Shown here in pieces: positions 1 through 64,000 of a stretch of 64,000 nucleotides of DNA. Numbering within the stretch: the first letter of the stretch is position 1; the number at the start of each line of letters is the position of its first letter. Both the position numbers and the translations under genes were made by a program. Source of the DNA: Phycisphaerae bacterium (lineage in GTDB: Bacteria > Planctomycetota > Phycisphaerae > SM23-33); assembly GCA_018335035.1 (NCBI GenBank), contig JAGXKT010000011.1, positions 1 to 64,000 of the forward strand, written 5' to 3'. The notes beneath the pieces are model-generated. The model was given only the letters and a program-made list of their open reading frames with translations. It searched no databases and was not told the origin of the DNA.

Positions 1-224
1 TCGAGATCGAGTACGTCGCCGACGCGCTGTGCGTGGAGCTCAAGTCGCTCAAGCTCTACCTGCAGGGCTACCGCAACGAGGGCGTGTACTACGAGGACGT
101 GGTCAACCGCATCCTGGACGATCTTGTCGCGGCCGTGCGACCGCGCCGCATGTCCGTCACCGGCACCTTCACCCCGCGCGGGGGCATGCACTCGGTCGTC
201 ACGGCCGAGTACGCCGCCGAATGA
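1..224 (+). CDS. queF: NADPH-dependent 7-cyano-7-deazaguanine reductase QueF, C-terminal part
   Basis: Partial gene: the reading frame is already open at base 3 and ends at the TGA at 222-224. The visible 73 residues contain the QueF end pattern: ELKSLKLYLQGYRNEGVYYE, then a VVNRILDD helix and TGTFTPRGG near the terminus. The Glu in the SLKLYLQGYRNE segment lies in the substrate-binding region of this family. The enzyme reduces preQ0 to preQ1 in cytoplasmic queuosine synthesis. A tgt gene, whose product inserts the base into tRNA, lies at 16773-17897. The family assignment is sequence recognition; the start lies outside the window. Confidence 0.9.
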   Translation, partial: EIEYVADALCVELKSLKLYLQGYRNEGVYYEDVVNRILDDLVAAVRPRRMSVTGTFTPRGGMHSVVTAEYAAE

Positions 225-258
225 CCCGCCGCCCGAACGCGAACGAGCTTTCTCGCCC

Positions 259-1317
259 ATGACCGCCCGCGCGCCACGCTGGCTTGGCGGATTGGCCGTG
301 GCGCTTCTGGCCGGCGTGACGGGCCTGGCGGTGTGGATGACCCATCGCCCGGCGCGGCGCCTCGTCGCGCGGCGCGAGCCGGCGGGCGTGATGGGCACCG
401 AGACACACCTGATGGCCGTCGGGGCGCCGGACGGTACCGAGCGGCTCGGACCCGCGCTGGATGCCGCCGAGGCGGCTTTGCGCCGCGTCGAGGCGCGGAT
501 GAGCCGGCACATCGCCGCCAGCGAGATCGGGCGGCTCAACACGGCCGGCGCGGGGCAACTCATCGGCGTCTCGCCGGAGACGACCGAGGTGCTCCGCCGG
601 TCGCGGGCGCTGTGGGGCGCGACGGGCGGCGCGTTTGACGTCACCTGCCTGCCGTTGCTGCGGCTGTGGGCCAAAGCGCGCCGGGCGGGGCGCGTGCCGA
701 GCCCGGATGAGCTCGCCGCCGCCCGCGCCGCGTCGCGCTGGGCCGACTTCAGCATGGTCAACAACGGCGTCTTGAAGCACCGCGGCTCGGCGTGCGTGGA
801 CCTTGGCGGCATCGCCAAGGGATGGGCCATCGATGCCGCGGCCGAGGCGATGCGCGACGCCGGCGCCGTCGGCGGGCTCATCGACGTCGGCGGGGACCTG
901 CGCTGCTTCGGCCGACCGCCGGAGGGCGGCCGCTGGCTGATCGCCGTCCGTAACCCGTTCGGCGGCGCGCCGATCGCCGAGTTGCGTTTGTCGGGCGGGG
1001 CGGTCTGCACCAGCGCCCACTACGCGCGGGGCAGCACCGTCGCCGGGGTCCGGTACAGTCACATCGTCAACCCGCGCGACGGGCGGGCCCTGCGGGCGGA
1101 TCGCGCGCCGGCGTCCGTGACGGTCGTGGCGCCGGAGGCGACCGCCGCCGACGTGTGGGCCACGGCGCTGAGTGTGCTCGGGACCGACGGGCTCGCACGC
1201 CTGCCCGACGGCGTCGAGGCGATGGTTGTCACCGGTTCGCCCGACGATTACAACATCCGCAGAACGCCCGGGCTCGAGCCGCTGCTGGTTTCACCAACCC
1301 GAGCGCCGGACGAGTAG
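259..1317 (+). CDS. apbE: ApbE-family FAD:protein FMN transferase
   Basis: The 352-residue protein has one N-terminal membrane or signal segment (residues about 8-28) and then an ApbE fold. Recognisable motifs are DLGGIAKGWAIDAA from about residue 181, DVGGDLRCFG at about 209, YSHIVNPRDGR at about 266 and ADVWATALSVLG at about 297. The last corresponds to the metal/FAD-binding end of the family. ApbE enzymes act outside the cytoplasmic membrane and attach FMN to Thr/Ser of flavoproteins such as Rnf/Nqr subunits. No such partner is in the window. The ATG at 259 is preferred over an upstream in-frame GTG because the hydrophobic segment starts right after it. The downstream gene starts 9 bp later. 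Confidence 0.88.
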   Translation: MTARAPRWLGGLAVALLAGVTGLAVWMTHRPARRLVARREPAGVMGTETHLMAVGAPDGTERLGPALDAAEAALRRVEARMSRHIAASEIGRLNTAGAGQLIGVSPETTEVLRRSRALWGATGGAFDVTCLPLLRLWAKARRAGRVPSPDELAAARAASRWADFSMVNNGVLKHRGSACVDLGGIAKGWAIDAAAEAMRDAGAVGGLIDVGGDLRCFGRPPEGGRWLIAVRNPFGGAPIAELRLSGGAVCTSAHYARGSTVAGVRYSHIVNPRDGRALRADRAPASVTVVAPEATAADVWATALSVLGTDGLARLPDGVEAMVVTGSPDDYNIRRTPGLEPLLVSPTRAPDE

Positions 1318-1326
1318 CGAAACGCC

Positions 1327-1728
1327 ATGCCCAAGCGTAAAGGCCCGACTCTCTCCCGCCGCGTAACCCGGACGTTATGGTCCGTGGCGGCGTTTTATGC
1401 GCTGGGGTACTTCCCCACCGTGCTGCTGCGTCTCGCGCAGACGCCCCTGGCCCCGCCGTCGGCATCGCTGGCGCTGGCCGCGTGCTTGATCATCCCGTAT
1501 GGCGGCAAGGCCCGGTCGATGCGCCGCGCGCTGTGGCGCGGGGCGAGCTACGGCACAATTGCCGGTGTCGGCATCTGGTCGGCGTTGCGCTTCGGCGGCG
1601 CCCCCTCGAACGGCGCGGACTATGCCGCCGTCTACATCGGCGCCACGGCGGGGGTGCTGACGGGCGTGGCGGCGCTGTTCCACCATCTCACGCAGAAGCG
1701 TCTCCGCGAATTGGAACAGCAGTGGTGA
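1327..1728 (+). CDS. Small membrane protein of unknown function
   Basis: 133 residues with a basic N terminus (MPKRKGPTLSRR) and about four hydrophobic segments: about residues 18-34, 43-57, 73-86 and 98-116. The C-terminal tail is charged and helical (TQKRLRELEQQW). It starts 9 bp after the apbE-type gene and is probably cotranscribed with it. The family was not recognised. Topology suggests an inner-membrane protein. Confidence 0.6.
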   Translation: MPKRKGPTLSRRVTRTLWSVAAFYALGYFPTVLLRLAQTPLAPPSASLALAACLIIPYGGKARSMRRALWRGASYGTIAGVGIWSALRFGGAPSNGADYAAVYIGATAGVLTGVAALFHHLTQKRLRELEQQW

Positions 1729-1755
1729 TTCGCCGCCGACCCACAGGCGACACGC

Positions 1756-1780
1756 CGCCCACGGGACGGGCGAGGTTTTT
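1756..1780 (+). terminator. Possible Rho-independent terminator
   Basis: CGCCC (1756-1760) and GGGCG (1768-1772) can pair around a 7-nt loop. TTTTT follows at 1776-1780 after three bases. The position just downstream of the 1327-1728 gene suits a terminator for the apbE-type operon, but the 5-bp stem is short. Confidence 0.35.
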
Positions 1781-1932
1781 CGTCAGTTCCCTTCCATCCG
1801 GGCCGATGAAACGTATACAGTGTCCTGGAACGGGGATCCGGGGCACTCGGGCTCGTGGGGCGCGGGCCGGACGACGAGGCCCGCGCGCCGACAGCAGCCT
1901 GCCCACCGCCACAAGCACGCGGTAGACAAACG

Positions 1933-3408
1933 ATGGTCATCGAAGGACGTTGCCCACAATGCGACCTCCCGTATCGCCTTGACGAAGAGACGGGCGCCGC
2001 GAACGTCGCCTGTCGCCAATGCGGGCGCGAGTTACTGGTCACGCAGAGCGCAGCACCCGTGGCCGCGTCAGTGCCGGCAGCGGTCGCGCCCCCCTTCGAT
2101 GCCCTGACCGCACTGGCCGCCGAGGCGTCGCGTCGCCGCCCGGTCTACGCGCGCCCGCGGCACCATTACCACATCCTCGTCGCCATCGCCGCGTTCGTCC
2201 TCAGCGTGCTGGCCGCAGCGACGGTCGGCTGGTTCGTCGCCGGTCCGGACGGCGCTGCCCTGCCGCTCGCAACCGCCCCGGCCTCTCGGACGACACCTCG
2301 ATCGCCGTCGACGTCCCGCGCCCCGCAGATGGCGGCCGCTCGACCGTCCGCCCCCGCCGGCGGCTCGCGAGATGCCAACGGCCCGTCGACGACGCCCGCC
2401 GAAAACCCGGACGACACTGCCAGGCCGGGCGACGCGACCGCCTCTCATGTCGCGCCGCGCGCGGCGCCGCTCGTGCCCGAGTTCTCCCAGGTCATCTACC
2501 CCCTGGTCGGCGGCAACGCTATGGCGTTGATCCAGGACCATCGCCGCCGTCAGACGGTCGAGTTGTGGTCGCTGGTGCCGCGGCGGCGCCGCGCCACGCT
2601 GCGGCTTGCCGCAGAAGCCGACAGCTTCGCCCTGAGCCCGAACGGACAGTGGCTCGTGTGCCTCGGCGGCTCGCCGCGAACCGCCCGTGTGCTGGCGTTT
2701 CGCACCGGAGATGTCGTCAGCACGTTCAAGGCCGGATCGCCCCGCATGCATCAGGTGCTCGGGTTCGCCGGCAACGACGGTCTCCTGCTTCGACGATGGA
2801 CCCCGCTGGGCACGCAATTGGAAATCCGCGACCCGAAGACCGGAACCATCCGTCATACCGCCCCGATGGGATCGTGCTCGGGGCAAGCCCTGGCCGTATC
2901 GCCCGACGCGTCGCGTCTGGCCGTCATACTCGACCGTGCCGAGACGCCGGCCGTGGCGATCTACGATCTGAACGCCGGGCGGTTGCACGTGCGCGAGCCG
3001 CTGGCGGACGCCGAAGGCGGCAGCGACTTCCGCGCCGGCGGACTGGCCTACCGCGGCGACCGGCTGGCGGCGCTGGTTTCCGTCGATGCCCGGTGGCGAA
3101 TCGCCGTGCTGCACGCGCGCACCGGCGAGACCCTCGAGCAGTTCGACGTCTCGCTGGGCGGCGCGACGCCCATCGACCGTCCCCCCGGCGGCGGACGTGT
3201 GTTCGACTGGATCGATGAGGGCCAATGGCTGGCGTTCGGACAGGTCGTAGTCAACCGGTCGGGACACAGCCGGCGCGTGTACGCAAGCCGGCCCCAGTCG
3301 CAGTTCATGCTGCCCGACGGCAACTGCCAGCTCGTGACGGGCACGCGCGACCTGGCCGCGCTGCCGCGGATCAACCCGCGCCGCGGCGCCGCACCGTCCC
3401 CGCGCTGA
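1933..3408 (+). CDS. Zinc-ribbon, single-TM protein with predicted beta-propeller-like domain
   Basis: 491 residues. The N terminus holds a CPQCDLPYRL ... CRQCGRELLV zinc ribbon within the first 36 residues. This is the MJ0042-like type that planctomycetes often put before a transmembrane segment. A Pro/Ala-rich linker and one TM helix (HILVAIAAFVLSVLAAATVG) follow. The C-terminal 300 residues contain repeated strand patterns resembling WD40/quinoprotein blades (SFALSPNGQWLVCLGG, ALAVSPDASRLAVILD). The ATG at 1933 is chosen over 1855 because the zinc ribbon begins five residues after it. Function is unknown; the cytoplasmic ribbon and extracytoplasmic propeller arrangement is inferred. Confidence 0.7.
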   Translation: MVIEGRCPQCDLPYRLDEETGAANVACRQCGRELLVTQSAAPVAASVPAAVAPPFDALTALAAEASRRRPVYARPRHHYHILVAIAAFVLSVLAAATVGWFVAGPDGAALPLATAPASRTTPRSPSTSRAPQMAAARPSAPAGGSRDANGPSTTPAENPDDTARPGDATASHVAPRAAPLVPEFSQVIYPLVGGNAMALIQDHRRRQTVELWSLVPRRRRATLRLAAEADSFALSPNGQWLVCLGGSPRTARVLAFRTGDVVSTFKAGSPRMHQVLGFAGNDGLLLRRWTPLGTQLEIRDPKTGTIRHTAPMGSCSGQALAVSPDASRLAVILDRAETPAVAIYDLNAGRLHVREPLADAEGGSDFRAGGLAYRGDRLAALVSVDARWRIAVLHARTGETLEQFDVSLGGATPIDRPPGGGRVFDWIDEGQWLAFGQVVVNRSGHSRRVYASRPQSQFMLPDGNCQLVTGTRDLAALPRINPRRGAAPSPR

Positions 3409-3517
3409 TCGCCCGCCGGCGCCCCCCGGCCAAAACGACCGAAGACGTCCGCCTGCGCTGACCGAAGAGAGCTTCAGGACGTCGCGCCATAAGACCATCG
3501 CAGGAAAGGGATGACCC

Positions 3518-4402
3518 ATGAGCGCCCATGCCCGCCGCGTGAACCTGTTCGTCGTTCTGTGCTGCGCCTGCGTGATGTTGGGCACCGGCCCGTTGCGCCG
3601 CCGCGCGACGCTGCGAGCCGAACCGCCGGACGCCGCAACCGCCGACGGCGACTCGGCCGAAGCTGTCTACTACCGCATCACCTACGCCGACGGACACAGC
3701 GAAGACCGCGCCACGCCACCGGACAGTAGCGAGGACATCGTGCGGGTGATGCGCATCACGCGGCGTGCGGCACCCGTCGGCGGCCACGAGGTTCTCTCGA
3801 CCGGGCGGACGAGCGTGACCGTCGTCAACGCCGATCACGTGATGCGGCGGGAGATGCGCTGGACCGGCCGTGCGTGGGTGCCCGTCGCAGCGCCGCGCCC
3901 GGCGCATCGTTCCGCCACGCCTCCGCTGGGCGCGCGAGGGCGAACCGAGCATATCGCCGGCGGGCTGGCACTCCGCGTGGCGCAGCTCGCCGAACGGGTC
4001 GTCGACGCCGAAGCGGACGTCTCCGAAGCGGCGGGCACACCCGCCGAGGCCGCAGCGCAGCAGCGGCTGGACGCCGCACATCGGCGACTGGCTGAATGCC
4101 GCGCCCTTCTGAATGAATACCGGGCGCGCCTGGCGCTGTCGGCGTCTGACCCGACCGGCGGCGCAGAGGCCGACGAGGTCCATCGACTGCGGCGCCGGCT
4201 GCGCGCCTTGCAAAGCCGCCTGGCGCTGTTCGACCTGGCGACGATCGACGCGGAAGGAGAACTGTTCGCCCAGGCCGGCCGCGACGACGCGCACGCCGCG
4301 CGATGGGACCTGGAAGCCGTCAAGCGGATGCGCCGCGCCCTTGAGGCCGAGATCGCCGCCGTCCGGCGCCGCCTGTCGGAGCTTGACGGCGACCGGCCGT
4401 AG
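3518..4402 (+). CDS. Secreted or anchored protein with C-terminal coiled coil, unknown function
   Basis: 294 residues starting with a likely signal peptide (NLFVVLCCACVMLGTG). A short YYRITYADGHSED segment follows. From about residue 145 the protein is strongly helical and charged (RVAQLAERVVDAEADVSE, RRLRALQSRLALFDLAT, KRMRRALEAEIAAVRRRL), which predicts coiled coils to the C terminus. An AGGAAAGGGATGACCC sequence precedes the start. The family was not recognised. The location between the zinc-ribbon protein and a serine acetyltransferase gives no functional hint. Confidence 0.6.
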   Translation: MSAHARRVNLFVVLCCACVMLGTGPLRRRATLRAEPPDAATADGDSAEAVYYRITYADGHSEDRATPPDSSEDIVRVMRITRRAAPVGGHEVLSTGRTSVTVVNADHVMRREMRWTGRAWVPVAAPRPAHRSATPPLGARGRTEHIAGGLALRVAQLAERVVDAEADVSEAAGTPAEAAAQQRLDAAHRRLAECRALLNEYRARLALSASDPTGGAEADEVHRLRRRLRALQSRLALFDLATIDAEGELFAQAGRDDAHAARWDLEAVKRMRRALEAEIAAVRRRLSELDGDRP

Positions 4403-4458
4403 CGGCTCGCATCCACGCGGGCGGACACGTACAATGGCCCGTCGCAACGAGGGCGGTA

Positions 4459-5376
4459 ATGAACGAACGCACGTACGACATCCGCGGGTTGGTTGAGGCC
4501 ATCGTCGCCAGCTACCGCGCCGACGAGCGGACGCATCGCATCGGGCAGACAGCCCTGCCCTCCCGCGAGCGCATCGTCGAGACCGCCGGGCAGCTGCGCC
4601 AACTGGTCTTCTGCGGCTACTTCGGCCACAAGCGGCTCGGATGGGACGACGTGGGCTACCACATCGGCTCGTTGGTCCGGCGCCTCGCCGAGGAACTGAC
4701 CGACGAGATCGCCCACTGCCTCTCCAGTGTGGGCCGTCACGAGGGCAACCCACAGGCGGAAGCGTGCCGCGCCGAGGCGGCGGAACTGGCCGAGCAGTTT
4801 CTCGCCCGCATCGCGCGGGCGCGCGAAGCGCTGGCGCTGGACGCCCAGGCCGCCTACGACGGCGACCCGGCGGCCAAAAGCATCGACGAGGTCATCTACA
4901 GCTATCCGGGGTTCTACGCTGTGACGATCTACCGCCTCGCCCACGAGTTGGCGGACCTGTCGGTGCCGCTGATGCCGCGGATCATGACCGAGCACGCCCA
5001 CAGCGTCACGGGCGCCGACATCCACCCCGCCGCCCGGATCGGGCGACGCTTCTTCATCGACCACGCCACCGGCGTCGTCATCGGCGAGACCTCGCGCATC
5101 GGTGACAATGTCAAGTGCTACCAGGGCGTCACGCTGGGCGCGAAGAGCTTTCCCAAGGACGAACGCGGCCGGCTCATCAAGGGATTGCAGCGCCACCCGA
5201 CGATTGAAGACAGAGTGACGATTTACCCGAATGCGACGGTTCTCGGCGGCGAGACGGTCATCGGCGAAGGGGCAACAATCGGCGGCAACGCCTACATCAC
5301 CTCGTCCATCCCCCCGCATACGTTGGTCAAGCAGAAGGACCCGGAACTGGAGATGCTGCCCAAGCGCGGCGGCTGA
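4459..5376 (+). CDS. cysE: Serine O-acetyltransferase (EpsC/CysE type)
   Basis: 305 residues. A helical N-terminal half is followed by left-handed beta-helix hexapeptide repeats: DIHPAARIGRRFFIDHATGV, VIGETSRIGDNVKCYQGVTL, TIYPNATVLGGETVIGEGAT. The catalytic-type His is in DHATGVVIGET. This transferase makes O-acetylserine from serine and acetyl-CoA, the first step of cysteine synthesis in the cytoplasm. The length fits the EpsC-like long serine acetyltransferases. No cysK homologue is adjacent. A possible -10 hexamer TACAAT lies at 4430-4435. Confidence 0.85.
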   Translation: MNERTYDIRGLVEAIVASYRADERTHRIGQTALPSRERIVETAGQLRQLVFCGYFGHKRLGWDDVGYHIGSLVRRLAEELTDEIAHCLSSVGRHEGNPQAEACRAEAAELAEQFLARIARAREALALDAQAAYDGDPAAKSIDEVIYSYPGFYAVTIYRLAHELADLSVPLMPRIMTEHAHSVTGADIHPAARIGRRFFIDHATGVVIGETSRIGDNVKCYQGVTLGAKSFPKDERGRLIKGLQRHPTIEDRVTIYPNATVLGGETVIGEGATIGGNAYITSSIPPHTLVKQKDPELEMLPKRGG

Positions 5377-5495
5377 GACGCCCGCCGGCACGCACATCGC
5401 GCCGCACCGCTGTTCACGTTGCATTGGCCCGCACCGAACGGTAGACTCGCCTTGCGCATGCCGGACCCGCGGTGACGGGCCGGCGAGGAACGGCC

Positions 5496-6236
5496 ATGGA
5501 CTTCAGCGCGATTGCCGACGATTTCTTCGTCAACGTCGACCTGCGGACGACGCTTCCGTTGCCGCGCAGCCGCGAGAGCGTGCTGCACTTCTTCGAGGCC
5601 GTCCAGCGTGACTTCCCCGCGATGACCAGCTTCTACGAGCGCGAAACGGGTGAGTTCGTGTTGGAAGGCGACCGCTCGGCCGGCAGCTACCAGTGGCTGG
5701 AGATGCTGGATCGCAACCTCGCCGCCGGCGCGTTCAACCCGCCGCAACTCGACAGCGCCTACGAACTGCATCGCTGGCTGCTGGAGCGCAGCGTGTACTA
5801 CGTCGGGCTCAGCGGGCTGGACACGGAATCGCTCGACGTGCTGTTCGGCTTCAACGTGGATTACACGGGCAACCGCGACGCGATCGTCGCCGAGGCGGTG
5901 CTGGGTGGCTCGCCGCTGGCGACGTTCCTGTGCAACCCGTCGGTGCGGCCCGTGGAATGCGAGCCCGGCGTCGTCGTGGCGCTGGATGACGACTGTGCCC
6001 TCCAGGCGCGGCTGCACATCGAAACGCGCTCCAGCAGTTACCAGGTCAGAACGGGCGAATACAGCGATGAACCCATCAGCGTGTACCTGACGGTGCGCCA
6101 GTACCCCCGCACGGGAGGCGTCTTCGACACCAAGGCCGCCTTTGCGCGCCAATGCGAACTGTGCGAGGACCTGACCGTCGAGCACGTCATTCCGCACGTC
6201 CTCCAGCCGATCTCGGCCGCCATCGCCACGCAGTAG
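5496..6236 (+). CDS. Conserved-looking protein of unknown function
   Basis: 246 residues with no signal peptide, membrane segment or cofactor motif that I recognise. The composition is that of a globular cytoplasmic protein, with segments LHFFEAVQRDFPAMTSFYER and SVYYVGLSGLDTESLDVLFG. The ATG at 5496 has a GAGGA Shine-Dalgarno at 5484-5488 and is preferred over an in-frame GTG at 5472. A strong hairpin follows the stop codon. Function unknown. Confidence 0.6.
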   Translation: MDFSAIADDFFVNVDLRTTLPLPRSRESVLHFFEAVQRDFPAMTSFYERETGEFVLEGDRSAGSYQWLEMLDRNLAAGAFNPPQLDSAYELHRWLLERSVYYVGLSGLDTESLDVLFGFNVDYTGNRDAIVAEAVLGGSPLATFLCNPSVRPVECEPGVVVALDDDCALQARLHIETRSSSYQVRTGEYSDEPISVYLTVRQYPRTGGVFDTKAAFARQCELCEDLTVEHVIPHVLQPISAAIATQ

Positions 6237-6279
6237 CCCGCGCCGAAGCGCAGGCAACACCAGCGCCTTCGGGCGCGGG
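6237..6279. repeat. Long imperfect inverted repeat after the 5496-6236 gene
   Basis: CCCGCGCCGAAGCGC (6237-6251) and GCGCCTTCGGGCGCGGG (6263-6279) are complementary apart from two single-base bulges. They form a GC-rich stem with an 11-base loop directly after the stop codon. No T-run follows, so it may be an RNA 3'-end stabiliser, a non-canonical terminator or a REP-like palindrome. Confidence 0.5.
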
Positions 6280-6393
6280 ACTTCGGTAACCGCAATACGG
6301 CGCGACGTAATCGTGTGCACCGGTGCCGCGCGGCGAGACATGACCCTGGGACGATCGTCTGAGAACACACGTGTGGCGCGATCCACGAAGCGC

Positions 6394-6544
6394 AAAAAAA
6401 TGGCGGGCCCGTCGCGGGGGGGGACGACAGGCTCCGCCGGTTATTCGAACCGGCCGGGGGGAACCGGTTCGAAAGGGGACCGCATTTCAAGCAGGGCGAC
6501 TTACCAAAAGGACCGTACGGCGTCAACCCTGTTACCGCCACACC
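6394..6544 (-). ncRNA. Candidate structured small RNA (about 150 nt), family not identified
   Basis: On the minus strand a TTGCGA/TATAAT promoter (6551-6578) would start a transcript at about 6544 that ends at a seven-T run (complement of 6394-6400). Its 5' end TGGCGG (complement of 6535-6540) pairs perfectly with CCGCCA just before the T-run (complement of 6401-6406). Further nested pairings are ACAGG with CCTGT (6528-6532/6427-6431) and CGCCG with CGGCG (6518-6522/6435-6439). There is also a perfect 10-bp hairpin with a 10-nt loop (6444-6453/6464-6473). This end-closed rod resembles stable housekeeping RNAs in outline. I see no SRP, tmRNA or RNase P signature, so no family name is given; a 6S-like RNA is one possibility. 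Confidence 0.5.
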
Positions 6545-6550
6545 AAGCGT

Positions 6551-6578
6551 ATTATACCACCACACGGAGCCATCGCAA
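6551..6578 (-). promoter_or_regulatory. Sigma-70-type promoter for the minus-strand RNA
   Basis: Minus-strand hexamers are TTGCGA (complement of 6573-6578) and a perfect TATAAT (complement of 6551-6556), with a 16-bp spacer. The predicted start is G at about 6544. This is one of the best consensus matches in the window, and it does not precede a protein gene on that strand. Confidence 0.55.
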
Positions 6579-6853
6579 GAGCGGAAATAGGGTTGTTACC
6601 TTAGTTTTTCGCCTCCGTCTCAGAACGCTCCTCGGCGGCTGGTATGCGTCTAAGATCATCATTGACAACGCTTAAAAGGGGGCACATTGCCGGTTCATGC
6701 CCACGGGCGAGTGTTGCCCGCTTGAAACATCGTGGCATTTTTCGCGAATTGGCGCCGGTCGACGTCGCCGGCGTGGCGCCGACGCATCAGGATGAGGTAT
6801 TGCCATCGTTCGCCGCACACGCCACAATGCCGTCGGCCCCAGGAGAGACCTTC

Positions 6854-7711
6854 ATGCAGCCGCGTGCGTCGTCATCCGCTTCCCGCCGACTTGCCGGCAT
6901 CGGCGTTGTCATTGGCGGCGTGGTGACCGTGGCGGGGCTGCTCGGCGCGATCTTCTGGCTGGCTGCGGCGCTGGCGGCGGATTCCGTCGACGGGCGCGAC
7001 ATTCTCATTGCCCTGGCGTGGGTCACGGCCGGGGGGGTGTGCGGGTGGATCTGCTTCGTGCTGAGTTGCCTGTTGCGTACCGGCGCGCTGGCGCATGACG
7101 CGCCGCCCGAGGCGCGGCCTTCATCGGCGGCGCCCGCCCCGGACGCAGTGCCGTCGCTGCCGCCGCCGCAGGATCCCGCGGCGGCATCCCGTGACGACGG
7201 ACGCAGCGCGCTGGCCGTCGCGACGCAACGCGCCGAGGCGTTCATGTCCGTTGCGGCGTTCGACAAGGCAAGGGGCATCGCGCAGGACCTGCTGGACCGC
7301 AACGATAGTGCGGAGGCCCGTCAGCTCGTGGAGCGGATCCACCGCGAGGCGCGCACGTTCGCCTTTGAGCAGCGCCGCCGTCTATATCAGCAGGCCGATC
7401 GCCTGGCGGCTGAGCGCCGGTGGCGCGAAGCCAGTGCGGCGGCGCGCAAGCTTCTGGAGGACTATCCGAACTCGCCGGAGGCCGACGCCGTCGCCGGCAG
7501 GATGGACACGCTGGAGGCCAACGCCCGCCTGGCCGAGGCACGCGAGCTGCGCGACCGCCTGCGGGACATGCTGCAACGTCGGCGGTACACGGAGGCGGCG
7601 GCACTGGCCGAGGACGTCCTGTCGCGCTTTCCGGACACGCAGATCGCCGCGGAGCTGCGCGGGCAACTTGACCGGCTCCGCGAGTTGGCAGGGCTCAACC
7701 GGACGCCCTGA
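6854..7711 (+). CDS. Membrane protein with predicted TPR-like helical repeats
   Basis: 285 residues. Two N-terminal membrane segments (about residues 13-37 and 48-71) are followed by a Pro/Ala-rich linker. The C-terminal 170 residues are helical, with repeat-like units such as AFDKARGIAQDLLDRNDSAE, WREASAAARKLLEDYPNSPE and RRYTEAAALAEDVLSRFPDT, the spacing expected of TPR-like repeats. The ATG at 6854 has AGGAGAG at 6841-6847; an in-frame ATG at 6644 has no support. The gene ends 50 bp before purD and could share its transcript. Function unknown, probably a protein-interaction scaffold. Confidence 0.65.
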   Translation: MQPRASSSASRRLAGIGVVIGGVVTVAGLLGAIFWLAAALAADSVDGRDILIALAWVTAGGVCGWICFVLSCLLRTGALAHDAPPEARPSSAAPAPDAVPSLPPPQDPAAASRDDGRSALAVATQRAEAFMSVAAFDKARGIAQDLLDRNDSAEARQLVERIHREARTFAFEQRRRLYQQADRLAAERRWREASAAARKLLEDYPNSPEADAVAGRMDTLEANARLAEARELRDRLRDMLQRRRYTEAAALAEDVLSRFPDTQIAAELRGQLDRLRELAGLNRTP

Positions 7712-7761
7712 GATGTCCGTTTTCACCCACGCAACCCGAGGCAAGCCAGAAGGATACGACG

Positions 7762-9036
7762 ATGAAGATACTGCTGGTCGGCGGCGGAGGACGGGAGCAC
7801 GCTCTGGCCTGGAAGATGGCCGGCTCGACCCTATGTGACCGCATGTGGGCGGCTCCGGGCAACCCGGGCATCGCCCGCCACGCCGAATGCGTGGACATCC
7901 CCGCCGACGATACCGACGCGCTGGTGCGTTTCGCCGGCGACAACGGCGTCGACCTGGTCGTCGTGGGCCCGGAGGACCCGCTGGCGGGGGGACTGAGCGA
8001 CGCCGTCCGGGCGGCGGGCATCCTATGCTTCGGCCCGACCGCCCGGGGTGCGCGGATCGAGGCGGATAAGGCCTACGCCAAGGAGCTCATGCGCGGCGCC
8101 GCCGTCCCCACGGCCGAGGCACGCATCTTCACGGAGCTGTCGGCCGCCAAGCAGTACGTCCTGTCGCGCGACCACGGTGTCGCGGTCAAGGCGGCGGGGC
8201 TGGCCAAGGGCAAGGGCGTGTTCGTCTGCGACGAGCCCTACCAGGCCGTCCGCCCTCTCGAGCAAATCATGGGCGAGCGGGTTTTCGGCGAGGCGGGCCG
8301 GACGGTCCTCGTCGAGGAGCGCCTGACCGGTCCGGAAGCAACGGTACTGGCGCTGTGCGACGGCAAGAACATCTATATCGCCCCGCCGCTGCAGGATCAC
8401 AAGCCCATCGGCGACGGCGACACGGGGGCGAACACCGGCGGCATGGGCGCCTACAGCCCGGTCCCCATGCTCGATGAGGCGATGCTTGGACGCATCGAGC
8501 GCGAAATCCTCGTGCCCATCGTCGACGCCATGCGGCGCGACTTCGGCCGCTACGAAGGCGTGCTGTACGCGGGGTTGATGCTGACGCCCGGCGGGCCGAA
8601 GGTCATCGAGTTCAACTGCCGCTTCGGCGATCCCGAGTGCCAGCCGCTGATGATGCGCCTCGACAGCGACCTCGTCGAGGCGATGGTCGCCGTTTGCGAG
8701 CACAAACTCGGCGACATCGAGATGCGCTGGGACCCGCGCCCCTCGGTGTGCGTGGTGATGGCGTCCGGGGGGTATCCGGGCCCCTATGAAAAGGGGTTGG
8801 CGATCACCGGGCTCGCCGAGGCCGAGGCGCTGGACGACGTGGCCGTCTTTCAGGCCGGCACCGCTGATTGCGACGGCACGCTCGTCACGGCGGGAGGACG
8901 CGTGCTGGGCGTGACCGCGCGAGGCGAAACCATCGCCGACGCCCAATGCCGCGCCTACGAGGCCGTCGGACACATTCACTTTGAAGGCGCCCACTGGCGG
9001 ACGGACATCGCCGACCGGGCGATCGCGGCGCTATGA
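7762..9036 (+). CDS. purD: Phosphoribosylamine-glycine ligase
   Basis: 424 residues, the usual PurD length, with an ATP-grasp architecture. The N terminus MKILLVGGGGREHALAWK is typical. VVVGPEDPLAGGLSDA, KAAGLAKGKGVFVC, GGMGAYSPVPM and VIEFNCRFGDPECQ are family motifs; the last two hold ATP/Mg ligands. The enzyme joins glycine to phosphoribosylamine (purine synthesis, step 2). An AGAAGGA ribosome site precedes the ATG. The gene converges with the SpoIID-like gene, whose stop codon lies only 9 bp beyond. Confidence 0.97.
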   Translation: MKILLVGGGGREHALAWKMAGSTLCDRMWAAPGNPGIARHAECVDIPADDTDALVRFAGDNGVDLVVVGPEDPLAGGLSDAVRAAGILCFGPTARGARIEADKAYAKELMRGAAVPTAEARIFTELSAAKQYVLSRDHGVAVKAAGLAKGKGVFVCDEPYQAVRPLEQIMGERVFGEAGRTVLVEERLTGPEATVLALCDGKNIYIAPPLQDHKPIGDGDTGANTGGMGAYSPVPMLDEAMLGRIEREILVPIVDAMRRDFGRYEGVLYAGLMLTPGGPKVIEFNCRFGDPECQPLMMRLDSDLVEAMVAVCEHKLGDIEMRWDPRPSVCVVMASGGYPGPYEKGLAITGLAEAEALDDVAVFQAGTADCDGTLVTAGGRVLGVTARGETIADAQCRAYEAVGHIHFEGAHWRTDIADRAIAAL

Positions 9037-9045
9037 GCATCGCCT

Positions 9046-10377
9046 CTACGGTGCATAGGCACGAATGAGGCGCGCGCCCGGATAGTAGAACCCAAGAATC
9101 CGCTCGGCCGACCAGCCCGCCATCGCCTTGCCCTGGGCGCCCCACTGGCAGAGCCCGACCCCGTGCCCGAAGCCGCGCCCCTCGGTGAACACGACGTTGT
9201 TGCCGTCAAAGCGGATGTCGCACTGGATCGAGTGGAGCTTTGCCGCGACCGGCACATGCCGCCGCAGTACGAGGCGCAGATTCTGACCGCGGAGTTGCAT
9301 CGTCGGTCGCTCGGCGACGTCTTCGCCCGAGCCGCCCGCCGTGCCCACCACCGTCACCCAGGCGACCCAGCGCCCCGCGCCGCGCTCGGCGACGCGCACG
9401 TCGGACACGCCGCCGAGGCGCCGCGCCGCCTGCGGGCGATACGCCAACAGCGCCCGGTAGAACGCGTCGGTCGGCACGACCACGTCGTCCCACTGGTAGC
9501 GCGGACAGGCGGCGCAATGTCCGTCGCGCTGCCCGCCACGAAGCGGCGCGAGGTCCGCGGCCGGACGAATGGCCCGCGCCGCGTTGACCCGCCCGCCGCA
9601 ACAGGACGAATACTGTGCCATGAACACCTTGTCGCGTCCGCCGCCGCCCACGGTCAGTACGAGCCCGTGCGTGCGCCGGACGGCATCCCAGGAGCGTGCC
9701 GTCTCGGCGTCGGCGCCGCCGTAGACCTGTGCGGCCTGGCCGGCACCGAGGTCGTACTCTGCCCCGGGCGAACCGGTGATTACGTGATAAAGGGCGAACG
9801 TTCGCGCCGCAACCGCCTGGGCGCGGTAGGCCTCCGCGTGCCAGTCGGGGTATAGCTCCCTGGGCAGCACGCCGGCGAGGTAGCTCTCCATGTCCACCTC
9901 GTTGATGCCGAGCATGCGATCCTCGCCACGGGCCACGAGGAGCAGCCGCCCGCGGTAGTTCGTTCCGTCGAGGCGTACCTGCCCGTCGCCGCGCGGCCGA
10001 ACCGATACGCACGCCCCCTGTGCCGTAACCGAGCCGATCCGCCACGTCGTGCCGGTCCGCGTAACCGGCGTCGGGTCCAGTGCGGCCTCCGCGCCGGCGA
10101 TCTTCCGGTCATCCATGAACACGTCGCAGGCGCCGGCGGCGCCGATCATGACCTGCCGGGCGGGCGAGTCCGTCACGCGAACACGCACGGAGGGAACGCC
10201 CTCCAGGCGCAGGGGGCGATCCGCGGCACCGGGCGCCGTGCGCTGATCGGCCAGGTCCTCCCGCCGACAACTGGACAGCAATGCCGCGGCGATCAGCCCA
10301 CCCAGCATCACCGCGCCGCCGGCGACCAGCAAGGCGCCGCGCGCCGTGCGAAGATGGGCCCAGATGCGCGTCAGCAC
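9046..10377 (-). CDS. SpoIID/LytB-domain protein
   Basis: 443 residues with an N-terminal membrane anchor (about residues 14-36). The SpoIID/LytB core follows: GINEVDMESYLAGVLPRELY, then AYRAQAVAARTFALYH, a QVYGG segment, FMAQYSSCCGGR, and GRGFGHGVGLCQWGAQG with FYYPGARL at the end. SpoIID relatives are peptidoglycan lytic transglycosylases or amidase enhancers. Here a cell-envelope role outside the membrane is inferred. The start codon is GTG at 10377, 16 bp after the stop of the TPR/alpha-CTD gene, so the two likely form an operon. Confidence 0.85.
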   Translation of the reverse strand: MLTRIWAHLRTARGALLVAGGAVMLGGLIAAALLSSCRREDLADQRTAPGAADRPLRLEGVPSVRVRVTDSPARQVMIGAAGACDVFMDDRKIAGAEAALDPTPVTRTGTTWRIGSVTAQGACVSVRPRGDGQVRLDGTNYRGRLLLVARGEDRMLGINEVDMESYLAGVLPRELYPDWHAEAYRAQAVAARTFALYHVITGSPGAEYDLGAGQAAQVYGGADAETARSWDAVRRTHGLVLTVGGGGRDKVFMAQYSSCCGGRVNAARAIRPAADLAPLRGGQRDGHCAACPRYQWDDVVVPTDAFYRALLAYRPQAARRLGGVSDVRVAERGAGRWVAWVTVVGTAGGSGEDVAERPTMQLRGQNLRLVLRRHVPVAAKLHSIQCDIRFDGNNVVFTEGRGFGHGVGLCQWGAQGKAMAGWSAERILGFYYPGARLIRAYAP

Positions 10378-10393
10378 GATGGCGAGACCCCGA

Positions 10394-11734
10394 TCAGCCG
10401 TTCTCGCGAAGCGACAGGTCGTGTTCGGCCAGGCGCTCGCGAATCTCGTTGAGACTCGTCTGTCCGAAGTTCTTGCAGGCCAGCAGTTCGGCCTCGCTCT
10501 TCTGGACCAGTTCGCCCAGGGACGTCACCCCCAGCGTCTCCAGGGCACGGGCGGCTCGGATGGAAAGGTTCAAGTCCTCGATCGGCTTGGACAGCAGGCC
10601 ATCGTCCTTCAGCGGGATTTCCGGCGAGCGCGGACCCAGATCAGCGTACTCGCTGTCATCCTCCAGCGCCTGGCCGAGGTGAAGCCCCTTGGCCGCCAGC
10701 ATGTCCTTGATCTCGGTCAGTGACGTCTCGCCGAAGTTCTTATAGCCCAGCAACTCGGACTCCGTCGTGCGGATCAGGTCGCCGAGCGTATGGATGTTCA
10801 TCTTCTTGAGGCAGTTGCGGGCCCGCACCGACAGCTCGAAATCCGTCACCGGAATGTCCAGTACGGCGTTGCGCCGCGCCAGGCGGCGCGCCTGGTCCTC
10901 GTCATAGTACATGTTTTTGGCGGCCCTGATGTCCCGCAGGAACAACCGCGCCCGCAGGTGGTTCGGATTGGCGGCCAGGACGGATCGGACGGCCCGGGCG
11001 GCTTCGTCGTAGCGCCCGGCGTCTTCGAGCAGCACGGCGAGATTCAGCAGCGCGTGGGTGTACACCGGTGGGCGTGCGATGCACTCCTTGTACAACTCGA
11101 CGGCCTCCTCCTCGTGGCCGTGCAGATCGTAGAAGTAGGCCAGACGGAAGGTCGCCCCGGCGTGCGTCGGGTTGATGTCGCGCGCCTTGATGTAGGCCTC
11201 GCCGGCGCGTTCGGCATAGCCGGCCAGTTCGTCGACGAGCCCGCGCACGTAATGCCACTGGGCCATCTCGCCGGCGGACTTCTCCAGCGCCTTGACCTGC
11301 TTGGCGGCGGCATCGAGGTCGCCGGACAGCGCCAGAAGTTCCGCGCGAGCCAAGTCCATGTCCTCGGGCGGGTCCCACCCGCGTGCCTGGGCTCGGTCGA
11401 TCTCGCCCAGCGCGTCCTCGTAGCGTCCCAGGTGCTTGTAGCACATCGCCTGGACGTAGCGCCGGTCCTTGTTGTCCGTCGCATCGTTGAGAACATCCAG
11501 CGCCCGAGCGAAGTCGCACAGCGCATAGTGCACCATGCCGAGTTTCAGAGCGTCGCTTCCGGTGGGCGTCGCGCCGCCGACCTCGCCGAGGTCGCCGGCT
11601 AGCTGCCGAAGCTGCGAGGCCGCATCCGACGTCTCGAACAGAAGCTCGAGCAGGCGCTGGTAGTCGTCAAACGTCCACGTGTCCTGCTGCACCAAGGCAT
11701 CCAACTGGTCTTTGATCATCGCGTCCATCGCCAT
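10394..11734 (-). CDS. TPR protein with two RNA polymerase alpha C-terminal domains
   Basis: 446 residues. The first 270 are helical repeats of TPR type ([60 protein letters not shown]). Two RpoA alpha-CTD-like helix-hairpin-helix modules follow: [20 protein letters not shown] with [19 protein letters not shown], and [20 protein letters not shown] with [19 protein letters not shown]. In RNA polymerase this domain binds UP-element DNA and activators. Free-standing tandem copies fused to TPRs suggest a DNA- or protein-binding regulator, but no function is established here. The ATG at 11734 has GCGGGAG just upstream and is preferred over a GTG at 11746. Confidence 0.85.
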
Positions 11735-11783
11735 GTACTCCCGCACACACCGGACCGGTTATACGCCCGAGGCCGGCCGCATC

Positions 11784-11813
11784 TTGGCCCCCGGGCTGAG
11801 AATCGCGTATTAT
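11784..11813 (+). promoter_or_regulatory. Possible promoter for the lipid-kinase/kdsA/histidine-kinase operon
   Basis: TTGGCC (11784-11789) and TATTAT (11808-11813) lie 18 bp apart on the plus strand, about 55 bp before the TTG start at 11868. The site shares the same AT-rich core as the opposite-strand TATAAT, so the two promoters may exclude one another. Confidence 0.4.
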
Positions 11814-11836
11814 ACTCGTTTGCGCCGCGACTGCAA
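11809..11836 (-). promoter_or_regulatory. Promoter for the TPR/alpha-CTD gene
   Basis: Minus-strand TTGCAG (complement of 11831-11836) and TATAAT (complement of 11809-11814) are separated by 16 bp. Transcription would begin near 11802 and give a leader of about 68 nt. The -10 overlaps the proposed -10 of the divergent lipid-kinase promoter. Confidence 0.55.
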
Positions 11837-11867
11837 CGGACGTCGCCAACAGCGAGAAGGCATTACC

Positions 11868-12839
11868 TTGGATTTCAGCAAGCCGGTGCATCTGATCGTC
11901 AATCCCCGCAGCGGGTACGGAAGCGGACAGTACCGGCTGGGCGACTTCCGCACCGCCGCGCGCGGCGCGGGCGTGGACCTCGTGGAATACACTACCGCCG
12001 GGCCCGGCGACGCCGCCGATCGCGCCCGGCAGGTTCGCCGCGACGCGTCCGCCGTGGTCGTCTGGGGCGGGGACGGCACGGCCAACGAAGTCGCCAGCGG
12101 ACTGACCGGCAGCGCCGTGCCGATGCTCGCCTGCCCGGTCGGAACGGAGAACCTCCTGGCCAAGGAGCTAGCCATGCCGGGCAGCCCGCGCCGCCTCGTG
12201 GAGGTGTTGGGCTCGGGGCGTATCGTCGCCTGTGACGTGGGCATCGTCAACGACCGCGTCTTCCTGCTGTTGATCGGCGTGGGCTTCGACGGCGAGGTCG
12301 TCCGGCGTCTGGCGGCCAAGCGCGGCGGGCACATCTCGCACCTGAGTTACTTCTGGCCGCTGTGGCGGACGTTCTGGGAGCACGATTTTCCCCGCCTGCA
12401 CGTGACCGCCGACGGCGAGACGGTGTTCGATGATTTCGGGCTGGCGTTCGTGGGCAATATCTCGCGCTATGCCGTCGGGCTGCGCATTTGCCGCGACGCC
12501 GCGATCGACGACGGGCTGCTGGACCTGGTCGTCTTCTCCTGCCGCGAGCAGACGCGCCTGATGCTGCACGCGGCCTGGACGTTGTTGCGCCGCCATCCGC
12601 TCAAAGGCGACGTGATCTACCGCCGTGTCCGGGCAGCGCGGATCGAGGCCCGCCGACCCGACGGGCAGACCGATCGCCCCGTCTGCACCCAGGTCGACGG
12701 AGACGTCGGCCCGGACACCCCGCTGGAGATCCGCCTGGCGTCCGGACGCGTGCGATTGCTCGTCCCGCCCGGCAGGCCTGACGCACCGATGAGCACGACG
12801 ACAGCCGACCCAACGCGGAAGGACTTCGACGATGTGTGA
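11868..12839 (+). CDS. Diacylglycerol kinase-family lipid kinase (YegS/DgkB-like)
   Basis: 323 residues. VHLIVNPRSGYGSG opens the catalytic domain and VVVWGGDGTANEVASGL is the GGDGT nucleotide-binding signature. MLACPVGTENLLAKEL and IGVGFDGEVVRRL follow, as in the DAGK/sphingosine-kinase superfamily, and QVDGDVGPDTPLEI is the usual C-terminal QVDGE-like motif. The enzyme is expected to phosphorylate a lipid alcohol at the membrane; the exact substrate cannot be told. The TTG at 11868 is chosen because GAGAAGG lies 7 bp upstream and the family begins here. The gene overlaps kdsA by 8 bp. Confidence 0.85.
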   Translation: MDFSKPVHLIVNPRSGYGSGQYRLGDFRTAARGAGVDLVEYTTAGPGDAADRARQVRRDASAVVVWGGDGTANEVASGLTGSAVPMLACPVGTENLLAKELAMPGSPRRLVEVLGSGRIVACDVGIVNDRVFLLLIGVGFDGEVVRRLAAKRGGHISHLSYFWPLWRTFWEHDFPRLHVTADGETVFDDFGLAFVGNISRYAVGLRICRDAAIDDGLLDLVVFSCREQTRLMLHAAWTLLRRHPLKGDVIYRRVRAARIEARRPDGQTDRPVCTQVDGDVGPDTPLEIRLASGRVRLLVPPGRPDAPMSTTTADPTRKDFDDV

Positions 12840-13707
12840 CCCCCCCACGTGCAGCATCGACCCAATCGTCGTCGGCTCGCACGCCCCGGTGCTGATCGCC
12901 GGGCCCTGCGTGGCCGAGAGCTTGGAGTTGTGCCTCCAGGTAGCCCGAGACCTGCGCGAGGTCTGCGCGGCGCTCGATGTACCGTTTGTCTTCAAGGCCA
13001 GCTACGACAAGGCCAATCGCACCCGCGCCGACAGCTACCGCGGGCCCGGACTGACGACGGGGCTTGAGTGGCTGGCGGAGGTCCGGCGCGACGTCGGCGT
13101 GCCCGTCCTCTCCGACGTCCACGCTCCGGCGCAGGTCGGTCCGGCGTCGGACGTGCTCGATTGTCTTCAGATTCCCGCGTTCTTGTGCCGACAAACCGAT
13201 TTGTTGATCGAAGCCGGGCGCAGCGGCAAACCCGTTAACATCAAGAAGGGCCAGTTCATGGCCCCGCAGGACATGGCCCACGCCGTCGACAAGGTGCGTC
13301 ACGGCGCGCGGGCGGGCGCCGAGCGCCGCGGCGACGCGCAGGTGATGATTACGGAACGCGGCACGTCTTTCGGGTACAATCGCCTCGTCACGGATTTCCG
13401 GGCGATCGTGCAGATGCGTCAATTCGCCCCGGTCGTGTTCGATGCGACGCACTCGGTGCAGGAGCCCGGCGGGCTCGGTGGCGCCTCGGGGGGGCAGCGG
13501 CAGTTCGCGCCCCTGCTGGCGCAGGCGGCGATGGCCGTCGGCGCCGACGCGCTGTTTGTCGAGACGCATCCGCAGCCCGACAGCGCCCTATCGGACGCGG
13601 CCTGCATGGTCCCGCTGGACCGGATGCGCCCGATGCTGCAACGCTGTCTGGCCGTCGCGCAGGCCGCTCGCCTCGACGTCGGAAACGTAGGCGGGGAGAA
13701 TGCCTGA
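12832..13707 (+). CDS. kdsA: 3-deoxy-8-phosphooctulonate synthase
   Basis: 291 residues. Motifs include LIAGPCVAES, FVFKASYDKANRTRADSYRG, PVLSDVHAPAQ, IPAFLCRQTDLL and PVNIKKGQFMAPQDM. ERGTSFGYNRLV, VVFDATHSVQEPGG and FVETHPQPDSALSD complete the set. This is diagnostic of KdsA, which condenses arabinose-5-phosphate with PEP to make KDO-8-phosphate for lipopolysaccharide. The CRQTD segment includes the Cys of metal-dependent KdsA, but another feature of the type was not checked. It overlaps its upstream neighbour by 8 bp and its downstream neighbour by 8 bp, so translation is probably coupled. It implies a KDO-containing outer membrane. Confidence 0.96.
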   Translation: MCDPPTCSIDPIVVGSHAPVLIAGPCVAESLELCLQVARDLREVCAALDVPFVFKASYDKANRTRADSYRGPGLTTGLEWLAEVRRDVGVPVLSDVHAPAQVGPASDVLDCLQIPAFLCRQTDLLIEAGRSGKPVNIKKGQFMAPQDMAHAVDKVRHGARAGAERRGDAQVMITERGTSFGYNRLVTDFRAIVQMRQFAPVVFDATHSVQEPGGLGGASGGQRQFAPLLAQAAMAVGADALFVETHPQPDSALSDAACMVPLDRMRPMLQRCLAVAQAARLDVGNVGGENA

Positions 13708-14014
13708 GTTTCAGGAAAACGAGGTTCTGACGCTGCTTCTGGGGATTGGTGCGCTGGCGTTCGTCCTTGTGATGCACCGGCGTCTGCGCCGCCTCCCGGC
13801 CTGCGGGATCATGGTGTCCGCCCTGGGCGTGATGCTCCTGGCGTGGCTGGCGACCAATCTCGAGGCCGTGCGCTTCTCGGCCAGCGCCGTCACGACGAAG
13901 CGCTGGTCGAACGCGCTCAACATGCTGGAGCACATCGGCTACGCCGTCAGCGCGGCTCTGCTGCTGGCGTGGGCGCTGCTGGTATATCGCACAACGCGAG
14001 GGAGGGGGCCATGA
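13700..14014 (+). CDS. Small three-TM membrane protein coupled to the histidine kinase
   Basis: 104 residues with three hydrophobic helices: about 9-24, 36-51 and 78-95. The start ATG lies inside the end of kdsA, and the gene ends with ATGA overlapping the kinase start. Its layout (helix, basic loop, helix ending AWLATNLE, a loop with NALNMLEH, then a last helix) matches the N-terminal 85 residues of the next protein (HYVSNTLE, KKLDAVED, last helix). It may be a free-standing paralogue of the kinase's membrane sensor module. No named family was recognised. Confidence 0.65.
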   Translation: MPEFQENEVLTLLLGIGALAFVLVMHRRLRRLPACGIMVSALGVMLLAWLATNLEAVRFSASAVTTKRWSNALNMLEHIGYAVSAALLLAWALLVYRTTRGRGP

Positions 14015-16689
14015 GCGTACCGGCGATGTGCAATCTGCTGGCGCTGGTAGGCGTGGTGGTGGCGGGCGTTTTCGTGTTGCGCGTGCCCCGCCGCGTGCTG
14101 CGCGGCGACGCCAAGATGGTGCTGGCCGTCATGCTGGGGCTGATGGCGTTTCACTACGTCAGCAACACGCTGGAATGGTCCGGCATTACCAAGAAGCTCG
14201 ACGCCGTCGAGGACTACTTCGAAATCCTGGTACCCCTGGTCTGGATATTTTTTCTCTACGTTTTCCTGCAGGACGTCGCCGAGAGCGACCTCCGGCAAAG
14301 CGAGGAGCAGCAGCGCGCTTTGCTGCAAAGTATGCAGGAAGTCGTGATCTACCACGACAACGACATGCGCATCGTCTGGGCCAACCGCGCGGCCGCCGAG
14401 TCCGCGGGCATGCGGCGCGAGGAGCTGCCGGGCAAGGCATGCCACGACGTCTGGAACGACAGCGACGTTCCCTGTGAGGAGTGTCCCGTCGTCGCGGTTC
14501 AGTGCACCGGCAAGCCCGCCCAGGGGCAGCAGACGACGGCCGACGGACGCATCTGGCACATCCGCGCCGCACCGGTCCAGGACGACAGCGGCGAGATGAT
14601 CGGCATGGTGGAAGTCGCCTCGGACGTCACCGCCGAACGGAAAGCCGAGCGGGCATTGCGGGACAGCGAACAGCGGTTTCGCCAACTGGCGGAGATGCTG
14701 CCCGGGATCGTCTTCGAAATGGAGCCGAATGGGCAGTTGACGTTCGCCAACCGCAATGCCTTTGCGATGCTCAATCGCAGCTACGAGGATTTCCAGCGCG
14801 GCATCAGCGCGTTCGACCTGGTCGCGCCCGCCGACCGGAAGCGCGCGATCGAAGACGCCCGCGCGGCGATGGTCGGCGGGCCCACCGGCCCGTTCGAGTA
14901 TCTGCTGCAGCGCGGCGACGGGACGACGTTCCCCGCCGTCGTCTGCGGCGCGCCCATCCGCCGTGACGATCGCATCACGGGGCTGCGCGGCATCGCCACG
15001 GACATTTCCCGGCACAGGCAGGCCGCACGCGAACTCCAGCGCGAGCGCGACTTCAGCCGCTCGTTGGTCCAGGCCTCCCCGGCGTTCTTCGTCGCCATCG
15101 ATTCAGAGGGCAAGACGCTGATGATGAACGAGGCCATGCTCCAGGCCCTCGATTACACCTCCGAACAGGTCGTGGGCAAGCCCTACCTGGACACGTTCGT
15201 GCCCGACGAAGACCACGACGCCGTCAGCGAGATGTTCCAGACGCTGCTGACGACGAATCGCTCCGTCGTGCACGAAAACCGCATCCTGACGCGGGACGGG
15301 AGCCAGCGGCTGGTGGAATGGCACGGCCGGCAGGTCTTCGGCGTGTCGGATCAGCCGGAGTACTTCTTCGGTGTGGGCATCGACGTCACCGAGCGACGAC
15401 GGGTCGAGGAGCAACTGCGCCAGGCGCAGCGCCTCGAAGCCGTCGGGCGACTGGCGGCCGGTATCGCGCACGACTTCAACAATCAACTCAGTGTCGTCAA
15501 GGGCTACTGCGATCTGCTGATGGGCGGACCGCTGGACGACAAGAAGGCCGTCTCCGAAGGGCTCAGAGAGATTGAACGGGCCAGCCATCGCGCCGCGAAG
15601 CTGACCGGGCAGTTGCTCGCGTACAGCCGGCAACAGGTCCTCCGCCCGGAGATCGTGGACCTCAACGAGGTCCTCCGCGACATGACCAATCCGTTGCAGC
15701 GCATGATCGGCGAGGACGTCCGCCTGTCCGTTGTGACCGATCCAAGCGCCGGGCGCGTGCGCGTCGATCCCGCGCGGCTGCAGCAGGCCGTGATGAACCT
15801 GGCCACCAACGCGCGAGACGCCATGCCCGACGGCGGCGAGCTGCATTTGGAGGTGGCCAACGCCGACATGGACGCGGAGTTCTACCGCCGCCATCGGGAC
15901 GTCACGGCGGGCAGCCACGTGATGCTCATCGTGCAGGATACGGGCGTCGGCATGCCACCCGACCAACTCACCGCGATCTTCGAGCCGTTCTACACCACAA
16001 AGGAAGTCGGAAAGGGCACCGGGCTGGGCCTGTCGATGGTCTACGGCTTTGTCAAGCAAAGCGGCGGGCACGTCGTCGTGCGCAGTGCGCCCGGTCACGG
16101 CACGGTGGTCCGGCTGATCCTGCCCCGCGTCGACGAAGCCGCCGAAACGCCCGATCCGCCTTCCGACACGCCGCAGAGGCAAGACGCGTCACAGCCGGCC
16201 GGCGCGGCCCCATCCCGTCCGTCAATGCCCCGGCAAGCCAACGCCTCGGCCGCGGAGAAGGCGCCCCGGCGCCTGCTGGTCGTGGAGGATGAGCCGGCCG
16301 TCCGCGGCATCCTCGTCCACATGCTGCGTGACGGCGGCTATGACGTGATCGAGGCCGAGAGCCCCAACGAAGCCCTCCAGACCATTCGCGACGATTCGAT
16401 CCGCGTGGACCTGCTGATCACGGACGTGGTCATGCCGGAGATCAGCGGCCCGCAACTGGCCGAGCGCGTCCGCGAAATCGACCGGAACCGTCGCGAGAAC
16501 GACGACGCGGCCGGCGAACGTCCGCCGTTGAACGTGCTTTATGTCTCCGGGTATCCCGACGGGCGCTGCCAATCGTCTGAGGCACCGGCGTTCGGGGAGG
16601 ACGCCCGCGTCGTCGCCAAGCCCATTGACTATGACGAGTTGCTTCAGGCCGTCCGCGACCTGCTCGACGCCGCCGGCGAGCAGCGTTAA
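14011..16689 (+). CDS. Hybrid sensor histidine kinase: 3 TM, three PAS, HisKA, HATPase, receiver
   Basis: 892 residues. Three membrane helices occupy residues 1-85. PAS domains lie at about 100-205 (EVVIYHDNDMRIVWANRAAA), 222-335 (GIVFEMEPNGQLTFANRNAF) and 348-465 (FFVAIDSEGKTLMMNEAML). The dimerisation helix has the phospho-acceptor His487 in GIAHDFNN. The ATPase shows NLATNARDAMPDGG, DTGVGMP and GKGTGLGLSMVYG. The C terminus is a receiver domain (LLVVEDEPAVRG) with acceptor Asp805 in LLITDVVMPE. No separate response regulator is adjacent, so phosphotransfer probably ends on its own receiver or elsewhere. The ATG at 14011 follows GGAGGGGG and overlaps the previous stop (ATGA). Confidence 0.92.
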   Translation: MSVPAMCNLLALVGVVVAGVFVLRVPRRVLRGDAKMVLAVMLGLMAFHYVSNTLEWSGITKKLDAVEDYFEILVPLVWIFFLYVFLQDVAESDLRQSEEQQRALLQSMQEVVIYHDNDMRIVWANRAAAESAGMRREELPGKACHDVWNDSDVPCEECPVVAVQCTGKPAQGQQTTADGRIWHIRAAPVQDDSGEMIGMVEVASDVTAERKAERALRDSEQRFRQLAEMLPGIVFEMEPNGQLTFANRNAFAMLNRSYEDFQRGISAFDLVAPADRKRAIEDARAAMVGGPTGPFEYLLQRGDGTTFPAVVCGAPIRRDDRITGLRGIATDISRHRQAARELQRERDFSRSLVQASPAFFVAIDSEGKTLMMNEAMLQALDYTSEQVVGKPYLDTFVPDEDHDAVSEMFQTLLTTNRSVVHENRILTRDGSQRLVEWHGRQVFGVSDQPEYFFGVGIDVTERRRVEEQLRQAQRLEAVGRLAAGIAHDFNNQLSVVKGYCDLLMGGPLDDKKAVSEGLREIERASHRAAKLTGQLLAYSRQQVLRPEIVDLNEVLRDMTNPLQRMIGEDVRLSVVTDPSAGRVRVDPARLQQAVMNLATNARDAMPDGGELHLEVANADMDAEFYRRHRDVTAGSHVMLIVQDTGVGMPPDQLTAIFEPFYTTKEVGKGTGLGLSMVYGFVKQSGGHVVVRSAPGHGTVVRLILPRVDEAAETPDPPSDTPQRQDASQPAGAAPSRPSMPRQANASAAEKAPRRLLVVEDEPAVRGILVHMLRDGGYDVIEAESPNEALQTIRDDSIRVDLLITDVVMPEISGPQLAERVREIDRNRRENDDAAGERPPLNVLYVSGYPDGRCQSSEAPAFGEDARVVAKPIDYDELLQAVRDLLDAAGEQR

Positions 16690-16772
16690 CGCCCGTCACG
16701 TTGCACCGGCGCACCACCGGGCCTACCATACACCGACCTGCCGCGGCCGGTGCGGTTGCGGACGGGCTCGCC

Positions 16773-17897
16773 ATGATCGCATTGACCGTTGAGGCAACCT
16801 GCGGCCGCGCCCGCCTCGGTCGGCTGACCACACCCCACGGCGCCGTCACCACGCCGGTCTTCATGCCCGTCGGCACGGTCGGGTCCGTCAAGGGTGTCAC
16901 GCCCGACCAGCTCCGCGCCTGCGGAACACAGATGCTGTTGGGCAACACGTACCACCTGATGCTGCGCCCGGGGGCCGACACGGCCGAGCGGCTCGGCGGC
17001 CTGCACCGGATCATGGGCTGGGACGGGCCGCTGCTGACCGACAGCGGCGGCTACCAGGTGTTCTCGCTGGCGCACCTGCGGCGCATCGATGACGACGGCG
17101 TGGTGTTCCGCTCGCACGTAGACGGGGCGGAAGTGGCCTTGACGCCCGAGCGGGCGATGGACATTCAGCGCGCTCTCGGCGCTGACGTGGTCATGCAGCT
17201 CGACGAGTGCCCGCCGGGCGACGCGCCGCGCGAGGACGTCGCCCGCGCCGTCGCGCGCAGCGCCGCCTGGGCCGAGCGCTGCCGTGACGCCTGGGCAGAC
17301 CGCGACGCCCAGGCGCTGTTCGGCATCCAACAGGGCGGCGTGTTCGACGATCTCCGCGCCGACAGCGCCCGCCGGCTGGTCGCGCTGGACCTGCCCGGCT
17401 ATGCCGTCGGCGGGTTAAGCGTCGGCGAGGGGCACGCCACGATGAGCCGCGTGCTTGACGCCGTCGACGACCAATTGCCCCGCGACCGGCCGCGCTATCT
17501 CATGGGCGTCGGCGAGCCGCGGGACATCCTCGCCGCCGTACGCCGCGGCATCGATATGTTCGACTGCGTCCTGCCCACGCGAAACGCCCGGAACGCCCAA
17601 GCGTTCACCTGGGACGGACGCCTCCGCCTGCGTAACGCTCAATGGGCTCAGGACGACCGCCCCATCGAGCCCGGCTGCGACTGCTATGCCTGCCGCCACT
17701 TCTCCCGCGGGGCGCTGCGGCATCTCTTCGCGGCCGGGGAAATGCTCGCCGCAACGCTGACGACTCTTCACAACCTGCATTTCTTCGCCCGCCTGATGGC
17801 CGCCATCCGCGCGGCAATCGCCGACGACACGCTGCCCGAGCGTGCGGCCGAGTGGACCGAGCGGATGTACTGCCGACACGGGCACAGCACGTCCTGA
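16773..17897 (+). CDS. tgt: Queuine/preQ1 tRNA-guanine transglycosylase
   Basis: 374 residues. TPVFMPVGTVGSVKGVTP, the catalytic LLTDSGGYQVFSL, GADVVMQLDECPP, LFGIQQGGVFDDLR, GYAVGGLSVGEG and RYLMGVGEPRDIL are Tgt motifs. The zinc site is CDCYACRHFSRGALRHL with a downstream His (LHNLHFF). The enzyme exchanges guanine 34 in GUN-anticodon tRNAs for preQ1, the base made by QueF. The ATG at 16773 starts directly before the conserved domain; the in-frame 16701 start adds 24 unsupported residues. Confidence 0.96.
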   Translation: MIALTVEATCGRARLGRLTTPHGAVTTPVFMPVGTVGSVKGVTPDQLRACGTQMLLGNTYHLMLRPGADTAERLGGLHRIMGWDGPLLTDSGGYQVFSLAHLRRIDDDGVVFRSHVDGAEVALTPERAMDIQRALGADVVMQLDECPPGDAPREDVARAVARSAAWAERCRDAWADRDAQALFGIQQGGVFDDLRADSARRLVALDLPGYAVGGLSVGEGHATMSRVLDAVDDQLPRDRPRYLMGVGEPRDILAAVRRGIDMFDCVLPTRNARNAQAFTWDGRLRLRNAQWAQDDRPIEPGCDCYACRHFSRGALRHLFAAGEMLAATLTTLHNLHFFARLMAAIRAAIADDTLPERAAEWTERMYCRHGHSTS

Positions 17898-18055
17898 CTT
17901 CGCGAGGTTTCCTCCTGGCGCCCCGCCAGGTCACATAGGCCGAGGGGCCCTGCATCTGGTGTTCCGCCCGCCGGATGCCCGTACATGTCGCATGGTCCGC
18001 GTCGATGAGGGCATGCAACTTTAGTGAAAATGGCCGGTTGGCGAAATTTTTTTCG

Positions 18056-18073
18056 CGCCGAGGGCGGTTTTTT
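18056..18073 (+). terminator. Possible terminator between tgt and the flagellar locus
   Basis: CGCC (18056-18059), GAG loop, GGCG (18063-18066), then G and six T residues (18068-18073). The stem is only 4 bp but very GC-rich. A second small dyad, GCGAAA/TTTCGC (18041-18046/18051-18056), abuts it. Confidence 0.4.
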
Positions 18074-18105
18074 GTTGCAGCGGGCACAGAAGGGAGATAA
18101 ACACC

Positions 18106-18122
18106 TTTTACGAAACGTAAAA
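18106..18122. promoter_or_regulatory. Perfect 17-bp dyad, probable operator of the MerR-like gene
   Basis: TTTTACG (18106-18112), AAA, CGTAAAA (18116-18122) is a perfect inverted repeat with 7-bp arms. It sits 11 bp before the ATG at 18134. MerR-family dimers bind such dyads, so autoregulation is a reasonable inference. A GGGAGATAAACA segment just upstream could be part of the promoter. Confidence 0.5.
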
Positions 18123-18133
18123 AGCATTTGTGG

Positions 18134-18490
18134 ATGACTCGTTTCATGTCAAGGACTGAGGACACAGCGACCGGGCAGCACGCTCCCGGCAGGCGGCTGC
18201 AAGCAGGCGCCGATGCGGGTGCCGCCGCGCGTCCCGCTCGCCGGCCGATCCCGCCGCGGCGGTATCGCGTGGGCGAACTGGTCGAGTTCGCCGGCGTCAG
18301 CCGGCAGACCATCCACAACTACACGACCATGGGGCTGTTGCCCGAGGCCCACTGGACACCGGGCGGGCACCGCTGCTACGACGCCTCGGCCTTCGAGCGG
18401 CTGGAGCAGATCGCCGCGATGAAGGCCGCCGACAAGACCTTGACGGAGATTCGCGACTACTTCGCCGGTATGGATACCGACACGTTGTAA
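18134..18490 (+). CDS. MerR-family transcriptional regulator
   Basis: 118 residues. A 40-residue basic/Ala-rich leader precedes a MerR winged helix: YRVGELVEFAGVSRQTIHNY, TMGLLPEAHWTPGGHRCYD, then FERLEQIAAMKAADKTLTEI. The length leaves no effector or metal-binding domain beyond a short helix, as in small MerR regulators. It directly precedes the flagellar operon (39 bp gap) and may control it. The start is uncertain: ATG at 18134 or 18146, neither with a strong ribosome site. Confidence 0.8.
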   Translation: MTRFMSRTEDTATGQHAPGRRLQAGADAGAAARPARRPIPPRRYRVGELVEFAGVSRQTIHNYTTMGLLPEAHWTPGGHRCYDASAFERLEQIAAMKAADKTLTEIRDYFAGMDTDTL

Positions 18491-18529
18491 CGCCTGTCGC
18501 AGCGCCGCGGTCATGGAGGACCGCGCAGC

Positions 18530-20425
18530 ATGAAGCGGCCGAGAAAATTTCGCATTCGCCTCGCTCGACGATGGGCCGGGCTGACGAGGCGACAGCGCTA
18601 TGGCGCGTTCGGCTTGGCGGCGCTGCTGATCGTCGCCGGTCTCTGGCTGGCGCTGGCCGGGGCGGGCCCCGAGCCGGTCGCCCTGACCGATGCGCCGCTG
18701 TCGCCGGAACAACGCGACCGCGCCGCCGAGGCGCTGGACGCCGCGGGCATTCCGTACGAACGCCAAGGCGGGCACCTCCTGGTCGCGGTGGATGACCTTG
18801 CCCGCGCGCAGGGCGCCGTGACTCCAGACACCGACGAAATCGACCCCGCCGCGGCTCTTCATCGACTCGCAGATAGCCGGGACATCTGGTCGTCGGCGGC
18901 CCAAAAATCCCAGCGCTGGCAGGCGACGAAGATGCTGACACTTGGGCGCCTCATCGAGCGGTTCGACGGCGTGGCCTCGGCGACCGTACTGTTCGAGCCG
19001 GGCTCGCCGCCACGGCTTGGCGCGCCCGGCGTGGCCCCGACAGCCGTGGTCAACGTCACCCTCGCGCCGGGCACCCAGATGACCGACCTGCTGGTGGAGG
19101 CCATCGCCGACCATGTGGCCGGGCTCATTCCAGACATGAAGTCCCAGGCGGTTCGCGTCATCGACAGCAGCGGCAAGAGCTATCGCGCCGCCACGGCCGG
19201 GGCGCTCAGCGACCTGACCCGTGCCGAAGCGCATTACGAAAACAAGGTTCGCGCCGCCCTGTCGTACATGGACGGACTGACCGTGGCCGCTCACGTCGAA
19301 CGCACCGACGGACACATTCGCTGCACGGGCGTCTCCGTAGGCGTGCCGCGCACCCGTCTCATGTCCGAGCACGCGGCCGGTGACGGCGACGCCTTCGCCG
19401 CGAGCGCCGCGGCCTTGACGGACAGCATCCAAACGTGCGTGCAGCGTGTCATCGGTGCCGAAACGCCAGACGCCGTGGCCGTGCATTGGTACGCGGACGG
19501 GCCGTCCGCTCCGGCAACGGCCGTACGCCGCAGGCATCCGACGACGGATGCGACCTCACCGGGCCCAGCATGGGCGGCTGGCGGCGCGGCAGCTCTGGCC
19601 GCCGGGACCCTATTGTGGCTCGTGCGGCGCCGGCGCAAGCGCCCGGACGGACGATCCACCGCCAAGCCAGCGTCGCCCCTGCCACAGGCGACGGACGCAT
19701 CCGGAGCCCCGCCGACCGACGGTGACGCCGCACCGGCAGCGGCGCCCTTCGCGGCCTTGCGCGACGTGCCCACCGACACGCTGCTGGCCGCGCTGCGGGG
19801 GCAGGAGCCGCAGATCGTCGCCCTGGTTCTGGGGCATCTGCCGCCCGACAAGGCCGCGGCGATACTCGGCGGGTTGAGCGGCGCGGCGCAGGTGGACGTC
19901 ATTCGGCGGATCAGCAGGATGCAACCCGTAGACGACGCGTACGCCCGGCGTATCGCGCGAAGCGTGAGCGATCGCTGCACCGCCGCCGCGACCAATGATC
20001 CGGTCGGTGGCCCGGGCGCCGCAGCCGAACTGCTTGCTCGCGCCGGACCAGGCACCGCGCGGGGCGTCCTCGGCGCCCTGGAAGACGGCGAGCCCGCCCT
20101 GGCCGAAACGTTGCGGCGGAGGATTTTCGCCTTCGAAGACCTTACCGGCGTGCCGGCCGAGGCGCTGCACGCCGGCTTGATGGAACTGGAGACGGACGAG
20201 GTGGCCGTGGCGCTGATGGCTGCGGACGAACCGGTGGTCAAAAAAGCCATGGCGTGCCTGCCGGCGTCGGCGCGGCGCGAGCTGCGTACCACGATGGACG
20301 AACTGGGCGCCGTGCGCGTCGCCGATGTCGAGGCCGCCCAGTGGCGCCTCGTCGCGGCCGTGCGACGCGCCGCTGCGAGACGCGGGCGCTACGTGTCCGA
20401 GCGCGCCGGGCGGACGAACGCATGA
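18530..20425 (+). CDS. fliF-fliG: Natural FliF-FliG fusion (MS-ring/C-ring protein)
   Basis: 631 residues. Residues 1-390 are FliF-like: TM helix at about 23-44, a ring-building motif (LTDAPLSPEQRDRAAEALDA ... GIPYERQGG), then SAAQKSQRWQATKMLTLGRL, APTAVVNVTLAPGTQM and AEAHYENKVRAALSYMDGL. A second TM is at about 347-366 (AAGGAAALAAGTLLWLV). From about 410 the protein is FliG: EPQIVALVLGHLPPDKAAAI, then FEDLTGVPAEALHAGLMELE and LGAVRVADVEAAQWRLVAAV. The FliG N-terminal domain and the FliF tail that normally bind it are missing, replaced by a Pro/Ala linker. The beta-collar insertion of FliF also seems absent. An uninterrupted frame excludes a sequencing frameshift. It overlaps fliO (ATGA). 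Confidence 0.88.
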   Translation: MKRPRKFRIRLARRWAGLTRRQRYGAFGLAALLIVAGLWLALAGAGPEPVALTDAPLSPEQRDRAAEALDAAGIPYERQGGHLLVAVDDLARAQGAVTPDTDEIDPAAALHRLADSRDIWSSAAQKSQRWQATKMLTLGRLIERFDGVASATVLFEPGSPPRLGAPGVAPTAVVNVTLAPGTQMTDLLVEAIADHVAGLIPDMKSQAVRVIDSSGKSYRAATAGALSDLTRAEAHYENKVRAALSYMDGLTVAAHVERTDGHIRCTGVSVGVPRTRLMSEHAAGDGDAFAASAAALTDSIQTCVQRVIGAETPDAVAVHWYADGPSAPATAVRRRHPTTDATSPGPAWAAGGAAALAAGTLLWLVRRRRKRPDGRSTAKPASPLPQATDASGAPPTDGDAAPAAAPFAALRDVPTDTLLAALRGQEPQIVALVLGHLPPDKAAAILGGLSGAAQVDVIRRISRMQPVDDAYARRIARSVSDRCTAAATNDPVGGPGAAAELLARAGPGTARGVLGALEDGEPALAETLRRRIFAFEDLTGVPAEALHAGLMELETDEVAVALMAADEPVVKKAMACLPASARRELRTTMDELGAVRVADVEAAQWRLVAAVRRAAARRGRYVSERAGRTNA

Positions 20426-20958
20426 TGCGAACCGAAGCCGAGACAACCCGACGCTACGGACCGGTCGTTTGGCTGGTGGCCGCGGCCGTGACCGGCGCAA
20501 TGGCGTTGCCCGTCGCCGTGGCGACGGCGCAAGACGGCCCGGAAAGCCGCGCCGTCCCGCCCGGCATGGAGGATCAGCGCGTCGGCGACGAGGGCGGCGG
20601 AGGCATCTGGCCCTGGGTGCGAACGGGCATGGCGCTGGCGGTGGTCGTGGCGCTGGTCTTCGCGGCGCGATGGCTTCTGCGCCGCTGGGCGGGTTCGGCC
20701 GGCGGCAAACCGCCTGTCGACGTTGTCGCCCGCAGCGCGCTGTCCGCGCGGCACCGGCTGTACCTGGTGCGCCTCGGCGAACGGCTGGTGCTGATCGGCG
20801 GCGGCAACGAAACGCTGACCACACTGGCCGAAGTGACGGACCCCGACGAGATCGCCGCCTTGTGCCGCGGCGCCGGAGGGCAACACGTCGATGCCGACAC
20901 GAGCTCCCGGGACGCCCCAGACGATGACAACGCACGCGACGAGACGGAGTCGCCATGA
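20422..20958 (+). CDS. fliO: Flagellar biosynthesis protein FliO
   Basis: 178 residues. It has an N-terminal signal-like helix (WLVAAAVTGAMALPVAVATA), a second TM (VRTGMALAVVVALVFAARWL) and a small cytoplasmic domain: VDVVARSALSARHRLYLVRL, then GERLVLIGGGNETLTTLAEV. This is the FliO/MopB pattern. FliO assists assembly of the FliP ring of the export gate. Both ends use ATGA overlaps (with the fliF-fliG fusion and with fliP), so the three genes are tightly coupled. Confidence 0.85.
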   Translation: MMRTEAETTRRYGPVVWLVAAAVTGAMALPVAVATAQDGPESRAVPPGMEDQRVGDEGGGGIWPWVRTGMALAVVVALVFAARWLLRRWAGSAGGKPPVDVVARSALSARHRLYLVRLGERLVLIGGGNETLTTLAEVTDPDEIAALCRGAGGQHVDADTSSRDAPDDDNARDETESP

Positions 20959-21752
20959 CCGCACGGGCCCGGATCATCTTGATCGCTCTGGCCCTGACCG
21001 CCCTGCCGACCGCGGCGGACGCGGCGCCGGACGGACCCGCCGAAACGACAACGCAACCGGCGAGCCGACCCGGCGTGCAGATCGACCTGAAGCAGATCGA
21101 CTCGCCGCAGGCCGTCTCCGGCGGGCTGAAGTGGCTGGCGCTGATCACGGCGTTGTCGGTCGCCCCGGCCGTGATGTTGCTGGTGACCTGCTTCACGCGG
21201 ATCGTCGTGGTCCTCGGGCTGCTGCGGCAGGCGCTGGCGACGCAGCAGCTTCCGCCGAACCAGGTGCTGTTCGGGCTGGCGCTGCTGATGACGGTCGTGG
21301 TGATGTTCCCGGTCTACCAGGACGTCCACCGCGACGCGATCGGCCCGTACCTCGACGGCGAGCTGACCGGCGCCGCGGCGCTGGATGCCGGCACGACGCA
21401 CGTGCGGGCGTTCATGATCCGCCAACTCGAGGCGTCCGGCAACGGCGGGGACGTGTACCCGTTCCTGCCGGACGACCTGGCCGGGCGCGACAACCTGACC
21501 TGGCGCGACGTGCCGACGCTGTCGCTGATCCCCGGGTTCGTCATCAGCGAGCTGAAGATCGCCTTCACGATGGGTTTTCGAATCTTCCTGCCGTTTCTGG
21601 TTATCGACATGCTCGTCGCCAGCGTGCTGACGTCGATGGGCATTCTGATGCTGCCGCCGGTGCTGATCTCGTTGCCGTTCAAGCTGCTGCTGTTCGTCCT
21701 GGCCGACGGGTGGCACCTCGTGGTCGGGACGCTGATGCAAAGCTTCGGGTGA
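20955..21752 (+). CDS. fliP: Flagellar type III export gate protein FliP
   Basis: 265 residues with a cleavable-type signal peptide followed by the FliP core. Motifs: LALITALSVAPAVMLLVTCF, TRIVVVLGLLRQALATQQLP, PNQVLFGLALLMTVVVMFPV, and PGFVISELKIAFTMGFRIFL with MGILMLPPVLISLPFKLLLF near the end. FliP forms the core of the membrane export channel with FliQ and FliR. After its stop the operon is broken by a 113-bp repeat-bearing gap before fliQ. Confidence 0.95.
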   Translation: MTARARIILIALALTALPTAADAAPDGPAETTTQPASRPGVQIDLKQIDSPQAVSGGLKWLALITALSVAPAVMLLVTCFTRIVVVLGLLRQALATQQLPPNQVLFGLALLMTVVVMFPVYQDVHRDAIGPYLDGELTGAAALDAGTTHVRAFMIRQLEASGNGGDVYPFLPDDLAGRDNLTWRDVPTLSLIPGFVISELKIAFTMGFRIFLPFLVIDMLVASVLTSMGILMLPPVLISLPFKLLLFVLADGWHLVVGTLMQSFG

Positions 21753-21764
21753 CGACAAAACGCC

Positions 21765-21848
21765 CTTCAACGCAGAGCACGCGAAGATCGCAGAGCAAAC
21801 GAAAGGTTCTTGCCGTTCTCCGCGGGCCTTGCGTGCTCCGCGTTGAAG
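21765..21848. repeat. Long imperfect palindrome between fliP and fliQ
   Basis: CTTCAACGCAGAGCACGC (21765-21782) and GCGTGCTCCGCGTTGAAG (21831-21848) match 17 of 18 as inverted arms. An inner CGCAGAG/CTCCGCG pair extends the stem. A related copy lies at 23003-23104. Both contain GAGCAA and TTCTCCGCGG blocks, so this is a dispersed palindromic repeat family sitting between coding genes. Confidence 0.65.
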
Positions 21849-21865
21849 AGCCGCTGTGAGACACG

Positions 21866-22123
21866 ATGGACACTGTGACCGCGACAGACTGTGCCCGACA
21901 GGCCGTAATGCTGACATTGCTGCTCGGTGCGCCCGTATTGGGCACCGGTCTGGTCGTGGCGCTGATCGTCAGCGTGCTCCAGTCCGTCACGCAGGTCCAG
22001 GAACAGACGCTGAGCTTCGTGCCCAAGATCGTGGCGATGCTGCTTGCCGCCGTGGCCTGCGGGGCGTGGATGCTGACGCGATTGACGGAATTCGCCCGCG
22101 CGATGTTCGGCGCCGTTCCCTGA
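21866..22123 (+). CDS. fliQ: Flagellar type III export gate protein FliQ
   Basis: 85 residues with two hydrophobic helices (MLTLLLGAPVLGTGLVVALI and VPKIVAMLLAAVACGAWM) joined by SVTQVQEQTLSFVPK. This is the characteristic FliQ/SctS segment, and the length is normal for the family. It lies downstream of fliP after the palindromic repeat and 83 bp before fliR. Confidence 0.93.
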   Translation: MDTVTATDCARQAVMLTLLLGAPVLGTGLVVALIVSVLQSVTQVQEQTLSFVPKIVAMLLAAVACGAWMLTRLTEFARAMFGAVP

Positions 22124-22155
22124 ACGACAACGCCCCGGCCACAGAGACCACTATG

Positions 22156-22204
22156 ACCTGAGACCTGGGGCCTGAGACTTAAGACCTAGGAACTGAAACC
22201 TGCC
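22156..22204. repeat. Degenerate heptamer tandem repeat between fliQ and fliR
   Basis: Seven consecutive 7-bp units: ACCTGAG, ACCTGGG, GCCTGAG, ACTTAAG, ACCTAGG, AACTGAA, ACCTGCC. It occupies the gap immediately before the fliR ATG at 22207, where a ribosome site is expected, and it is unlike the surrounding GC-rich coding sequence. Confidence 0.6.
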
Positions 22205-22206
22205 GT

Positions 22207-22989
22207 ATGGACCTGTCCGAGCTGACAATCTGGCTTCCGACACTGATGCTGGTGCTGGCGCGTGTCGCGGGGCTGTGCGTGGTGGCGCCGGTGCTGTCGC
22301 ACGCGGCCGTGCCGATCCGCCTGCGTTACGCGGTCAGCGTCGTGATCGCCCTGGCCGTGGTGGGCACCGGTCGGTGGGTCGGCCCGCCGGCGGCGATGCC
22401 GACGAGCTGGCTGCCGCTGGCGGGCCTTATCGCGGTCGAGGCGGCGATCGGCGCGGTGATCGGCTTCGCGGCGCGGCTGGTGTTCGTCGGCATCGAGCTG
22501 GGGGCGTTCCACGCCGGCACGCAGATGGGCCTGACGTTGGCGGAGATTTACGCCCCGGCCGGCGGGCCCGCGCCGGGCGTAACACGGCGTTTGTTCGTGC
22601 TGACGGCGATCGTGGTGTTCCTGGCGATCGGCGGACACCGCGAGCTGCTTGGCGGGGTGGTGCGGTCGTTCCGCACGGTGCCGCCGGCGACATTCGCGAT
22701 CGACCGCAACGTGCTGACGATGATCGTCGCCCTGTTGGGCGCGTCGTTTACGCTCGCGCTGAAGGTCGCCGCGCCGGTCCTGGCGGCGATGCTGCTGGCG
22801 ACGGTGGCGCTGGGACTGCTCCAGCGCAGCATTCGCCAGTGCAACCTGCTGTCGACGGGCCTGCCGATTCGGGCGCTGCTCGGCCTGGCCGTAATGACGC
22901 TCGCCCTGGCGGCGCTGCCCGACCTGGTCGAGCAAGCGTGGACCTTGACCGCACGTGAATTGCCCGCGGCACTGTCCGGGGCACGATGA
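22207..22989 (+). CDS. fliR: Flagellar type III export gate protein FliR
   Basis: 260 residues, almost entirely hydrophobic. MLVLARVAGLCVVAPVLSH opens the protein; AVPIRLRYAVSVVIALAV, LIAVEAAIGAVIGFAARLVF and IELGAFHAGTQMGLTLAEIY follow. These are FliR/SctT motifs. FliR closes the FliP5-Q4-R1 export gate. The length is typical. A second palindromic repeat separates it from flhB. The ATG is immediately preceded by the heptamer repeat rather than by a clear Shine-Dalgarno. Confidence 0.93.
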   Translation: MDLSELTIWLPTLMLVLARVAGLCVVAPVLSHAAVPIRLRYAVSVVIALAVVGTGRWVGPPAAMPTSWLPLAGLIAVEAAIGAVIGFAARLVFVGIELGAFHAGTQMGLTLAEIYAPAGGPAPGVTRRLFVLTAIVVFLAIGGHRELLGGVVRSFRTVPPATFAIDRNVLTMIVALLGASFTLALKVAAPVLAAMLLATVALGLLQRSIRQCNLLSTGLPIRALLGLAVMTLALAALPDLVEQAWTLTARELPAALSGAR

Positions 22990-23002
22990 GATGAAAACGA
23001 CC

Positions 23003-23104
23003 TCAACGCAGTCGCAACGGGATGCCTTCGACACGGGTCCCGAGAACGCTGAGCAAGCACATGTCCTTTGCCCTTCTCCGCGGTCTCTGCCGGCGCTGCG
23101 TTGA
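23003..23104. repeat. Second palindromic repeat, between fliR and flhB
   Basis: TCAACGCAG (23003-23011) and CTGCGTTGA (23096-23104) are perfect inverted arms. An inner pair, GAGAACGCTGAG and CTCCGCGGTCTC, is complementary at 10 of 12 positions. The interior resembles the copy at 21765-21848. It fills most of the 127-bp gap between the two genes. Confidence 0.6.
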
Positions 23105-23116
23105 CGGAATGAGCGA

Positions 23117-23911
23117 ATGGCAACAGCAACGGACAACGCGGCCGAGCGAAGCTACGAGCCCACGCACCTGCGTTTGCGCGAGGCGCGGCGGCGCGGGAAG
23201 GTTGCGCGCAGCGCAGACCTGGCCGCTGCGGCCGTGCTGCTCGGCGGCGCGGCGGGGCTGGGGCTTCTCGGCGGACGTCTGCTCGGCAAAACCGTCGCCA
23301 TGACGCGCGCCCTGCTGGACGGGCGTTCTGCGCCACTGGTCGGGCCGAGCGAGTTGGCCGGCATCGCCGCTGATGCCGTCACGCCGCTGCTGACGGCTTT
23401 GGCGCCGCTGGCGGCGGCGCTGGTCCTGCTGGCCGTGGCGGTCAACGTCGGGCAGGTCGGCCTGCTGGCCACCGGCGCGCCGTTGCGACCGGTTCTGGCG
23501 CGGATCGGCCTGACGGCGGGCTGGCGCCGGCTGATCTCGGCACGGACGGGCGTACGCGCGGGGATGATTATCGGCAAGCTGGCGGCCATCGGCGTCGTTG
23601 CCTGGATAACCGTCGCCGACGCCCTGCCGCGCGTCGCGGCGATGGGGCGGCTCGCACCGCGTGCGCTGGTCAGCGAAACGGGCGCGCTGGCCTGGACGCT
23701 GGCGATGCGCGTCGCGCTGGTGCTCGGCGTTCTTGGCCTGGCGGACTACCTGTTCCAGCGGCGGCAGCTTCGGCGCGAGTTGCGCATGACGCGGCGCGAG
23801 TGGCTGGACGACCTGCGCCGCACCGAAGGGCACCCCCTGGCGCGCCGCCGACACCGCAAAGACAGCGCCGGCACACCGTCCGAGGCCATGACGGAGGTGA
23901 CCCATGTCTGA
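23117..23911 (+). CDS. flhB: FlhB membrane domain without the autocleaving cytoplasmic domain
   Basis: 264 residues. It starts like FlhB (YEPTHLRLREARRRGKVARS) and has four membrane segments. It continues through LGLADYLFQRRQLRRELRMT and RREWLDDLRRTEGHPLARRR, equivalent to the FlhB linker. It then ends after a short unrelated tail. Canonical FlhB is about 350-380 residues and carries the NPTH autocleavage site just beyond this point; that domain is absent. The flhA start overlaps the flhB stop by 8 bp, so nothing is hidden downstream in another frame. Substrate-specificity switching must work differently or the domain is supplied elsewhere. Confidence 0.88.
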   Translation: MATATDNAAERSYEPTHLRLREARRRGKVARSADLAAAAVLLGGAAGLGLLGGRLLGKTVAMTRALLDGRSAPLVGPSELAGIAADAVTPLLTALAPLAAALVLLAVAVNVGQVGLLATGAPLRPVLARIGLTAGWRRLISARTGVRAGMIIGKLAAIGVVAWITVADALPRVAAMGRLAPRALVSETGALAWTLAMRVALVLGVLGLADYLFQRRQLRRELRMTRREWLDDLRRTEGHPLARRRHRKDSAGTPSEAMTEVTHV

Positions 23912-26081
23912 TGCCCCGACAAGTCGGCGGCTCATGGCGGCCGCCCATCGCCATCGCGGGTTGCTGCTGCCTCTGGCGGCGGCGGGGTTGATCTTCGCGA
24001 TTCTGGTGCCGCTGCCGCCCGGGGCGGTCGACGTGTTGCTCTCAGCGAACCTCGCCCTGGCCGCGTGCGTGCTGCTGACCGCGATCTACGTCTCCCGCCC
24101 GCTCGAGTTCAGCGTGTTTCCGTCTCTGCTGCTGGGCGCGACGCTGTTGCGACTGGTGCTGAACGTCGCGACGACACGTTTGATTCTCACGGCCGGGGAG
24201 AACGGGCGCACCGCCGCCCAGGCGCAGCTCGCCGCCGGGCAGGTGGTCTGGTCATTCAGTGAGTTCGTCGCCGCCGGGTCGCTCGTCGCCGGCGCGGTGG
24301 TCTTTGCCATCGTGGTGATCGTGCAGTTCGTGGTCGTCACCAAAGGCGCCGGTCGGATCAGCGAGGTCGCCGCGCGGTTCGTTCTGGACGCGATGCCGGG
24401 CAAGCAGATGGCCGTCGACGCGGACCTCAAGGCCGGACTGATCAACGATGCCGAGGCGCTGCGCCGGCGCGACGACGTCGCCCGCCAGGCCGACTTCTAC
24501 GGCGCCATGGATGGCGCCAGCAAGTTCCTCCGCGGCGACGCCGTCGCGGCCGTCATCATCACACTGATCAACATCCTCGGCGGGCTCTACGTGGGCATGG
24601 TCCGCTACGGGTGGTCCTGGGACGAGACGAGCCAGCTGTTCACCCGCCTGACCATCGGCGACGGGTTGGTCACGCAAATTCCGGCATTCATCGTCTCGGT
24701 CGCCGCGGCGCTGATGGTCACGCGACGCGCCGCCCGCAGCAACCTCGGCGAAGAGGTGATCGCGCAACTCGCATCGCGTCCGGCGGTTCTGGCCGTCACG
24801 GCCGTGTTCCTCAGCGCGCTGGCACTGACGTCGCTTCCGAAGCTGCCACTGCTGTTTCTGGCCGGGGGATGCGCGGGGTTGGCGTGGCTGCTCGGTCGGC
24901 GCAACGCCGGTGCACCGCGAGCCGGCGCGAGCGACGGGGCCGAATCCCGCGGGCGCCGCACCGACACCGGCCGCGACGCCGACCAGGCGGGCTCCGATTC
25001 GCCCGGAGTCGGCGCGTCGGCACGCGAGACCACCCGCGTGTCCGCCGCGCGTCAAATCGACCCGCTTCGCATCGAGCTTGGCTTTGCGCTGGTCCGCCTG
25101 GCCGACAGTGGCCAACTTCTGGACCGCATCGCTGTGTTGCGGGACGAGATCGGCAGCGAGCTGGGGTTGGTAGCGCCGCCCGTGCGGGTGCGCGACAATC
25201 TGCGGCTTGCCGCGCACGAATACCGTATCGGCGTCCGCGACGCTGCTGTTGCGACCGGAATGCTGTACGCCGGGCGGCTTCTGGCGGTCCCCGGCGCGCA
25301 CGCCGCCGGCAAGCTCGAAGGCCGCGAGGGCACCGAGCCCGTCTCGGGCCTCCCCGCCGTTTGGATCGAGCCCGGCCGCGCCGACCGCGCCACGCGCATG
25401 GGCTACCGCACCGTCGCGCCGGAAGACGTGCTCATGGCGCACCTGGGGCGGGTCGTCCGCGTTCGTGCGGCCGAACTGCTCTCGCGCGAGCAGGTTGCCG
25501 AGATGCTCGCGTCGCTCGAGGCGGACCATCCGCATCTCGTCGCCGAGGCGCGGCAGCGGCTATCGTTGGCGCGCATCCAGAAGCTGCTCCGCCGCCTGCT
25601 CGGCGAGGCGGTGCCGATCCGCGACCTCGAAACGATCCTTGAAGCAGCCACGGACGCCGCCGAGGGGACCGACCGCATCGACGAGATCACCGAGCAGGTG
25701 CGCGCCGCGTTGGCACCGGCCCTGCGACAACAGTATGCCTCGTCGGACGGGCGCATCTGGTGCGTCCGCTTCAAGCCGGAGCTGGAAAACGCGATTCACG
25801 CCCACGTGCACGACACGCCGCAAGGTCCGGCCGCCGCGCTGCCGCCCGCGCTGGCCGGCCGCATCGCCGACGCCGTCACCGACGAGTTGGCCCGCCTGCG
25901 CCGCGAGGGGCGCCGCGGCGTGGTGCTCTGTGCGCCCGCGTTGCGATCAGCCGTGCGCACGCTGCTCGCCCCCTCCGACCCCGATGCCGCCGTGCTTGCG
26001 TACAACGAAGTCACCTCGGCCGACGTGCAATCCGCCGCAACCGTCGCCGCCGACGTCGTCCAAACCGCCGAACACGCATAG
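23904..26081 (+). CDS. flhA: Flagellar export protein FlhA
   Basis: 725 residues. The N-terminal half has eight or so membrane helices with the conserved cytoplasmic loop: FSVFPSLLLGATLLRLVLNV, FVVVTKGAGRISEVAARFVL and DAMPGKQMAVDADLKAGLIN. GDGLVTQIPAFIVSVAAALM is the FHIPEP-type signature region. The C-terminal half is the cytoplasmic ring domain (IELGFALVRLADSGQLLDRI, VRVRDNLRLAAHEYRIGVRD). FlhA forms the nonameric ring that docks substrates and couples proton flow to export. An Ala/Gly/Arg-rich linker (about residues 330-375) joins the halves and is longer than usual. Confidence 0.96.
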   Translation: MSDAPTSRRLMAAAHRHRGLLLPLAAAGLIFAILVPLPPGAVDVLLSANLALAACVLLTAIYVSRPLEFSVFPSLLLGATLLRLVLNVATTRLILTAGENGRTAAQAQLAAGQVVWSFSEFVAAGSLVAGAVVFAIVVIVQFVVVTKGAGRISEVAARFVLDAMPGKQMAVDADLKAGLINDAEALRRRDDVARQADFYGAMDGASKFLRGDAVAAVIITLINILGGLYVGMVRYGWSWDETSQLFTRLTIGDGLVTQIPAFIVSVAAALMVTRRAARSNLGEEVIAQLASRPAVLAVTAVFLSALALTSLPKLPLLFLAGGCAGLAWLLGRRNAGAPRAGASDGAESRGRRTDTGRDADQAGSDSPGVGASARETTRVSAARQIDPLRIELGFALVRLADSGQLLDRIAVLRDEIGSELGLVAPPVRVRDNLRLAAHEYRIGVRDAAVATGMLYAGRLLAVPGAHAAGKLEGREGTEPVSGLPAVWIEPGRADRATRMGYRTVAPEDVLMAHLGRVVRVRAAELLSREQVAEMLASLEADHPHLVAEARQRLSLARIQKLLRRLLGEAVPIRDLETILEAATDAAEGTDRIDEITEQVRAALAPALRQQYASSDGRIWCVRFKPELENAIHAHVHDTPQGPAAALPPALAGRIADAVTDELARLRREGRRGVVLCAPALRSAVRTLLAPSDPDAAVLAYNEVTSADVQSAATVAADVVQTAEHA

Positions 26082-26090
26082 GACTGCACC

Positions 26091-27242
26091 ATGGACACGA
26101 AAACCTACCGAGCCGCCACAATGGCAGACGCGATCGCCGAGGTCAAACACGACCTCGGCCGCGACGCCGTTATCCTCCGCACGCGCCGGCGCCGCACCGG
26201 CGGGCTGCTGAAGCTTTTCGGCGGCCGACGCGTCTGGCACGTCACCGCCGCCGGCAGCGACAGCGCGCCGGCGCCCAAACGCCACGCCCAAGACCATGAC
26301 GGCACCTACGTTCCCATGCGCCGCCCGGACGACAACGCGACGTCGGCCGAACCCGACACGCCGGAGCCATCCGCCAGCGTGCCGCGCGAGATCGCCGAGA
26401 TCCGCAAGATGGTTGCCGCGCTGCTGGCCCGCGGCGGCGATGACCAGAACATGCCGCCGGCGTTCCAGACGTGCCGCGATCAACTGATCGAGCAGGACGT
26501 CGCACCGGAACTCGTCGACGAGCTCATGAGCGCCTGCCGCCATGAACTGACGGGCCAGCAACTCGATGACGTCGCGGCCGTGCGGAGTGTGATCCGTCGC
26601 GCAATCGCCGCGCGGATCCGCACGGCGGCTGCACCGACCGCCGGACGGCAGGTCATTGCGCTGGTCGGGCCAACGGGCGTGGGCAAGACCACGACCATCG
26701 CCAAGCTGGCCGCGACCGCCAAGCTTCGTGACAATCGGCGTGTCGGGCTCGTGACGCTGGATACGTATCGCATCGCCGCGGTTGAGCAACTCAAGACCTA
26801 CGCCGACATCATCGAGGTGCCGATCCATACCTGCCTCGGAGCCGGCCAGCTCCGCCAGGCGGTCCGGCGTCTCGCCGACGCCGACCTCGTGCTGATCGAC
26901 ACGGCCGGACGCAGCCACAACGACACGCTGCGCCTCGGCGAGTTGCGCCGCATGCTCGGTGGCGCCGACGCCGACGAGATCCATCTAGTCGTCGCCGCCA
27001 CCGGCAGCCGCGCCTGCACCCGACGCGTCGTTGAACGTTTTGCCCCCCTCGGCGCCAACCGCATCTGCCTGACAAAGCTTGACGAGGCCGAGACGTTCGG
27101 TAACGTGCTCAACCTCGCGGCCGCGTGCGACGCGCCGCTGAGCTATGTGACGACGGGGCAAGACGTGCCCGATGACATCGCCCAGGCCGACGCGGACGAC
27201 CTGGCTCGCCGGATCATGGGAGAGGACCATCGTGACGCGTGA
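26091..27242 (+). CDS. flhF: Flagellar placement GTPase FlhF
   Basis: 383 residues. The N terminus (TYRAATMADAIAEVKHDLGR, DAVILRTRRRR) is FlhF-specific. The SRP-type NG domain begins with the P-loop GPTGVGKTTTIAKLAA at about 193 and continues with VGLVTLDTYRIAAVEQLKTY, LVLIDTAGRSHND and NRICLTKLDEAETFGNVLN. FlhF is an FtsY/Ffh-like GTPase that sets flagellar position and number. The spacing from flhA is 9 bp, and the overlap with flhG is 11 bp. Confidence 0.94.
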   Translation: MDTKTYRAATMADAIAEVKHDLGRDAVILRTRRRRTGGLLKLFGGRRVWHVTAAGSDSAPAPKRHAQDHDGTYVPMRRPDDNATSAEPDTPEPSASVPREIAEIRKMVAALLARGGDDQNMPPAFQTCRDQLIEQDVAPELVDELMSACRHELTGQQLDDVAAVRSVIRRAIAARIRTAAAPTAGRQVIALVGPTGVGKTTTIAKLAATAKLRDNRRVGLVTLDTYRIAAVEQLKTYADIIEVPIHTCLGAGQLRQAVRRLADADLVLIDTAGRSHNDTLRLGELRRMLGGADADEIHLVVAATGSRACTRRVVERFAPLGANRICLTKLDEAETFGNVLNLAAACDAPLSYVTTGQDVPDDIAQADADDLARRIMGEDHRDA

Positions 27243-28080
27243 CGATCAAGCCGGCAAGCTGCGACAACTGATGCGCGACGTGCGCACCACGCGCACAATC
27301 GCCGTCACCGGCGGCAAGGGCGGTGTGGGCAAGTCGAACGTCGCGCTGAACCTGGCGATCCTCCTGTCCGCCGGGGGCAATCGCGTGGCGCTCGTCGATG
27401 CCGACCTGGGCCTGGCGAACCTCGACGTGCTGCTGGACGTCGCAGCGCCGTATGACCTGTCGCACGTCGTCCGCGGACGCAAGCGGCTGGCGGAGGTGAT
27501 CGTCGACTTGCCCTGCGGCGTTCAGCTCGTGCCCGGCGCCAGCGGGCTGGAGCACCTGACCCGCCTGGGCGAGTTCGAGCAGGCGCGTCTCATCGAGGAA
27601 CTGACCGCCCTGGAAGCCGACAACGATTTCATCGTCGTGGACTGCGCCGCCGGCATCGCCCCGGCGACGATCCGGTTCGCCACATCGGCCGACAACACGA
27701 TTCTCGTGAGCACCCCGGAGCCGACCGCCATCACCGACGCCTACGCCGTCGTCAAGGTCCTCACGCGCCATGGGTACGACGGGCGGATGAGTTTGCTGAC
27801 CAACATGGTTGCCGACCGCCACGAGGCCCGTGCATCGTACGAACGGCTCTCGGGCGTGGCGCGACAGTTCCTCGCCATGCGGGTGCTCGATGCCGGTTAC
27901 GTCCTCCGGGATGTCAAATTGCCCGACGCCGTCCGCCGGCGCGAACCGGTCGTGCTGGCCTATCCGCGATGCCCGGCGACCCGCTGCCTGGCCGCGCTGG
28001 CCAACAAGCTTGGTCGCGGCGGGCTGTTGGTCAAGGAAGAAATGGGCTTTTTCAGGCGGCTGGCCCGCTGGTTTGCATAA
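27232..28080 (+). CDS. flhG: MinD-like ATPase FlhG (FleN)
   Basis: 282 residues. Deviant Walker A motif GGKGGVGKSNVALNLAI at about residue 26, VALVDADLGLANLDVLLDV (the LGLAN/DVL signature of FlhG/FleN), and DNDFIVVDCAAGIAPATIRF. STPEPTAITDAYAVVKVL is also typical. The C terminus ends in an amphipathic helix (GFFRRLARWFA) likely to be a membrane-targeting sequence. It controls flagellar number with FlhF. The GTG at 27232 follows GGGAGAGGA; the frame extends upstream inside flhF but has no better start. Confidence 0.92.
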   Translation: MTRDDQAGKLRQLMRDVRTTRTIAVTGGKGGVGKSNVALNLAILLSAGGNRVALVDADLGLANLDVLLDVAAPYDLSHVVRGRKRLAEVIVDLPCGVQLVPGASGLEHLTRLGEFEQARLIEELTALEADNDFIVVDCAAGIAPATIRFATSADNTILVSTPEPTAITDAYAVVKVLTRHGYDGRMSLLTNMVADRHEARASYERLSGVARQFLAMRVLDAGYVLRDVKLPDAVRRREPVVLAYPRCPATRCLAALANKLGRGGLLVKEEMGFFRRLARWFA

Positions 28081-28177
28081 ATGGTTATCAACAATACAGC
28101 AACAATGCATCGCACGCGCCATGCCCGGGCCCTCAAATCCGGCACAAAGAAAAATTCGGGCAAATCCCGTACAGCGC

Positions 28178-28204
28178 TCAAGAAACTAGCGAATGTGGCG
28201 AATA
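28178..28204 (+). promoter_or_regulatory. Weak sigma-28-like promoter candidate before the flagellar sigma factor
   Basis: TCAAGAAA (28178-28185), 11 bp, GGCGAATA (28197-28204) keeps the spacing of the FliA consensus TAAAGTTT-N11-GCCGATAA but matches only about half the positions. It lies about 150 bp upstream of the sigma gene. Self-activation by sigma-28 is known in other bacteria. Confidence 0.25.
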
Positions 28205-28355
28205 TACATAAGGGTTGCGGTTTCGATGGGTCGGTTGTGCGTCCGAGCGAACAGAACGGGCACCATGTGGACGCCCCCGCCGCACCCGTTGAACGGATGG
28301 AGTCAAGGCGGCTGCCGCGACACGACGTCCGCGTAGCCCGGTTTCGAGGAGTCAG

Positions 28356-29150
28356 ATGATGCATCTCAAGGCCAACCAAGCCCCGCCCGAGCAGGTGCAG
28401 CAATGGTGGAACGCGTACCGCAATACGTCCGACGAGCAGGCGCGCAATCACTTGTTGGAGCATTACTTGCCGGCCGTCAAATACAGCGCCGAGCGGCTTC
28501 ACGCCAAATTGCCGGACGAAGTGGATGTGGATGACCTCATCTCGGCCGGTATCTTCGGTCTGATGGACGCCCTGCGGGCGTTCGACCCCGACCGCGGGGT
28601 GAAATTCGAGACCTACTGCGCCCCCCGCGTCCGCGGGGCGATTCTCGACGAGCTGCGGTCCATGGACTGGGTCCCGCGCCTCGTCCGCAGCCGCGCCCAC
28701 AAGCTCAACGAGGCCGCCGGCCAGCTTGAGGCCGAGCTCGGACGAAAGCCCGACGCCCGCGAGTTGGCGAAGTGCATGCGCCTGTCGATGAAGGACTTCC
28801 GCAAGCTCCAGCGCGACGCCCAGGCCGTCGGGCTGATCTCGCTGAACCGCAAATGGTTCGAGACCGACTCCAACAAGGACGTTCGCGAGATCGACGTGCT
28901 GGAGGACAAGAGCTCCGACGACCCGTTCCGCGCCGCCCACCGCAAGGACATCAAGGAACTGGTCACCCGCGGGCTCAGCCGCGCCGAGCGTCTGATCGTC
29001 ATCCTCTACTACTTCGAGGAGATGACGATGAAGGAGATCGGCGAGACGCTCGATCTGTCCGAAAGCCGCGTCTCGCAGATGCACTCGGCCATCCTCGAAC
29101 GCCTCAAAATGCAACTCGAAAACCGCAAGAAGGACCTGCAGGCCGTCTAG
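28356..29150 (+). CDS. fliA: FliA/WhiG-family RNA polymerase sigma factor
   Basis: 264 residues with sigma regions 2, 3 and 4: HYLPAVKYSAERLHAKLPDE, VDVDDLISAGIFGLMDALRA, FDPDRGVKFETYCAPRVRGA and ILDELRSMDWVPRLVRSRAH in the N-terminal half. Region 4 is LSRAERLIVILYYFEEMTMK and EIGETLDLSESRVSQMHSAI. The R(G)AILDELR.MDWVPR segment is diagnostic of the FliA/WhiG subgroup. As the last gene of the flagellar region it is expected to transcribe late motility genes elsewhere. No FlgM-like anti-sigma factor is adjacent. Confidence 0.94.
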   Translation: MMHLKANQAPPEQVQQWWNAYRNTSDEQARNHLLEHYLPAVKYSAERLHAKLPDEVDVDDLISAGIFGLMDALRAFDPDRGVKFETYCAPRVRGAILDELRSMDWVPRLVRSRAHKLNEAAGQLEAELGRKPDARELAKCMRLSMKDFRKLQRDAQAVGLISLNRKWFETDSNKDVREIDVLEDKSSDDPFRAAHRKDIKELVTRGLSRAERLIVILYYFEEMTMKEIGETLDLSESRVSQMHSAILERLKMQLENRKKDLQAV

Positions 29151-29262
29151 ACCCCCCCCGCGGCGCCGCCTTCCCTCGCGCGAAGCCGCCGACCGCCTGC
29201 GGAAGCTTTCGTTTTCCGCTCGCGCTGCGTGTGGTATCATCTCGCTCCGGAAGGATTGCCTT

Positions 29263-30111
29263 ATGCGCTTCACCAAGATGCACGGACTGGGCAATGACTA
29301 CGTCTACGTCGACGGGTTCGACGAGACGGTAGCCGACCCGGCCGGGCTGGCGCCGACGATCTCCGATCGGCACTTCGGCGTCGGCGGCGACGGGCTGATC
29401 CTGGTCCTACCCCCCAGCGACCCCGCCGAGGCCGACGTGCGCATGCGGATGTTCAACGCCGATGGCTCCGAGGCCGAGATGTGCGGCAACGGCGTCCGCT
29501 GCGTGGCGAAGTACGCCCGCGATCACGGCCGGACCGACGCCAACCCCATGCGCGTCGAGACGGGTGCGGGCATCAAGACGATCGACCTGCGCCTGGCGGA
29601 TGACGGGACCGTCGCGGCCGCCACGGTGGACATGGGCGAACCGATCCTCGATCCGCAGCAAATCCCCGTGGGCATTCCGAACGTCTCGCGCGTGGTGGAC
29701 CTGCCGCTGCGGACGCCGTCGCACGCGCTGCAGATGACGTGCGTGTCGATGGGCAACCCGCACGCGGTGATGTACGTGGAGGACGTGTGGAACTTCCCGC
29801 TGGAGACCGTCGGCCCGCAGGTCGAACGCCACCGCCTGTTTCCGGCGCGGATCAACGCGCATTTCGTCGAGGTCCACTCGGATGGCGAGGCGACGATGCG
29901 CACCTGGGAACGCGGCAGCGGCGTGACGCTGGCGTGCGGGACCGGCGCCGCGGCCGTCTGCGTCGCCGGCGTGCTGACCGGGCACACCGGGCGGACACTG
30001 CTGGCGCACCTGCCCGGCGGCCCGCTGGAACTCGAGTGGCGCGAGGCGGACAACCACGTGTACATGACCGGCCCGGCCATCGAGGTATTCACCGGCGAGT
30101 GGCACGCCTAG
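29263..30111 (+). CDS. dapF: Diaminopimelate epimerase
   Basis: 282 residues. It starts MRFTKMHGLGNDYVYVDGF and has both catalytic-cysteine motifs: NADGSEAEMCGNGVRCVAKY and ERGSGVTLACGTGAAAVCV. It converts LL- to meso-diaminopimelate for lysine and peptidoglycan. GGAAGGATTGCC precedes the ATG. A possible -10 TATCAT is at 29235-29240 with a poor -35. It is probably its own transcription unit after the flagellar genes. Confidence 0.96.
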   Translation: MRFTKMHGLGNDYVYVDGFDETVADPAGLAPTISDRHFGVGGDGLILVLPPSDPAEADVRMRMFNADGSEAEMCGNGVRCVAKYARDHGRTDANPMRVETGAGIKTIDLRLADDGTVAAATVDMGEPILDPQQIPVGIPNVSRVVDLPLRTPSHALQMTCVSMGNPHAVMYVEDVWNFPLETVGPQVERHRLFPARINAHFVEVHSDGEATMRTWERGSGVTLACGTGAAAVCVAGVLTGHTGRTLLAHLPGGPLELEWREADNHVYMTGPAIEVFTGEWHA

Positions 30112-30162
30112 CCGCCCGGCTCGCCTGCGACACCGCCAACGCGACGAGACAAGGAGAAGGCC

Positions 30163-30537
30163 ATGTTCTATGGAAGCGGCTTTGGTTTCTGGGACCTTCG
30201 CCAGGCCTCGCAGGCCCAGGCGGCCGCGTCTCGCGCCACGCATGCTGGACGACGCGCCCAGAGCGACGTTCGCCTGCTCGAGGAACGTCTCGATAAGCTG
30301 ATGCTGGTGAACATGGCGTTGTGGGATCTGATCAAGGACAAGACGGGCCTGACGGACGAGGAACTGGCCGCGAAGGTCGAGCAGCTCGATCTGGCCGACG
30401 GGGAGGCGGACGGCAAGGTGTCGCGCGAGTTGACGCGCTGCGGGCGCTGCGGGCGGGCGATCAGCCCCCGCCACAGCCGCTGCATGTACTGCGGCACGGA
30501 ACGTCCGGATCAGACCGTCTTCGACACGACGAACTGA
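30163..30537 (+). CDS. Small zinc-ribbon protein with a helical N-terminal half
   Basis: 124 residues. The N-terminal half is helical and charged (SDVRLLEERLDKLMLVNMAL, LTDEELAAKVEQLD). The C terminus is a C4 zinc ribbon, RCGRCGRAISPRHSRCMYCG. An AAGGAGAAGGCC ribosome site lies just before the ATG. It follows dapF by 51 bp. The family was not named; such ribbons usually mediate protein contacts. Confidence 0.7.
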   Translation: MFYGSGFGFWDLRQASQAQAAASRATHAGRRAQSDVRLLEERLDKLMLVNMALWDLIKDKTGLTDEELAAKVEQLDLADGEADGKVSRELTRCGRCGRAISPRHSRCMYCGTERPDQTVFDTTN

Positions 30538-30744
30538 ACCAGGGCCCCGGAGCGAGCACGCCTCCTTCGCTGTAGCTTCGCCAGTGTGACGCCGGCCGGT
30601 GATCGTACTTGAGTGCCAAACGGTGTTCACCTACCTCTGTTTTTCCGGCGGAAACCAGTTGCCCGGTGCCCTCACTATGCATACTTTCATGCTTCCGCTC
30701 GTGGAACCAGGCGCGATGCGGCGGTTCGCCTCAATATCCCCGCC

Positions 30745-31389
30745 TCACATCGCCAGCAGGTCGTCGACCGTGACGGCCGAGAGGTCCGGGGCGGTGGCGT
30801 CGGCGCGGTCGTCGCCGGCGGCGTCGCCGACGCCGAGGGCCTTCATCCCGCCGGCGAGGGCGGCCTCGATGCCCGCGCGGGCGTCCTCGACGACGAGGCA
30901 GTTGTCGGGCGCGACGCCCAGCCGCTCGGCCGCCAGCAGGAACACCTCCGGGTCGGGCTTGGAGTGCGTGATGTCGTTGCCGTCGGCGACGGCGTCGAAG
31001 TAGTCGTCCAGGCCGATCCGCTCGAGGATGTACGGCGTGTTCCGGCTGGAGGACGCCACGGCCAGGGCCACCCCGCAGGCGCGCACCGCGTCCAGCAGGT
31101 CCATCACGCCGGGCAGGATCGCCTCGGGCGACATCGCCGCGAGCATCTGGCGGTAATACCCGTTCTTGCGAGCGGCCATCTCGGCCTTCTCGTCGTCCGA
31201 GTAGTCGCGGGTCGCCCGCTCGAGGATGATCTCCAAGCTGGCCATGCGGCTGACCCCGCGGAGGCGATGGTTCGTCTCGCGGTCGAAGGGGATGCCCTCT
31301 TCGTCGGCGAGGCGCTGCCACGCCTGGTAGTGCTGCTCGTCGGTCGAGACGACCACGCCGTCGAGGTCGAGAATCACGGCCTGGATCAT
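30745..31389 (-). CDS. pgmB: Beta-phosphoglucomutase (HAD superfamily)
   Basis: 214 residues. HAD motif I MIQAVILDLDGVVVSTDEQH gives nucleophile Asp8 and acid/base Asp10. HYQAWQRLADEEGIPFDRET and NHRLRGVSRMASLEIILERA form the cap, with the Leu-Arg-Gly motif of beta-PGM. VASSSRNTPYILERIGLDDY and SKPDPEVFLLAAERLGVAPD followed by CLVVEDARAGIEAA complete motifs II-IV. It interconverts beta-glucose-1-phosphate and glucose-6-phosphate after disaccharide phosphorolysis. No disaccharide phosphorylase is adjacent. It lies 21 bp downstream of the UroD-like gene. Confidence 0.9.
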   Translation of the reverse strand: MIQAVILDLDGVVVSTDEQHYQAWQRLADEEGIPFDRETNHRLRGVSRMASLEIILERATRDYSDDEKAEMAARKNGYYRQMLAAMSPEAILPGVMDLLDAVRACGVALAVASSSRNTPYILERIGLDDYFDAVADGNDITHSKPDPEVFLLAAERLGVAPDNCLVVEDARAGIEAALAGGMKALGVGDAAGDDRADATAPDLSAVTVDDLLAM

Positions 31390-31410
31390 GCCAACACCTC
31401 CGGCGGCGCC

Positions 31411-32487
31411 TCAGACGGCGCCGTAACGTTTGAGGGCCTCGATGAGCTTCGGTTCGTCTTCCGGGCCGACCTCGCCGATCAGGACGATCCCGCCGGCGTC
31501 GCCGATCTGCTCGGCGACGGCGTCGAGCACCTCCGGGCCGCCGTACAACTGGATGCGTTTCCCGGCCGCGTGAATCCTGCGGTGCACGTCCGGCCATGCG
31601 TCCTGGCCCGGCTGACCGGCGCCGGGGATCCACTGCACGCCGGCAAGCTCGGGAATCTCCAGCAGCGAGTCCAGATGGGCAAGCTGCCCGGGCCCGTCGA
31701 GGTGATAGAACGGGTGCGCCAGCCGCTTGCACGACGCGGCCAGCTCCGGCTTGACGAAGTCGTCGAACATCTGCGGCGAGATCATGTAGCTGAAATCGCA
31801 CTGGAGCATGTAGTACGGCTCGGTCGCGAAGATCGGCGTCCAGCACGAGTAGCCCGGGTTGGTCGGCTGGAGGGCGGCGTCGATCTCCTCGAAAGAGCGG
31901 AACCACAGCTCGTGTTCGGCCCACGTGATGCGACGGACGTCGTCGGGGTGGTCGTAGAGGTCCAGCAGGAGCTTCTCGCCCGGGCGGAAGGTGCTGACGA
32001 CGTCGAGGTTGCCGCCGAGGTCGGTCTGCCCGACCTGCACGAGCCCGTCCCAGCGGTCCATCGCCGCGTGGGCGAGGGCCTTGATCCGCCCCAGCCAGGG
32101 GCTGTCCGAGCGATAGGTCAGGTCCAGCTCGCTGATGGGCCTCTCGTCCGGCGGGTGGAACCAGACGGTATCCTCGGCCGGCTCGAGCCGCGCCCCGCAG
32201 AACGCCGCCAGAACGCCGGCGCCGAAATTCAGCCACGTGCTGGGAAACGCGTCGCCGGGATACCGCCGGCAGCACAGGTCGTAGTCCCACGCGTCGACGA
32301 TCCGCTCGACCGGCGTCTCCAGCCCGTACTGCGCGGCGAAGGCGTGCTGCTCGGCCGGGGCCGCCCGGCCGGGATCGCGCCCCGTCACGGCCACGTTGAT
32401 CACCGGACGACCCAGCTCGCCCGCCCACCAGGCGCCGTACGTCTCGCCGATGCGCGTCCAGTCGTCGCGTGTGAACTCGATCGCCAT
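31411..32487 (-). CDS. Uroporphyrinogen decarboxylase-like protein
   Basis: 358 residues. The overall pattern is that of the UroD/MtaA TIM-barrel superfamily: FTRDDWTRIGETYGAWWAGE, a central VGQTDLGGNLDVVSTFRPGE, DDFVKPELAASCKRLAHPFY, HLDGPGQLAHLDSLLEIPEL and AGKRIQLYGGPEVLDAVAEQ. Relatives include haem-pathway decarboxylases and corrinoid methyltransferases. The ones found next to carbohydrate genes are mostly uncharacterised, so no reaction is assigned. The ATG at 32487 has AGGAG upstream; the frame runs further 5' without support. It probably forms an operon with pgmB. Confidence 0.75.
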   Translation of the reverse strand: MAIEFTRDDWTRIGETYGAWWAGELGRPVINVAVTGRDPGRAAPAEQHAFAAQYGLETPVERIVDAWDYDLCCRRYPGDAFPSTWLNFGAGVLAAFCGARLEPAEDTVWFHPPDERPISELDLTYRSDSPWLGRIKALAHAAMDRWDGLVQVGQTDLGGNLDVVSTFRPGEKLLLDLYDHPDDVRRITWAEHELWFRSFEEIDAALQPTNPGYSCWTPIFATEPYYMLQCDFSYMISPQMFDDFVKPELAASCKRLAHPFYHLDGPGQLAHLDSLLEIPELAGVQWIPGAGQPGQDAWPDVHRRIHAAGKRIQLYGGPEVLDAVAEQIGDAGGIVLIGEVGPEDEPKLIEALKRYGAV

Positions 32488-32665
32488 GCCGGCCCGGCTC
32501 CTGTATCGCGTGAAACGACCGGCCATGATACAGGACCGCGACCGGCAGGCAAGCCCGCCCGCGATACGATCCCCCTCGGGGCCTCCGGCGCACGGGTTGC
32601 GCAACGGCGTCTACCGTAGAGAGCCCGAAGGACACAACGTCAGCCGGTCGGGGATCGTGCTACGC

Positions 32666-34423
32666 CTACGGCCCATCCGGCGGCGTGTCGCGGCGGGGTT
32701 TGGCGTTGGTCACGACGAACAGGTAGTCGTGGCCGAATCCGCTCTTGGGGCAGCGCCCGAGCGATCGCTTGCCGCCGCCGGTGACGGCGTCGAGCTTTGT
32801 GCCGCCGCCTTCGGCCGGGAGGTTCGCCCCGGCGTACCGCACCACGCGGAACGTGCCGTCCTGCCCGCTGAGGTCCAGCGTCGGCGTCCCGCCCTGATCG
32901 ACCCAGACGACGTACTGCACGCCCTTTTCGGCCAGGCACAGCGCCGTCGCGCCGCCGGCGACGGTCACCAGGTCGTGGGCGGGTCGGCACGGGTTGATGT
33001 CGATGTCGGGCCGGTTGAAGAACTGCGCCAGCATGCCCAGCGCGGCGGCGGAGGTCTTGTGCTTGTCAATGACCTGCTCCCAGCCGCAGCCGAACGAACC
33101 GTCGACGTGACCCTTCTTCCACACGGCGATGTTGCTGAACCCCCCGGACATCAGGTGCGCGACGGTGGCGATCCGGTTTCGCGTGGTGTTGGCCAGTTGC
33201 CAGATGCCCTCGCAGTTGAACACCGGGATGCGGTGATGGTCGTTGGCTTCCACGAAGCGCCTCGGCGCGGAGACCAGGTCGCCGGGGGAATCGGCGACGC
33301 GTTTTTGAAGCGTGGCCAGGCCCCAGCCATCCTTCGTGCCGCCCAGCCGCCAATCGCCCAGCGAGTGATTGCTGACCAGCATCTTCCACGGGTTGACCGC
33401 GCGGAGCATCTTGGCGTGGCTGACGTGAATCTGCTTGCCGCCCTTCCTGTTCCGCGTCTCTTCCCATTCGCTGGCGACCGTCCAGTGCCACCAGCAGGTA
33501 TACGGCGCCCAGCGGGCCAGGACGTACCGGATGTGCAGCTTCTGCAACGGGCCCATCGCGCCGTCGGCGGTCTGGTCCAGCGGGCCGGGCGTCTCGTACT
33601 GGCCATTGAGCCCGGTGACGCCGAACCAGATGAACAGCTTGATGCCCTTCTGCTGCGCGTGGTCGAGGATGATCTCGTTGTGCCGATACGAGGCGACGTC
33701 GAAACGGGAGTAGTCGAACCCGTTATGCCCGGGCCAGGATTCCGCCCGGGAACCGTCGGATTTGAGCCAGTGGTAGTGATTCCGCTCCTGTATGGCGTCA
33801 GCGTTGCTGCTGAAGCGCACGCCCAGCGCGTTGACGCCCAGGGCGACGTGCTTGTCGATCCATTGAAACGAGACCCTCGGGTCCTCGCGGTCGAGGAGCA
33901 ACGAGCTGTGTATCGAAAACGGCACCCACGGCGTGCCGTCGTCGAGGGCGAACCGCAACGGATTGCGCGGGTCGATGCGGACGTGCCCGTGCGCGCCCGG
34001 GCGGGGCGTGTCGCCGACCGAATACGTGAACGTCTCGGCCGGCCCGTTGCGCTTCGACGTGCCCGGCACGTAGAACGCCGCCTTGACCGTCCACGTGCCC
34101 GGCCGGTCGAACAGCAGGCGGAACTTCCACACGTTGCCGTCCTGCCCGCCTTTGCCGTCGCCGTCGTGGAAGCCGTACCAGGTGAACTTCGACCCGAGCC
34201 GCCGCCCGGCCGGTGCGCTGACATCCAGGCGAAGCTCGGTGTCCGTGAACGGATTGTCGAAAGAGGCGCTGTTGGTCATGCGCTCTTCGACGCGCTCGTA
34301 GAGCGTGACCTCCGTCCGGGCACAGGCCGCGCCCGGTACGAGAAGAATCGCCCAGGCCATGAGGATCGCGCCGCTTCGACGCTGGAGACGGTTGGGGATA
34401 CCCCCGTGAACTGAACAGAGCAT
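32666..34423 (-). CDS. Secreted DUF5060/DUF4038-type glycoside hydrolase-like protein
   Basis: 585 residues. An N-terminal signal peptide (LQRRSGAILMAWAILLVPGA) is followed by a DUF5060-like beta domain (SFDNPFTDTELRLDVSAPAG, VWKFRLLFDRPGTWTVKAAF). A TIM-barrel part follows with IDKHVALGVNALGVRFSSNA, IKLFIWFGVTGL and HWTVASEWEETRN, whose SEWE segment could carry the acid/base Glu. The C terminus is a small beta domain (VQYVVWVDQGGTPTLDLSGQ). It is predicted to act outside the cytoplasm on plant or algal polysaccharide. The ATG at 34423 is set by the signal peptide; no strong ribosome site is visible. Confidence 0.75.
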   Translation of the reverse strand: MLCSVHGGIPNRLQRRSGAILMAWAILLVPGAACARTEVTLYERVEERMTNSASFDNPFTDTELRLDVSAPAGRRLGSKFTWYGFHDGDGKGGQDGNVWKFRLLFDRPGTWTVKAAFYVPGTSKRNGPAETFTYSVGDTPRPGAHGHVRIDPRNPLRFALDDGTPWVPFSIHSSLLLDREDPRVSFQWIDKHVALGVNALGVRFSSNADAIQERNHYHWLKSDGSRAESWPGHNGFDYSRFDVASYRHNEIILDHAQQKGIKLFIWFGVTGLNGQYETPGPLDQTADGAMGPLQKLHIRYVLARWAPYTCWWHWTVASEWEETRNRKGGKQIHVSHAKMLRAVNPWKMLVSNHSLGDWRLGGTKDGWGLATLQKRVADSPGDLVSAPRRFVEANDHHRIPVFNCEGIWQLANTTRNRIATVAHLMSGGFSNIAVWKKGHVDGSFGCGWEQVIDKHKTSAAALGMLAQFFNRPDIDINPCRPAHDLVTVAGGATALCLAEKGVQYVVWVDQGGTPTLDLSGQDGTFRVVRYAGANLPAEGGGTKLDAVTGGGKRSLGRCPKSGFGHDYLFVVTNAKPRRDTPPDGP

Positions 34424-34630
34424 GGGCAGACTGCTTTGGCCGTGTCTGAGAGGGCCGGTTCGTACTTCGCGTGGGCTGCGGTTGCCGCCGCCCGCAGACC
34501 GCCCGCGGCTCGCCGGCGTCCGCACACCGCGCATTCTAAACGCTTGCGACGCGGCAGCAAGTGATTTCCCCCTCGCCGGATCGCGTGCAGGAGCCGTCGC
34601 GGCCGAGGAACCATGCGTCAGTGGACACCC

Positions 34631-34673
34631 TTGACACTTGACATTGCTCATCATATTGAGTAAATTTACTCAA
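34631..34673 (+). promoter_or_regulatory. Promoter with an 18-bp perfect palindromic operator
   Basis: TTGACA (34631-34636) and TATTGA (34654-34659) are 17 bp apart. A second TTGACA (34638-34643) lies 17 bp from TAAATT (34661-34666). The -10 region is embedded in the perfect palindrome TTGAGTAAATTTACTCAA (34656-34673). A bound protein there would block RNA polymerase. The AT-rich element contrasts with its GC-rich surroundings. Confidence 0.6.
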
Positions 34674-34709
34674 GATAATTAGTACGTGTCGCGATAGCGG
34701 AGATAGGCC

Positions 34710-35894
34710 ATGTTCAAACGACTGATATACAAAGAGTTACTGAAGCGTCTTAGAGAACCGCGGCGGTTCCTGCAGGTGCTCGCCGGTGCCAGGCAGACGG
34801 GCAAGACAACGCTTATCCGGCAAGTTCTCGAGGACTTCTCCGGTCAGGGGTATTACGCCACGGCGGACGAGCCGACGCTGAAGGATGCCCAGTGGCTCGA
34901 GCAGCAGTGGGAGGCGGGACGACAACTGGCCAGCACGAAGACCAAGCATGCCGTGCTGGTTCTCGACGAGATCCAGAAGATTCCCGGCTGGTCGGAGACG
35001 GTCAAGCGGCTCTGGGACGCCGACACAGCCTCCGGACTGCCCCTCCAGGTGGTCGTGCTGGGGTCGGCACCTCTTCTGGTGCACAGCGGGCTTTCCGAGA
35101 GTCTCGCCGGGCGATTCGAGATCATCCGCGTGCCGCATTGGTCATTCGCGGAGATGCGGGATGCCTTCCGTTTCTCGCTCGACGAGTACATCTACTACGG
35201 CGGGTACCCCGGCTCGGCGCCACTGATCGCAGAACCGCAGCGATGGCAGCGTTACATCCTCGACGCGCTGGTGGAGACGACGATCTCCCGTGACGTGCTG
35301 TTGATGCGTCGCGTGCACAAGCCGGCCTTGTTTCGTCGGCTGTTTGAGCTGGGATGTCAGTACTCCGGACAGGTCCTGTCCTACAACAAGATGCTCGGTC
35401 AGCTTCAAGATGCCCACAATACCACAACCCTGGCGCACTATCTGGAGTTGCTAAAAGGGGCCGGGCTGCTGGAGGGGCTGAGCAAGCACGCCGGTCAGAA
35501 AATCCGCCAAAGGGGCTCAAGCCCGAAATTTCAGGTTCACAACAACGCATTGATCACGGCTCAGGGGAACCTCTCACTCCCAGAAGCGCGCGCCGATGGC
35601 ACCGTGTGGGGTCGGCTGGTCGAGTCGGCCGTCGGTATGTGGCTTGTCAACGCTGTCAAGGGCACGCATGTGGATGTTCACTACTGGCGGGCGGGCAACC
35701 ACGAGGTTGATTTCGTGCTTGTCAAGGGTGGCAAGGTAGTAGCCATCGAGGTCAAGAGCACCCCCCGCCGCGGTAAGCTGTCGGGCATGGACGCTTTCGC
35801 CAAGGAGTTCACGGTACATCGTAAACTCCTGGTCGGCGCGGACGGAATCCCCGTCGAGAAGTTCATGACGACCGACATTCTGGACTGGTTCTGA
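34710..35894 (+). CDS. AAA ATPase with DUF4143 domain
   Basis: 394 residues. The P-loop QVLAGARQTGKTTLIRQVLE and Walker B HAVLVLDEIQKIPGWSET are followed by VVVLGSAPLLVHSGLSESLA and RFEIIRVPHWSFAEM. The C-terminal DUF4143 part ends with a PD-(D/E)XK-like motif (HEVDFVLVKGGKVVAIEVKS). These genes are widespread, often horizontally moved and of uncertain function; links to toxin-antitoxin or nucleic-acid processing are speculative. The palindromic operator upstream suggests autoregulation. The neighbouring phage cassette is on the other strand and ends 111 bp away. Confidence 0.85.
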   Translation: MFKRLIYKELLKRLREPRRFLQVLAGARQTGKTTLIRQVLEDFSGQGYYATADEPTLKDAQWLEQQWEAGRQLASTKTKHAVLVLDEIQKIPGWSETVKRLWDADTASGLPLQVVVLGSAPLLVHSGLSESLAGRFEIIRVPHWSFAEMRDAFRFSLDEYIYYGGYPGSAPLIAEPQRWQRYILDALVETTISRDVLLMRRVHKPALFRRLFELGCQYSGQVLSYNKMLGQLQDAHNTTTLAHYLELLKGAGLLEGLSKHAGQKIRQRGSSPKFQVHNNALITAQGNLSLPEARADGTVWGRLVESAVGMWLVNAVKGTHVDVHYWRAGNHEVDFVLVKGGKVVAIEVKSTPRRGKLSGMDAFAKEFTVHRKLLVGADGIPVEKFMTTDILDWF

Positions 35895-36005
35895 CGGCGA
35901 GGCCTTGTTGGCGAATCGCAGGAAGGCAACGAGATCCGCGACCCGCTCCGGGCCACGTGGCACGGGCTCTGGAACGATGATTGCCGCAAAGCCAACGCGT
36001 CCCGA

Positions 36006-36263
36006 TTACACCTCCAGCACGCGGCGGAGGATTTGCCCGGCCGCGTCGGTGAGTCGCCCGACGAGATCCAGCTCGCTGCGGTCGCGGTAGAAGGCGGCCA
36101 CGGCGCGGCGGTAGGCGTCCGTCTTGCGCAGCGAGGCGACGGACCGGTCGGTGACGGCGATGCGGTCGATGACGGCCGCCAGGGACGGATGCTCCGCCGC
36201 CCAGGCGTCGAAGGCCTCTCCGACGGCTTGCTCAACGGCGTGGCGCACGAGGTCACTGGTCAT
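36006..36263 (-). CDS. Small helical protein, last gene of the phage-type cassette
   Basis: 85 residues, almost all predicted helix (DLVRHAVEQAVGEAFDAWAA, DAYRRAVAAFYRDRSELDLV). It overlaps the upstream lipoprotein gene by 11 bp and is the most downstream gene of the cassette. No family recognised. Confidence 0.55.
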   Translation of the reverse strand: MTSDLVRHAVEQAVGEAFDAWAAEHPSLAAVIDRIAVTDRSVASLRKTDAYRRAVAAFYRDRSELDLVGRLTDAAGQILRRVLEV

Positions 36264-36771
36264 AGCGAATGCTCCGGTAGAGGGTCAAAACGGTCTTCTG
36301 GACGCGGTCGCGCAGCGCCCACTGGCGGACGATCAGTTCCTGGGCCATCGCCAGCGCCTCGTCGGCGGCGGCGAGGTTGTCGGCGCGCGTGGCGTGGGCT
36401 TGCTCGGCGGCGCGGGCCTGCTCGGCAAGGGCGTCGCGCGCCGCGGCGTAGCCCTTCCGCGCCGAGATGACCCACTCCGCCGTCAGGGCGACCGGCGCGC
36501 CGGCGGCGTCCGTCAGCTCGCCGGACGCGACGCGCGCCACGTCCGCGTCGAAGGCGGCGTCCAGGGCGGCCCGCCGGGCGGCGATGCGCTCCAGCGCGGC
36601 GGCGTGGTGGTCGCTCTCGGCCTGTTGGGCGCCGGCGAGCCCTTGGCGGGCGACGGCAAGCAGCTCCGTCGTCGCCGGCGGGGCGCCGCAGCCGGTCAGC
36701 GGCGCGACGGCGCAGGCGGCCGCGAGAAGCAAGGCGGTTCGGCGCGATCTACGGTGACGGTGTGTGTCCAT
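36253..36771 (-). CDS. Predicted lipoprotein with a long helical domain
   Basis: 172 residues. The N-terminal signal (TALLLAAACAVAPLTGC) ends in a lipobox-like LTGC at the cysteine. The rest is Ala-rich helix (ALERIAARRAALDAAFDADV, AWALRDRVQKTV-like end). It overlaps the next upstream gene, a one-TM coiled-coil protein, by 23 bp. A membrane protein followed by an overlapping lipoprotein resembles phage spanin pairs, but the sizes and order are only suggestive. Confidence 0.6.
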   Translation of the reverse strand: MDTHRHRRSRRTALLLAAACAVAPLTGCGAPPATTELLAVARQGLAGAQQAESDHHAAALERIAARRAALDAAFDADVARVASGELTDAAGAPVALTAEWVISARKGYAAARDALAEQARAAEQAHATRADNLAAADEALAMAQELIVRQWALRDRVQKTVLTLYRSIRYDQ

Positions 36772-37078
36772 TTCGAAGCTCCCGTGCGAGGTCCTTGAGG
36801 GTCTCGACGACCTGGCGTTGCGTTTCGGTGAAGCGCCCGACGGCGGCGGTGTTCTGCTCGACGACGCGTGTGAGCTGCTCGAGCCGCTGCTCGTCGCGGG
36901 CGATGCGCTCGTGCGCGTCGGTCAGTTGCTGTTCGCGCACGCGGCTCAGGCGCCGCTCCCACAGCCACATCGCCCCCATCACCCCGGCCGCTCCGAGCGA
37001 GGCGACCTGCGAGGCGACGGTCACGTCCGCGGCGGGCGGACATGCCCGTCCTGCGATTTGCGCCATCAAATCCAGCAT
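36749..37078 (-). CDS. Small one-TM, coiled-coil protein (possible holin or spanin-like)
   Basis: 109 residues. One hydrophobic segment (VASLGAAGVMGAMWLWERRL) is followed by a coiled coil (SRVREQQLTDAHERIARDEQ, LEQLTRVVEQNTAAV). Phage cassettes commonly place a holin-like protein here, but no lysin is adjacent. It starts 15 bp after the previous stop. Not assigned to a family. Confidence 0.55.
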   Translation of the reverse strand: MLDLMAQIAGRACPPAADVTVASQVASLGAAGVMGAMWLWERRLSRVREQQLTDAHERIARDEQRLEQLTRVVEQNTAAVGRFTETQRQVVETLKDLARELRNGHTPSP

Positions 37079-37093
37079 GCCGACGGCTCCGGG

Positions 37094-38155
37094 TCAGTTG
37101 GGCGGCGTGTTGAGTTCGAATGCCACACACAGCGTGGCCGCGACGAGGATGGTCTCGCTGCCGGCATCGGCCCGGCGGAGCAGGAAGTTCGCCGGCTCGG
37201 CCGAACCGTACGGGTCGTCGGGGATCATGGTCTGGCAGGCGGCCGCCAGCGTCGTGCCGGTCAGCGTCCCCGGCTCGCCGCTTGTCAGGTCCACCGCGCC
37301 GATGTAATCGGCGTCGCCGTCGCCGGTGCCGCCGGGCTCGTTCCACGCCAGTCCGGCCGCCGGGGCGTACTCGTTCCACGTGGGCGGGTCGGCGTTGAAG
37401 TCCACGTCCCGCTTGCAGCGGTACACCGCAACCGTGCAGTCGGCATCGGCCTGCAGCACCAGCTCGGTGCTTGCCAGGACGGTCAGGTTCGCCAGCCCGC
37501 GTTGCGGGGCGTCCGGCGCCCGCAGCAGGGCGAAGCCCACGCTGCGCAGCTCGTTTCCGTAGGCGTCGCGGGCGATCAGGTCGCCCAGCCAGGGCGTATC
37601 CGGCAGGGGCGAGTAAAGCCCGCAGGCGAGGTAGACCGGCAGCTCCCACCGCCCGCGGCGCAGCCACTCGACGACCTGGCGCAGCTCGTTGCCGTGGACG
37701 GCGCGGATCGGCGTGGCGCCCGGGATCAGCGTCGCGTCGGTCCAGTCGTCGCCGGCGTTGAGCTTGTCGAACAGGCCGACCTCGCCCGGCCCAGGATTGG
37801 TCGCCACGATGAGCTTGCCCGCGTCGCCGTCGTCGACCGGCCAGAGCCACCGCATCGCCTGCGGCGAGGCGGGCGAGCCGCCCAGCGTGCCGGTCGGCGG
37901 GTCCAGAACGCTCTGGGCGAGGTTGTCGCGCAGGTTGTCGAACGGCGGCGCGGAGGCGGTGGCAAACGTGGCCGCGCGGATCGGCAACCCGGGCGCGATG
38001 TGCGAGGAGACGTCCTGTGCGGCCTGGTAGGTCAACCGGCGGCGGCGGTTGACGGCATCGGCGAGTTCGTCGCCGTCGCAGAGGGCGACGGCGTGCTCGC
38101 CGGCGACCAGCCGCCCGGGCGGGTCGGATTGCGTCCAATCGGCGGTGTAGGTCAT
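37094..38155 (-). CDS. Phage-cassette protein, unknown (353 residues)
   Basis: 353 residues with mixed alpha/beta composition: ELADAVNRRRRLTYQAAQDV, GNELRQVVEWLRRGRWELPV, LTVLASTELVLQADADCTVA and YLACGLYSPLPDTPWLGDLI. No membrane segment. It starts 2 bp after the stop of the previous gene, as elsewhere in this cassette. A tail or appendage role is inferred only from position. Confidence 0.55.
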   Translation of the reverse strand: MTYTADWTQSDPPGRLVAGEHAVALCDGDELADAVNRRRRLTYQAAQDVSSHIAPGLPIRAATFATASAPPFDNLRDNLAQSVLDPPTGTLGGSPASPQAMRWLWPVDDGDAGKLIVATNPGPGEVGLFDKLNAGDDWTDATLIPGATPIRAVHGNELRQVVEWLRRGRWELPVYLACGLYSPLPDTPWLGDLIARDAYGNELRSVGFALLRAPDAPQRGLANLTVLASTELVLQADADCTVAVYRCKRDVDFNADPPTWNEYAPAAGLAWNEPGGTGDGDADYIGAVDLTSGEPGTLTGTTLAAACQTMIPDDPYGSAEPANFLLRRADAGSETILVAATLCVAFELNTPPN

Positions 38156-38157
38156 GG

Positions 38158-38709
38158 TCAGCTCAGGTACTTGGCGTAGGCGGGATGGTCGAAGACATAG
38201 CGGATCGTCGGCGGGGTGCCGGTATCGGTCAGCACGGTGACCAGCACGACCGTGTCGTCGTCGACGGCCGCTCCGGGCCCGAGCGACAATTCCGCGAGGT
38301 TGCAGGCGGTCACGTCGGCGGCATCGGCCTTGTCGGCGAACGTTCCCGGGCCCGTGGCGACCTGCTCGCGGACGGTGTAGCTCGCCCCGCCAGACGAGGC
38401 GATCACGCGCGCGGGGAACACCCCCGACGCCGCCTGACGCACGAAGATGACCCATCGCCCCTCGACGTCCACGCCGACGGCGTCGGTATCGGCGGGCAGC
38501 GTCCCGGGAGTGTCGGCCGGCTCGGCGAGGTTGGTCACCACGACCGTCTCGTCGGACGCCGGCTGGGCGATGCCGTCTTCGTCGAACTCGAGGGGCACCG
38601 CCTCGTAGCGGTTGTTCTGGTCGAGCTGTTGCACGCGAAACAGCCCGACGCCGACGGCGTCGCCGGCCTGGATCAGTCGCCCGAGGGCGTCGCGGTGCTG
38701 AGCGGTCAT
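38158..38709 (-). CDS. Phage-cassette protein, unknown (183 residues)
   Basis: 183 residues, beta-rich with repeated Val/Thr strands (ETVVVTNLAEPADTPGTLPA, DDDTVVLVTVLTDTGTPPTI). The ATG at 38709 has GGAGGG upstream and lies 2 bp after the previous stop; an in-frame TTG at 38715 overlaps that stop. No family recognised. The beta content fits a small structural or head-decoration protein. Confidence 0.55.
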   Translation of the reverse strand: MTAQHRDALGRLIQAGDAVGVGLFRVQQLDQNNRYEAVPLEFDEDGIAQPASDETVVVTNLAEPADTPGTLPADTDAVGVDVEGRWVIFVRQAASGVFPARVIASSGGASYTVREQVATGPGTFADKADAADVTACNLAELSLGPGAAVDDDTVVLVTVLTDTGTPPTIRYVFDHPAYAKYLS

Positions 38710-38711
38710 GC

Positions 38712-40430
38712 TCAACCCTCCAGGATCAGCGTGGTGGTGTGCTCGTCGCCCCAGGTGTGGCGCACGGCGACAACGGCCGGGTCGCGATCCGCCGCGCCGG
38801 CCAGTTCCAGCGCCCGCCCGTCAATGCGCCGGATGCGATCCCCCACGGCGTACGATGTGTCCAGCCGGGCCAGCGTCAATTCGGCGTCGCAGGCGCCGGC
38901 GAGGGCCTCGCCATGACGGCGGGCGAGACAACGCAGACGCTCGGTGTCGTCCCGTTCGTGCGGCTGGCCGAGGCCGGACGCACCGGAAAAGACGCTGGTC
39001 GAATGGACGTGTCGCCACTGACCTTGCTCGGGGCGTTCGATGATCTCGCGCCGCTGATGCGCGTCGCCGGCGATCTGGGCCGTCAAGCGCACGTCCGAGG
39101 CGATGGTGGCCGTGGCGCGAACCTCGGCGGTTCCCGCCACGGCCGCCTGGAAATACGCCGCGGGCAGCGCGTCGCCGCCGAGGTAGATGCTGCACTCGTC
39201 GCGCGACGCGTAGGCCGGGCCCGCCCACCGTTGCCACGTGCCGCCGTAGACGCGCCACTCGACGACCACGCCCAGAGAGTTCCCGCGTGCGTCGGTTGAC
39301 AGACACGGCTCGAAGCGGCGCGGCACGGGCAGGAAGAACTCCGTCCCCAGGTCCGAGAAGTCATGGCGCGTCAGCGACCACGGCGGGCCGCTGTACCGGT
39401 CGTGCTCGTTGAGCACCCAGCGGCGAAACACGTTTGCCCGGCGTGTCCAATCATCCGACAGCCCGCGCGTCACGTCGCGCCAGCGGTCCGTCGCATCGGA
39501 TGGGGGCCAGCCGGGGCGGAGCGTGACGGTCGTCTCGTAGCGTTTGTAATCCCCGATCGCCAGAACCGGACGCCGCGCCGGACGCCGCGTCAGCCGCACC
39601 GACGCAGTCCAGAGGGTGCTGCGGGTGGGGTCCACGTTGTCAGCGTAGCGCTGCTGGCGCACGCAGACGCGCCGCCCCTGCCGGCCCGGTTGGTAGAACA
39701 CCAGCCCGACGCCGTCGCGGGCGGCGCGCAGCGTCAATCCGCCACGTTCGGCGGCGCGCGCCAGTGCCTCGGCGGCCGGTAATCCGCTCACGTCCAGGCG
39801 CCCGAGGTCAACCTCGCCGGTCAGGCGGTCCAGTTCGTCTGTACCGGGAACGGTCACGCCGACGGGACCCGTCGCAGCCAGCAGATACGCCAGGGCGTCG
39901 GCGACGGTCCACGCCACGGCGTCGTCGCCGGCGGCGAAGACGCGTGTGGTGCGGCCATTGACTTCGTACACCTCGGGGGAGGCGTTTCGCCCGTCGTTGA
40001 ACGCGCAGGGGGCCTGGGGCGCTTCCACGGGGTGGTGTTGCCCGTCGCGCTGCCACCGCCCGGCAATGCGGGCGCTGAGCAGGTCGACGAGCACATGCCG
40101 CGCGTCCGCCTCAAGCGTCTCGGCACCGATATCCGCGACGTGTGCGGCCACGACGCCGTGGAAGTCGACGCCGCCGGACGCTCCGCCCGGGCGGATGATG
40201 ATCTCGGCGCCGACGGGCGGCATCATGCCGAGCGATTCCAGCCGTCCGGGCCGGACCTGACCGACCGACGGCTGCAACGCGATCCGCGCGTGCCCGAAGT
40301 CCGGCGCGGCACGCCGTTCCATCGAGCGGACGACCAGGTCGCGACGGCGTCTGCCGCCGACGTAGACCCGTGCGGGGCGGCAGCGCACTACAGGCGACCG
40401 GCTCTGGGCTGGCAGCGTTAGGCGTTCCAT
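38712..40430 (-). CDS. Phage-cassette protein, possible tail/baseplate component (572 residues)
   Basis: 572 residues. The first 60 are basic. The middle contains PVGAEIIIRPGGASGGVDFH, VADALAYLLAATGPVGVTVP and LPAAEALARAAERGGLTLRA, a pattern seen in phage tail-hub and late-control-D-like proteins. This likeness is an impression only. The C-terminal half is beta-rich (RFEPCLSTDARGNSLGVVVE, ALPAAYFQAAVAGTAEVRAT). It starts 7 bp after the FnIII-like gene. Confidence 0.5.
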   Translation of the reverse strand: MERLTLPAQSRSPVVRCRPARVYVGGRRRRDLVVRSMERRAAPDFGHARIALQPSVGQVRPGRLESLGMMPPVGAEIIIRPGGASGGVDFHGVVAAHVADIGAETLEADARHVLVDLLSARIAGRWQRDGQHHPVEAPQAPCAFNDGRNASPEVYEVNGRTTRVFAAGDDAVAWTVADALAYLLAATGPVGVTVPGTDELDRLTGEVDLGRLDVSGLPAAEALARAAERGGLTLRAARDGVGLVFYQPGRQGRRVCVRQQRYADNVDPTRSTLWTASVRLTRRPARRPVLAIGDYKRYETTVTLRPGWPPSDATDRWRDVTRGLSDDWTRRANVFRRWVLNEHDRYSGPPWSLTRHDFSDLGTEFFLPVPRRFEPCLSTDARGNSLGVVVEWRVYGGTWQRWAGPAYASRDECSIYLGGDALPAAYFQAAVAGTAEVRATATIASDVRLTAQIAGDAHQRREIIERPEQGQWRHVHSTSVFSGASGLGQPHERDDTERLRCLARRHGEALAGACDAELTLARLDTSYAVGDRIRRIDGRALELAGAADRDPAVVAVRHTWGDEHTTTLILEG

Positions 40431-40437
40431 TGGCGTC

Positions 40438-41022
40438 TCACAGCAAGGCGACCGATGCGGCCGGCGGAGGCACGTAAACGGGCGCGGGGCGGCTGATCGG
40501 GCCCACGCGTCCGGCCGCCCGCGCCCGCACGGCCAGACGCAACGGGGACGTCGGCGCGGGCAGTTCGACTGCGAATTCCTGCTGACCGGGGCGCACGTCG
40601 TCGACGGTCGCAACGGGGACGTCCTCGTCGAGCGTGCCCGTCCCGCCGTCGCTGAGCACGTCGAAGCCGTCCGGTTCGGCAAGCCCCAGAGCCGCACGAT
40701 TGGACCACGCCAGGCGAACGTCCCCCGCCGCCAGCACATCGGCCGTGACGTCCTCCGGCCGCGGCGGCGGAGCGCCGAGTAGGGCGCCGTCCGCGTTGAC
40801 CTCGACGGTCGTCAGCACGTGTGTGTTTCGCTCCAGGATGCCGGCATCCGAGACGGCCCGCGCCGCCAACACGTAGCGGACACCTGGAGACAACGCGATC
40901 GGCACGTCGACGGGGCCGGCGCCTTGGCGCCATGCCACGGGCTGGCCGTAGTCGACGGCGTCCGGACCGCCGATGCCGAGGTAGATTTCGTAGGTGTCCG
41001 TCACGTTGTCACGTTGCGCCAA
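40438..41022 (-). CDS. Phage-cassette protein with fibronectin-III-like repeats
   Basis: 194 residues with FnIII-like strand patterns: DTYEIYLGIGGPDAVDYGQP, LSPGVRYVLAARAVSDAGI, DVRLAWSNRAALGL, and SPLRLAVRARAAGRVGPISR. Such domains are common in phage tail appendages. The start is uncertain: TTG at 41022 is used, but the open frame reads further upstream (WALPSVNNARSSHLAQRDN) towards a CTG at 41055, with no ATG or GTG. Confidence 0.55.
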   Translation of the reverse strand: MAQRDNVTDTYEIYLGIGGPDAVDYGQPVAWRQGAGPVDVPIALSPGVRYVLAARAVSDAGILERNTHVLTTVEVNADGALLGAPPPRPEDVTADVLAAGDVRLAWSNRAALGLAEPDGFDVLSDGGTGTLDEDVPVATVDDVRPGQQEFAVELPAPTSPLRLAVRARAAGRVGPISRPAPVYVPPPAASVALL

Positions 41023-41083
41023 GTGCGATGAGCGCGCGTTGTTGACGCTGGGCAGGGCCCACGTCGAACGGGGTCTTGCGGTC

Positions 41084-42661
41084 TCACGCCACCACCTGGG
41101 GCATGGTGTGTGCCGTCCAGTAAGCGGTCGACCCGCTGTCGGCGTCCGCGCAGTGGACCTCGACTTTCAACGACTCGTGCCCAGCGTTGCTATTTGGCGT
41201 GATACGGACGTCCCAGTTCGCGTCCGATTCGATGTCCGTGCCGATGGTCTGCGTCGCACCGATCTGCGTGGTGTTGTTGGCGCCGTCGCGCTTGAGCAGG
41301 ATCATCCGCTTATACATCGCGGCTTTGGACCCGTCGGACAGCTCGCCGACGATGGTCACGGTGAAGCCGACGACGGTATTGGCCTCCAGCGTCCATTCCT
41401 GCGGCTCGTCCAGCTCGTGCCAGCTCGGGCCGGTGTGCTCGTTGGCGTCACACGTGAAGTCGCCGCGCAACAGGTAGTTCGTGACTTGTGCATCCCCCGG
41501 AGCTTCTCTCCGATAAGCGGCCGCGAGCGCCTCGGCCTGGTGGCGACACGTACCGCCGACGCCGCCGACGGACCCGGCATAGGCGGCGCTGTTCGTACAG
41601 GCGTACCCGCCAACCGATCCCGTATAAGGGGCGCTGTTCGTAGGCGTATGCCCTGCCAGCGAACCGCTGAAGGCGCCGCTGTTCGTGGCCTGATAGGTTC
41701 CCAGCGCGACGGCGTTCTTGCCTGAGCACGTATTCGTGCGGTGCCCGCGCCCGACCTCGCACCACGTGTCGCCGTCCCAACGCAGGTGCAGCCAGCCACC
41801 GCCTCGATTCGTGTACCAGTCTCCCGCCAGACTCGTGTTCACGCCGTCGGCGACTGTGATCTCCTGCCCATTGGGCGTGGTCAGCAGCAGCGTCAATTCC
41901 TGCCCATCCACGGCGCCGTCGGCAATCGCCGGGTCGGCGTCGAGCACGTAGTCGCTGCCCGATTGCAACGTCAGAAGCACCACGGATCGGTTGTTGTGCT
42001 GAATCGTCTGGTCGTCGGCCGTAATCGTCTGCGTGGCAGCGGCGGCGAGCTTGTCGGCCGTGACGGCTCCGGCGGCTAGACCGGCTGTGTCGTGGGCGTG
42101 CAGCGTGTCGGCAACGGATCCGTCGGAAAGTGTCTCGGCCTCGGGGCCGGTCAGATCCGTCGCCGCGAAGAACGCCGCGGCGGCGTTGGCGTTGTCGCCG
42201 CTTAGCCCCGTACACGCCCGCAGCAGCGCCCGCCCGCGGTAGTCGACGATGTCCGCGTGGGCGCAGTCGCCGTCGGCGCAGGTGATCGTCGCCAACGGCA
42301 GATGCGGCACGCTCTGCGGATCGGGGAAACCGTCCGTGGTCACGGTGAGGGTACCGTCAGCGGTCAGATAGACGGCGTTGGTCGCGTTATCGGTCAGTGG
42401 CTGTTCGGCGGCGCCGGCGAAATCCACGGCCGTCGTGCCGGACATGAACCGCCCGGCGCGGACGCCGAAGGTCAGCGCGCCGTCCTTGTAAACGCGCAGA
42501 TCGCCCGCGCGCCGCGCGACGTCCAGCAGGCGGTAGAGCATCTTGTAGAAGCTCGTGTAGTACGGCGATTCGCCGGTGGGGACGAACAGGACCTCTTGCT
42601 CGGCGTCGGTCGTCCCCGACAGCGCATCGAGTTCCGCGTCGGTGGGATAGTGCTCGGTCAT
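41084..42661 (-). CDS. Phage tail-fibre-like protein with 15-residue repeats
   Basis: 525 residues. MTEHYPTDAELDALSGTTDA starts the protein, followed by a segment resembling the T4-like fibre shaft (NAVYLTADGTLTVTTDGFPD). AVTADKLAAAATQTITADDQ is a typical fibre motif. Three 15-residue repeats follow: TNSGAFSGSLAGHTP, TNSAPYTGSVGGYAC and TNSAAYAGSVGGVGG. The C-terminal part (KRMILLKRDGANNTTQIGAT, TDIESDANWDVRITPN) resembles a receptor-binding fibre tip. The start overlaps the previous stop (ATGA). The family assignment is by pattern only. Confidence 0.65.
   Translation of the reverse strand: MTEHYPTDAELDALSGTTDAEQEVLFVPTGESPYYTSFYKMLYRLLDVARRAGDLRVYKDGALTFGVRAGRFMSGTTAVDFAGAAEQPLTDNATNAVYLTADGTLTVTTDGFPDPQSVPHLPLATITCADGDCAHADIVDYRGRALLRACTGLSGDNANAAAAFFAATDLTGPEAETLSDGSVADTLHAHDTAGLAAGAVTADKLAAAATQTITADDQTIQHNNRSVVLLTLQSGSDYVLDADPAIADGAVDGQELTLLLTTPNGQEITVADGVNTSLAGDWYTNRGGGWLHLRWDGDTWCEVGRGHRTNTCSGKNAVALGTYQATNSGAFSGSLAGHTPTNSAPYTGSVGGYACTNSAAYAGSVGGVGGTCRHQAEALAAAYRREAPGDAQVTNYLLRGDFTCDANEHTGPSWHELDEPQEWTLEANTVVGFTVTIVGELSDGSKAAMYKRMILLKRDGANNTTQIGATQTIGTDIESDANWDVRITPNSNAGHESLKVEVHCADADSGSTAYWTAHTMPQVVA
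41552..41686 (-). repeat. Three tandem 45-bp units inside the fibre-like gene
   Basis: The block GGCGCTGTTCGT recurs at 41585 and 41630, with GCCGCTGTTCGT at 41675, exactly 45 bp apart, in frame. It encodes the three TNS... repeats of the fibre-like protein. In-frame unit number could vary between strains. Confidence 0.75.
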
Positions 42662-43410
42662 GGTGTGCTTTCCTGGATTTCGAGTGTGAGCATCGCCGTC
42701 TGGGGGTCGTAGCCGGTTGCGGCAAGCCCGCTCGGCGGCGTCGGCGGAGGCGCGGCGACGATCTGCCCGCCGGGCGCGTCGGACGCCTCGCCGACAGCGG
42801 GACGGTTGCGCAACGTGATCGTGTGGGTGACGGGGTCGCTGAGGGCGACACGCAGATCGAGCACCTCGGCCCCGAAGCCGAACAACCCCGCGCCGAAGCC
42901 GCCCCGCCCCAGCCCCGGCGCGCCAATGCCGCCGTACCCCAGCGCCCCGCGCCCGAAGGCGCTGTCGCCGAAGCCCCAACGGGCGCACCACGTCGGCGAC
43001 AGCGCCCGCTCGATCAGCGGCTCAGCATCCGGCGTGCCCGTTCCCCGGTCCGTGTGCACCGCCAGCCGGTCACCAGGGCGGTAGCGCGACGTCAGCGGAA
43101 CGCGGACGGCGTACATCCAGCCGGGGCGGCGCACGTCCGCAGGTAATTCGGCGTTGTGATCGTCCGCACGACCCGCGGGCGCGACCGCCGCGACGTATAG
43201 TTCCCGCGGCTCGGCGGCCGCGGGCAGGTGGAACGTCCGCCCGCCCGGCGTGTCGGTGAAGTCCGCCAGGCGGCCGTTGACGTAGAGCTGATGGCACAGC
43301 CCGGCGTGCTGCGAGCGGAAGCTCACGCGCCAGCCGCCGCCGGGGGCGTCGGGGCGAAGCGGCTCGGCGCGCAGGCGGTCGATGTTGTCCGTGTGAAGGT
43401 GGGCGGTCAT
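42658..43410 (-). CDS. Phage-cassette protein, unknown (250 residues)
   Basis: 250 residues. WRVSFRSQHAGLCHQLYVNG and YVAAVAPAGRADDHNAELPA are beta-rich. It includes SPTWCARWGFGDSAFGRGAL, then YGGIGAPGLGRGGFGAGLFG, a glycine-rich stretch of about 25 residues, followed by LRVALSDPVTHTITLRNRPA. Glycine-rich loops are common in phage structural proteins. The start overlaps the previous gene by 4 bp. No family recognised. Confidence 0.55.
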   Translation of the reverse strand: MTAHLHTDNIDRLRAEPLRPDAPGGGWRVSFRSQHAGLCHQLYVNGRLADFTDTPGGRTFHLPAAAEPRELYVAAVAPAGRADDHNAELPADVRRPGWMYAVRVPLTSRYRPGDRLAVHTDRGTGTPDAEPLIERALSPTWCARWGFGDSAFGRGALGYGGIGAPGLGRGGFGAGLFGFGAEVLDLRVALSDPVTHTITLRNRPAVGEASDAPGGQIVAAPPPTPPSGLAATGYDPQTAMLTLEIQESTP

Positions 43411-43772
43411 GGCAATTGGCGATAGGTCAGCGTGTAGTCGCACCAGAACGCCCGCCCGCGGCGGACGGGCGCCGACGGCTCGAACGATTCGACAAGCACG
43501 CGGCTAAACGTGCGTCCCAGCGCGTCGGTCAGCGTGTGCGTTCGCCCGTCGATGCGGGCGACGATCGCGTCGATCCGAATGCGAATGTCCTCGGCGGTCG
43601 CGGCGGCGAGCCGCCCCGTCTGCACCAGCTCGCGTGACCGAAGACCCATGTCCAGAACCAGTTCGCCATCCAGGCCCGACAGCGCCCGCCGCTGCTGCCG
43701 CCGCGGCCAGGACGGCACGCGCACTGCGTGCGGCCCCGACGCGAACAGGGTGTCTCCGTCCAGCGTGGTCAT
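43407..43772 (-). CDS. Phage-cassette protein, unknown (121 residues)
   Basis: 121 residues: SWPRRQQRRALSGLDGELVL, then ELVQTGRLAAATAEDIRIRI and ALGRTFSRVLVESFEPSAPV. The short length and position after two connector-sized proteins fit a tail-completion or tail-tube-like role, inferred only. It overlaps the previous gene by 4 bp (ATGA) and the next by 4 bp. Confidence 0.55.
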   Translation of the reverse strand: MTTLDGDTLFASGPHAVRVPSWPRRQQRRALSGLDGELVLDMGLRSRELVQTGRLAAATAEDIRIRIDAIVARIDGRTHTLTDALGRTFSRVLVESFEPSAPVRRGRAFWCDYTLTYRQLP

Positions 43773-44176
43773 GCGGCATCCTCCGCGTGGTGCGGATCGG
43801 CGTCGCCGCCGACCGACTCGGCCGTGAAACGAAGCACTGCCACCGCCGCCGACGACTGCTCGTAAGCGGCCTCGACGGCCGCCAGCACCGCCCCGGCGAT
43901 GGTGACGACTCGTCCGGGTTCATCGCCGCTCATCGCCGCGACGGCGAACGTCAGCGTTCCGACCGTACCGAGCGTCAACGTCTCGGCCGTAGCGGTGCCA
44001 CGCAAGCGGACCTCCACCTCCACCCGCGATGCGGCGAACTCCACATTCGTGGCGAAGCGATCGATCTGTCCGCCGGCGCAGCGGGCCTCGCCGCGACGAC
44101 AGACGCGCACCGAAAGCACAAGCGGTAGCTGCGTGCCGCCGAAGGCGACGGTCTCAATCCGGCCGTAGCGGGTCAC
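43769..44176 (-). CDS. Phage-cassette protein, beta-rich (135 residues)
   Basis: 135 residues: RIETVAFGGTQLPLVLSVRV, a CRRGEARCAGGQ segment, FATNVEFAASRVEVEVRLRG and TLTLGTVGTLTFAVAAMSGD. The beta content and place suggest a tail-tube or head-completion protein, not verified. The GTG at 44176 has GGAGGG upstream and overlaps the previous stop (GTGA). Confidence 0.55.
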   Translation of the reverse strand: MTRYGRIETVAFGGTQLPLVLSVRVCRRGEARCAGGQIDRFATNVEFAASRVEVEVRLRGTATAETLTLGTVGTLTFAVAAMSGDEPGRVVTIAGAVLAAVEAAYEQSSAAVAVLRFTAESVGGDADPHHAEDAA

Positions 44177-44607
44177 GGTGCGCCCTCCTGCGTCTCGAAA
44201 TGGCATCGCAGTCGCAAAGCGACCTCGACCTCCGGGCGCCGCGCGGCGACCGGATCGGCCGAGGCGATCTCCGTCGCCCGACCCACGGGCAGATCGCGAC
44301 ACAGCCCTGAGCGGTACGCATCGGCCAGCAGGGCCTCCCCCGCGGCCGCACTGAGCGCCGCCAGGCGCCCGGCGCCGTCGGCGGCGTCCGCCGCACGGTC
44401 GTGGACGACCACGCGCAACCGCAGGCGCATCCAAAGCATGTCGGGCCGGTCATCGCTGATAAACACGTCGCGCCCCTCGAACGTCACGGACGCACGCGGC
44501 ACGGCGTTCGATGCGCCGCCGTCGCCGATGGACGTGGCGGCGAACAGTCCGCTTGCCGCCAGGGCCTGATAGGCGTCTTCCAGGATGGCACGTTCAGTGG
44601 AGGTCAC
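44173..44607 (-). CDS. Phage-cassette protein, possible tail-terminator-like (144 residues)
   Basis: 144 residues: STERAILEDAYQALAASGLF, AATSIGDGGASNAVPRASVT, VAARRPEVEVALRLRCHFET. Helix-then-strand order and length resemble tail-terminator or minor-tail proteins, but this is weak. The GTG at 44607 lies just after the previous stop, with AGGACG upstream. Confidence 0.5.
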   Translation of the reverse strand: MTSTERAILEDAYQALAASGLFAATSIGDGGASNAVPRASVTFEGRDVFISDDRPDMLWMRLRLRVVVHDRAADAADGAGRLAALSAAAGEALLADAYRSGLCRDLPVGRATEIASADPVAARRPEVEVALRLRCHFETQEGAP

Positions 44608-44609
44608 TG

Positions 44610-45263
44610 TTACGTCCTGCGAAGCGTCACGTTGCCAAGGGTGCGCTGCGACTCGGCCTGACCGTCGGCGTCGGCATCCACGACGAGGCGCAATTGCACC
44701 TGTGCTGCGGCGAACGCGCGACGGTAATGGGTCGCCTTGATCCAGTTGGCGTCGTCGGCGGCGGCGTTCTCGGCGCGGGCGGTGAACACGTCCGCCAGCA
44801 CGCCGAGAGTGCACGTCCGCGCGAGCTGGACGGAATCGGCGAAATCGGCCACGGCGATGGCGTCCGCCTCGCCGGCAGTACGCAGCGTCTCGGTCAGGGC
44901 GATCGAGACGCCCGCGATCTGCGCCGCGTACGTTCGCAGCTCGAAGCTCAGGTCTTGCCCCGGCGTCGGCGGGACCGGATCGGCCGAAGCGTCGGCGCGC
45001 AACACCGAGACCGTCAACGCCGTCGCCCCGTCGACGGAAACCACTTCCATCGCCCGAGGCGGCGCGCCGGAACCGGTCGTGGCGACCAGAACCATCCCGA
45101 TCGCGGCGCCGCACGCGGCGAAGTCGCTGCCCGGCGAGGTGAAGCTCGTTGCTGCGATCTGTCCGTCATCGCCGGCGGCGAGCGCTTGGACGGGCGCCGT
45201 GCCGCTGAGGTACACCAGCGGCTCAACGGCGAGAATGTCACGGTCGGTGCATAAAGCGGTCAT
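44610..45263 (-). CDS. Phage-cassette protein following the capsid gene (217 residues)
   Basis: 217 residues. VEPLVYLSGTAPVQALAAGD, MEVVSVDGATALTVSVLRAD, and ADDANWIKATHYRRAFAAAQ near the C terminus. Position right after the capsid gene suits a head-tail connector, inferred. The ATG at 45263 is favoured by GGGAG upstream; an in-frame start 12 codons earlier lacks it. Confidence 0.55.
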   Translation of the reverse strand: MTALCTDRDILAVEPLVYLSGTAPVQALAAGDDGQIAATSFTSPGSDFAACGAAIGMVLVATTGSGAPPRAMEVVSVDGATALTVSVLRADASADPVPPTPGQDLSFELRTYAAQIAGVSIALTETLRTAGEADAIAVADFADSVQLARTCTLGVLADVFTARAENAAADDANWIKATHYRRAFAAAQVQLRLVVDADADGQAESQRTLGNVTLRRT

Positions 45264-45344
45264 GGGTCGGCTCCCGATGTCCGCCTCCCGCCGCGGCACC
45301 CCCGTCCATGGGGTGCCGCGCCGATACGGCAGGCGGAAGAGCGG

Positions 45345-46505
45345 CTACGAAGCGTCCAGTCCGGTGATGATCCCGTGAGCGCCTTCGTTGCGAAGCTCCA
45401 GCGTGTACTCGCCGATGACCTCGCCGGCGTCATAGTCGCCGCCGGCGGCCAGCGGCTTGTAGTGGAAGCTCCGCCCGGCCAGCGGCAGCACGTCGGCCCG
45501 GGAGCTGTCCAGCAACAGGACGCACCCGGCCGGGGCGGCGCGGGAAAGGACCACGCGGCAGACGCCGAAGTCGCTCTCGTAGACGCTGACCAGCTCGCGG
45601 TAGGTCACGTCCTCCGGGCCGTACGCGCGGCCGGAGGTGATGAAGGCGTTGATCCGCCGCTTCTGGTAGCCGCCGACGACGATGGTGTCGACACGGCTGG
45701 AGGCCTGTTCCCAGATGCGGCGCAGCGCGAGGTTGAGCTGCGCCTCGGTCAGGTCGGTGTCGCCCGGGAAGCCGTCGACCCCCGGCGCGAAGACGTTCGT
45801 CGTCAGCGTCGGGATGATGCCGCGCATCGTGCGGCGGACGGTATCCGACCCTTCCGGTGCAGAGGTGGGCGTCGTTCCGTTGATCACCGTGGACTCCAAA
45901 TCGCGCAACAGCTCGCGGAGCCGCTCCTGCTTCTGGTAGTCCAGCTCGTCGCCGACGGCGACCTTCCGTACGGCCAGGTCGGACCCGCTGACGCGCACCG
46001 CGGCTGTGAAGATCTGCGTCCAGTTGCCTTTGCGAACGCGGTTGGTGAACCGCGCCGCCGGGGCATCGTCGCCTTCCAGGGCGGCGTTGCCCAGGATGTG
46101 CAGTAGCTGGGCGTCGGCGAGGGCTTCCGCCGTGGTCGCACCGTAACCGCGGACGACGGTGATCGTGCCGACGCCGGCATCGACGCCGGTGACGATCAGC
46201 AGCTCGCCGCTGCCGGCCGGGCGGACCTGGTCGCCGACGCGGAAGCGGTCGGCGTGGGCAACGCCGAACGTCGTATCCACCGACGGGTCGGTCCAGTCGG
46301 AATCGTCGATGGTGTCGGTGTTGGGCAGCAGCTCGTCCTCGAGCCACTCGTGGTAGGTGCTGGTCGCCGGACGCGTCGGGTCGCCGAGATGGTCCAGAAG
46401 CGGCGTCTCATACGGCGAGACGATGGAGACGACGTCGCCGACGTCCTCGGCGATTTCCGGCAGCGTGCCGCCGGCCGAGTAGGTTGCCTTTCCGGTAAAA
46501 GCCAT
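45345..46505 (-). CDS. Major capsid protein, SU10/DUF5309 type (HK97 fold expected)
   Basis: 386 residues. ATYSAGGTLPEIAEDVGDVV, VSPYETPLLDHLGDPTRPAT, HEWLEDELLPNTDTIDDSDW and FTNRVRKGNWTQIFTAAVRV are typical of SU10/DUF5309 capsid proteins. The C-terminal VYESDFGVCRVVLSRAAPAG and LEL..EGAHGIITGLD motifs fit as well. This family has the HK97 fold. GAGGAA precedes the ATG. Its presence beside a portal gene shows the cassette can encode a shell. Confidence 0.88.
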   Translation of the reverse strand: MAFTGKATYSAGGTLPEIAEDVGDVVSIVSPYETPLLDHLGDPTRPATSTYHEWLEDELLPNTDTIDDSDWTDPSVDTTFGVAHADRFRVGDQVRPAGSGELLIVTGVDAGVGTITVVRGYGATTAEALADAQLLHILGNAALEGDDAPAARFTNRVRKGNWTQIFTAAVRVSGSDLAVRKVAVGDELDYQKQERLRELLRDLESTVINGTTPTSAPEGSDTVRRTMRGIIPTLTTNVFAPGVDGFPGDTDLTEAQLNLALRRIWEQASSRVDTIVVGGYQKRRINAFITSGRAYGPEDVTYRELVSVYESDFGVCRVVLSRAAPAGCVLLLDSSRADVLPLAGRSFHYKPLAAGGDYDAGEVIGEYTLELRNEGAHGIITGLDAS

Positions 46506-46576
46506 GATTCGTTCCTCGTGAGGTCAGGTGTGTGTGGGCGTGTTGCGCGGCCGGAACGTCCGCCCGCAGCGCGGCC

Positions 46577-47194
46577 TTACGAGGCCGCCTCGCGTCTCAG
46601 ACGCAGGTAGTCGGCGACGGCGCGTCGGTCGCCGCTGCGGATGGCGCGGTCGGCGGCCTGCGCCAGCCGGGCGCCCAGCGGCGCGTCGGAGGCGCGGGAC
46701 GACGCCGACGCGGGCGGCAACCCCGCGCCGCCGCGCGCGCCGCCGCGCAGGAAGGGCTTGTCCACAACCAGTTGCTCGACCTGGCGGGCCAGCTCGTCGC
46801 GCTCCAGTTCCTCACCCAAGTCGACGCGTTGGGCGAGCAGGAGGGAAGCCGCTTCCAGGTCGCCGACGCCCGCGTCGGCGAGCAGACGCTCGGCGGCGAG
46901 ACGGTTCTCGGCCGCGGCGAGGTGCTGCCGGGTTTCGTCGCGTTGCGCCTCTGCGGTGGCGAGCTGGTCACTATGCCGGTCGACCTGCGTGCGGAGGTCT
47001 TCGAGCTGCTGCTCGAGTTGCTGGGCGCGGCCCTCGGCTTGTTGAGCGCGGCGGCGGTACTTGATGGACTCACCGACGGGCACGTAGCCGCTCGGGACGG
47101 CGGCAGGAGCGGACCTGCCTTCGGCTGCGTCGGCGGTCGCGGCGCCGTCCTGCGAAGCGACCTGTGGGCTCGCGTCTGGGGTGTCGTCGGGCAT
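46577..47194 (-). CDS. Phage-cassette scaffold-like coiled-coil protein
   Basis: 205 residues. A Pro/Asp-rich N terminus is followed by a long coiled coil (YRRRAQQAEGRAQQLEQQLE, DLRTQVDRHSDQLATAEAQR, RQHLAAAENRLAAERLLADA) and a basic C terminus. Scaffolding proteins of tailed phages lie between portal and capsid genes and look like this. The ATG at 47194 lies 28 bp after the portal stop; the frame extends further 5' without support. Confidence 0.65.
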   Translation of the reverse strand: MPDDTPDASPQVASQDGAATADAAEGRSAPAAVPSGYVPVGESIKYRRRAQQAEGRAQQLEQQLEDLRTQVDRHSDQLATAEAQRDETRQHLAAAENRLAAERLLADAGVGDLEAASLLLAQRVDLGEELERDELARQVEQLVVDKPFLRGGARGGAGLPPASASSRASDAPLGARLAQAADRAIRSGDRRAVADYLRLRREAAS

Positions 47195-47222
47195 GGGAGG
47201 ATCCTTTCGCGTCAGGGCGGGG

Positions 47223-48866
47223 TCACGCCACGCCCGTGGCGTCACGGGCGTAGCCCAGCTCAGCCAGCACCCGATCGGCGGGCACGCCAAGCTGCGTTTT
47301 AGTTAGCGCGTTGCGGAGTTGCTCGGACTCGTCGGCCGGGAGCAGCCCCGGCCAGTCGATCTCGACGCGGCGGTCTTCGGCTCGCGTGGGCAGCACGCCC
47401 GTGCGGTCCAGCCACGCCAGCGCCAGCTCGACGAGGCGCGCCAGCCCCGCGCCGTAGGTCAGGCGCTTGCGCTGCGTCCGCGCCAGCAGTCCGCCCAGTA
47501 CCACGCGCAGCGCCGTAGCACTGGTCAAGTGACCGACGTTGCCCTCGATGAGCCCCGCCGCAAGGGGCGTGACGGCCGAGACCTTGTCCAGCGCCCGCCG
47601 CAGCTCGGCGATGTGCGTGTCCTCGCTCGGTGCGGCCGCGTCGGAGCCGAACTCCTCGATGCAGGCGTCGAGATTGTGCGTCGACCACATCTGCCCCGGC
47701 GCGACGGGGCGCTCGAGAAAGTCGTCGATGCCTTTGCCCAGGTACATCTTGAACGACTGAAAGGTCACGCGACTGGCGCGGTCGCTGAGTCGCGTGTTGA
47801 GTTCGTCCTGCAAAGGCACCAGCGGCTCGACGTCGCTGAGCCCGCCGTAGCGTCCGGGCAGCGAGACGTTCTGCACGTGCACCACCGGCAGCCGCCCCAG
47901 TGCGTTGGGGCCCTCGTCGACCAGCGCGCGGTCCTCGTAGCGCTGCCACCATGTCGGCGAGAGAATCTCGACGACCTCGACCGCCACCGGCGCGGCATCG
48001 CGCGATCGCGCGGGCGCGAACCACCGGCGCCGCGCGGGGTCCACCCGCGGCAGGCGCTTGCGGTAATGCTGTACCCAGCAGCGCACCTGCCGGTAGTCGT
48101 CGGGGTCGAGAACGGGCAGGACCCGCCCGGCCTCAATGCACTCCAGCGCGATGCATCGGGCCGCCGCCGCGGCCTGGCGGCGGCGCAGGCCCGGAGCACG
48201 CTCGGACGGTCTGACAGACTCGGCCGATCGGCCGGAAGACGCAGGTGGCCCCGGCCGCAGCGGCGCGCGGGGCGAACGCTCGGCGACGACGGCGGCGGGA
48301 GAACCGTCGCCCCCGGGACCCGCCGGACGCAAGGAGCCGACGTCCGCGACGGATTCACCGGCCGGGGCTCTGAGAGCAATGTCCACGAAGCCGTAGACGG
48401 CACCGAACAGGGCCATTTCCTGGCAGAAGCGCACGCCGCCGTTGGCTTCCAGAAGCGCGGCGACGACAGCGTCGATCGTCGCGGCGAGCGTCGGGTCCTC
48501 GGCCTGCGATCGGACGGTAATCCCCCGGCCAAACAGGAAGTCCACCATCGCGTGGATGCGCCAGGCGATGTCGTTCTCGATAACGACTTCCTTTCGCCGG
48601 CGGTCGGCGGGGCGCGTGCGTCCGCCGTGGCGATTGAACCCGGTGATCCGCGCCGGCAGGCCCATCTCCTGGGCCTGCACGTACGGACGGGCGCAGCCGT
48701 CGGCGGCATCCGCGACCGGGCCACTCAGCGGACGCAGCGGGTTGGCGAAGTAGTCCCACAAGCGCCCGAAGCGCCCGGCCGTATCCGGACCCTCCTGCTC
48801 GATGAGGTATTGCAGATAGGCGGCGTCGAGCGGAGCGTCCCGGAAATTGGTCAGGTCGAATCCCAT
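47223..48866 (-). CDS. Phage portal protein (SPP1-gp6-like)
   Basis: 547 residues. The diagnostic stretch is EPLVPLQDELNTRLSDRASR, VTFQSFKMYLGKG, then RALDKVSAVTPLAAGLIEGN, VGHLTSATALRVVLGGLLAR and QRKRLTYGAGLARLVELALA, as in SPP1-type portals. A low-complexity Pro/Arg/Ala insertion (about residues 180-225) interrupts the middle, unusual for portals. Portals form the dodecameric channel at one capsid vertex. The ATG at 48866 has GAGGAGA upstream. No terminase gene precedes it; purB starts 277 bp away on the other strand. Confidence 0.85.
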   Translation of the reverse strand: MGFDLTNFRDAPLDAAYLQYLIEQEGPDTAGRFGRLWDYFANPLRPLSGPVADAADGCARPYVQAQEMGLPARITGFNRHGGRTRPADRRRKEVVIENDIAWRIHAMVDFLFGRGITVRSQAEDPTLAATIDAVVAALLEANGGVRFCQEMALFGAVYGFVDIALRAPAGESVADVGSLRPAGPGGDGSPAAVVAERSPRAPLRPGPPASSGRSAESVRPSERAPGLRRRQAAAAARCIALECIEAGRVLPVLDPDDYRQVRCWVQHYRKRLPRVDPARRRWFAPARSRDAAPVAVEVVEILSPTWWQRYEDRALVDEGPNALGRLPVVHVQNVSLPGRYGGLSDVEPLVPLQDELNTRLSDRASRVTFQSFKMYLGKGIDDFLERPVAPGQMWSTHNLDACIEEFGSDAAAPSEDTHIAELRRALDKVSAVTPLAAGLIEGNVGHLTSATALRVVLGGLLARTQRKRLTYGAGLARLVELALAWLDRTGVLPTRAEDRRVEIDWPGLLPADESEQLRNALTKTQLGVPADRVLAELGYARDATGVA

Positions 48867-48961
48867 CGCGTGGTCTCCTCACTGTCTGGGGCGATTCCGC
48901 GCGGCGCGCGCACGTTTGCGTCACCTCGCTGCGGCGCCGCGCCGCCCAACACGCCGCACGG

Positions 48962-48986
48962 CCGGGCGCAGAAAAAACTCGCCCGG
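48962..48986. repeat. Hairpin between the portal gene and purB
   Basis: CCGGGCG (48962-48968) and CGCCCGG (48980-48986) form a 7-bp perfect stem with an 11-nt A-rich loop. The interval is the divergent promoter region of the phage-type cassette and purB; the hairpin might be regulatory. Confidence 0.4.
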
Positions 48987-49105
48987 GAAAAAACGCATTC
49001 CCATACCGGAGGAACACGCCTTGCGCAATGGCCCGGACTTCTAAGGCGATCACCCGGCGCCACCGATCCGAAAGCCGTGGACGTAGCTCCTGGACCTGTC
49101 AACCG

Positions 49106-49134
49106 GTGACACAGCGCGTAAGCGGTGGTACACT
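49106..49134 (+). promoter_or_regulatory. Possible purB promoter with almost no leader
   Basis: GTGACA (49106-49111), 17 bp, TACACT (49129-49134). The start site would fall at about 49141, only a few bases before the ATG at 49144, so the mRNA may be leaderless; no Shine-Dalgarno is seen. Confidence 0.4.
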
Positions 49135-49143
49135 GGCGGCGCC

Positions 49144-50577
49144 ATGCGCGAGTGCGAACAGACCTACACAAGCCCCCTTGCCGGGCGCTACGCCGGCAGC
49201 GCGATGCGGGCGCTGTTCAGTAATCAGCGCAAGGTCTCCACGTGGCGCCGCTTGTGGCTCGCCCTGGCCGAGGCGCAGCAGCAGCTCGGGCTGGACATTT
49301 CCGACGAGCAGCTCGACGCGATCCGCGCCCACCTCGACGACGTCGACTTCGACGCGGCCACCGAATACGAGAAGGAATTCCGCCACGACGTGATGGCGCA
49401 CATTCACGCGCTGGGAGACGTCGCCCCGCAAGCGCGCGGCATTCTGCACCTCGGCGCGACCAGCCAGTTCGTCAACTGCAACACGGACATGATCCAGATG
49501 CGCGAGGCGCTGACGCTCGTGCGTACGCTCCTGGTCAACGTCATCGACGCGCTGGCGACGTTCGCCAAGCGGCACCGTGCGCTGCCGTGCCTCGGCTTTA
49601 CGCACTTTCAACCCGCGCAACTGACCACGGTCGGCAAACGGGCCGCACTGTGGTGCGCGGATTTCCTCCGCGACCTGCATGACATCGAGTGGCGCCTCGA
49701 GCGGCTGGAGTTCCGGGGCGTCAAGGGCACCACCGGCACACAGGCCAGCTACCTCACACTGTTCGACGGCGACCACGACAAGGTCGAGCGGCTCGAGACA
49801 CTCGTGGCCGAGAAGATGGGCTTCACGCGCATCGCACCGATCACGGGTCAGACGTACTCGCGAAAGGTCGACGCCGCCATCGTGCAGGTGCTCGCGGGCA
49901 TCGGCGCCAGCGTGCACAAGTTCTGCAACGACGTGCGCCTTCTGGCCCATCGCCGCGAGCTGGAAGAGCCGTTCGGGCGCTCGCAGGTGGGCTCCAGCGC
50001 GATGGCCTACAAGCGCAACCCGATGCGATGCGAACGCGCGACGGGCCTGGCGCGGTTCCTGATGGACATCGCCGCCAGCCCGCTGCACACCGCGGCCGAG
50101 CAGTGGCTCGAACGCACCCTCGACGATTCGTCCAACAAGCGCCTGGCGATTCCCGAGGCCTTCCTCGCCGCCGACGCCGTGTTGCGTATTGCGCTGAACG
50201 TCGCCGGCGGGCTTGTGGTCTACCCGGCCGTTATCGCCGCCAACGTCCGCGCGGAGCTGCCCTTCATGGCGACTGAGAGTATCCTGATGGCGGCGGTCCG
50301 GGCCGGCGGTGACCGCCAGGACCTCCACGAGCGCATCCGCACGCACAGCCAGGAAGCCGCCAAACGCGTCAAGGAGAACGGCGCGCCGAACGACCTGCTC
50401 GAGCGCCTCAAGAGCGACGAGGCCTTCGCCGCCGTGGACATCGACGCGCTGCTCGACCCGGCCGCATTCATCGGACGCGCCCCGCAGCAGGTCGACGCCT
50501 TCTGCGCCGAGCACGTCGCGCCGGTCCGCACGCGCCACGCCGACCTTCTCGGCGAATCTGCCGAGCTGGATGTGTGA
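49144..50577 (+). CDS. purB: Adenylosuccinate lyase
   Basis: 477 residues of the fumarase/aspartase superfamily. Motifs include [40 protein letters not shown], the second-site [18 protein letters not shown] and the signature [17 protein letters not shown]. The length and the [19 protein letters not shown] start match the eukaryote-like PurB form. It cleaves SAICAR and adenylosuccinate. The stop overlaps the reductase start by one base. Confidence 0.96.
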
Positions 50578-51608
50578 TGACGCAACCCGAGACCTGCACG
50601 ATCGACATCAACGCCGGTCAGCGACGCCTGGAGGTCGCGCCGGGGCGGTCGCTGTTCGAAACGCTGGCGAGCGAGGACGTCCTGCTACCCAGCATCTGCG
50701 GTGGCGACGGGCGGTGCGGGTGCTGTCAGGCGCGTGTCCTGTCGGCCGCGAACGAGCCGACGCCCGCCGAGCGGAAGCACCTGACGCCCGAGCAACTCGG
50801 CGCGGACTGGCGGCTGACGTGCCAGGTGTCGGTCCGCGGCGACCTGTCCGTCGAGATTCCCGAAGAGTTCCTCGCGGCCAAGCCCGTCCGCGCGCGTCTG
50901 GAGTGGATGCAGGAGATGACGTACGACATCCGGATGCTGCGTTTTGCGCTGATCGAGCCGGAGCGGATCGCATTCCGCGCCGGGCAGTACATCAAGCTCA
51001 ACGTGCCGACGAGCGTGGCGACGTCGCGGCCATCCCGTCCGTTCAGCTTCGCCAACCCGCCGAGCGACGATCGCGCCGTCGAGTTGATCGTGCGCCACAA
51101 CCCGCGCGGCGTGTGCACCAACTGGATCTTCAACCGCCTGCAACCGGGCCACGAGGTACGCCTCTCCGGGCCGTACGGGCACTTTGGCCTGTCGGACACG
51201 GACCTTCCGATGGTCTGGGTCGCCGGCGGGTCGGGGTTGTCGGCGTTCTGCTCCATGCTACGGCACATGGCGGAGACGGGCATCGAACGACCGTGCACGC
51301 TGTACTTCGGCGCCGTGGCCCGCAGGGACCTCTACCTGCTCGACGAACTGCACGCCTACCAGCGCGATCACGCATGGTTTGCGTTCGCCCCTGCGCTGTC
51401 GGCGCCGCAACCGGACGACGACTGGGGCGGCGAGACCGGCCTGATCACCGACGTGCTCGACCGACACCTCGACGACGGGTCCGGCATGGAGGCGTACCTC
51501 TGCGGCAGCCCGGGGATGCTGGCGGCCGCTCGAAAAGTCCTCGCCGCAAAGGGCATCGGACCCGAGCGGACGTTCTACGACGCCTTCATCCGCTCGGCGA
51601 ATGGCTAG
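50577..51608 (+). CDS. 2Fe-2S flavin reductase (NqrF/oxygenase-reductase type)
   Basis: 343 residues. The N-terminal [2Fe-2S] domain has SICGGDGRCGCCQARV (Cys41, Cys47, Cys50) and a fourth Cys at about 82 (LTCQVSV). The FAD domain (FRAGQYIKLNVPTS, RPSRPFSFANPP) and NAD domain (MVWVAGGSGLSAFCSMLRHM, AYLCGSPGMLAAARKVL) follow. The pattern resembles NqrF but lacks its N-terminal membrane anchor, so a soluble electron-transfer reductase is likely. The partner is not visible. It begins with TGATG overlapping purB and is probably translated with it. Confidence 0.85.
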   Translation: MTQPETCTIDINAGQRRLEVAPGRSLFETLASEDVLLPSICGGDGRCGCCQARVLSAANEPTPAERKHLTPEQLGADWRLTCQVSVRGDLSVEIPEEFLAAKPVRARLEWMQEMTYDIRMLRFALIEPERIAFRAGQYIKLNVPTSVATSRPSRPFSFANPPSDDRAVELIVRHNPRGVCTNWIFNRLQPGHEVRLSGPYGHFGLSDTDLPMVWVAGGSGLSAFCSMLRHMAETGIERPCTLYFGAVARRDLYLLDELHAYQRDHAWFAFAPALSAPQPDDDWGGETGLITDVLDRHLDDGSGMEAYLCGSPGMLAAARKVLAAKGIGPERTFYDAFIRSANG

Positions 51609-52081
51609 CACCCGGTGCGGGCGACCGCCACCTGGTAGTGTCCGTTCTCGTGGCCAATGTCGATGGTCCCAAACGAGACGATCTCGAAGCGTGCCTCGAG
51701 CGCCTTGCGCAGGTGCTCGTCGGTGAAGGTAACGAAGAAGCGCGGCGGGTCGTAGGGGTCCTTGGCTTCGGGGCCCTCGTGGTCCCGGCCGCCGTGGCTG
51801 CCGACGCACAGCAACCCGCCCGGGCGGAGAACGCGGGCAGCTTCGGCCAGCACGGCCGGCCAGTGCGGTTTCGGCACGTGCAGCAGACTGCTCATCGCCA
51901 AGGTCGCGTCGAACACGCCCTCGGCGAAGGGCAAATCCTCGAAACTCGCCACATGCGCCTCGAGGCCCTTGGCCCGGCACAGCTTGACCACGCGCGGCGA
52001 GATGTCCACAGCCGTGACGTCGAAACCGCGCGCGGCGAACCACGCGCCCTGTGTTCCCGCCCCCGCGCCGAGGTCCAGCAA
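51605..52081 (-). pseudogene. SAM-dependent methyltransferase, 5'-truncated
   Basis: 159 codons starting at a TTG, with the methyltransferase core LLDLGAGAGTQGAWFAARGF, VTAVDISPRVVKLCRAKGLE and EAARVLRPGGLLCVGSHGGR. The frame upstream reads CEGYQAQLNEAAAHT, ending at an in-frame TAA at 52130-52132. Full-length relatives have about 30 more N-terminal residues before the glycine-rich loop. There is no ATG or GTG start. The nearby REP-like palindrome and a probably truncated lipoprotein gene suggest a deletion. A functional short form from the TTG cannot be excluded. The gene converges with the reductase. Confidence 0.65.
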
Positions 52082-52129
52082 CGTGTGGGCTGCCGCCTCG
52101 TTAAGTTGCGCCTGGTAGCCCTCGCAGAT

Positions 52130-52552
52130 TTATCCTGTACCCATGCGCTGGACAGATTCCGGGCTCGAATAAGGTGGAACCGTCCGCAGGGGTAATGTTG
52201 CCGCTGCTGTTGCGGAGGAAGCCCGAAGGGCGACCGGAGCAACAGCAGCGCTCGCGGCGGCGGAACGCCCGCCGGCGCGGATCTCATGCCGGATGCGATC
52301 GAAGGTCACGGTCAGCACGCGTCGTCCCTCGGCATCCGGCTCACCGACGTCGGTGCGCATGTGCATCGCCATCCGGACGTCCTGAGACTGCCCGTCGGCC
52401 GGACCGCCTTCAAACGTCTGGGCCATGTCCGTCTCCAGGACGCCAACATGCCGTCCCGGAGCCGGCATGGGCGACAGTCGGACCTTCTGGTCACCACAGC
52501 CGATGACACAAAGCATGGATGTTGCGCGAATGAAGCATCGCATCGTGTTCAT
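52130..52552 (-). CDS. Predicted lipoprotein, 3' end probably replaced
   Basis: 140 residues. The N terminus ends MLCVIGCGDQ with a lipobox-like Cys, and the body is DMAQTFEGGPADGQSQDVRM, HMRTDVGEPDAEGRRVLTVT and FDRIRHEIRAGG. From about residue 92 the sequence is low-complexity Ala/Ser and overlaps a REP-like palindrome. The natural C terminus is probably lost. AAAGGAGC precedes the ATG. The stop codon is the same TAA that precedes the truncated methyltransferase frame. Confidence 0.5.
   Translation of the reverse strand: MNTMRCFIRATSMLCVIGCGDQKVRLSPMPAPGRHVGVLETDMAQTFEGGPADGQSQDVRMAMHMRTDVGEPDAEGRRVLTVTFDRIRHEIRAGGRSAAASAAVAPVALRASSATAAATLPLRTVPPYSSPESVQRMGTG
52202..52250. repeat. REP-like palindrome inside the lipoprotein/methyltransferase junction
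   Basis: CGCTGCTGTTGC (52202-52213) and GCAACAGCAGCG (52239-52250) are perfect 12-bp inverted arms. A nested GCCC-GAA-GGGC hairpin (52221-52231) sits in the centre. Dispersed palindromic REP-like units of this sort commonly lie between genes and mark rearrangements. Confidence 0.6.
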
Positions 52553-52718
52553 GCGATAGCTCCTTTGTGGATCGTGTCGCGGCCTCGCCGGCGGCGTCGA
52601 TATACTAGCTGCCGCGCCGTGACGACACATGCAAGTGGCAACCGACGACGCAATGCGGCCGAAGAATCCTTGACCGGTCAGCCGATAGGACGGTAAGGAC
52701 GACAAGCAGGAGGTCGCC

Positions 52719-53396
52719 ATGGACGGCAGACGACACGCATGGGTTGGGCTTCTGGCGGCGTTGACCGTCGCGGCCGGGGGATGCCCCGACACCGGCCGCA
52801 GCGGCGAGGGCGTCGCCATGCCACAGTTGGACCTGTCAGCCGGTCCGGCCGCCGGACCCTGGACGGCGCCGCGACCGGCGCCCGCGCCCGCGCCGACCGG
52901 CGGCGACTGGGCGGACGTGCGCGGATCGCGCCGGTGGCGCTACATCGTGGTTCACCACAGCGCGACCGATAGCGGCAACGCGGCACAGTTCGACCGCATT
53001 CACCGTGCCCCGCCGAACGGGTTCGACGAGCTGGGGTATCACTTCGTGATCGACAACGGCCGGGGCGGGCCCGACGGGCGCGTCGAGGTCGGCTCGCGCT
53101 GGCGCAAGCAGAAGTGGGGCGCCCACACCGGCGGCACGCCGAACAACGCATACAACGAACACGGCATCGGTATCTGCCTGGTGGGGGACTTCCGCGACGC
53201 GATGCCGACGCGCCGCCAGCTTGCCTCGCTGCGGCGGCTGGTTCGCTACCTGACGGAGCGCTACGACATCCCCCCGGACAACGTCATCGGACACTGCGAC
53301 GCGCCCAACGCCGCGACGCTCTGCCCGGGACAGACCTTCCACCGCTACCTCGTCGGCGATTTCCGCGACGATCTGCGGCGCTACGCCGCGCGGTGA
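52719..53396 (+). CDS. PGRP/N-acetylmuramoyl-L-alanine amidase lipoprotein
   Basis: 225 residues. The N-terminal signal ends in a lipobox-like AAGGC; a Pro/Ala linker follows. The amidase-2/PGRP domain has IVVHHSATDSGNAAQFDRIH, FDELGYHFVIDNG, WGAHTG and NEHGIGICLVGDF, then VIGHCDAPNAATLCPGQTF. His residues in VVHHS and GHCDAP and the Cys of TLCPG fit the zinc site. It is likely attached to the outer or inner membrane and cleaves peptidoglycan. Nothing ties it to the phage cassette. Confidence 0.88.
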   Translation: MDGRRHAWVGLLAALTVAAGGCPDTGRSGEGVAMPQLDLSAGPAAGPWTAPRPAPAPAPTGGDWADVRGSRRWRYIVVHHSATDSGNAAQFDRIHRAPPNGFDELGYHFVIDNGRGGPDGRVEVGSRWRKQKWGAHTGGTPNNAYNEHGIGICLVGDFRDAMPTRRQLASLRRLVRYLTERYDIPPDNVIGHCDAPNAATLCPGQTFHRYLVGDFRDDLRRYAAR

Positions 53397-53502
53397 ACGG
53401 GTAGTCGCAGGGCCGGGCCGTACGGGCCGGCGAAAGGCAGCGCGTGATCTTTCGCCGGCAGCAGAGCGGCCGGCCCTACTCGCTACCCGCTGAGGCGCGG
53501 GG

Positions 53503-53712
53503 TCACTCGGCGCCGTCGGCTTGGGCGGCTTCATCGCCCGTCGGGGTGATGCGGCAGCGGACCATCAGCCCCACGGACGGGTCGCCGTCGGCCTCGCCAA
53601 GACGCGCCGCCAGCAGCCCGTACTGCTTGACGGCAAAGGGTAACGCCGGCAGGACCGATGGCGCCTGCTGACCAACGCCCAGCCCGACGAAATTACGCAC
53701 AAAAGTTGACAC
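53503..53712 (-). CDS. Possible small hypothetical protein (69 residues)
   Basis: 69 residues from a GTG at 53712: STFVRNFVGLGVGQQAPSVL, then PALPFAVKQYGLLAARLGEA and LMVRCRITPTGDEAAQ. The sequence looks protein-like rather than a shadow, but the ribosome site is weak. An ATG 20 codons upstream is possible. If not real, bases 53397-53819 (423 bp) hold only the promoter at 53734-53761. Confidence 0.4.
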   Translation of the reverse strand: MSTFVRNFVGLGVGQQAPSVLPALPFAVKQYGLLAARLGEADGDPSVGLMVRCRITPTGDEAAQADGAE

Positions 53713-53733
53713 GATCCCGGTGATGTCGGCCCG

Positions 53734-53761
53734 TTGCTCGCACGGTAACTCGGAGTATAAT
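53734..53761 (+). promoter_or_regulatory. Sigma-70-type promoter for the 53820 gene
   Basis: TTGCTC (53734-53739) and a perfect TATAAT (53756-53761) are 16 bp apart; transcription would begin near 53768, giving a leader of about 50 nt that includes the GGAGAGG ribosome site. Confidence 0.55.
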
Positions 53762-53819
53762 GGAGGTGGCACGCGAGGGCGACCGCCGAGCGGAGGGCCC
53801 GACCTGCCGGAGAGGCGCC

Positions 53820-54401
53820 ATGGCGATCGGCCAGAAACAAACCGTCGGTTCGTTGCGGTTTCTGCTCTACGAGCGGGCGCTGCACCCGGAGTTGTTCCGG
53901 ATCGACCACGACTGTCACGTCGTTCGCCCGGCCTACGAGGCGCAGGTGTGGGTGACGGGCTGTACGCACGTCATCGGCTTTTTCCGGACGGGCGACGGCC
54001 TCGGCGACGGGTCGCGTCCGCAAGCGCCGGCCGCGGCGCTGGTTCAGGTCATCGCCGGTGCGGACGCCACGCTGCCCCAGCGAGGGCTGCTGCTGGAGAT
54101 GCCCTTCCGGGGCGAACAGGATCACGAACGCCGCCGCGCGGACGGCATCAACTACATGATGAACTTCCAACTTGAGCGCCTCAGCACCGATGCCTACCTC
54201 CAGACGCATCGCGAACTGGCTCGGATGGGCGCGCGCCGCGGGTTATTCGTGCCCTTCCCCCGATGGCGCAGCCGCGAGATGACGCCGTTCAGCTACATCG
54301 ACTACGAGGCCAAGCCCGGCGAGTTGCACGTCATGGCGTTCCACGCCTTCCCGGCCGATTCGGCGGTGGTCAAAACGCAGTCCGTCTTCGAGCTGAGCTG
54401 A
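53820..54401 (+). CDS. Conserved-looking protein of unknown function (193 residues)
   Basis: 193 residues, globular, no signal or membrane segment: SLRFLLYERALHPELFRIDH, EAQVWVTGCTHVIGFFRTGD, RADGINYMMNFQLERLSTDA and FSYIDYEAKPGELHVMAFHA. The ATG at 53820 has GGAGAGG upstream; the frame starts earlier without support. Not recognised with confidence. Confidence 0.6.
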   Translation: MAIGQKQTVGSLRFLLYERALHPELFRIDHDCHVVRPAYEAQVWVTGCTHVIGFFRTGDGLGDGSRPQAPAAALVQVIAGADATLPQRGLLLEMPFRGEQDHERRRADGINYMMNFQLERLSTDAYLQTHRELARMGARRGLFVPFPRWRSREMTPFSYIDYEAKPGELHVMAFHAFPADSAVVKTQSVFELS

Positions 54402-54505
54402 GCCCGTAGGGCGCCGCTGACCGCCGGGGACTGCTTACAGACGACGCCCGCGTCCGTTGCGCAGACGCGCCTACACTTGTATGGGAGGGGGTAGGGAGCA
54501 CAGCC

Positions 54506-54703
54506 ATGAGCGATGACCGATTTACCAAGGACGCCGACGACGGCGGGCAGGACGCCGAGCATCGCAAGCGACCGCGAAAGCTGCACGGTTGGAACGCCTG
54601 CCCGTGCGGCAGCGGGTTGCGGTTCGGCCGCTGCTGCGGGCAGACGGGCGACGACACCTGCCGCTACGACGTGACCCCGGACGAGACGGCCCGGAAGCGT
54701 TAG
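54506..54703 (+). CDS. Small SEC-C-like zinc-binding protein
   Basis: 65 residues. The core CPCGSGLRFGRCCGQ matches the SEC-C/YchJ-type pattern (CxCGSGxxxxxCC). A charged N terminus precedes it. Such short motif-only proteins bind zinc; the role is unknown. The ATG is preceded by a purine-rich GGGAGGGGGTAGGGAG segment. Confidence 0.65.
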   Translation: MSDDRFTKDADDGGQDAEHRKRPRKLHGWNACPCGSGLRFGRCCGQTGDDTCRYDVTPDETARKR

Positions 54704-54742
54704 CGCCGGTTGCGCTGCCCGGGGGCCCCGCCCCCGCGCCGC

Positions 54743-56317
54743 TCAGCCGGACAGAGCGGCGACGGCCTGCTGGAGGTCTTCCACGCGCGGCGCCTCGCCC
54801 GCACGGAGCCGCTCGGCGATCAGGCACATCGCCTGGTCCTGCCCGCAGCCGGCCGCGGCGCGGACGCGCCCGTCGGCGACGTAGTACGCCACGAAGTCCT
54901 GCTGCTCGGGACCCGGTGCGGCGGGGTCGAAGACGATCTCGTCCCACCGACCGGCGTGACCGACGTACTGCGTGATGACCATGTACTGATTCGTCCAGAA
55001 GAACGGCACGTCGTCATAGGTCGCCTCCGCGCCGGTCATGTTCGCCGCCGCCAGCCGCCCCAACTGCTGCGCCATGCGCCAATGCTCGATCCGCATGGCG
55101 CCGGCGCCGCGCCAGTCGGGCAGGCGGGCGATGTCGCCGGCGGCGTAGACGCCGTCGCCCGCACGGAGCTGCGCACCGACCGCCACGGCGCCGTCGTCGG
55201 CCGTAGCGATGTCCGTCAGGTAGTCCGTCACCGGCGTGACGCCGACGCCCACCACGGCCACGTTCGCCTCGATGCGCTCGCCGTCATCCAGCACGACCGC
55301 GTCGAGAACGTCGTTGCCCTCAAACCGCTCCACGGTCCGCCCGAGGCGGAATGCGACACCCTTGTCCTCGTGGACCTTCTGGTACATCCGTCCGATGCGT
55401 TCGCCGAAGACCCGTTCGAACGGCACGTCCTCCGGGGCGACGACCGTGACCGCCACGCCGCGGCCGATCAGTGCCGCCGCGGCTTCCATTGCGATGAAGC
55501 CCGCCCCGACGACCACGGCGCCGTCGGCGTCGCCGGCCAGTCCACGAAGCCGCTCGCAGTCGTCCAGTGTTCGCAGCGTCGTCACGCCGGACAGGGCCTC
55601 GCCGTCGACGCCGAGCGTCCGCGCGCGCGAGCCCGTCGCCAGCAGCAGCGCGTCATAGCCCAGGTCGTCTCCGTCGGCGCAGACAACGCGTTTGTCCGCG
55701 GCGACGACCTCGGCGACGGGCGTGTTGATGCGGATATCGATGCCGTGTTGCGCGTAAAACGCCTCGGAGCGGATGTACGGCCGCTTGGCGTCCGGCTTGG
55801 CGAGGTAGCGTTTGCTCAGTTCCGTGCGGTCGTAGGGGAAGTGCTTGTCGCGCGTCACGACCGTCACGGCGCCCTTGAAGCCGCATTGGCGCAGCGACTC
55901 GGCGGCGGTCAGCCCGGCCGCACCGGCCCCGAGAATCACGAACCGCCGCCCGTCGGCGTCCGGGTCGTGCGAGACCATCTCCGGCGCGCACGACTCGGGC
56001 ATTACGTCCGGGACCGAAACGACCACGTCATCGCCATCGACGCGCAGTTCGTAATGCGACAGCACGTCCATCGCCGGCGGCTGACGCAGGGCGCCGGTCT
56101 CAGTGTCGAATACCGCCTGGTGCCACGGGCAACGGATGTGCCCCTCGTCGCACCGTCCCTCGGCCAGCGGCGCGCCGTGATGCGGACACGTCGGCCAGTA
56201 TGCGTAGAAGCGGCTCTTGTGCCGCACGAGCAGCACGGCGACGTCGTCGACCTGAATCTCTTTCATCTCGCCGTCGACGAGATCGTTGACCTTGGCAACA
56301 ATGTGTTCGGTATTCAT
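54743..56317 (-). CDS. Rieske-domain FAD/NAD(P) oxidoreductase (AIFM3/NirB-like)
   Basis: 524 residues. An N-terminal Rieske domain (CPHHGAPLAEGRC, HIRCPWHQAVFD) is followed by FVILGAGAAGLTAAESLRQC, a VTRDKHFPYDRTELSK segment, LGYDALLLATGSRARTLGVD, VVVGAGFIAMEAAAALIGRG and VYAAGDIARLPD. The order is that of AIFM3-like proteins and rubredoxin/ferredoxin reductases. A role in electron transfer or redox detoxification is inferred. The ATG at 56317 has GGGAG upstream and is preferred to 56323. Confidence 0.85.
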   Translation of the reverse strand: MNTEHIVAKVNDLVDGEMKEIQVDDVAVLLVRHKSRFYAYWPTCPHHGAPLAEGRCDEGHIRCPWHQAVFDTETGALRQPPAMDVLSHYELRVDGDDVVVSVPDVMPESCAPEMVSHDPDADGRRFVILGAGAAGLTAAESLRQCGFKGAVTVVTRDKHFPYDRTELSKRYLAKPDAKRPYIRSEAFYAQHGIDIRINTPVAEVVAADKRVVCADGDDLGYDALLLATGSRARTLGVDGEALSGVTTLRTLDDCERLRGLAGDADGAVVVGAGFIAMEAAAALIGRGVAVTVVAPEDVPFERVFGERIGRMYQKVHEDKGVAFRLGRTVERFEGNDVLDAVVLDDGERIEANVAVVGVGVTPVTDYLTDIATADDGAVAVGAQLRAGDGVYAAGDIARLPDWRGAGAMRIEHWRMAQQLGRLAAANMTGAEATYDDVPFFWTNQYMVITQYVGHAGRWDEIVFDPAAPGPEQQDFVAYYVADGRVRAAAGCGQDQAMCLIAERLRAGEAPRVEDLQQAVAALSG

Positions 56318-56432
56318 AAGCATTCTCCCGCGGCGCGTTTCGACTGCACGTGCCGATCACGCGCCATTATAGAGGTGTGCCGTCCCGGTGATCCGTTCCG
56401 CGAGCGCCGGGGGGGATGGATGGCCGATGCAT

Positions 56433-56963
56433 CTACGAGGCGGCGCCCTCGGCGTGGAGTTCGAATCGCGCCTCGGGCTCGAAGCCAAAGAGCTCCGCCA
56501 CCAGCCGCGCCGGAAAGGCCGCGATCGCCTTGTTGTAGGCGGCGACGGCCTCATTGTATTCCTCGGCCGCGGCGGCAATGCGGTTGTCGTGGCTGGTTCG
56601 CTCGTCGCGCAGGCGGGCGAATTCCTGATTGGCCTGCAGCGCCGGGTAGGTCCGCGCCAGCGCGAAAGCCGCGTCGAGCGCCGCGACGAAGGCGCGCTCG
56701 GCCTCGATGCGCTCGGCGACACGCCCAGCCGCCCCGGCCGCGTCGCGCGCGGTTCTCAACCGCGCGGGCAGTTCGTCCCGTTCGCCGACGGTCGCGGCGA
56801 CGAGGTCCGCGACCATGTCGGTAAGCTGTGCGCGGCGGTCCAGGCGGGCGCGCAGCTCGCCCCAGGCCTGTCGGCAACGATCCCGGCGGGACGCGAGCAT
56901 CCCGCGCAACGTGGCGCCGGCGAGCACCACCAGCACGATTATCGCCAACGCGATAGAGTACAT
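56433..56963 (-). CDS. lemA: LemA family protein
   Basis: 176 residues. One N-terminal TM (ALAIIVLVVLAGATLRGM) is followed by the helical LemA body: RCRQAWGELRARLDRRAQLT, LARTYPALQANQEFARLRDE and AEEYNEAVAAYNKAIAAFPA, ending FGFEPEARFEL. These are family motifs. LemA proteins are membrane-anchored helical bundles of unclear function. It is divergent from the GT87-like gene. Confidence 0.9.
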   Translation of the reverse strand: MYSIALAIIVLVVLAGATLRGMLASRRDRCRQAWGELRARLDRRAQLTDMVADLVAATVGERDELPARLRTARDAAGAAGRVAERIEAERAFVAALDAAFALARTYPALQANQEFARLRDERTSHDNRIAAAAEEYNEAVAAYNKAIAAFPARLVAELFGFEPEARFELHAEGAAS

Positions 56964-57111
56964 GTCGGCATCCAGTGCAGCCGGTCCGCGAGACGGTCGC
57001 GACGCCGGGCCGCCGCCGACAAGCTACCGCGTGGGAAAGGGGCTCGCAAGGCCGTACCAATGTGGCTTTGCACTTGCCGCGTGCCGCGCGGGTCGGTACG
57101 GTTCCGACGCA

Positions 57112-58668
57112 ATGACGCCCGCCGACACAATGCCGCGCCTGCCATGGCGCTCCCCGCAGCCGGACGCCCCGGCCGCGCGGAAGCGCGTCCGCGCGCTCCG
57201 CGCGGCATGCTACGTGATCCTGGCCGTGGCGCTGATCGTGCCGGTCATACAGTTCGAGGCGGGCCTGGCCGAGCAACTGGGCGAGGCCCGCGCCTTCGAC
57301 GCGCACAAGGCCGCCGGAAAAGTCCCACCGGGCGCCGAGCGCCCGCCGGCCCACAACGGCGCCATCGAACGCTGGCGCAGCGCGTTCGAGAATTACTGGG
57401 CTGGCGACAACATCTACACCACCCCGCCGCCCGACGGACGGGCCGCCGCACGCGAACGCGGCTACACCGGCACCGACCTGCACCCCAACATGCCGTTTAT
57501 CGTCATCCTGCTCAGCGCGTTTACCGCGCTGCCGCCGATGGCCGGGACGATCGTGTTCAACGTGCTCAAGATCGTCGTGATCCTCGCGTCGATTTGGATG
57601 GCCGTCGAGGTCGCCAACCACAACGGGCGGCGCATGGGCGACTGGGTCGCCGCGCTCGGCGTCGCCTGGGCGCTGCGGTTCATCATCGGCGACGTCCAGC
57701 ACGCCAACACGAACGTGCTGGTGATGGGCGCGGTCGTCTGGCACCTCTGGCTGTACCGACGCGGGCACGATCTGCTCGCCGGGTTGCCCCTGGCCGCGGG
57801 CATTTGCCTGAAGCTCACCCCCGCACTGTTCGTGCCGTACTGGCTCTACCAGCGCAACTGGAAGCTCGCCGGCGCCACGGCTGTGGGGTTGGTGTTACTG
57901 ATGGTCGTCGTGCCGACCGTCGCCACCGGGCCAAGCCGCTTCGTGCGGGATACCGGCACGTGGGTCAACAACCTCATCATCCCCGGCCTGGTGCGCAACA
58001 GTTGGTTCCCCACGCACGTCAACCAGTCCGTCCCCGGCGTCGCGGCCCGCTACTTCCTGGAGGGGCGCGACGGCAACATGAACTGGGACCCGGACGTCGA
58101 CCCGAACTACATCAAGACCGATCACGAATGGATCACCGTCGTGGCGCTTCCGGAACAGACCGTTCAGCTCATCGTCCGCGCGGTGCAGGTGGCGATCGTC
58201 GCGCTGATGGCGTGGTCGATCGGCCTGCCGCGACGGGATCGCCTGCTGCCGCGCGACGACGGCCGTCGGGCGCTGCACTACGGGCTGATCGTCCTGGCGA
58301 TGATGCTGCTCAATCAACGGACATGGGACCATCACGCCACCGTGCTGTTGATCGCCGGCGTGGCGCTGTGGCACGCGATCGCCTACGGCCGCATGGGGCG
58401 CGCCGCCCGCGCAACGGCGCTGACCCTGACGCTGCTGGCCGGGATCGCCCTGTGGACCACGGGCAACGACCTGTTCGTGACGCTGGCCGAGTGGACCGGG
58501 CACGGCGAGGATGCCGGCGAGCACTGGGCGGACGTCTACACCGCCTACGGCAACACGTTCTACGTGTTCGTGTTGCTCTTCGCGGCCACGGTCATCTGCG
58601 CCGTGGCGATACGTCGCCGGGATGACCCCTTCGCCGCGACCCGCCAGCCGCTGACGGCCCAGCGATAG
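57112..58668 (+). CDS. GT87/DUF2029-like membrane glycosyltransferase
   Basis: 518 residues with about ten membrane helices. TGTDLHPNMPFIVILLSAFT, IIGDVQHANTNVLVMGAVVW, LPLAAGICLKLTPALFVPYW and NQRTWDHHATVLLIAGVALW match the GT87/DUF2029 family, which uses polyprenyl-phosphate sugars. The LKLTP motif is typical of the family. The substrate is unknown. The ATG at 57112 is followed by a basic N terminus; the longer frame (from 56707) overlaps lemA and is not supported. Confidence 0.8.
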   Translation: MTPADTMPRLPWRSPQPDAPAARKRVRALRAACYVILAVALIVPVIQFEAGLAEQLGEARAFDAHKAAGKVPPGAERPPAHNGAIERWRSAFENYWAGDNIYTTPPPDGRAAARERGYTGTDLHPNMPFIVILLSAFTALPPMAGTIVFNVLKIVVILASIWMAVEVANHNGRRMGDWVAALGVAWALRFIIGDVQHANTNVLVMGAVVWHLWLYRRGHDLLAGLPLAAGICLKLTPALFVPYWLYQRNWKLAGATAVGLVLLMVVVPTVATGPSRFVRDTGTWVNNLIIPGLVRNSWFPTHVNQSVPGVAARYFLEGRDGNMNWDPDVDPNYIKTDHEWITVVALPEQTVQLIVRAVQVAIVALMAWSIGLPRRDRLLPRDDGRRALHYGLIVLAMMLLNQRTWDHHATVLLIAGVALWHAIAYGRMGRAARATALTLTLLAGIALWTTGNDLFVTLAEWTGHGEDAGEHWADVYTAYGNTFYVFVLLFAATVICAVAIRRRDDPFAATRQPLTAQR

Positions 58669-58753
58669 CCGCACAGGCGCCGGCGAATAATGACCGTCGC
58701 CCTCTTTGAACCACGCACGAGCCGTATGCTCGCAAAGGCACACCCCGGGCATA

Positions 58754-59608
58754 CTACCGTGGCGCCGTCCGGCGCCTCAGGTGCTCTGCGAGCGCCGTGA
58801 CCGACGCGTGGGCGCGGAGCAGCTGTGGCGGCTGGGCGGCGTCGGCGACAAGGTGGGTGGGAAAGCCGCGTTCCGCGGCCGCGTCTGCCAGCGCGGCATC
58901 CGGCGTGATGACGGTCGGCAGCTCGTCTCTGGCCCGGAGCCGCCACCGCGCGCGCAGCAGTACACGTAGCGGCGGCGCCCCGTCGGGTCGCAGCACGTGG
59001 AGCACGGGCACCGGGCCGGCATGTCGGCGGACGCGACGGCGCAGCGCGTCGTAGGCGGCCGTTGCGCCCGTCCAGAACAGCGCCGCGTCGTGACGGCGGG
59101 TGTGGATCGCCGCCAGCAGCGCTAGCAGCGGCTCCCACCGCTGCGTCTCGGCGTCGTCGGCATCCGGGACGAGGCGCGCGTCGATGAGCCAGACGTCGCG
59201 CCCGGGCGGTACCGCCCAAAGCAGCGCGTCGGCACGGGCGAATGCGTAACGGCTGTACGGGATGCCGACGAAGTGGAAGCGGCTCGCGCCGATTGGCGGC
59301 GCGATCACGCGTTGCAGCAGATGCCGCTCGCCGGTAGGCACGCGACGCAGCCCCCGGTCGGGCGTCGAGACCAGCGCGGCGGCGTCCGGCGAGCGCGCGT
59401 AGGGCGGTGTGAGTTGCCCCAACACGTGCCCGCGCCCGGGGTAGCGGCACACCGCGTCGGGAACCGTCATCCGGGCGGTCGGGCCTGCAGCCACGTCGCC
59501 GGCCGAGCCCAGCACGAGGGCCCCGACGGCGACGCCCGCGCCGCCGGTGACGCCCAGCAGGGCCCACCGGCACAGAAACCCCACGATTTCTCGCGTCTGG
59601 TCCCGCAT
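58754..59608 (-). CDS. Membrane-anchored protein of unknown function
   Basis: 284 residues. One N-terminal TM (ALLGVTGGAGVAVGALVLGS) is followed by an Arg/Ala-rich body: VPTGERHLLQRVIAPPIGAS, RFHFVGIPYSRYAFARADAL and DVWLIDARLVPDADDAETQR. It converges with the GT87-like gene. The family was not recognised; the ATG at 59608 starts directly at the TM. Confidence 0.55.
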   Translation of the reverse strand: MRDQTREIVGFLCRWALLGVTGGAGVAVGALVLGSAGDVAAGPTARMTVPDAVCRYPGRGHVLGQLTPPYARSPDAAALVSTPDRGLRRVPTGERHLLQRVIAPPIGASRFHFVGIPYSRYAFARADALLWAVPPGRDVWLIDARLVPDADDAETQRWEPLLALLAAIHTRRHDAALFWTGATAAYDALRRRVRRHAGPVPVLHVLRPDGAPPLRVLLRARWRLRARDELPTVITPDAALADAAAERGFPTHLVADAAQPPQLLRAHASVTALAEHLRRRTAPR

Positions 59609-59641
59609 AGCGTGTCTATCGGCGCGCGCGGGCGGCAGCGT

Positions 59642-60829
59642 TTACCCGCACTTGCCGCGGTTTGGCGTCAACGGCGCCACCGGCGGCGCGTCGGCGGACC
59701 GGCCGGCCTCCAGCTCGAACTTCAGCGAGATGAAATCCAGCAGGTCCTTCAGCGCCAACACGCCGGCAAGCTCCCCGTCCTCGACCACCACGAGCCGTCC
59801 GGCGCGGCCCTGCTGCATCCGTTGGAGGGCCTTCATGGCATCGGCGTCGGCATCGATGGTGTTCTGCTCGTCGCAGTCGGCCGCCACGTCGGCGACCGTC
59901 CGGTTGGACCATGCGCCGGACGGGATCTGCTGAAGTCCGCGTGTGGTAACCACGCCGACAAGCCGGCCGTCCTCGACCACCGGAAACAGCTTGTGGTGAT
60001 GGGCGTAGACGTAGTTCTCGACGAACGCGTCCAGCGGCACCGACGGGGCGACTGTCACCGGCCGGTCGGTCATGAAGCGGCGTACGGGCACGCCCTGAAG
60101 CATCTGGCGGATGAGCACCTGCTGGTAGCCCTGGCTGGCGGCGTGGCGGATGAACAACCCGATGAGGATCCACCACAATCCGCCGATGAGGTTGTTCATC
60201 AGCAGCGAGAAGATACCCAGCCCGAACAGCACGGCTCCGAAGGCGCGGCCGACGCGGGCGGCGGTTGCGGTCGCCGACTGGAGATCGCCCTTGCGACCCC
60301 AGAGCACCGCCCGCAGAACGCGTCCGCCGTCGAGGGGGAAGCCGGGGATCAGGTTGAATGCCAGCAGGGCGGCGTTGATGAACGCCAGCCACGTCAGCAC
60401 GCCGGTGACGGTCTCCGGCCAGCCGACCTGCTGACCGAGCTGCGCGGCGCCGAAGGCCACGCCGGCGACAACCGCACTGGCCGCCGGCCCGGCGATCGCC
60501 ATGCGGAACTCCGCCTTCGCGCTGGGCGGCTCGTCGTTCATCTCGGCCACGCCGCCGAATATGAACAGCGTAATGCCCTTGATCGGCAGCCCGTGTCGCC
60601 GCGCGATCAGCGAATGGCACAACTCGTGGATGACGATAGACGCGAACAACCCGAACGCCGCGGCCAGGCCCATGCCCAGATGCACCGACCAATGCAGGCC
60701 GGGATGCTGCTGCGGGAACCACAGTCCGGCCAGCGACCAGACCACCAGTCCCAGGATCACCAGCCAACTCAGGTCGATCCGCACGGAAAAGCCGAACAGC
60801 TTGAACAGCGTGATGCTCTTGCCAAACAT
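59642..60829 (-). CDS. Site-2 protease-type M50 metallopeptidase with CBS domains
   Basis: 395 residues. Membrane helices hold HELCHSLIARRHG (HExxH at residues 68-72) and NLIPGFPLDGGRVLRAVLWG (the NxxPxxPxDGG motif). The C-terminal part has two CBS domains (VRRFMTDRPVTVAPSVPLDA, GRLVVVEDGELAGVLALKDL). The family cuts substrates within the membrane; here the CBS pair may sense nucleotides. AGGAGG precedes the ATG. Confidence 0.9.
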   Translation of the reverse strand: MFGKSITLFKLFGFSVRIDLSWLVILGLVVWSLAGLWFPQQHPGLHWSVHLGMGLAAAFGLFASIVIHELCHSLIARRHGLPIKGITLFIFGGVAEMNDEPPSAKAEFRMAIAGPAASAVVAGVAFGAAQLGQQVGWPETVTGVLTWLAFINAALLAFNLIPGFPLDGGRVLRAVLWGRKGDLQSATATAARVGRAFGAVLFGLGIFSLLMNNLIGGLWWILIGLFIRHAASQGYQQVLIRQMLQGVPVRRFMTDRPVTVAPSVPLDAFVENYVYAHHHKLFPVVEDGRLVGVVTTRGLQQIPSGAWSNRTVADVAADCDEQNTIDADADAMKALQRMQQGRAGRLVVVEDGELAGVLALKDLLDFISLKFELEAGRSADAPPVAPLTPNRGKCG

Positions 60830-61105
60830 CGCCGCCTCCTCAAGAAAACAGTCGTCAGAAGCACATCAAAGCCATTGTATACGTGTGACTTGCCCAGGCG
60901 GCGGGAATTGGATGTGGGGATCGGGGCAGCACCCCCCTAAAATTCTCTTGACGATATCGTTACCCGAACGCGCCTTCCTGTACCATTGTTGAAGAGACTG
61001 GAAAGATCGGCGGCTTGTTGCTATCTTGACAGGCCCACGGCCTGCCGACCATGCGGGGTTGCAGGGCGACGCGTGTGTGAATGAAGTTGCTGTAAAGGGC
61101 TCCTT

Positions 61106-62509
61106 ATGATTCAGGTGTATTGGAAGTACGCGACGGCCGCGGGCATCGCCGCATCGCACGGCGTCACGGAGGACGAATTGGGCAACGCCGCCCCTGCTGT
61201 CGAGGCCGCCTACAGGACCGTCACCGACCAGGTCGCGGCGGGCGCATTGGGCTACGCCACGCTGCCGGACCGGCAGGACTATCGCGACCAAGTGATGGCG
61301 CTGGCCGATCGCTACCGTGACGACACCACGGACGTGGTCGTTCTGGGCATCGGCGGCAGCGCGCTGGGCAACATCGCCCTGCAAACGGCGTTGAACCCCT
61401 CGACGCACAATCACCTCGCCGGCCGGCGCGAGCAGCGCGTCCGCCTCTGGGTGCTGGACAACGTCGATCCGTCGCTGATCTCCGAGACGCTCAAGCTACT
61501 GGCACGGCGGATGAAGACGACGGTGTTCAACGTGATTTCCAAGAGCGGCGAGACGGCCGAGACCGCCGCCCAGTTCATGATCGTCCGCAAGCTGCTGCGC
61601 GACCGCGTCGGGGCGGACTACGCCCGGCGCGTCGTCGCCACCACCGACGCCGAACAAGGCACGCTGCACGACATCGCCGCCGGCGAGGGCTACGCCACGC
61701 TGCCGGTGCCTGGCGACGTCGGCGGGCGGTTCAGCGTGCTCTCGCCGGTGGGGCTGTTCAGTGCGGCCATGACGGGTATCGACATCGACGCCCTGCTGGC
61801 CGGGGCGGCCGAGATGAAGGACCACATCGCCCACGTCACCGACTGGCGCCGCAACCCCGCCTGCGTGCTGGCGATGGTCAAATACCTCATGCTCACCGCC
61901 AAGGGCAAGCCCATGCAGGTGATGATGCCGTATTCCAATCGCCTCTACGGGCTGGCGGACTGGTACCGCCAGCTCTGGGCCGAGTCGCTCGGCAAACGCT
62001 ACGACCGCGACGGCAACGAGGTATTCGTCGGGCCCACGCCGATAAAGGCCCTGGGCACCACCGACCAGCACAGTCAGATCCAGCTCTACCGCGAAGGGCC
62101 CAACGACAAGCTCGTCGTCTTCCTCGAAGTCCAGGACCACCCGGCCGAGATGCGTATCGCCGACGCCTTCAGCGAGGTCGAGGGGCTCAGCTACCTCCGC
62201 CACGCGAAGCTGGGCAAGCTCATCACGGCCGAGAAACGCGCGACCGAATACGCCCTAGCCGAATCCGACCGCCCGAGCGTGACGATCCGCTTCGACGCGA
62301 TTACGCCGCGGACGGTGGGGCAGTTCATCTACCTCTACGAGTTCGTCACCTCGCTGATGGGCGAGCTGCTGAACATCGACGCCTACGACCAGCCGGCCGT
62401 CGAACTGGGCAAGCAGGCCACCTTCGCTCTGATGGGCCGGCCCGGCTACAAGGAAGTCCACCGCAAAATCGCTCGCTTCAAACGGATCGACAAGGACTAC
62501 CTGGCGTAG
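61106..62509 (+). CDS. pgi: Glucose-6-phosphate isomerase
   Basis: 467 residues. VVLGIGGSALGNIALQTALN, NVISKSGETAETAAQFMIVR and DVGGRFSVLSPVGLFSAAMT are Pgi motifs. QLWAESLGKRYDRDGNEVFV, TPIKALGTTDQHSQIQLYRE and LYEFVTSLMGELLNIDAYDQ follow, with the catalytic Glu/His/Lys positions in these segments. The length is shorter than E. coli Pgi and fits the compact bacterial form. It is apparently a single-gene unit. Confidence 0.95.
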   Translation: MIQVYWKYATAAGIAASHGVTEDELGNAAPAVEAAYRTVTDQVAAGALGYATLPDRQDYRDQVMALADRYRDDTTDVVVLGIGGSALGNIALQTALNPSTHNHLAGRREQRVRLWVLDNVDPSLISETLKLLARRMKTTVFNVISKSGETAETAAQFMIVRKLLRDRVGADYARRVVATTDAEQGTLHDIAAGEGYATLPVPGDVGGRFSVLSPVGLFSAAMTGIDIDALLAGAAEMKDHIAHVTDWRRNPACVLAMVKYLMLTAKGKPMQVMMPYSNRLYGLADWYRQLWAESLGKRYDRDGNEVFVGPTPIKALGTTDQHSQIQLYREGPNDKLVVFLEVQDHPAEMRIADAFSEVEGLSYLRHAKLGKLITAEKRATEYALAESDRPSVTIRFDAITPRTVGQFIYLYEFVTSLMGELLNIDAYDQPAVELGKQATFALMGRPGYKEVHRKIARFKRIDKDYLA

Positions 62510-62630
62510 CGCGTTTCGTAAGGTCTCTTTGCATGCGGGGGCGGCACCAACTCGGCAGGCGTTTGCTCTGCGCGTATCGTCCCGCTAGAATCGCCGCTTT
62601 GCCGGCCGGTCGCCGGCGTCAGGGAGCGCC

Positions 62631-64000
62631 ATGACGCATCGCATCGAGATACGCACGCAGGAGGGGGTTTCCGATCCGCACGCCGCGGGGGTCGCGGCGC
62701 AGATTCGCGAACTGGGCATCGACGCCGTCGCGGGCGTCGCAGCGGTGAAGCTCTACTTTCTGACCGGCGAGTTGTCGGCCGACGACGCCCGCTGCGTCGC
62801 GACCGAGTTGCTGGCCGACCCCGTCACCGAGCAGTGGACGCTCATCGAGACCGGCGACGATGCTGCCAGCGCCACTGCGGACCCCGCCGGCGCCGACGGC
62901 GACGGAACGGGCGTGATCGAGGTGCACCTCAAGCCCGGCGTGATGGACCCGGTGGCGGGCTCGACCGTCGCGGCGATCGCCGACATGGGCCTGTCCGTCG
63001 CGTCCGTGCGGACCGGCAGGCGGTACGAGGTGGCTTTGCGAAAACCGGATCCCGGAACCGGAGAGCCGAAACCGGCAACGCGGCGGCAGGAACGGGGCGC
63101 AGGGCCTGCGGAACCGCCTGCGCAAGCGGCCGAGCCGGACGGCGAGCTGCTGGAGACCATCGCCACGAAGCTGCTGGCGAATCCGGTGATCGAGGACATT
63201 CACTACGCCCGCCACACGCCGCCGGAGGCGCGCGGGCAGCGGTACGAGCTTCAAGTCGTCGAGGTGCCCATCCGCGAGTTGGACGACGCCGGCCTGGAGC
63301 AGCTCAGCGCCGACGGCGAGCTGTTTCTGGACCTGACCGAGATGCAGGCGATTCAGGCCCACTATCGCGCGCTGGGGCGCGAGCCGCGGGACGTCGAACT
63401 GGAGATGATCGCCCAAACGTGGTCGGAGCACTGCGTCCACAAGACCTTCCGCTCGGACGTGGTCGTTCGAGACGCCGACGGCGCGGTCGTCGAGGAGATC
63501 AACAATCTCATCAAGTCCACGATCTTCGCCGCCACGCAGAAGCTCGCCAAGCCGTGGTGCATCAGTGTCTTCGAGGACAACGCCGGCGTGATCACGTTCG
63601 ACGAGCAACTCGGCAAGGCCGTGTGCTTCAAGGTCGAAACCCACAACCATCCCTCGGCGATCGAGCCGTACGGCGGGGCGTCGACGGGCATCGGCGGCGT
63701 GATCCGCGACCCGCTGGGCACGGGGCTCGGCGCCCGGCCGGTGGCGAACACGGACGTGTTCTGCTTCGGACCGCCGGCGACGGACCCGGCCGCCGTGCCG
63801 CGCGGCGCGCTGCACCCGCGCCGCGTGATGCGCGGCGTCGTTTCCGGCGTGCGGGATTACGGCAACCGCATGGGCATCCCCACCCTCAACGGCGCGGTGT
63901 ATTTCGACCGGCGCTACATCGGCAACCCGCTGGTGTTCTGCGGCACGGTCGGGCTGATGGATCGCGACAAGTGCTTCGGCGCCGCGCGAAGCGGTGACGC
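62631..64000 (+). CDS. purL: Phosphoribosylformylglycinamidine synthase PurL, N-terminal part, with two PurS-like domains
   Basis: The frame is open past the window end, so this is a partial gene with at least 456 codons. Residues 1-75 (HRIEIRTQEGVSDPHAAGVA ... LLADPVTEQWTL) and about 90-200 (VIEVHLKPGVMDPVAGSTVA ... LLANPVIEDIHYARH) each look like a PurS subunit. The second is interrupted by a Pro/Gly-rich insertion. The catalytic PurL domain then starts: LGREPRDVELEMIAQTWSEH, CVHKTFRSDV, then VETHNHPSAIEPYGGASTGI with IGGVIRDPLGTG. It converts FGAR to FGAM. The AGGGAGCGCC just before the ATG is a ribosome site. Confidence 0.92.
   Translation, partial: MTHRIEIRTQEGVSDPHAAGVAAQIRELGIDAVAGVAAVKLYFLTGELSADDARCVATELLADPVTEQWTLIETGDDAASATADPAGADGDGTGVIEVHLKPGVMDPVAGSTVAAIADMGLSVASVRTGRRYEVALRKPDPGTGEPKPATRRQERGAGPAEPPAQAAEPDGELLETIATKLLANPVIEDIHYARHTPPEARGQRYELQVVEVPIRELDDAGLEQLSADGELFLDLTEMQAIQAHYRALGREPRDVELEMIAQTWSEHCVHKTFRSDVVVRDADGAVVEEINNLIKSTIFAATQKLAKPWCISVFEDNAGVITFDEQLGKAVCFKVETHNHPSAIEPYGGASTGIGGVIRDPLGTGLGARPVANTDVFCFGPPATDPAAVPRGALHPRRVMRGVVSGVRDYGNRMGIPTLNGAVYFDRRYIGNPLVFCGTVGLMDRDKCFGAARSGD

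Follow-up and report, generated by a model that had tools for sequence, protein, structure and literature searches.

Small RNAs that present C-rich loops on their hairpins have been described in Actinobacteria (6C/B11), Alphaproteobacteria (ar14/NfeR1 and the CcsR, or 'cuckoo', RNAs; RF02344, RF02791) and Xanthomonas (sX13), and the title of Mai et al. 2019 reportedly states that C-rich loops bind mRNAs chaperone-independently. In the excerpts of the primary reports on which we draw, B11 exerts repression on a 5' UTR that contains a 6-G tract, one of its two loops being enough (PMC10470900); NfeR1/ar14, which is Hfq-independent and under the control of a regulator, places CCUCCUCCC seeds on the start region of ntrB (PMC10746234); and sX13 depends on its own C-rich loops and on G-rich motifs in its targets, not on Hfq, with matching changes on both sides failing to restore control (PMC3771888). 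A Rhodopirellula-1 motif is named in the excerpted part of a 2010 survey of candidate RNAs (PMC2864571).

The candidate sRNA gene analyzed here comes from an uncultured planctomycete. It occupies the minus strand of a 617-bp intergenic gap within a 64,000-nt stretch of DNA to which we refer as the window (Table 1). The RNA shares with 6C/B11 two consecutive GC-rich hairpins, C-run loops, a span of about 75-85 nt and a U-rich end, but belongs to another phylum, has a 5' leader ahead of the hairpins and scores below the 6C cutoff. With ar14/NfeR1 and CcsR, it has in common hairpins showing C-rich loops; those RNAs, however, carry CCUCCUCCC anti-SD motifs, and ar14 has three hairpins, whereas the window RNA has two, with pure C-run loops, and the CCUCCUCCC motif is absent from its unpaired parts. 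The likeness to sX13 is one of architecture, namely, CCCC/CCCCC loops at the hairpin tips and an unstructured 5' region, with three hairpins in sX13 versus two in the window RNA. Judging from sequence comparison and from these analogies, we consider it probable, at roughly two chances in three, that the gene encodes a small regulatory RNA acting in trans, about 150 nt long, in which about 85 nt make up the conserved functional part.

Table 1. Features of the candidate sRNA locus, in window coordinates
Feature	Positions	Strand	Remarks
Imperfect palindrome TAAGGTAACAACCCTA, 16 bp	6588-6603	minus	Candidate FixJ/NarL-type response-regulator operator, 8 nt upstream of CTTG
-35 element TTGCGA	6573-6578	minus	CTTG core common among homologues
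-10 element TATAAT, preceded by TG	6551-6556	minus	Promoter scan and homologue comparison
5' leader, variable	6479-6544	minus	Unalignable among homologues; predicted start near 6544
CCCC tract, unpaired, ahead of hairpin 1	6475-6478	minus	In most, not all, homologues
Hairpin 1	6445-6472	minus	Loop CCCCCC at 6461-6456; 11 pairs
Hairpin 2, also the terminator stem	6402-6438	minus	Loop CCCCCCCC at 6423-6416; 14 pairs
T7 run, intrinsic terminator tail	6394-6400	minus	T-run in 20 of 20 aligned homologues
Convergent neighbor gene, outside the RNA gene	5472-6236	plus	Marks orthologous loci; no Pfam families

Two hairpins conserved as RNA

The first-pass annotation of this DNA described a minus-strand promoter, TTGCGA-16-TATAAT, with a start at about 6544, a perfect hairpin, an end-closing stem and a seven-T run, in a nested design of about 150 nt. 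The promoter is indeed present (two promoter-like sites in the 617 bp against a shuffle mean of 0.2), as are the perfect hairpin (hairpin 1) and the T-run, and the predicted start agrees by position. The closing stem, in contrast, dissolves upon comparison: the letters of TGGCGG (6540-6535) and CCGCCA (6406-6401) exist but their pairing is not conserved. CCGCC forms the 3' arm of the terminal hairpin, and its partner there, GGCGG (6438-6434), pairs in 19 of the 20 homologues; TGGCGG occurs in the leader of only two of the 20 rows, the window included. The nested shape gives way to two successive hairpins, without a rod. A simple terminator scan returned no sites, presumably owing to a bulge in the stem.

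The minus-strand fold of 6394-6546 beats shuffled sequences (z -2.44; three of 200 equally good). A BLAST search with a 227-base query against 60 genomes, its own included, aligned 19 loci (L002-L020; E up to 1.3e-8), mostly from near query position 143 to 226-227, which corresponds to window positions 6478-6394; together with the window, these form the 20-row alignment used for structure. The aligned portion comprises the C4 tract, both hairpins and the T7 run, whereas the leader differs among the homologues in sequence and length. RNAalifold proposed 25 pairs on this alignment, and the compensatory changes in relatives that the earlier annotation had suggested seeking are found at 11 of them, with both-side changes in 27 cells; none of 500 shuffles reached any of five measures, a control that related sequences can surpass. 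In total, 99.0% of 498 cells are paired. Shuffles give 94.1%, and sliding the structure along the alignment gives no more than 44.2%, the unslid position being favored in this last control by the origin of the structure in the same alignment. The two hairpins contribute alike, hairpin 1 with 99.5% of cells paired and both-side changes in five of 11 pairs, and hairpin 2 with 98.6% and six of 14. The best-kept letters are those of the loops and the T-run: the loops remain C-rich and several stem pairs vary in compensation. Upstream, the -10 and the CTTG recur in otherwise unalignable sequence. Comparison thus shows two hairpins under selection as RNA, with C-run loops kept, a T-run end and a predicted promoter of the sigma-70 type. 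A protein-coding reading was considered and rejected: open reading frames overlap the locus on both strands, but the leaders of the homologues vary in length and the stems compensate.

By the same kind of comparison, the RNA is present through most of one order of Phycisphaerae. A covariance model of the window family (R1) has matches in 25 of 35 genomes of the family at E<=0.01 and, at E<=0.05, in 28 of the 38 from the order, the weakest of these being other twin-hairpin RNAs; strong matches (E<=1e-10) occur in 24 of the 38, of which 20 had supplied rows to the model and four (G002, G006, G013 and G022) had not. In a phylum sample of 294 genomes, only the genome of the window itself matched, which is weak evidence of absence given the stricter filters and the few candidates scored per genome. 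In a class sample, six of 41 genomes matched at E<=0.1, two of them, G349 and G354, outside the family; by eye, the G349 match is a C-loop terminator. At the G354 locus (L137, G354:C25:28038-28126), from another family of the class, a third hairpin separates the two whose loops are C-runs, and a T-run is present, so that related designs may reach beyond the order. Separately, a degenerate pattern hit 15 loci in named genome contigs, all 15 in MAGs labeled Phycisphaerae, Phycisphaerales, Planctomycetales, Planctomycetota or planctomycete.

The neighborhood is often preserved, with several of the 25 loci compared being cut by contig ends: homologues of the convergent gene are found at 14, an acetyltransferase gene adjoining it (Pfam Hexapep; serine-acetyltransferase-like by our reading) at 12, and the promoter-side gene at 10. 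The latter, in the window, is a plus-strand gene with an uncertain start, its listed ORF opening at 6644. At L046, the convergent gene lies on the opposite side. Elsewhere in the window, the minus strand of 10394-11746 encodes a protein that combines tetratricopeptide repeats with two stretches resembling the C-terminal domain of the RNA polymerase alpha subunit.

The C-run loops: proposed pairing with mRNA and other readings

In the best reading, which rests on analogy, the window RNA works like 6C/B11 or sX13, with its loops pairing with mRNA G-tracts. It would be transcribed from the minus strand, from its own promoter to its own terminator; the C-run loops would serve as redundant seeds that base-pair with G-tracts within the 5' regions of certain mRNAs, whose translation would thereby be lowered without Hfq. 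Hfq was found in none of the 38 genomes of the order, in a search that was positive in five of 14 controls, which fits a chaperone-free sRNA.

The gene set, obtained with a simple codon-usage gene finder, comprised 350 genes in 444 kb of the own genome. Here, SD-like motifs are clear (GGAG at 102 of 349 starts versus 87 of 2237 internal ATGs), and GGGGG is unenriched ahead of starts (three of 349 versus 13 of 2237). Duplexes at or below -16 kcal/mol with the hairpin 1 loop are predicted at two starts, three upstream controls and one internal site (348 of each), and with the hairpin 2 loop, at 15, 13 and nine, respectively; the loop of a sister family, described below, yields 55, 31 and 30. By these counts, the sister family looks anti-SD-like, whereas any pairing of the window RNA with mRNAs would be expected to involve only a small number of specific targets. 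With G-runs unenriched and start duplexes barely above the controls in the 444 kb, a general anti-SD role of the window loops was rejected. G-run avoidance in genes, considered as a possible footprint of the RNA, was likewise rejected, G- and C-runs being depleted equally. Three genes with at least six Gs upstream of the start in the same 444 kb are leads, not targets.

An alternative is that the C-rich loops bind a protein, acting as a sponge or scaffold, rather than mRNAs. That the loops are pure C-runs with no general match to ribosome-binding sites would suit such a role, and with Hfq not found in the order, the partner could be another protein; against this, the characterized RNAs of the same architecture work by base pairing, so far as the excerpted reports go. 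To our knowledge, no C-run-binding protein has been described in Planctomycetota. All told, we regard protein binding as unlikely.

The Rfam comparison bears on a second alternative, that the window RNA genuinely belongs to the 6C family of Actinobacteria, having been acquired by transfer or retained through deep descent. Within the window, ARAGORN found no genes and Rfam yielded no matches at cutoff; in a 464-base search, the best resemblance was to 6C (RF01066), whose model aligned over its full length at 35 bits, below the cutoff of 47 (E 0.0054), followed by CcsR1 (23.2 bits against 65.3) and ar14 (21.7 against 58.8), that is, three families all with C-rich loops. Among the 20 homologue loci (57.6 kb), however, none matched 6C at E<=0.1, the only matches at this level being one locus to ar14 and one to CcsR1, both below cutoff, and short, GC-rich stems capped by C loops can arise by convergence. 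Membership in 6C thus appears quite improbable, and given the sub-cutoff scores, we do not file the window RNA under 6C, CcsR1 or ar14.

Could the conserved element be a mere terminator of the neighboring genes, preceded by a functionless hairpin? Hairpin 2 with its T7 run would make a good terminator, and the ORF of the convergent neighbor ends 158 nt off. But hairpin 1 is kept as well as hairpin 2, a box-anchored scan finds a -10-like box 46-162 nt upstream of the hairpins at 13 of 25 loci, and termination needs no C-run loops, so that this reading retains only a slender chance, slightly less than that of 6C membership. A 6S-like RNA, as the first-pass annotation had surmised from the length and the apparent closing stem of the single sequence, can practically be discarded: there is no Rfam 6S match, the closing stem is not conserved, and the shared shape is that of two C-run-loop hairpins, not of a long open rod.

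The broader surmise of that annotation, a structured RNA with a promoter and a terminator of its own, gains strong support from the compensatory changes and the conserved promoter elements, and it was right to recognize no SRP, tmRNA or RNase P, none of which is matched by the Rfam models. Its suggestion that the RNA might be new holds insofar as no Rfam family reaches cutoff, although the kind, a C-rich-loop sRNA, is already known. We therefore call the window RNA a new family of a known kind, given that no Rfam 15 family covers it and that literature searches, a listing that is not proof, found no study of planctomycete sRNAs; the novelty is relative to Rfam 15.

A shared promoter box and a candidate regulator

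Control of sRNAs by response regulators is exemplified by GacA, which acts on rsmY/Z. In the window, as in the control of fixK by FixJ, a 16-bp palindrome resembling the FixJ site, given as TAAGTAATTTCCCTTA in the excerpted source (PMC4999443), lies just upstream of the -35 element; between this site and the box of the homologous locus L015, TAAGGTGTTTACCTTA, 12 of 16 positions are identical. Unlike in both of these systems, the regulator here is a candidate identified solely by the box that its promoter has in common with the sRNA, and the box itself is a candidate operator.

A box scoring at least 10 at 28-31 nt from the -10 is found at 11 of 25 homologue loci, the window included (nine of the 11 served to build the matrix). 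The corresponding rate is 0.37% for 3000 random 220-nt stretches drawn from 380 kb of plain genomic sequence. At the other 14 loci, no clear box occupies the expected position. A pattern search of the own genome, with one mismatch allowed, gave 12 matches versus 10 with the reversed-pattern control, so most of these matches are attributable to chance. The only perfect match besides that of the window lies upstream of a response-regulator gene with receiver and LuxR/GerE domains (L094/L082, G000:C7:12020-12664), where the gap from box to CTTG is 10 nt rather than the 8 nt seen at the sRNA. At the regulator loci of other genomes, the box scores at least 10 in seven of 21, from five genera by their listed codes, and not in the remaining 14; the background for this comparison, with a matrix including one seed more, is 0.47% of 3000 random 350-nt stretches. 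One of the single-mismatch palindromic boxes of the own genome (L085, G000:C10:2694-2709) is followed downstream by an ORF that carries a LEPRLMLDA-like stretch close to its start.

The shared box and the likeness to the FixJ site make a FixJ/NarL-type response regulator the leading candidate for the activator of the sRNA. Such a regulator would bind the upstream palindrome, raising transcription of the sRNA, and would also control its own gene.

A sister family and the twin-hairpin repertoire

Of 18 weak R1 matches that we inspected, 17 look by eye like twin hairpins whose loops are C-rich, and most of these also show a T-run and, close by, a TATA-like box; at L063, the first loop is without a C-run. 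One set among them forms a sister family, with anti-SD-like loops (GGUCUCCCUCCRCC; UCUCCCUCC) and with a conserved 5' part, GUCCGCUGCACCC...GGGUUGCGGC; a GUCCGCUGCACCC/GGGUUGCGG part is likewise conserved. The sister model R2, built on an alignment of four sequences (A2), finds matches in 37 of the order's 38 genomes at E<=0.001 and in 35 at E<=1e-10. A genome has up to five such matches, some of which are faint detections of the family to which the window RNA belongs (G000:C46 at 9.3e-6, for example). In the class sample, five of 41 genomes match at E<=0.01, four of the family and G058, weakly. The own genome harbors two sister copies, L060 (G000:C73:49255-49362) and L079 (G000:C51:5154-5258). 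At cutoff, Rfam identified nothing in 19 twin-hairpin RNA loci apart from one adjacent tRNA. At L072 (G009:C140:5947-6427), R2 matches three times within 500 bp, which suggests a tandem cluster of C-rich-loop RNAs. Upstream of the sister loci L118, L122, L124, L125, L126, L128, L131 and L132, a TAAAG-N17-CCGA motif recurs with constant 17-nt spacing (eight of 18 loci, at least one locus being cut by a contig end and possibly misread); the motif recalls sigma-28-type promoters, which have shorter spacing.

It is conceivable, although we offer this only as a tentative picture, that this order of uncultured Phycisphaerae, in which Hfq was not found, employs twin-hairpin RNAs in two tiers: a near-universal, often multicopy, anti-SD-like family, and the C-run family of the window under a FixJ-type regulator, independent in origin from 6C and the cuckoo RNAs. 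With the window RNA, Planctomycetota would gain a new RNA family and, counting the sister family, an entire class; our literature searches found no sRNA study for this phylum. The C-rich-loop hairpin design would also recur once more among distant bacteria, raising the question whether this is the simplest build of an Hfq-free riboregulator. Moreover, the shared promoter box would make the putative regulator-to-sRNA circuit directly testable.

Follow-up and report, generated by a model that had tools for sequence, protein, structure and literature searches.

A single gene in this DNA joins FliF to FliG, and its 631-residue product probably serves as the membrane-ring scaffold in a type III export core that derives from a flagellum, has no rod and does not rotate. 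The gene lies at positions 18530–20425 on the plus strand of the window, by which we mean the whole 64,000-nucleotide stretch analysed, from a Phycisphaerae bacterium. An initial annotation of the same DNA had proposed a natural FliF-FliG fusion serving as a covalent flagellar rotor. The fusion itself is real, as judged from the open frame, Pfam, AlphaFold2 and its recurrence in 18 of the family's 35 genomes. The evidence does not support a working flagellar rotor, given a separate flagellum with full-length fliF and fliG on another contig, relatives that lack rod and hook genes, loss of the torque charges and a truncated FlhB.

The frame gives an uninterrupted translation of 631 amino acids plus a stop, which was examined with Pfam, AlphaFold2 and Foldseek. 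Pfam matched YscJ_FliF at residues 57–217 (3.2e-16), FliG_M at 417–488 (1.6e-16) and FliG_C at 516–616 (8.7e-25); YscJ_FliF_C gave no match in the Pfam search of the fusion protein. The AlphaFold2 model, built with 20 relatives, had a mean pLDDT of 76 and a pTM of 0.30, so the domains are reliable and their placement relative to one another is not. Domain search and structure prediction both showed FliF followed by FliG_M and FliG_C, and the model bore out the annotated FliF half with two transmembrane segments. From the N terminus the protein consists of transmembrane helix 1 (residues 20–42, positions 18587–18655; AlphaFold2 helix and sequence), RBM1 (residues 49–97, 18674–18820; AlphaFold2), RBM2 (residues 123–219, 18896–19186; Pfam YscJ_FliF, AlphaFold2, and Foldseek matches to 8wkq and 6sd2), RBM3 (residues 225–321, 19202–19492; AlphaFold2 and alignment) and transmembrane helix 2 (residues 352–368, 19583–19633; AlphaFold2). 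A low-confidence linker follows (residues 369–407, 19634–19750); it is disordered over about 40 residues, with pLDDT below 50 across residues 367–402. Beyond it lie FliG_M (19751–19993; Pfam), in which the FliM-binding EHPQ motif reads QEPQ, and ARM_C with FliG_C (20012–20383; Pfam), in which the torque charges are substituted. Residues 408–618 were modelled as helical and of armadillo type. In Foldseek and PDB sequence searches the FliG side matched the FliG M-C structure 1lkv and the FliF side matched the MS-ring structures 8t8p, 8wkq and 6scn; the engineered Vibrio FliF-FliG fusion 8z4d was also among the matches.

Three segments have been lost from the fusion. Two of them, the FliF C-terminal tail and FliG_N, are the partners that ordinarily connect the MS-ring to the C-ring, and the linker stands in their place. 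Alignment with separate FliFs of the class showed that the conserved FliG-binding tail is absent, and the FliG portion begins at FliG_M, as Pfam and AlphaFold2 also indicated and as had been annotated. A weak FliG_N match below the Pfam cut-off overlapped the FliG_M and ARM repeats and was rejected as a sign that this domain is kept. The third segment is the beta-collar. The annotation had described it as reduced, and the change goes further: about 85 residues within RBM3 of separate class FliFs are replaced by a short turn at approximately residues 259–262 (19304–19315), between the strands of a predicted hairpin at residues 251–259 and 262–273. The Pfam profile for full FliF with its beta-collar (PF08345) matched only the separate FliF on contig C30 of the same genome, and not the fusion. 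Since both proteins form one chain, FliF and FliG are held covalently at the annotated ratio of 1:1.

The annotation had named read evidence of a frameshift between the two parts as something that would weaken its claim. A frameshift or misassembly is excluded, because an uninterrupted fusion frame was found in 18 of the 35 genomes of the window's family, which spans 28 genera. Among 397 sampled genomes of the class, full-length matches were limited to these 18, and the others carried separate FliG frames of about 340–385 amino acids. No further fusion was found in a phylum sample of 392 genomes; long open frames in four genomes (G505, G522, G534 and G632) were rejected, as they encode full-length FliGs with FliG_N, preceded by sequence that looks out of frame. 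The relatives include the Phycisphaerales/Phycisphaerae MAGs UBA12270, B1Sed10_206R1, fen_1349 and Zod_Metabat.26, and some of their contigs are short. The 18 fusion lineages are deeply diverged (35–40% identity) and contain no stops. For one pair of genomes without any rod or hook gene (G049 and G050), the only pair in which dN/dS could safely be measured, dN/dS came to 0.022/0.19 across the full length and 0.009/0.19 in the FliG portion. Both halves of the fusion are thus under purifying selection in this pair; selection on the copy in the window's genome is read from the intact frames.

The fusion gene belongs to a cluster of ten intact, mostly overlapping genes, all on the plus strand of the window. 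The first gene of the locus encodes a MerR-type helix-turn-helix regulator (18128–18490; Pfam MerR_1, 2e-13), and of the 14 further fusion loci compared, 13 have a MerR gene directly before the fusion. Downstream are fliO (20422–20958; Pfam FliO, 3.8e-11), fliP (20955–21752; Pfam FliP, 6.8e-69, and above the NCBIfam fliP cut-off), fliQ (21866–22123) and fliR (22207–22989), the last two identified by both Pfam and NCBIfam. They are followed by flhB (23117–23911), flhA with its cytoplasmic domain (23904–26081; Pfam FHIPEP, profile positions 2–654 of 657), flhF, encoding an SRP-type GTPase (26091–27242; NCBIfam FlhF, 227 bits, above cut-off), a flhG-like gene for a MinD/ParA ATPase (27232–28080; Pfam ParA/CbiA) and a gene for a FliA/WhiG-type sigma factor (28356–29150; NCBIfam FliA_WhiG, 255 bits, above cut-off). 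The domains of FliP, FliQ, FliR and FlhA are full in the window, and the 264-residue FlhB consists of the transmembrane part (Pfam Bac_export_2, profile positions 2–240 of 335), the C-terminal autocleavage (NPTH) domain being absent by profile and alignment. FliP scored 231 against a flagellar cut-off of 217 and 143 against a yscR cut-off of 209, and FlhA scored 705 with the flagellar model and 512 with hrcV (NCBIfam). By these profile scores, which are not a tree, and with FlhB partial, the export gate is of flagellar and not of NF-T3SS (injectisome) type. Elsewhere in the window, an 892-residue PAS-rich hybrid histidine kinase with a receiver domain is encoded at 14011–16689, a short distance before tgt and the fusion cluster, and short, mostly overlapping genes on the minus strand at 36006–48866 resemble a prophage or phage-like structural cassette.

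Fifteen fusion loci share the order MerR, fusion, fliH, fliI, fliN, fliO, fliP, fliQ, fliR, flhB, flhA, flhF, flhG and sigma-28, of which fliH, fliI and fliN, and flhF and flhG, have been lost in some lineages; dapF is often the next gene. The window cluster is without fliH, fliI and fliN. Across the family fliH, fliI, fliM and fliN are missing from five fusion genomes and flhF and flhG from four, and the subclade formed by G018, G022, G042 and G044 has neither fliH, fliI and fliN nor flhF and flhG. The five gate proteins are full-length over their membrane domains in most fusion genomes. The parts of an injectisome-type core that are present are homologues of the gate and of the SctJ-like ring, together with the ATPase in most relatives and not in the window cluster. 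The fusion clusters examined contained no flgB, flgC, fliE, flgD, flgE or mot genes, and no secretin, needle or tip protein, substrate or chaperone was found among their conserved genes. In the reduced subclade a small conserved open reading frame on the minus strand (L133:9361–9825) lies between the fusion and fliO; it matches no Pfam family, has relatives at three or more further fusion loci, and may be either a remnant or a novel partner. In one genome (G005) the flhB of the cluster is split over two frames (L132:9198–10663), owing to a sequencing error or to decay.

Outgroup genomes of the class carry the order histidine kinase, NtrC, flgB, flgC, fliE, fliF, fliG, fliH, fliI, flgD, flgE, mot genes and fliN, followed by fliO, P, Q, R, flhB, flhA, flhF, flhG and fliA in the same order as in the fusion cluster. 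The FliF and FliG of outgroup families are also closer to the fusion than is the FliF/FliG pair on contig C30. Because of this shared gene order and closer relationship, the fusion cluster is best read as a reduced, in-place descendant of the ancestral, class-wide flagellar operon.

We then compared the residues that generate torque, in E. coli FliG numbering. R281 together with D/E288 and D/E289 was present in all 61 separate planctomycete FliGs and in only one of the 18 fusions. The window fusion has the substitutions R281S, D288T, D289T and K264M; in some fusions these positions carry reversed charge, and R297 is kept in all 18. In a control, columns with 95% or higher conservation in separate FliGs were kept at 60% on average in the fusions, and the charged columns among them at about 46%. 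The torque columns, kept at 22–33%, fall somewhat below this charged average and are not outliers, which indicates an absence of constraint and no special change. The NPTH motif was absent from all 12 alignable FlhBs of the fusion clusters, ten of which end before the cytoplasmic cleavage domain; it is present in the C30 FlhB and in three of four outgroup FlhBs, the fourth having NPTE.

At the FliM docking site, 12 of the 13 fuller-cluster genomes still have the EHP motif of FliG_M, against none of the five reduced genomes (p = 7e-4). The reduced genomes branch at two or more separate positions in the fusion tree, the window's genome standing apart from a fully supported clade of the other four, and loss of the motif and its partner therefore appears to have happened at least twice independently. 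A divergent stand-alone FliM-like protein, in a frame of 270–355 amino acids, is encoded mostly between HflX-like and CstA-like genes, named by inspection (loci L178–L185: G010:C97:19065, G041:C58:29662, G004:C275:1589, G021:C442:6118, G050:C29:69064, G009:C107:34731, G005:C184:3399 and G045:C44:115451). Its gene was found in most fuller-cluster genomes and is absent from the five reduced ones, which makes it a candidate FliM of the fusion system. That docking site and docking partner vanish together argues that the fused FliG_M may still act as the seat of FliM where the partner exists.

The search for other fliF and fliG genes that the annotation had called for revealed a complete conventional flagellar cluster in the window's genome, at C30:36397–85355, several of its genes being named by sequence inspection only. 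It comprises flgL, K, N, J, I, H, A, G, F, E and D, flgB, flgC, fliE, full-length fliF (upstream, at about C30:58914–60440) and fliG (C30:60460–61455), fliH, I and J, motA and motB genes, fliL, M, N, O, P, Q and R, a 366-residue flhB, flhA, fliA, a flagellin-like gene, fliD and fliS; no flhF or flhG was seen beside them. The annotation had stated that a separate full-length fliG would weaken its claim, and the C30 fliG is such a gene. All five PF00460 (rod/hook) matches of this genome are on C30, as are its only FliM/FliN and type III ATPase genes; a search of the genome for further rod/hook or FliM/FliN genes that could serve the window system found none. The C30-type flagellum is best read as a second, more distant system, perhaps acquired, as its FliF and FliG lie far from those of the class. 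A conventional flagellum is also encoded in 11 of the 18 fusion genomes. The other seven (G004, G010, G041, G049, G050, G019 and G021) have the fusion, no second FliF or FliG and no PF00460 gene. Their completeness is 91, 90, 89, 83, 72, 73 and 68%, respectively, and the odds that incompleteness explains all seven absences are about 4 in a million, an estimate that assumes independent loss of whole clusters.

Might ring and gate be kept for something other than secretion? They could form a repurposed membrane platform that organises the cell pole, regulates or provides an anchoring site, perhaps together with FlhF and FlhG for the C30 flagellum or in the manner of the flagellar-export 'CORE' proposed for nanotubes. 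Loss of the FlhB C-domain and, in the window, of FliH, FliI, FliM and FliN would fit such a role, as would the presence of flhF and flhG in the window cluster and not beside the C30 genes; in non-flagellated Lysobacter, left-over flagellar export proteins affect twitching (PMC7277350). We nevertheless regard it as unlikely: the gate proteins are full-length across the membrane in most genomes, the fusion-only genomes have no flagellum to organise, and one subclade dropped flhF and flhG yet retained fusion and gate. A still smaller probability attaches to a relic, an old operon decaying after its replacement by a C30-type flagellum. The stepwise loss of fliH, fliI, fliM and fliN, of flhF and flhG, and the frame-split flhB of G005 point that way, but the fusion is free of stops in all the deeply diverged lineages, both its halves are under purifying selection in the pair measured, the ten window genes are intact, and genomes without another flagellum have retained it.

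The co-occurrence of a conventional flagellum in most fusion genomes, and the motility of comparable Salmonella fusions (PMC7355467; PMC6079021), would suit a hybrid or second flagellum in which the fused ring acts as another rotor or base and draws on the rod, hook and filament genes of C30. This is very unlikely in view of the seven genomes without rod or hook genes, the deleted collar, the lost torque charges, an FlhB incapable of substrate switching and a cluster without stator genes. That the fusion is the organism's sole covalent flagellar rotor, as its domain order and the Salmonella precedent might suggest, is scarcely credible, being contradicted by the separate, complete fliF and fliG of the C30 cluster and by every point against a hybrid flagellum.

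We therefore return to a flagellum-derived export core. The system is classed as a flagellum-derived type III system because it lacks features that define a flagellum (the rod, the collar, the torque charges and cleavage of FlhB) and because the gate scores as flagellar type. In our model the single chain would form an MS-ring from RBM1–3, the domains that make this ring in flagella, minus the rod-gripping collar, and would hold the FliG_M and FliG_C domains of the C-ring by a flexible tether; the covalent tether would make the joint between FliF tail and FliG_N unnecessary. The ring would house the FliPQR-FlhB-FlhA gate and would have no means of gripping a rod; none is encoded in the cluster. 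In the fuller form, FliM and FliN may dock on the fused FliG, with its EHPQ motif kept, and present FliH-FliI, the C-ring thus serving as a cargo-loading platform and not a switch, with FliI as the energy source. In the window form, its own FliH, FliI, FliM and FliN gone and the motif eroded, export would have to depend on proton motive force or on parts borrowed from the C30 flagellum. An FlhB without its self-cleaving domain implies that there is no switch from rod/hook to filament substrates. FlhF and FlhG may position the machine, and the MerR protein and sigma-28 factor may control it. Export is not certain, because the window cluster has no FliH, FliI, FliM or FliN of its own and because model species no longer carry out flagellar export once the FlhB C-domain is deleted. 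Given suitable conditions, Salmonella is capable of type III export without the ATPase (PMC4230889), and a Campylobacter FlhB C-domain deletion still assembles C-ring-stage complexes with FlhA (PMC9380563), so that assembly without this domain is plausible.

No natural FliF-FliG fusion was found in the open-licence papers searched, and nothing on point concerning a second type III system in Phycisphaerae. Laboratory fusions likewise place FliF and FliG in one chain; they include a Vibrio construct (PDB 8z4d; PMC11481574) and a motile Salmonella deletion fusion, delta-FliF.FliG, that has lost the FliF tail, as here, and most of FliG_N (PMC7355467; PMC6079021). The laboratory fusions assemble and can rotate (PMC7355467; PMC6079021), but they do so inside complete, motile flagella that have the beta-collar, a rod, the torque charges and an intact FlhB; the window fusion is natural, conserved in a family, collar-less and part of a rodless system. 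The closest functional analogue is the 'Myxo' NF-T3SS of Myxococcales (Abby and Rocha 2012, PMC3459982), whose locus also has export genes without FlgBCDEK, FliE or MotAB, no secretin or needle gene seen, and a long-conserved gene order that argues for function. It differs in having no FliG and in branching with injectisomes (PMC3459982), whereas the fusion system has kept FliG, fused to FliF, has retained FlhF, FlhG and sigma-28, has a gate that scores best as flagellar type, and visibly descends from a local flagellar operon. Non-flagellated Lysobacter enzymogenes has similarly preserved flagellar type III export genes, which function without flagella; the part of the report cited here describes no FliF-FliG fusion or collar deletion (PMC7277350). 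The fused FliR-FlhB of some flagella (NCBIfam NF009411) is another natural joining of neighbouring flagellar genes, within the export gate and not from MS-ring to C-ring.

Ring and gate have been retained despite loss of the collar, the torque surface and the FlhB switch and, in some lineages, also of the ATPase and C-ring. If the system exports, all of these would be dispensable for export as such, which raises the question of what a type III gate minimally needs. The fusions also provide natural collar-less, covalently joined ring proteins for structural work. On balance, we favour a second, independent case in which a flagellum became a non-motile type III secretion system, within one family of Phycisphaerae and marked by a covalent MS-/C-ring, collar deletion and an FlhB that no longer cleaves itself. 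The route known so far, by which flagella gave rise to secretion systems, has been inferred from very old events. Here the conversion seems likely to have left surviving intermediates that reveal the order of loss: an ancestor-like operon, a fuller rodless form and two separately stripped forms are all extant, so that the steps would be directly readable.
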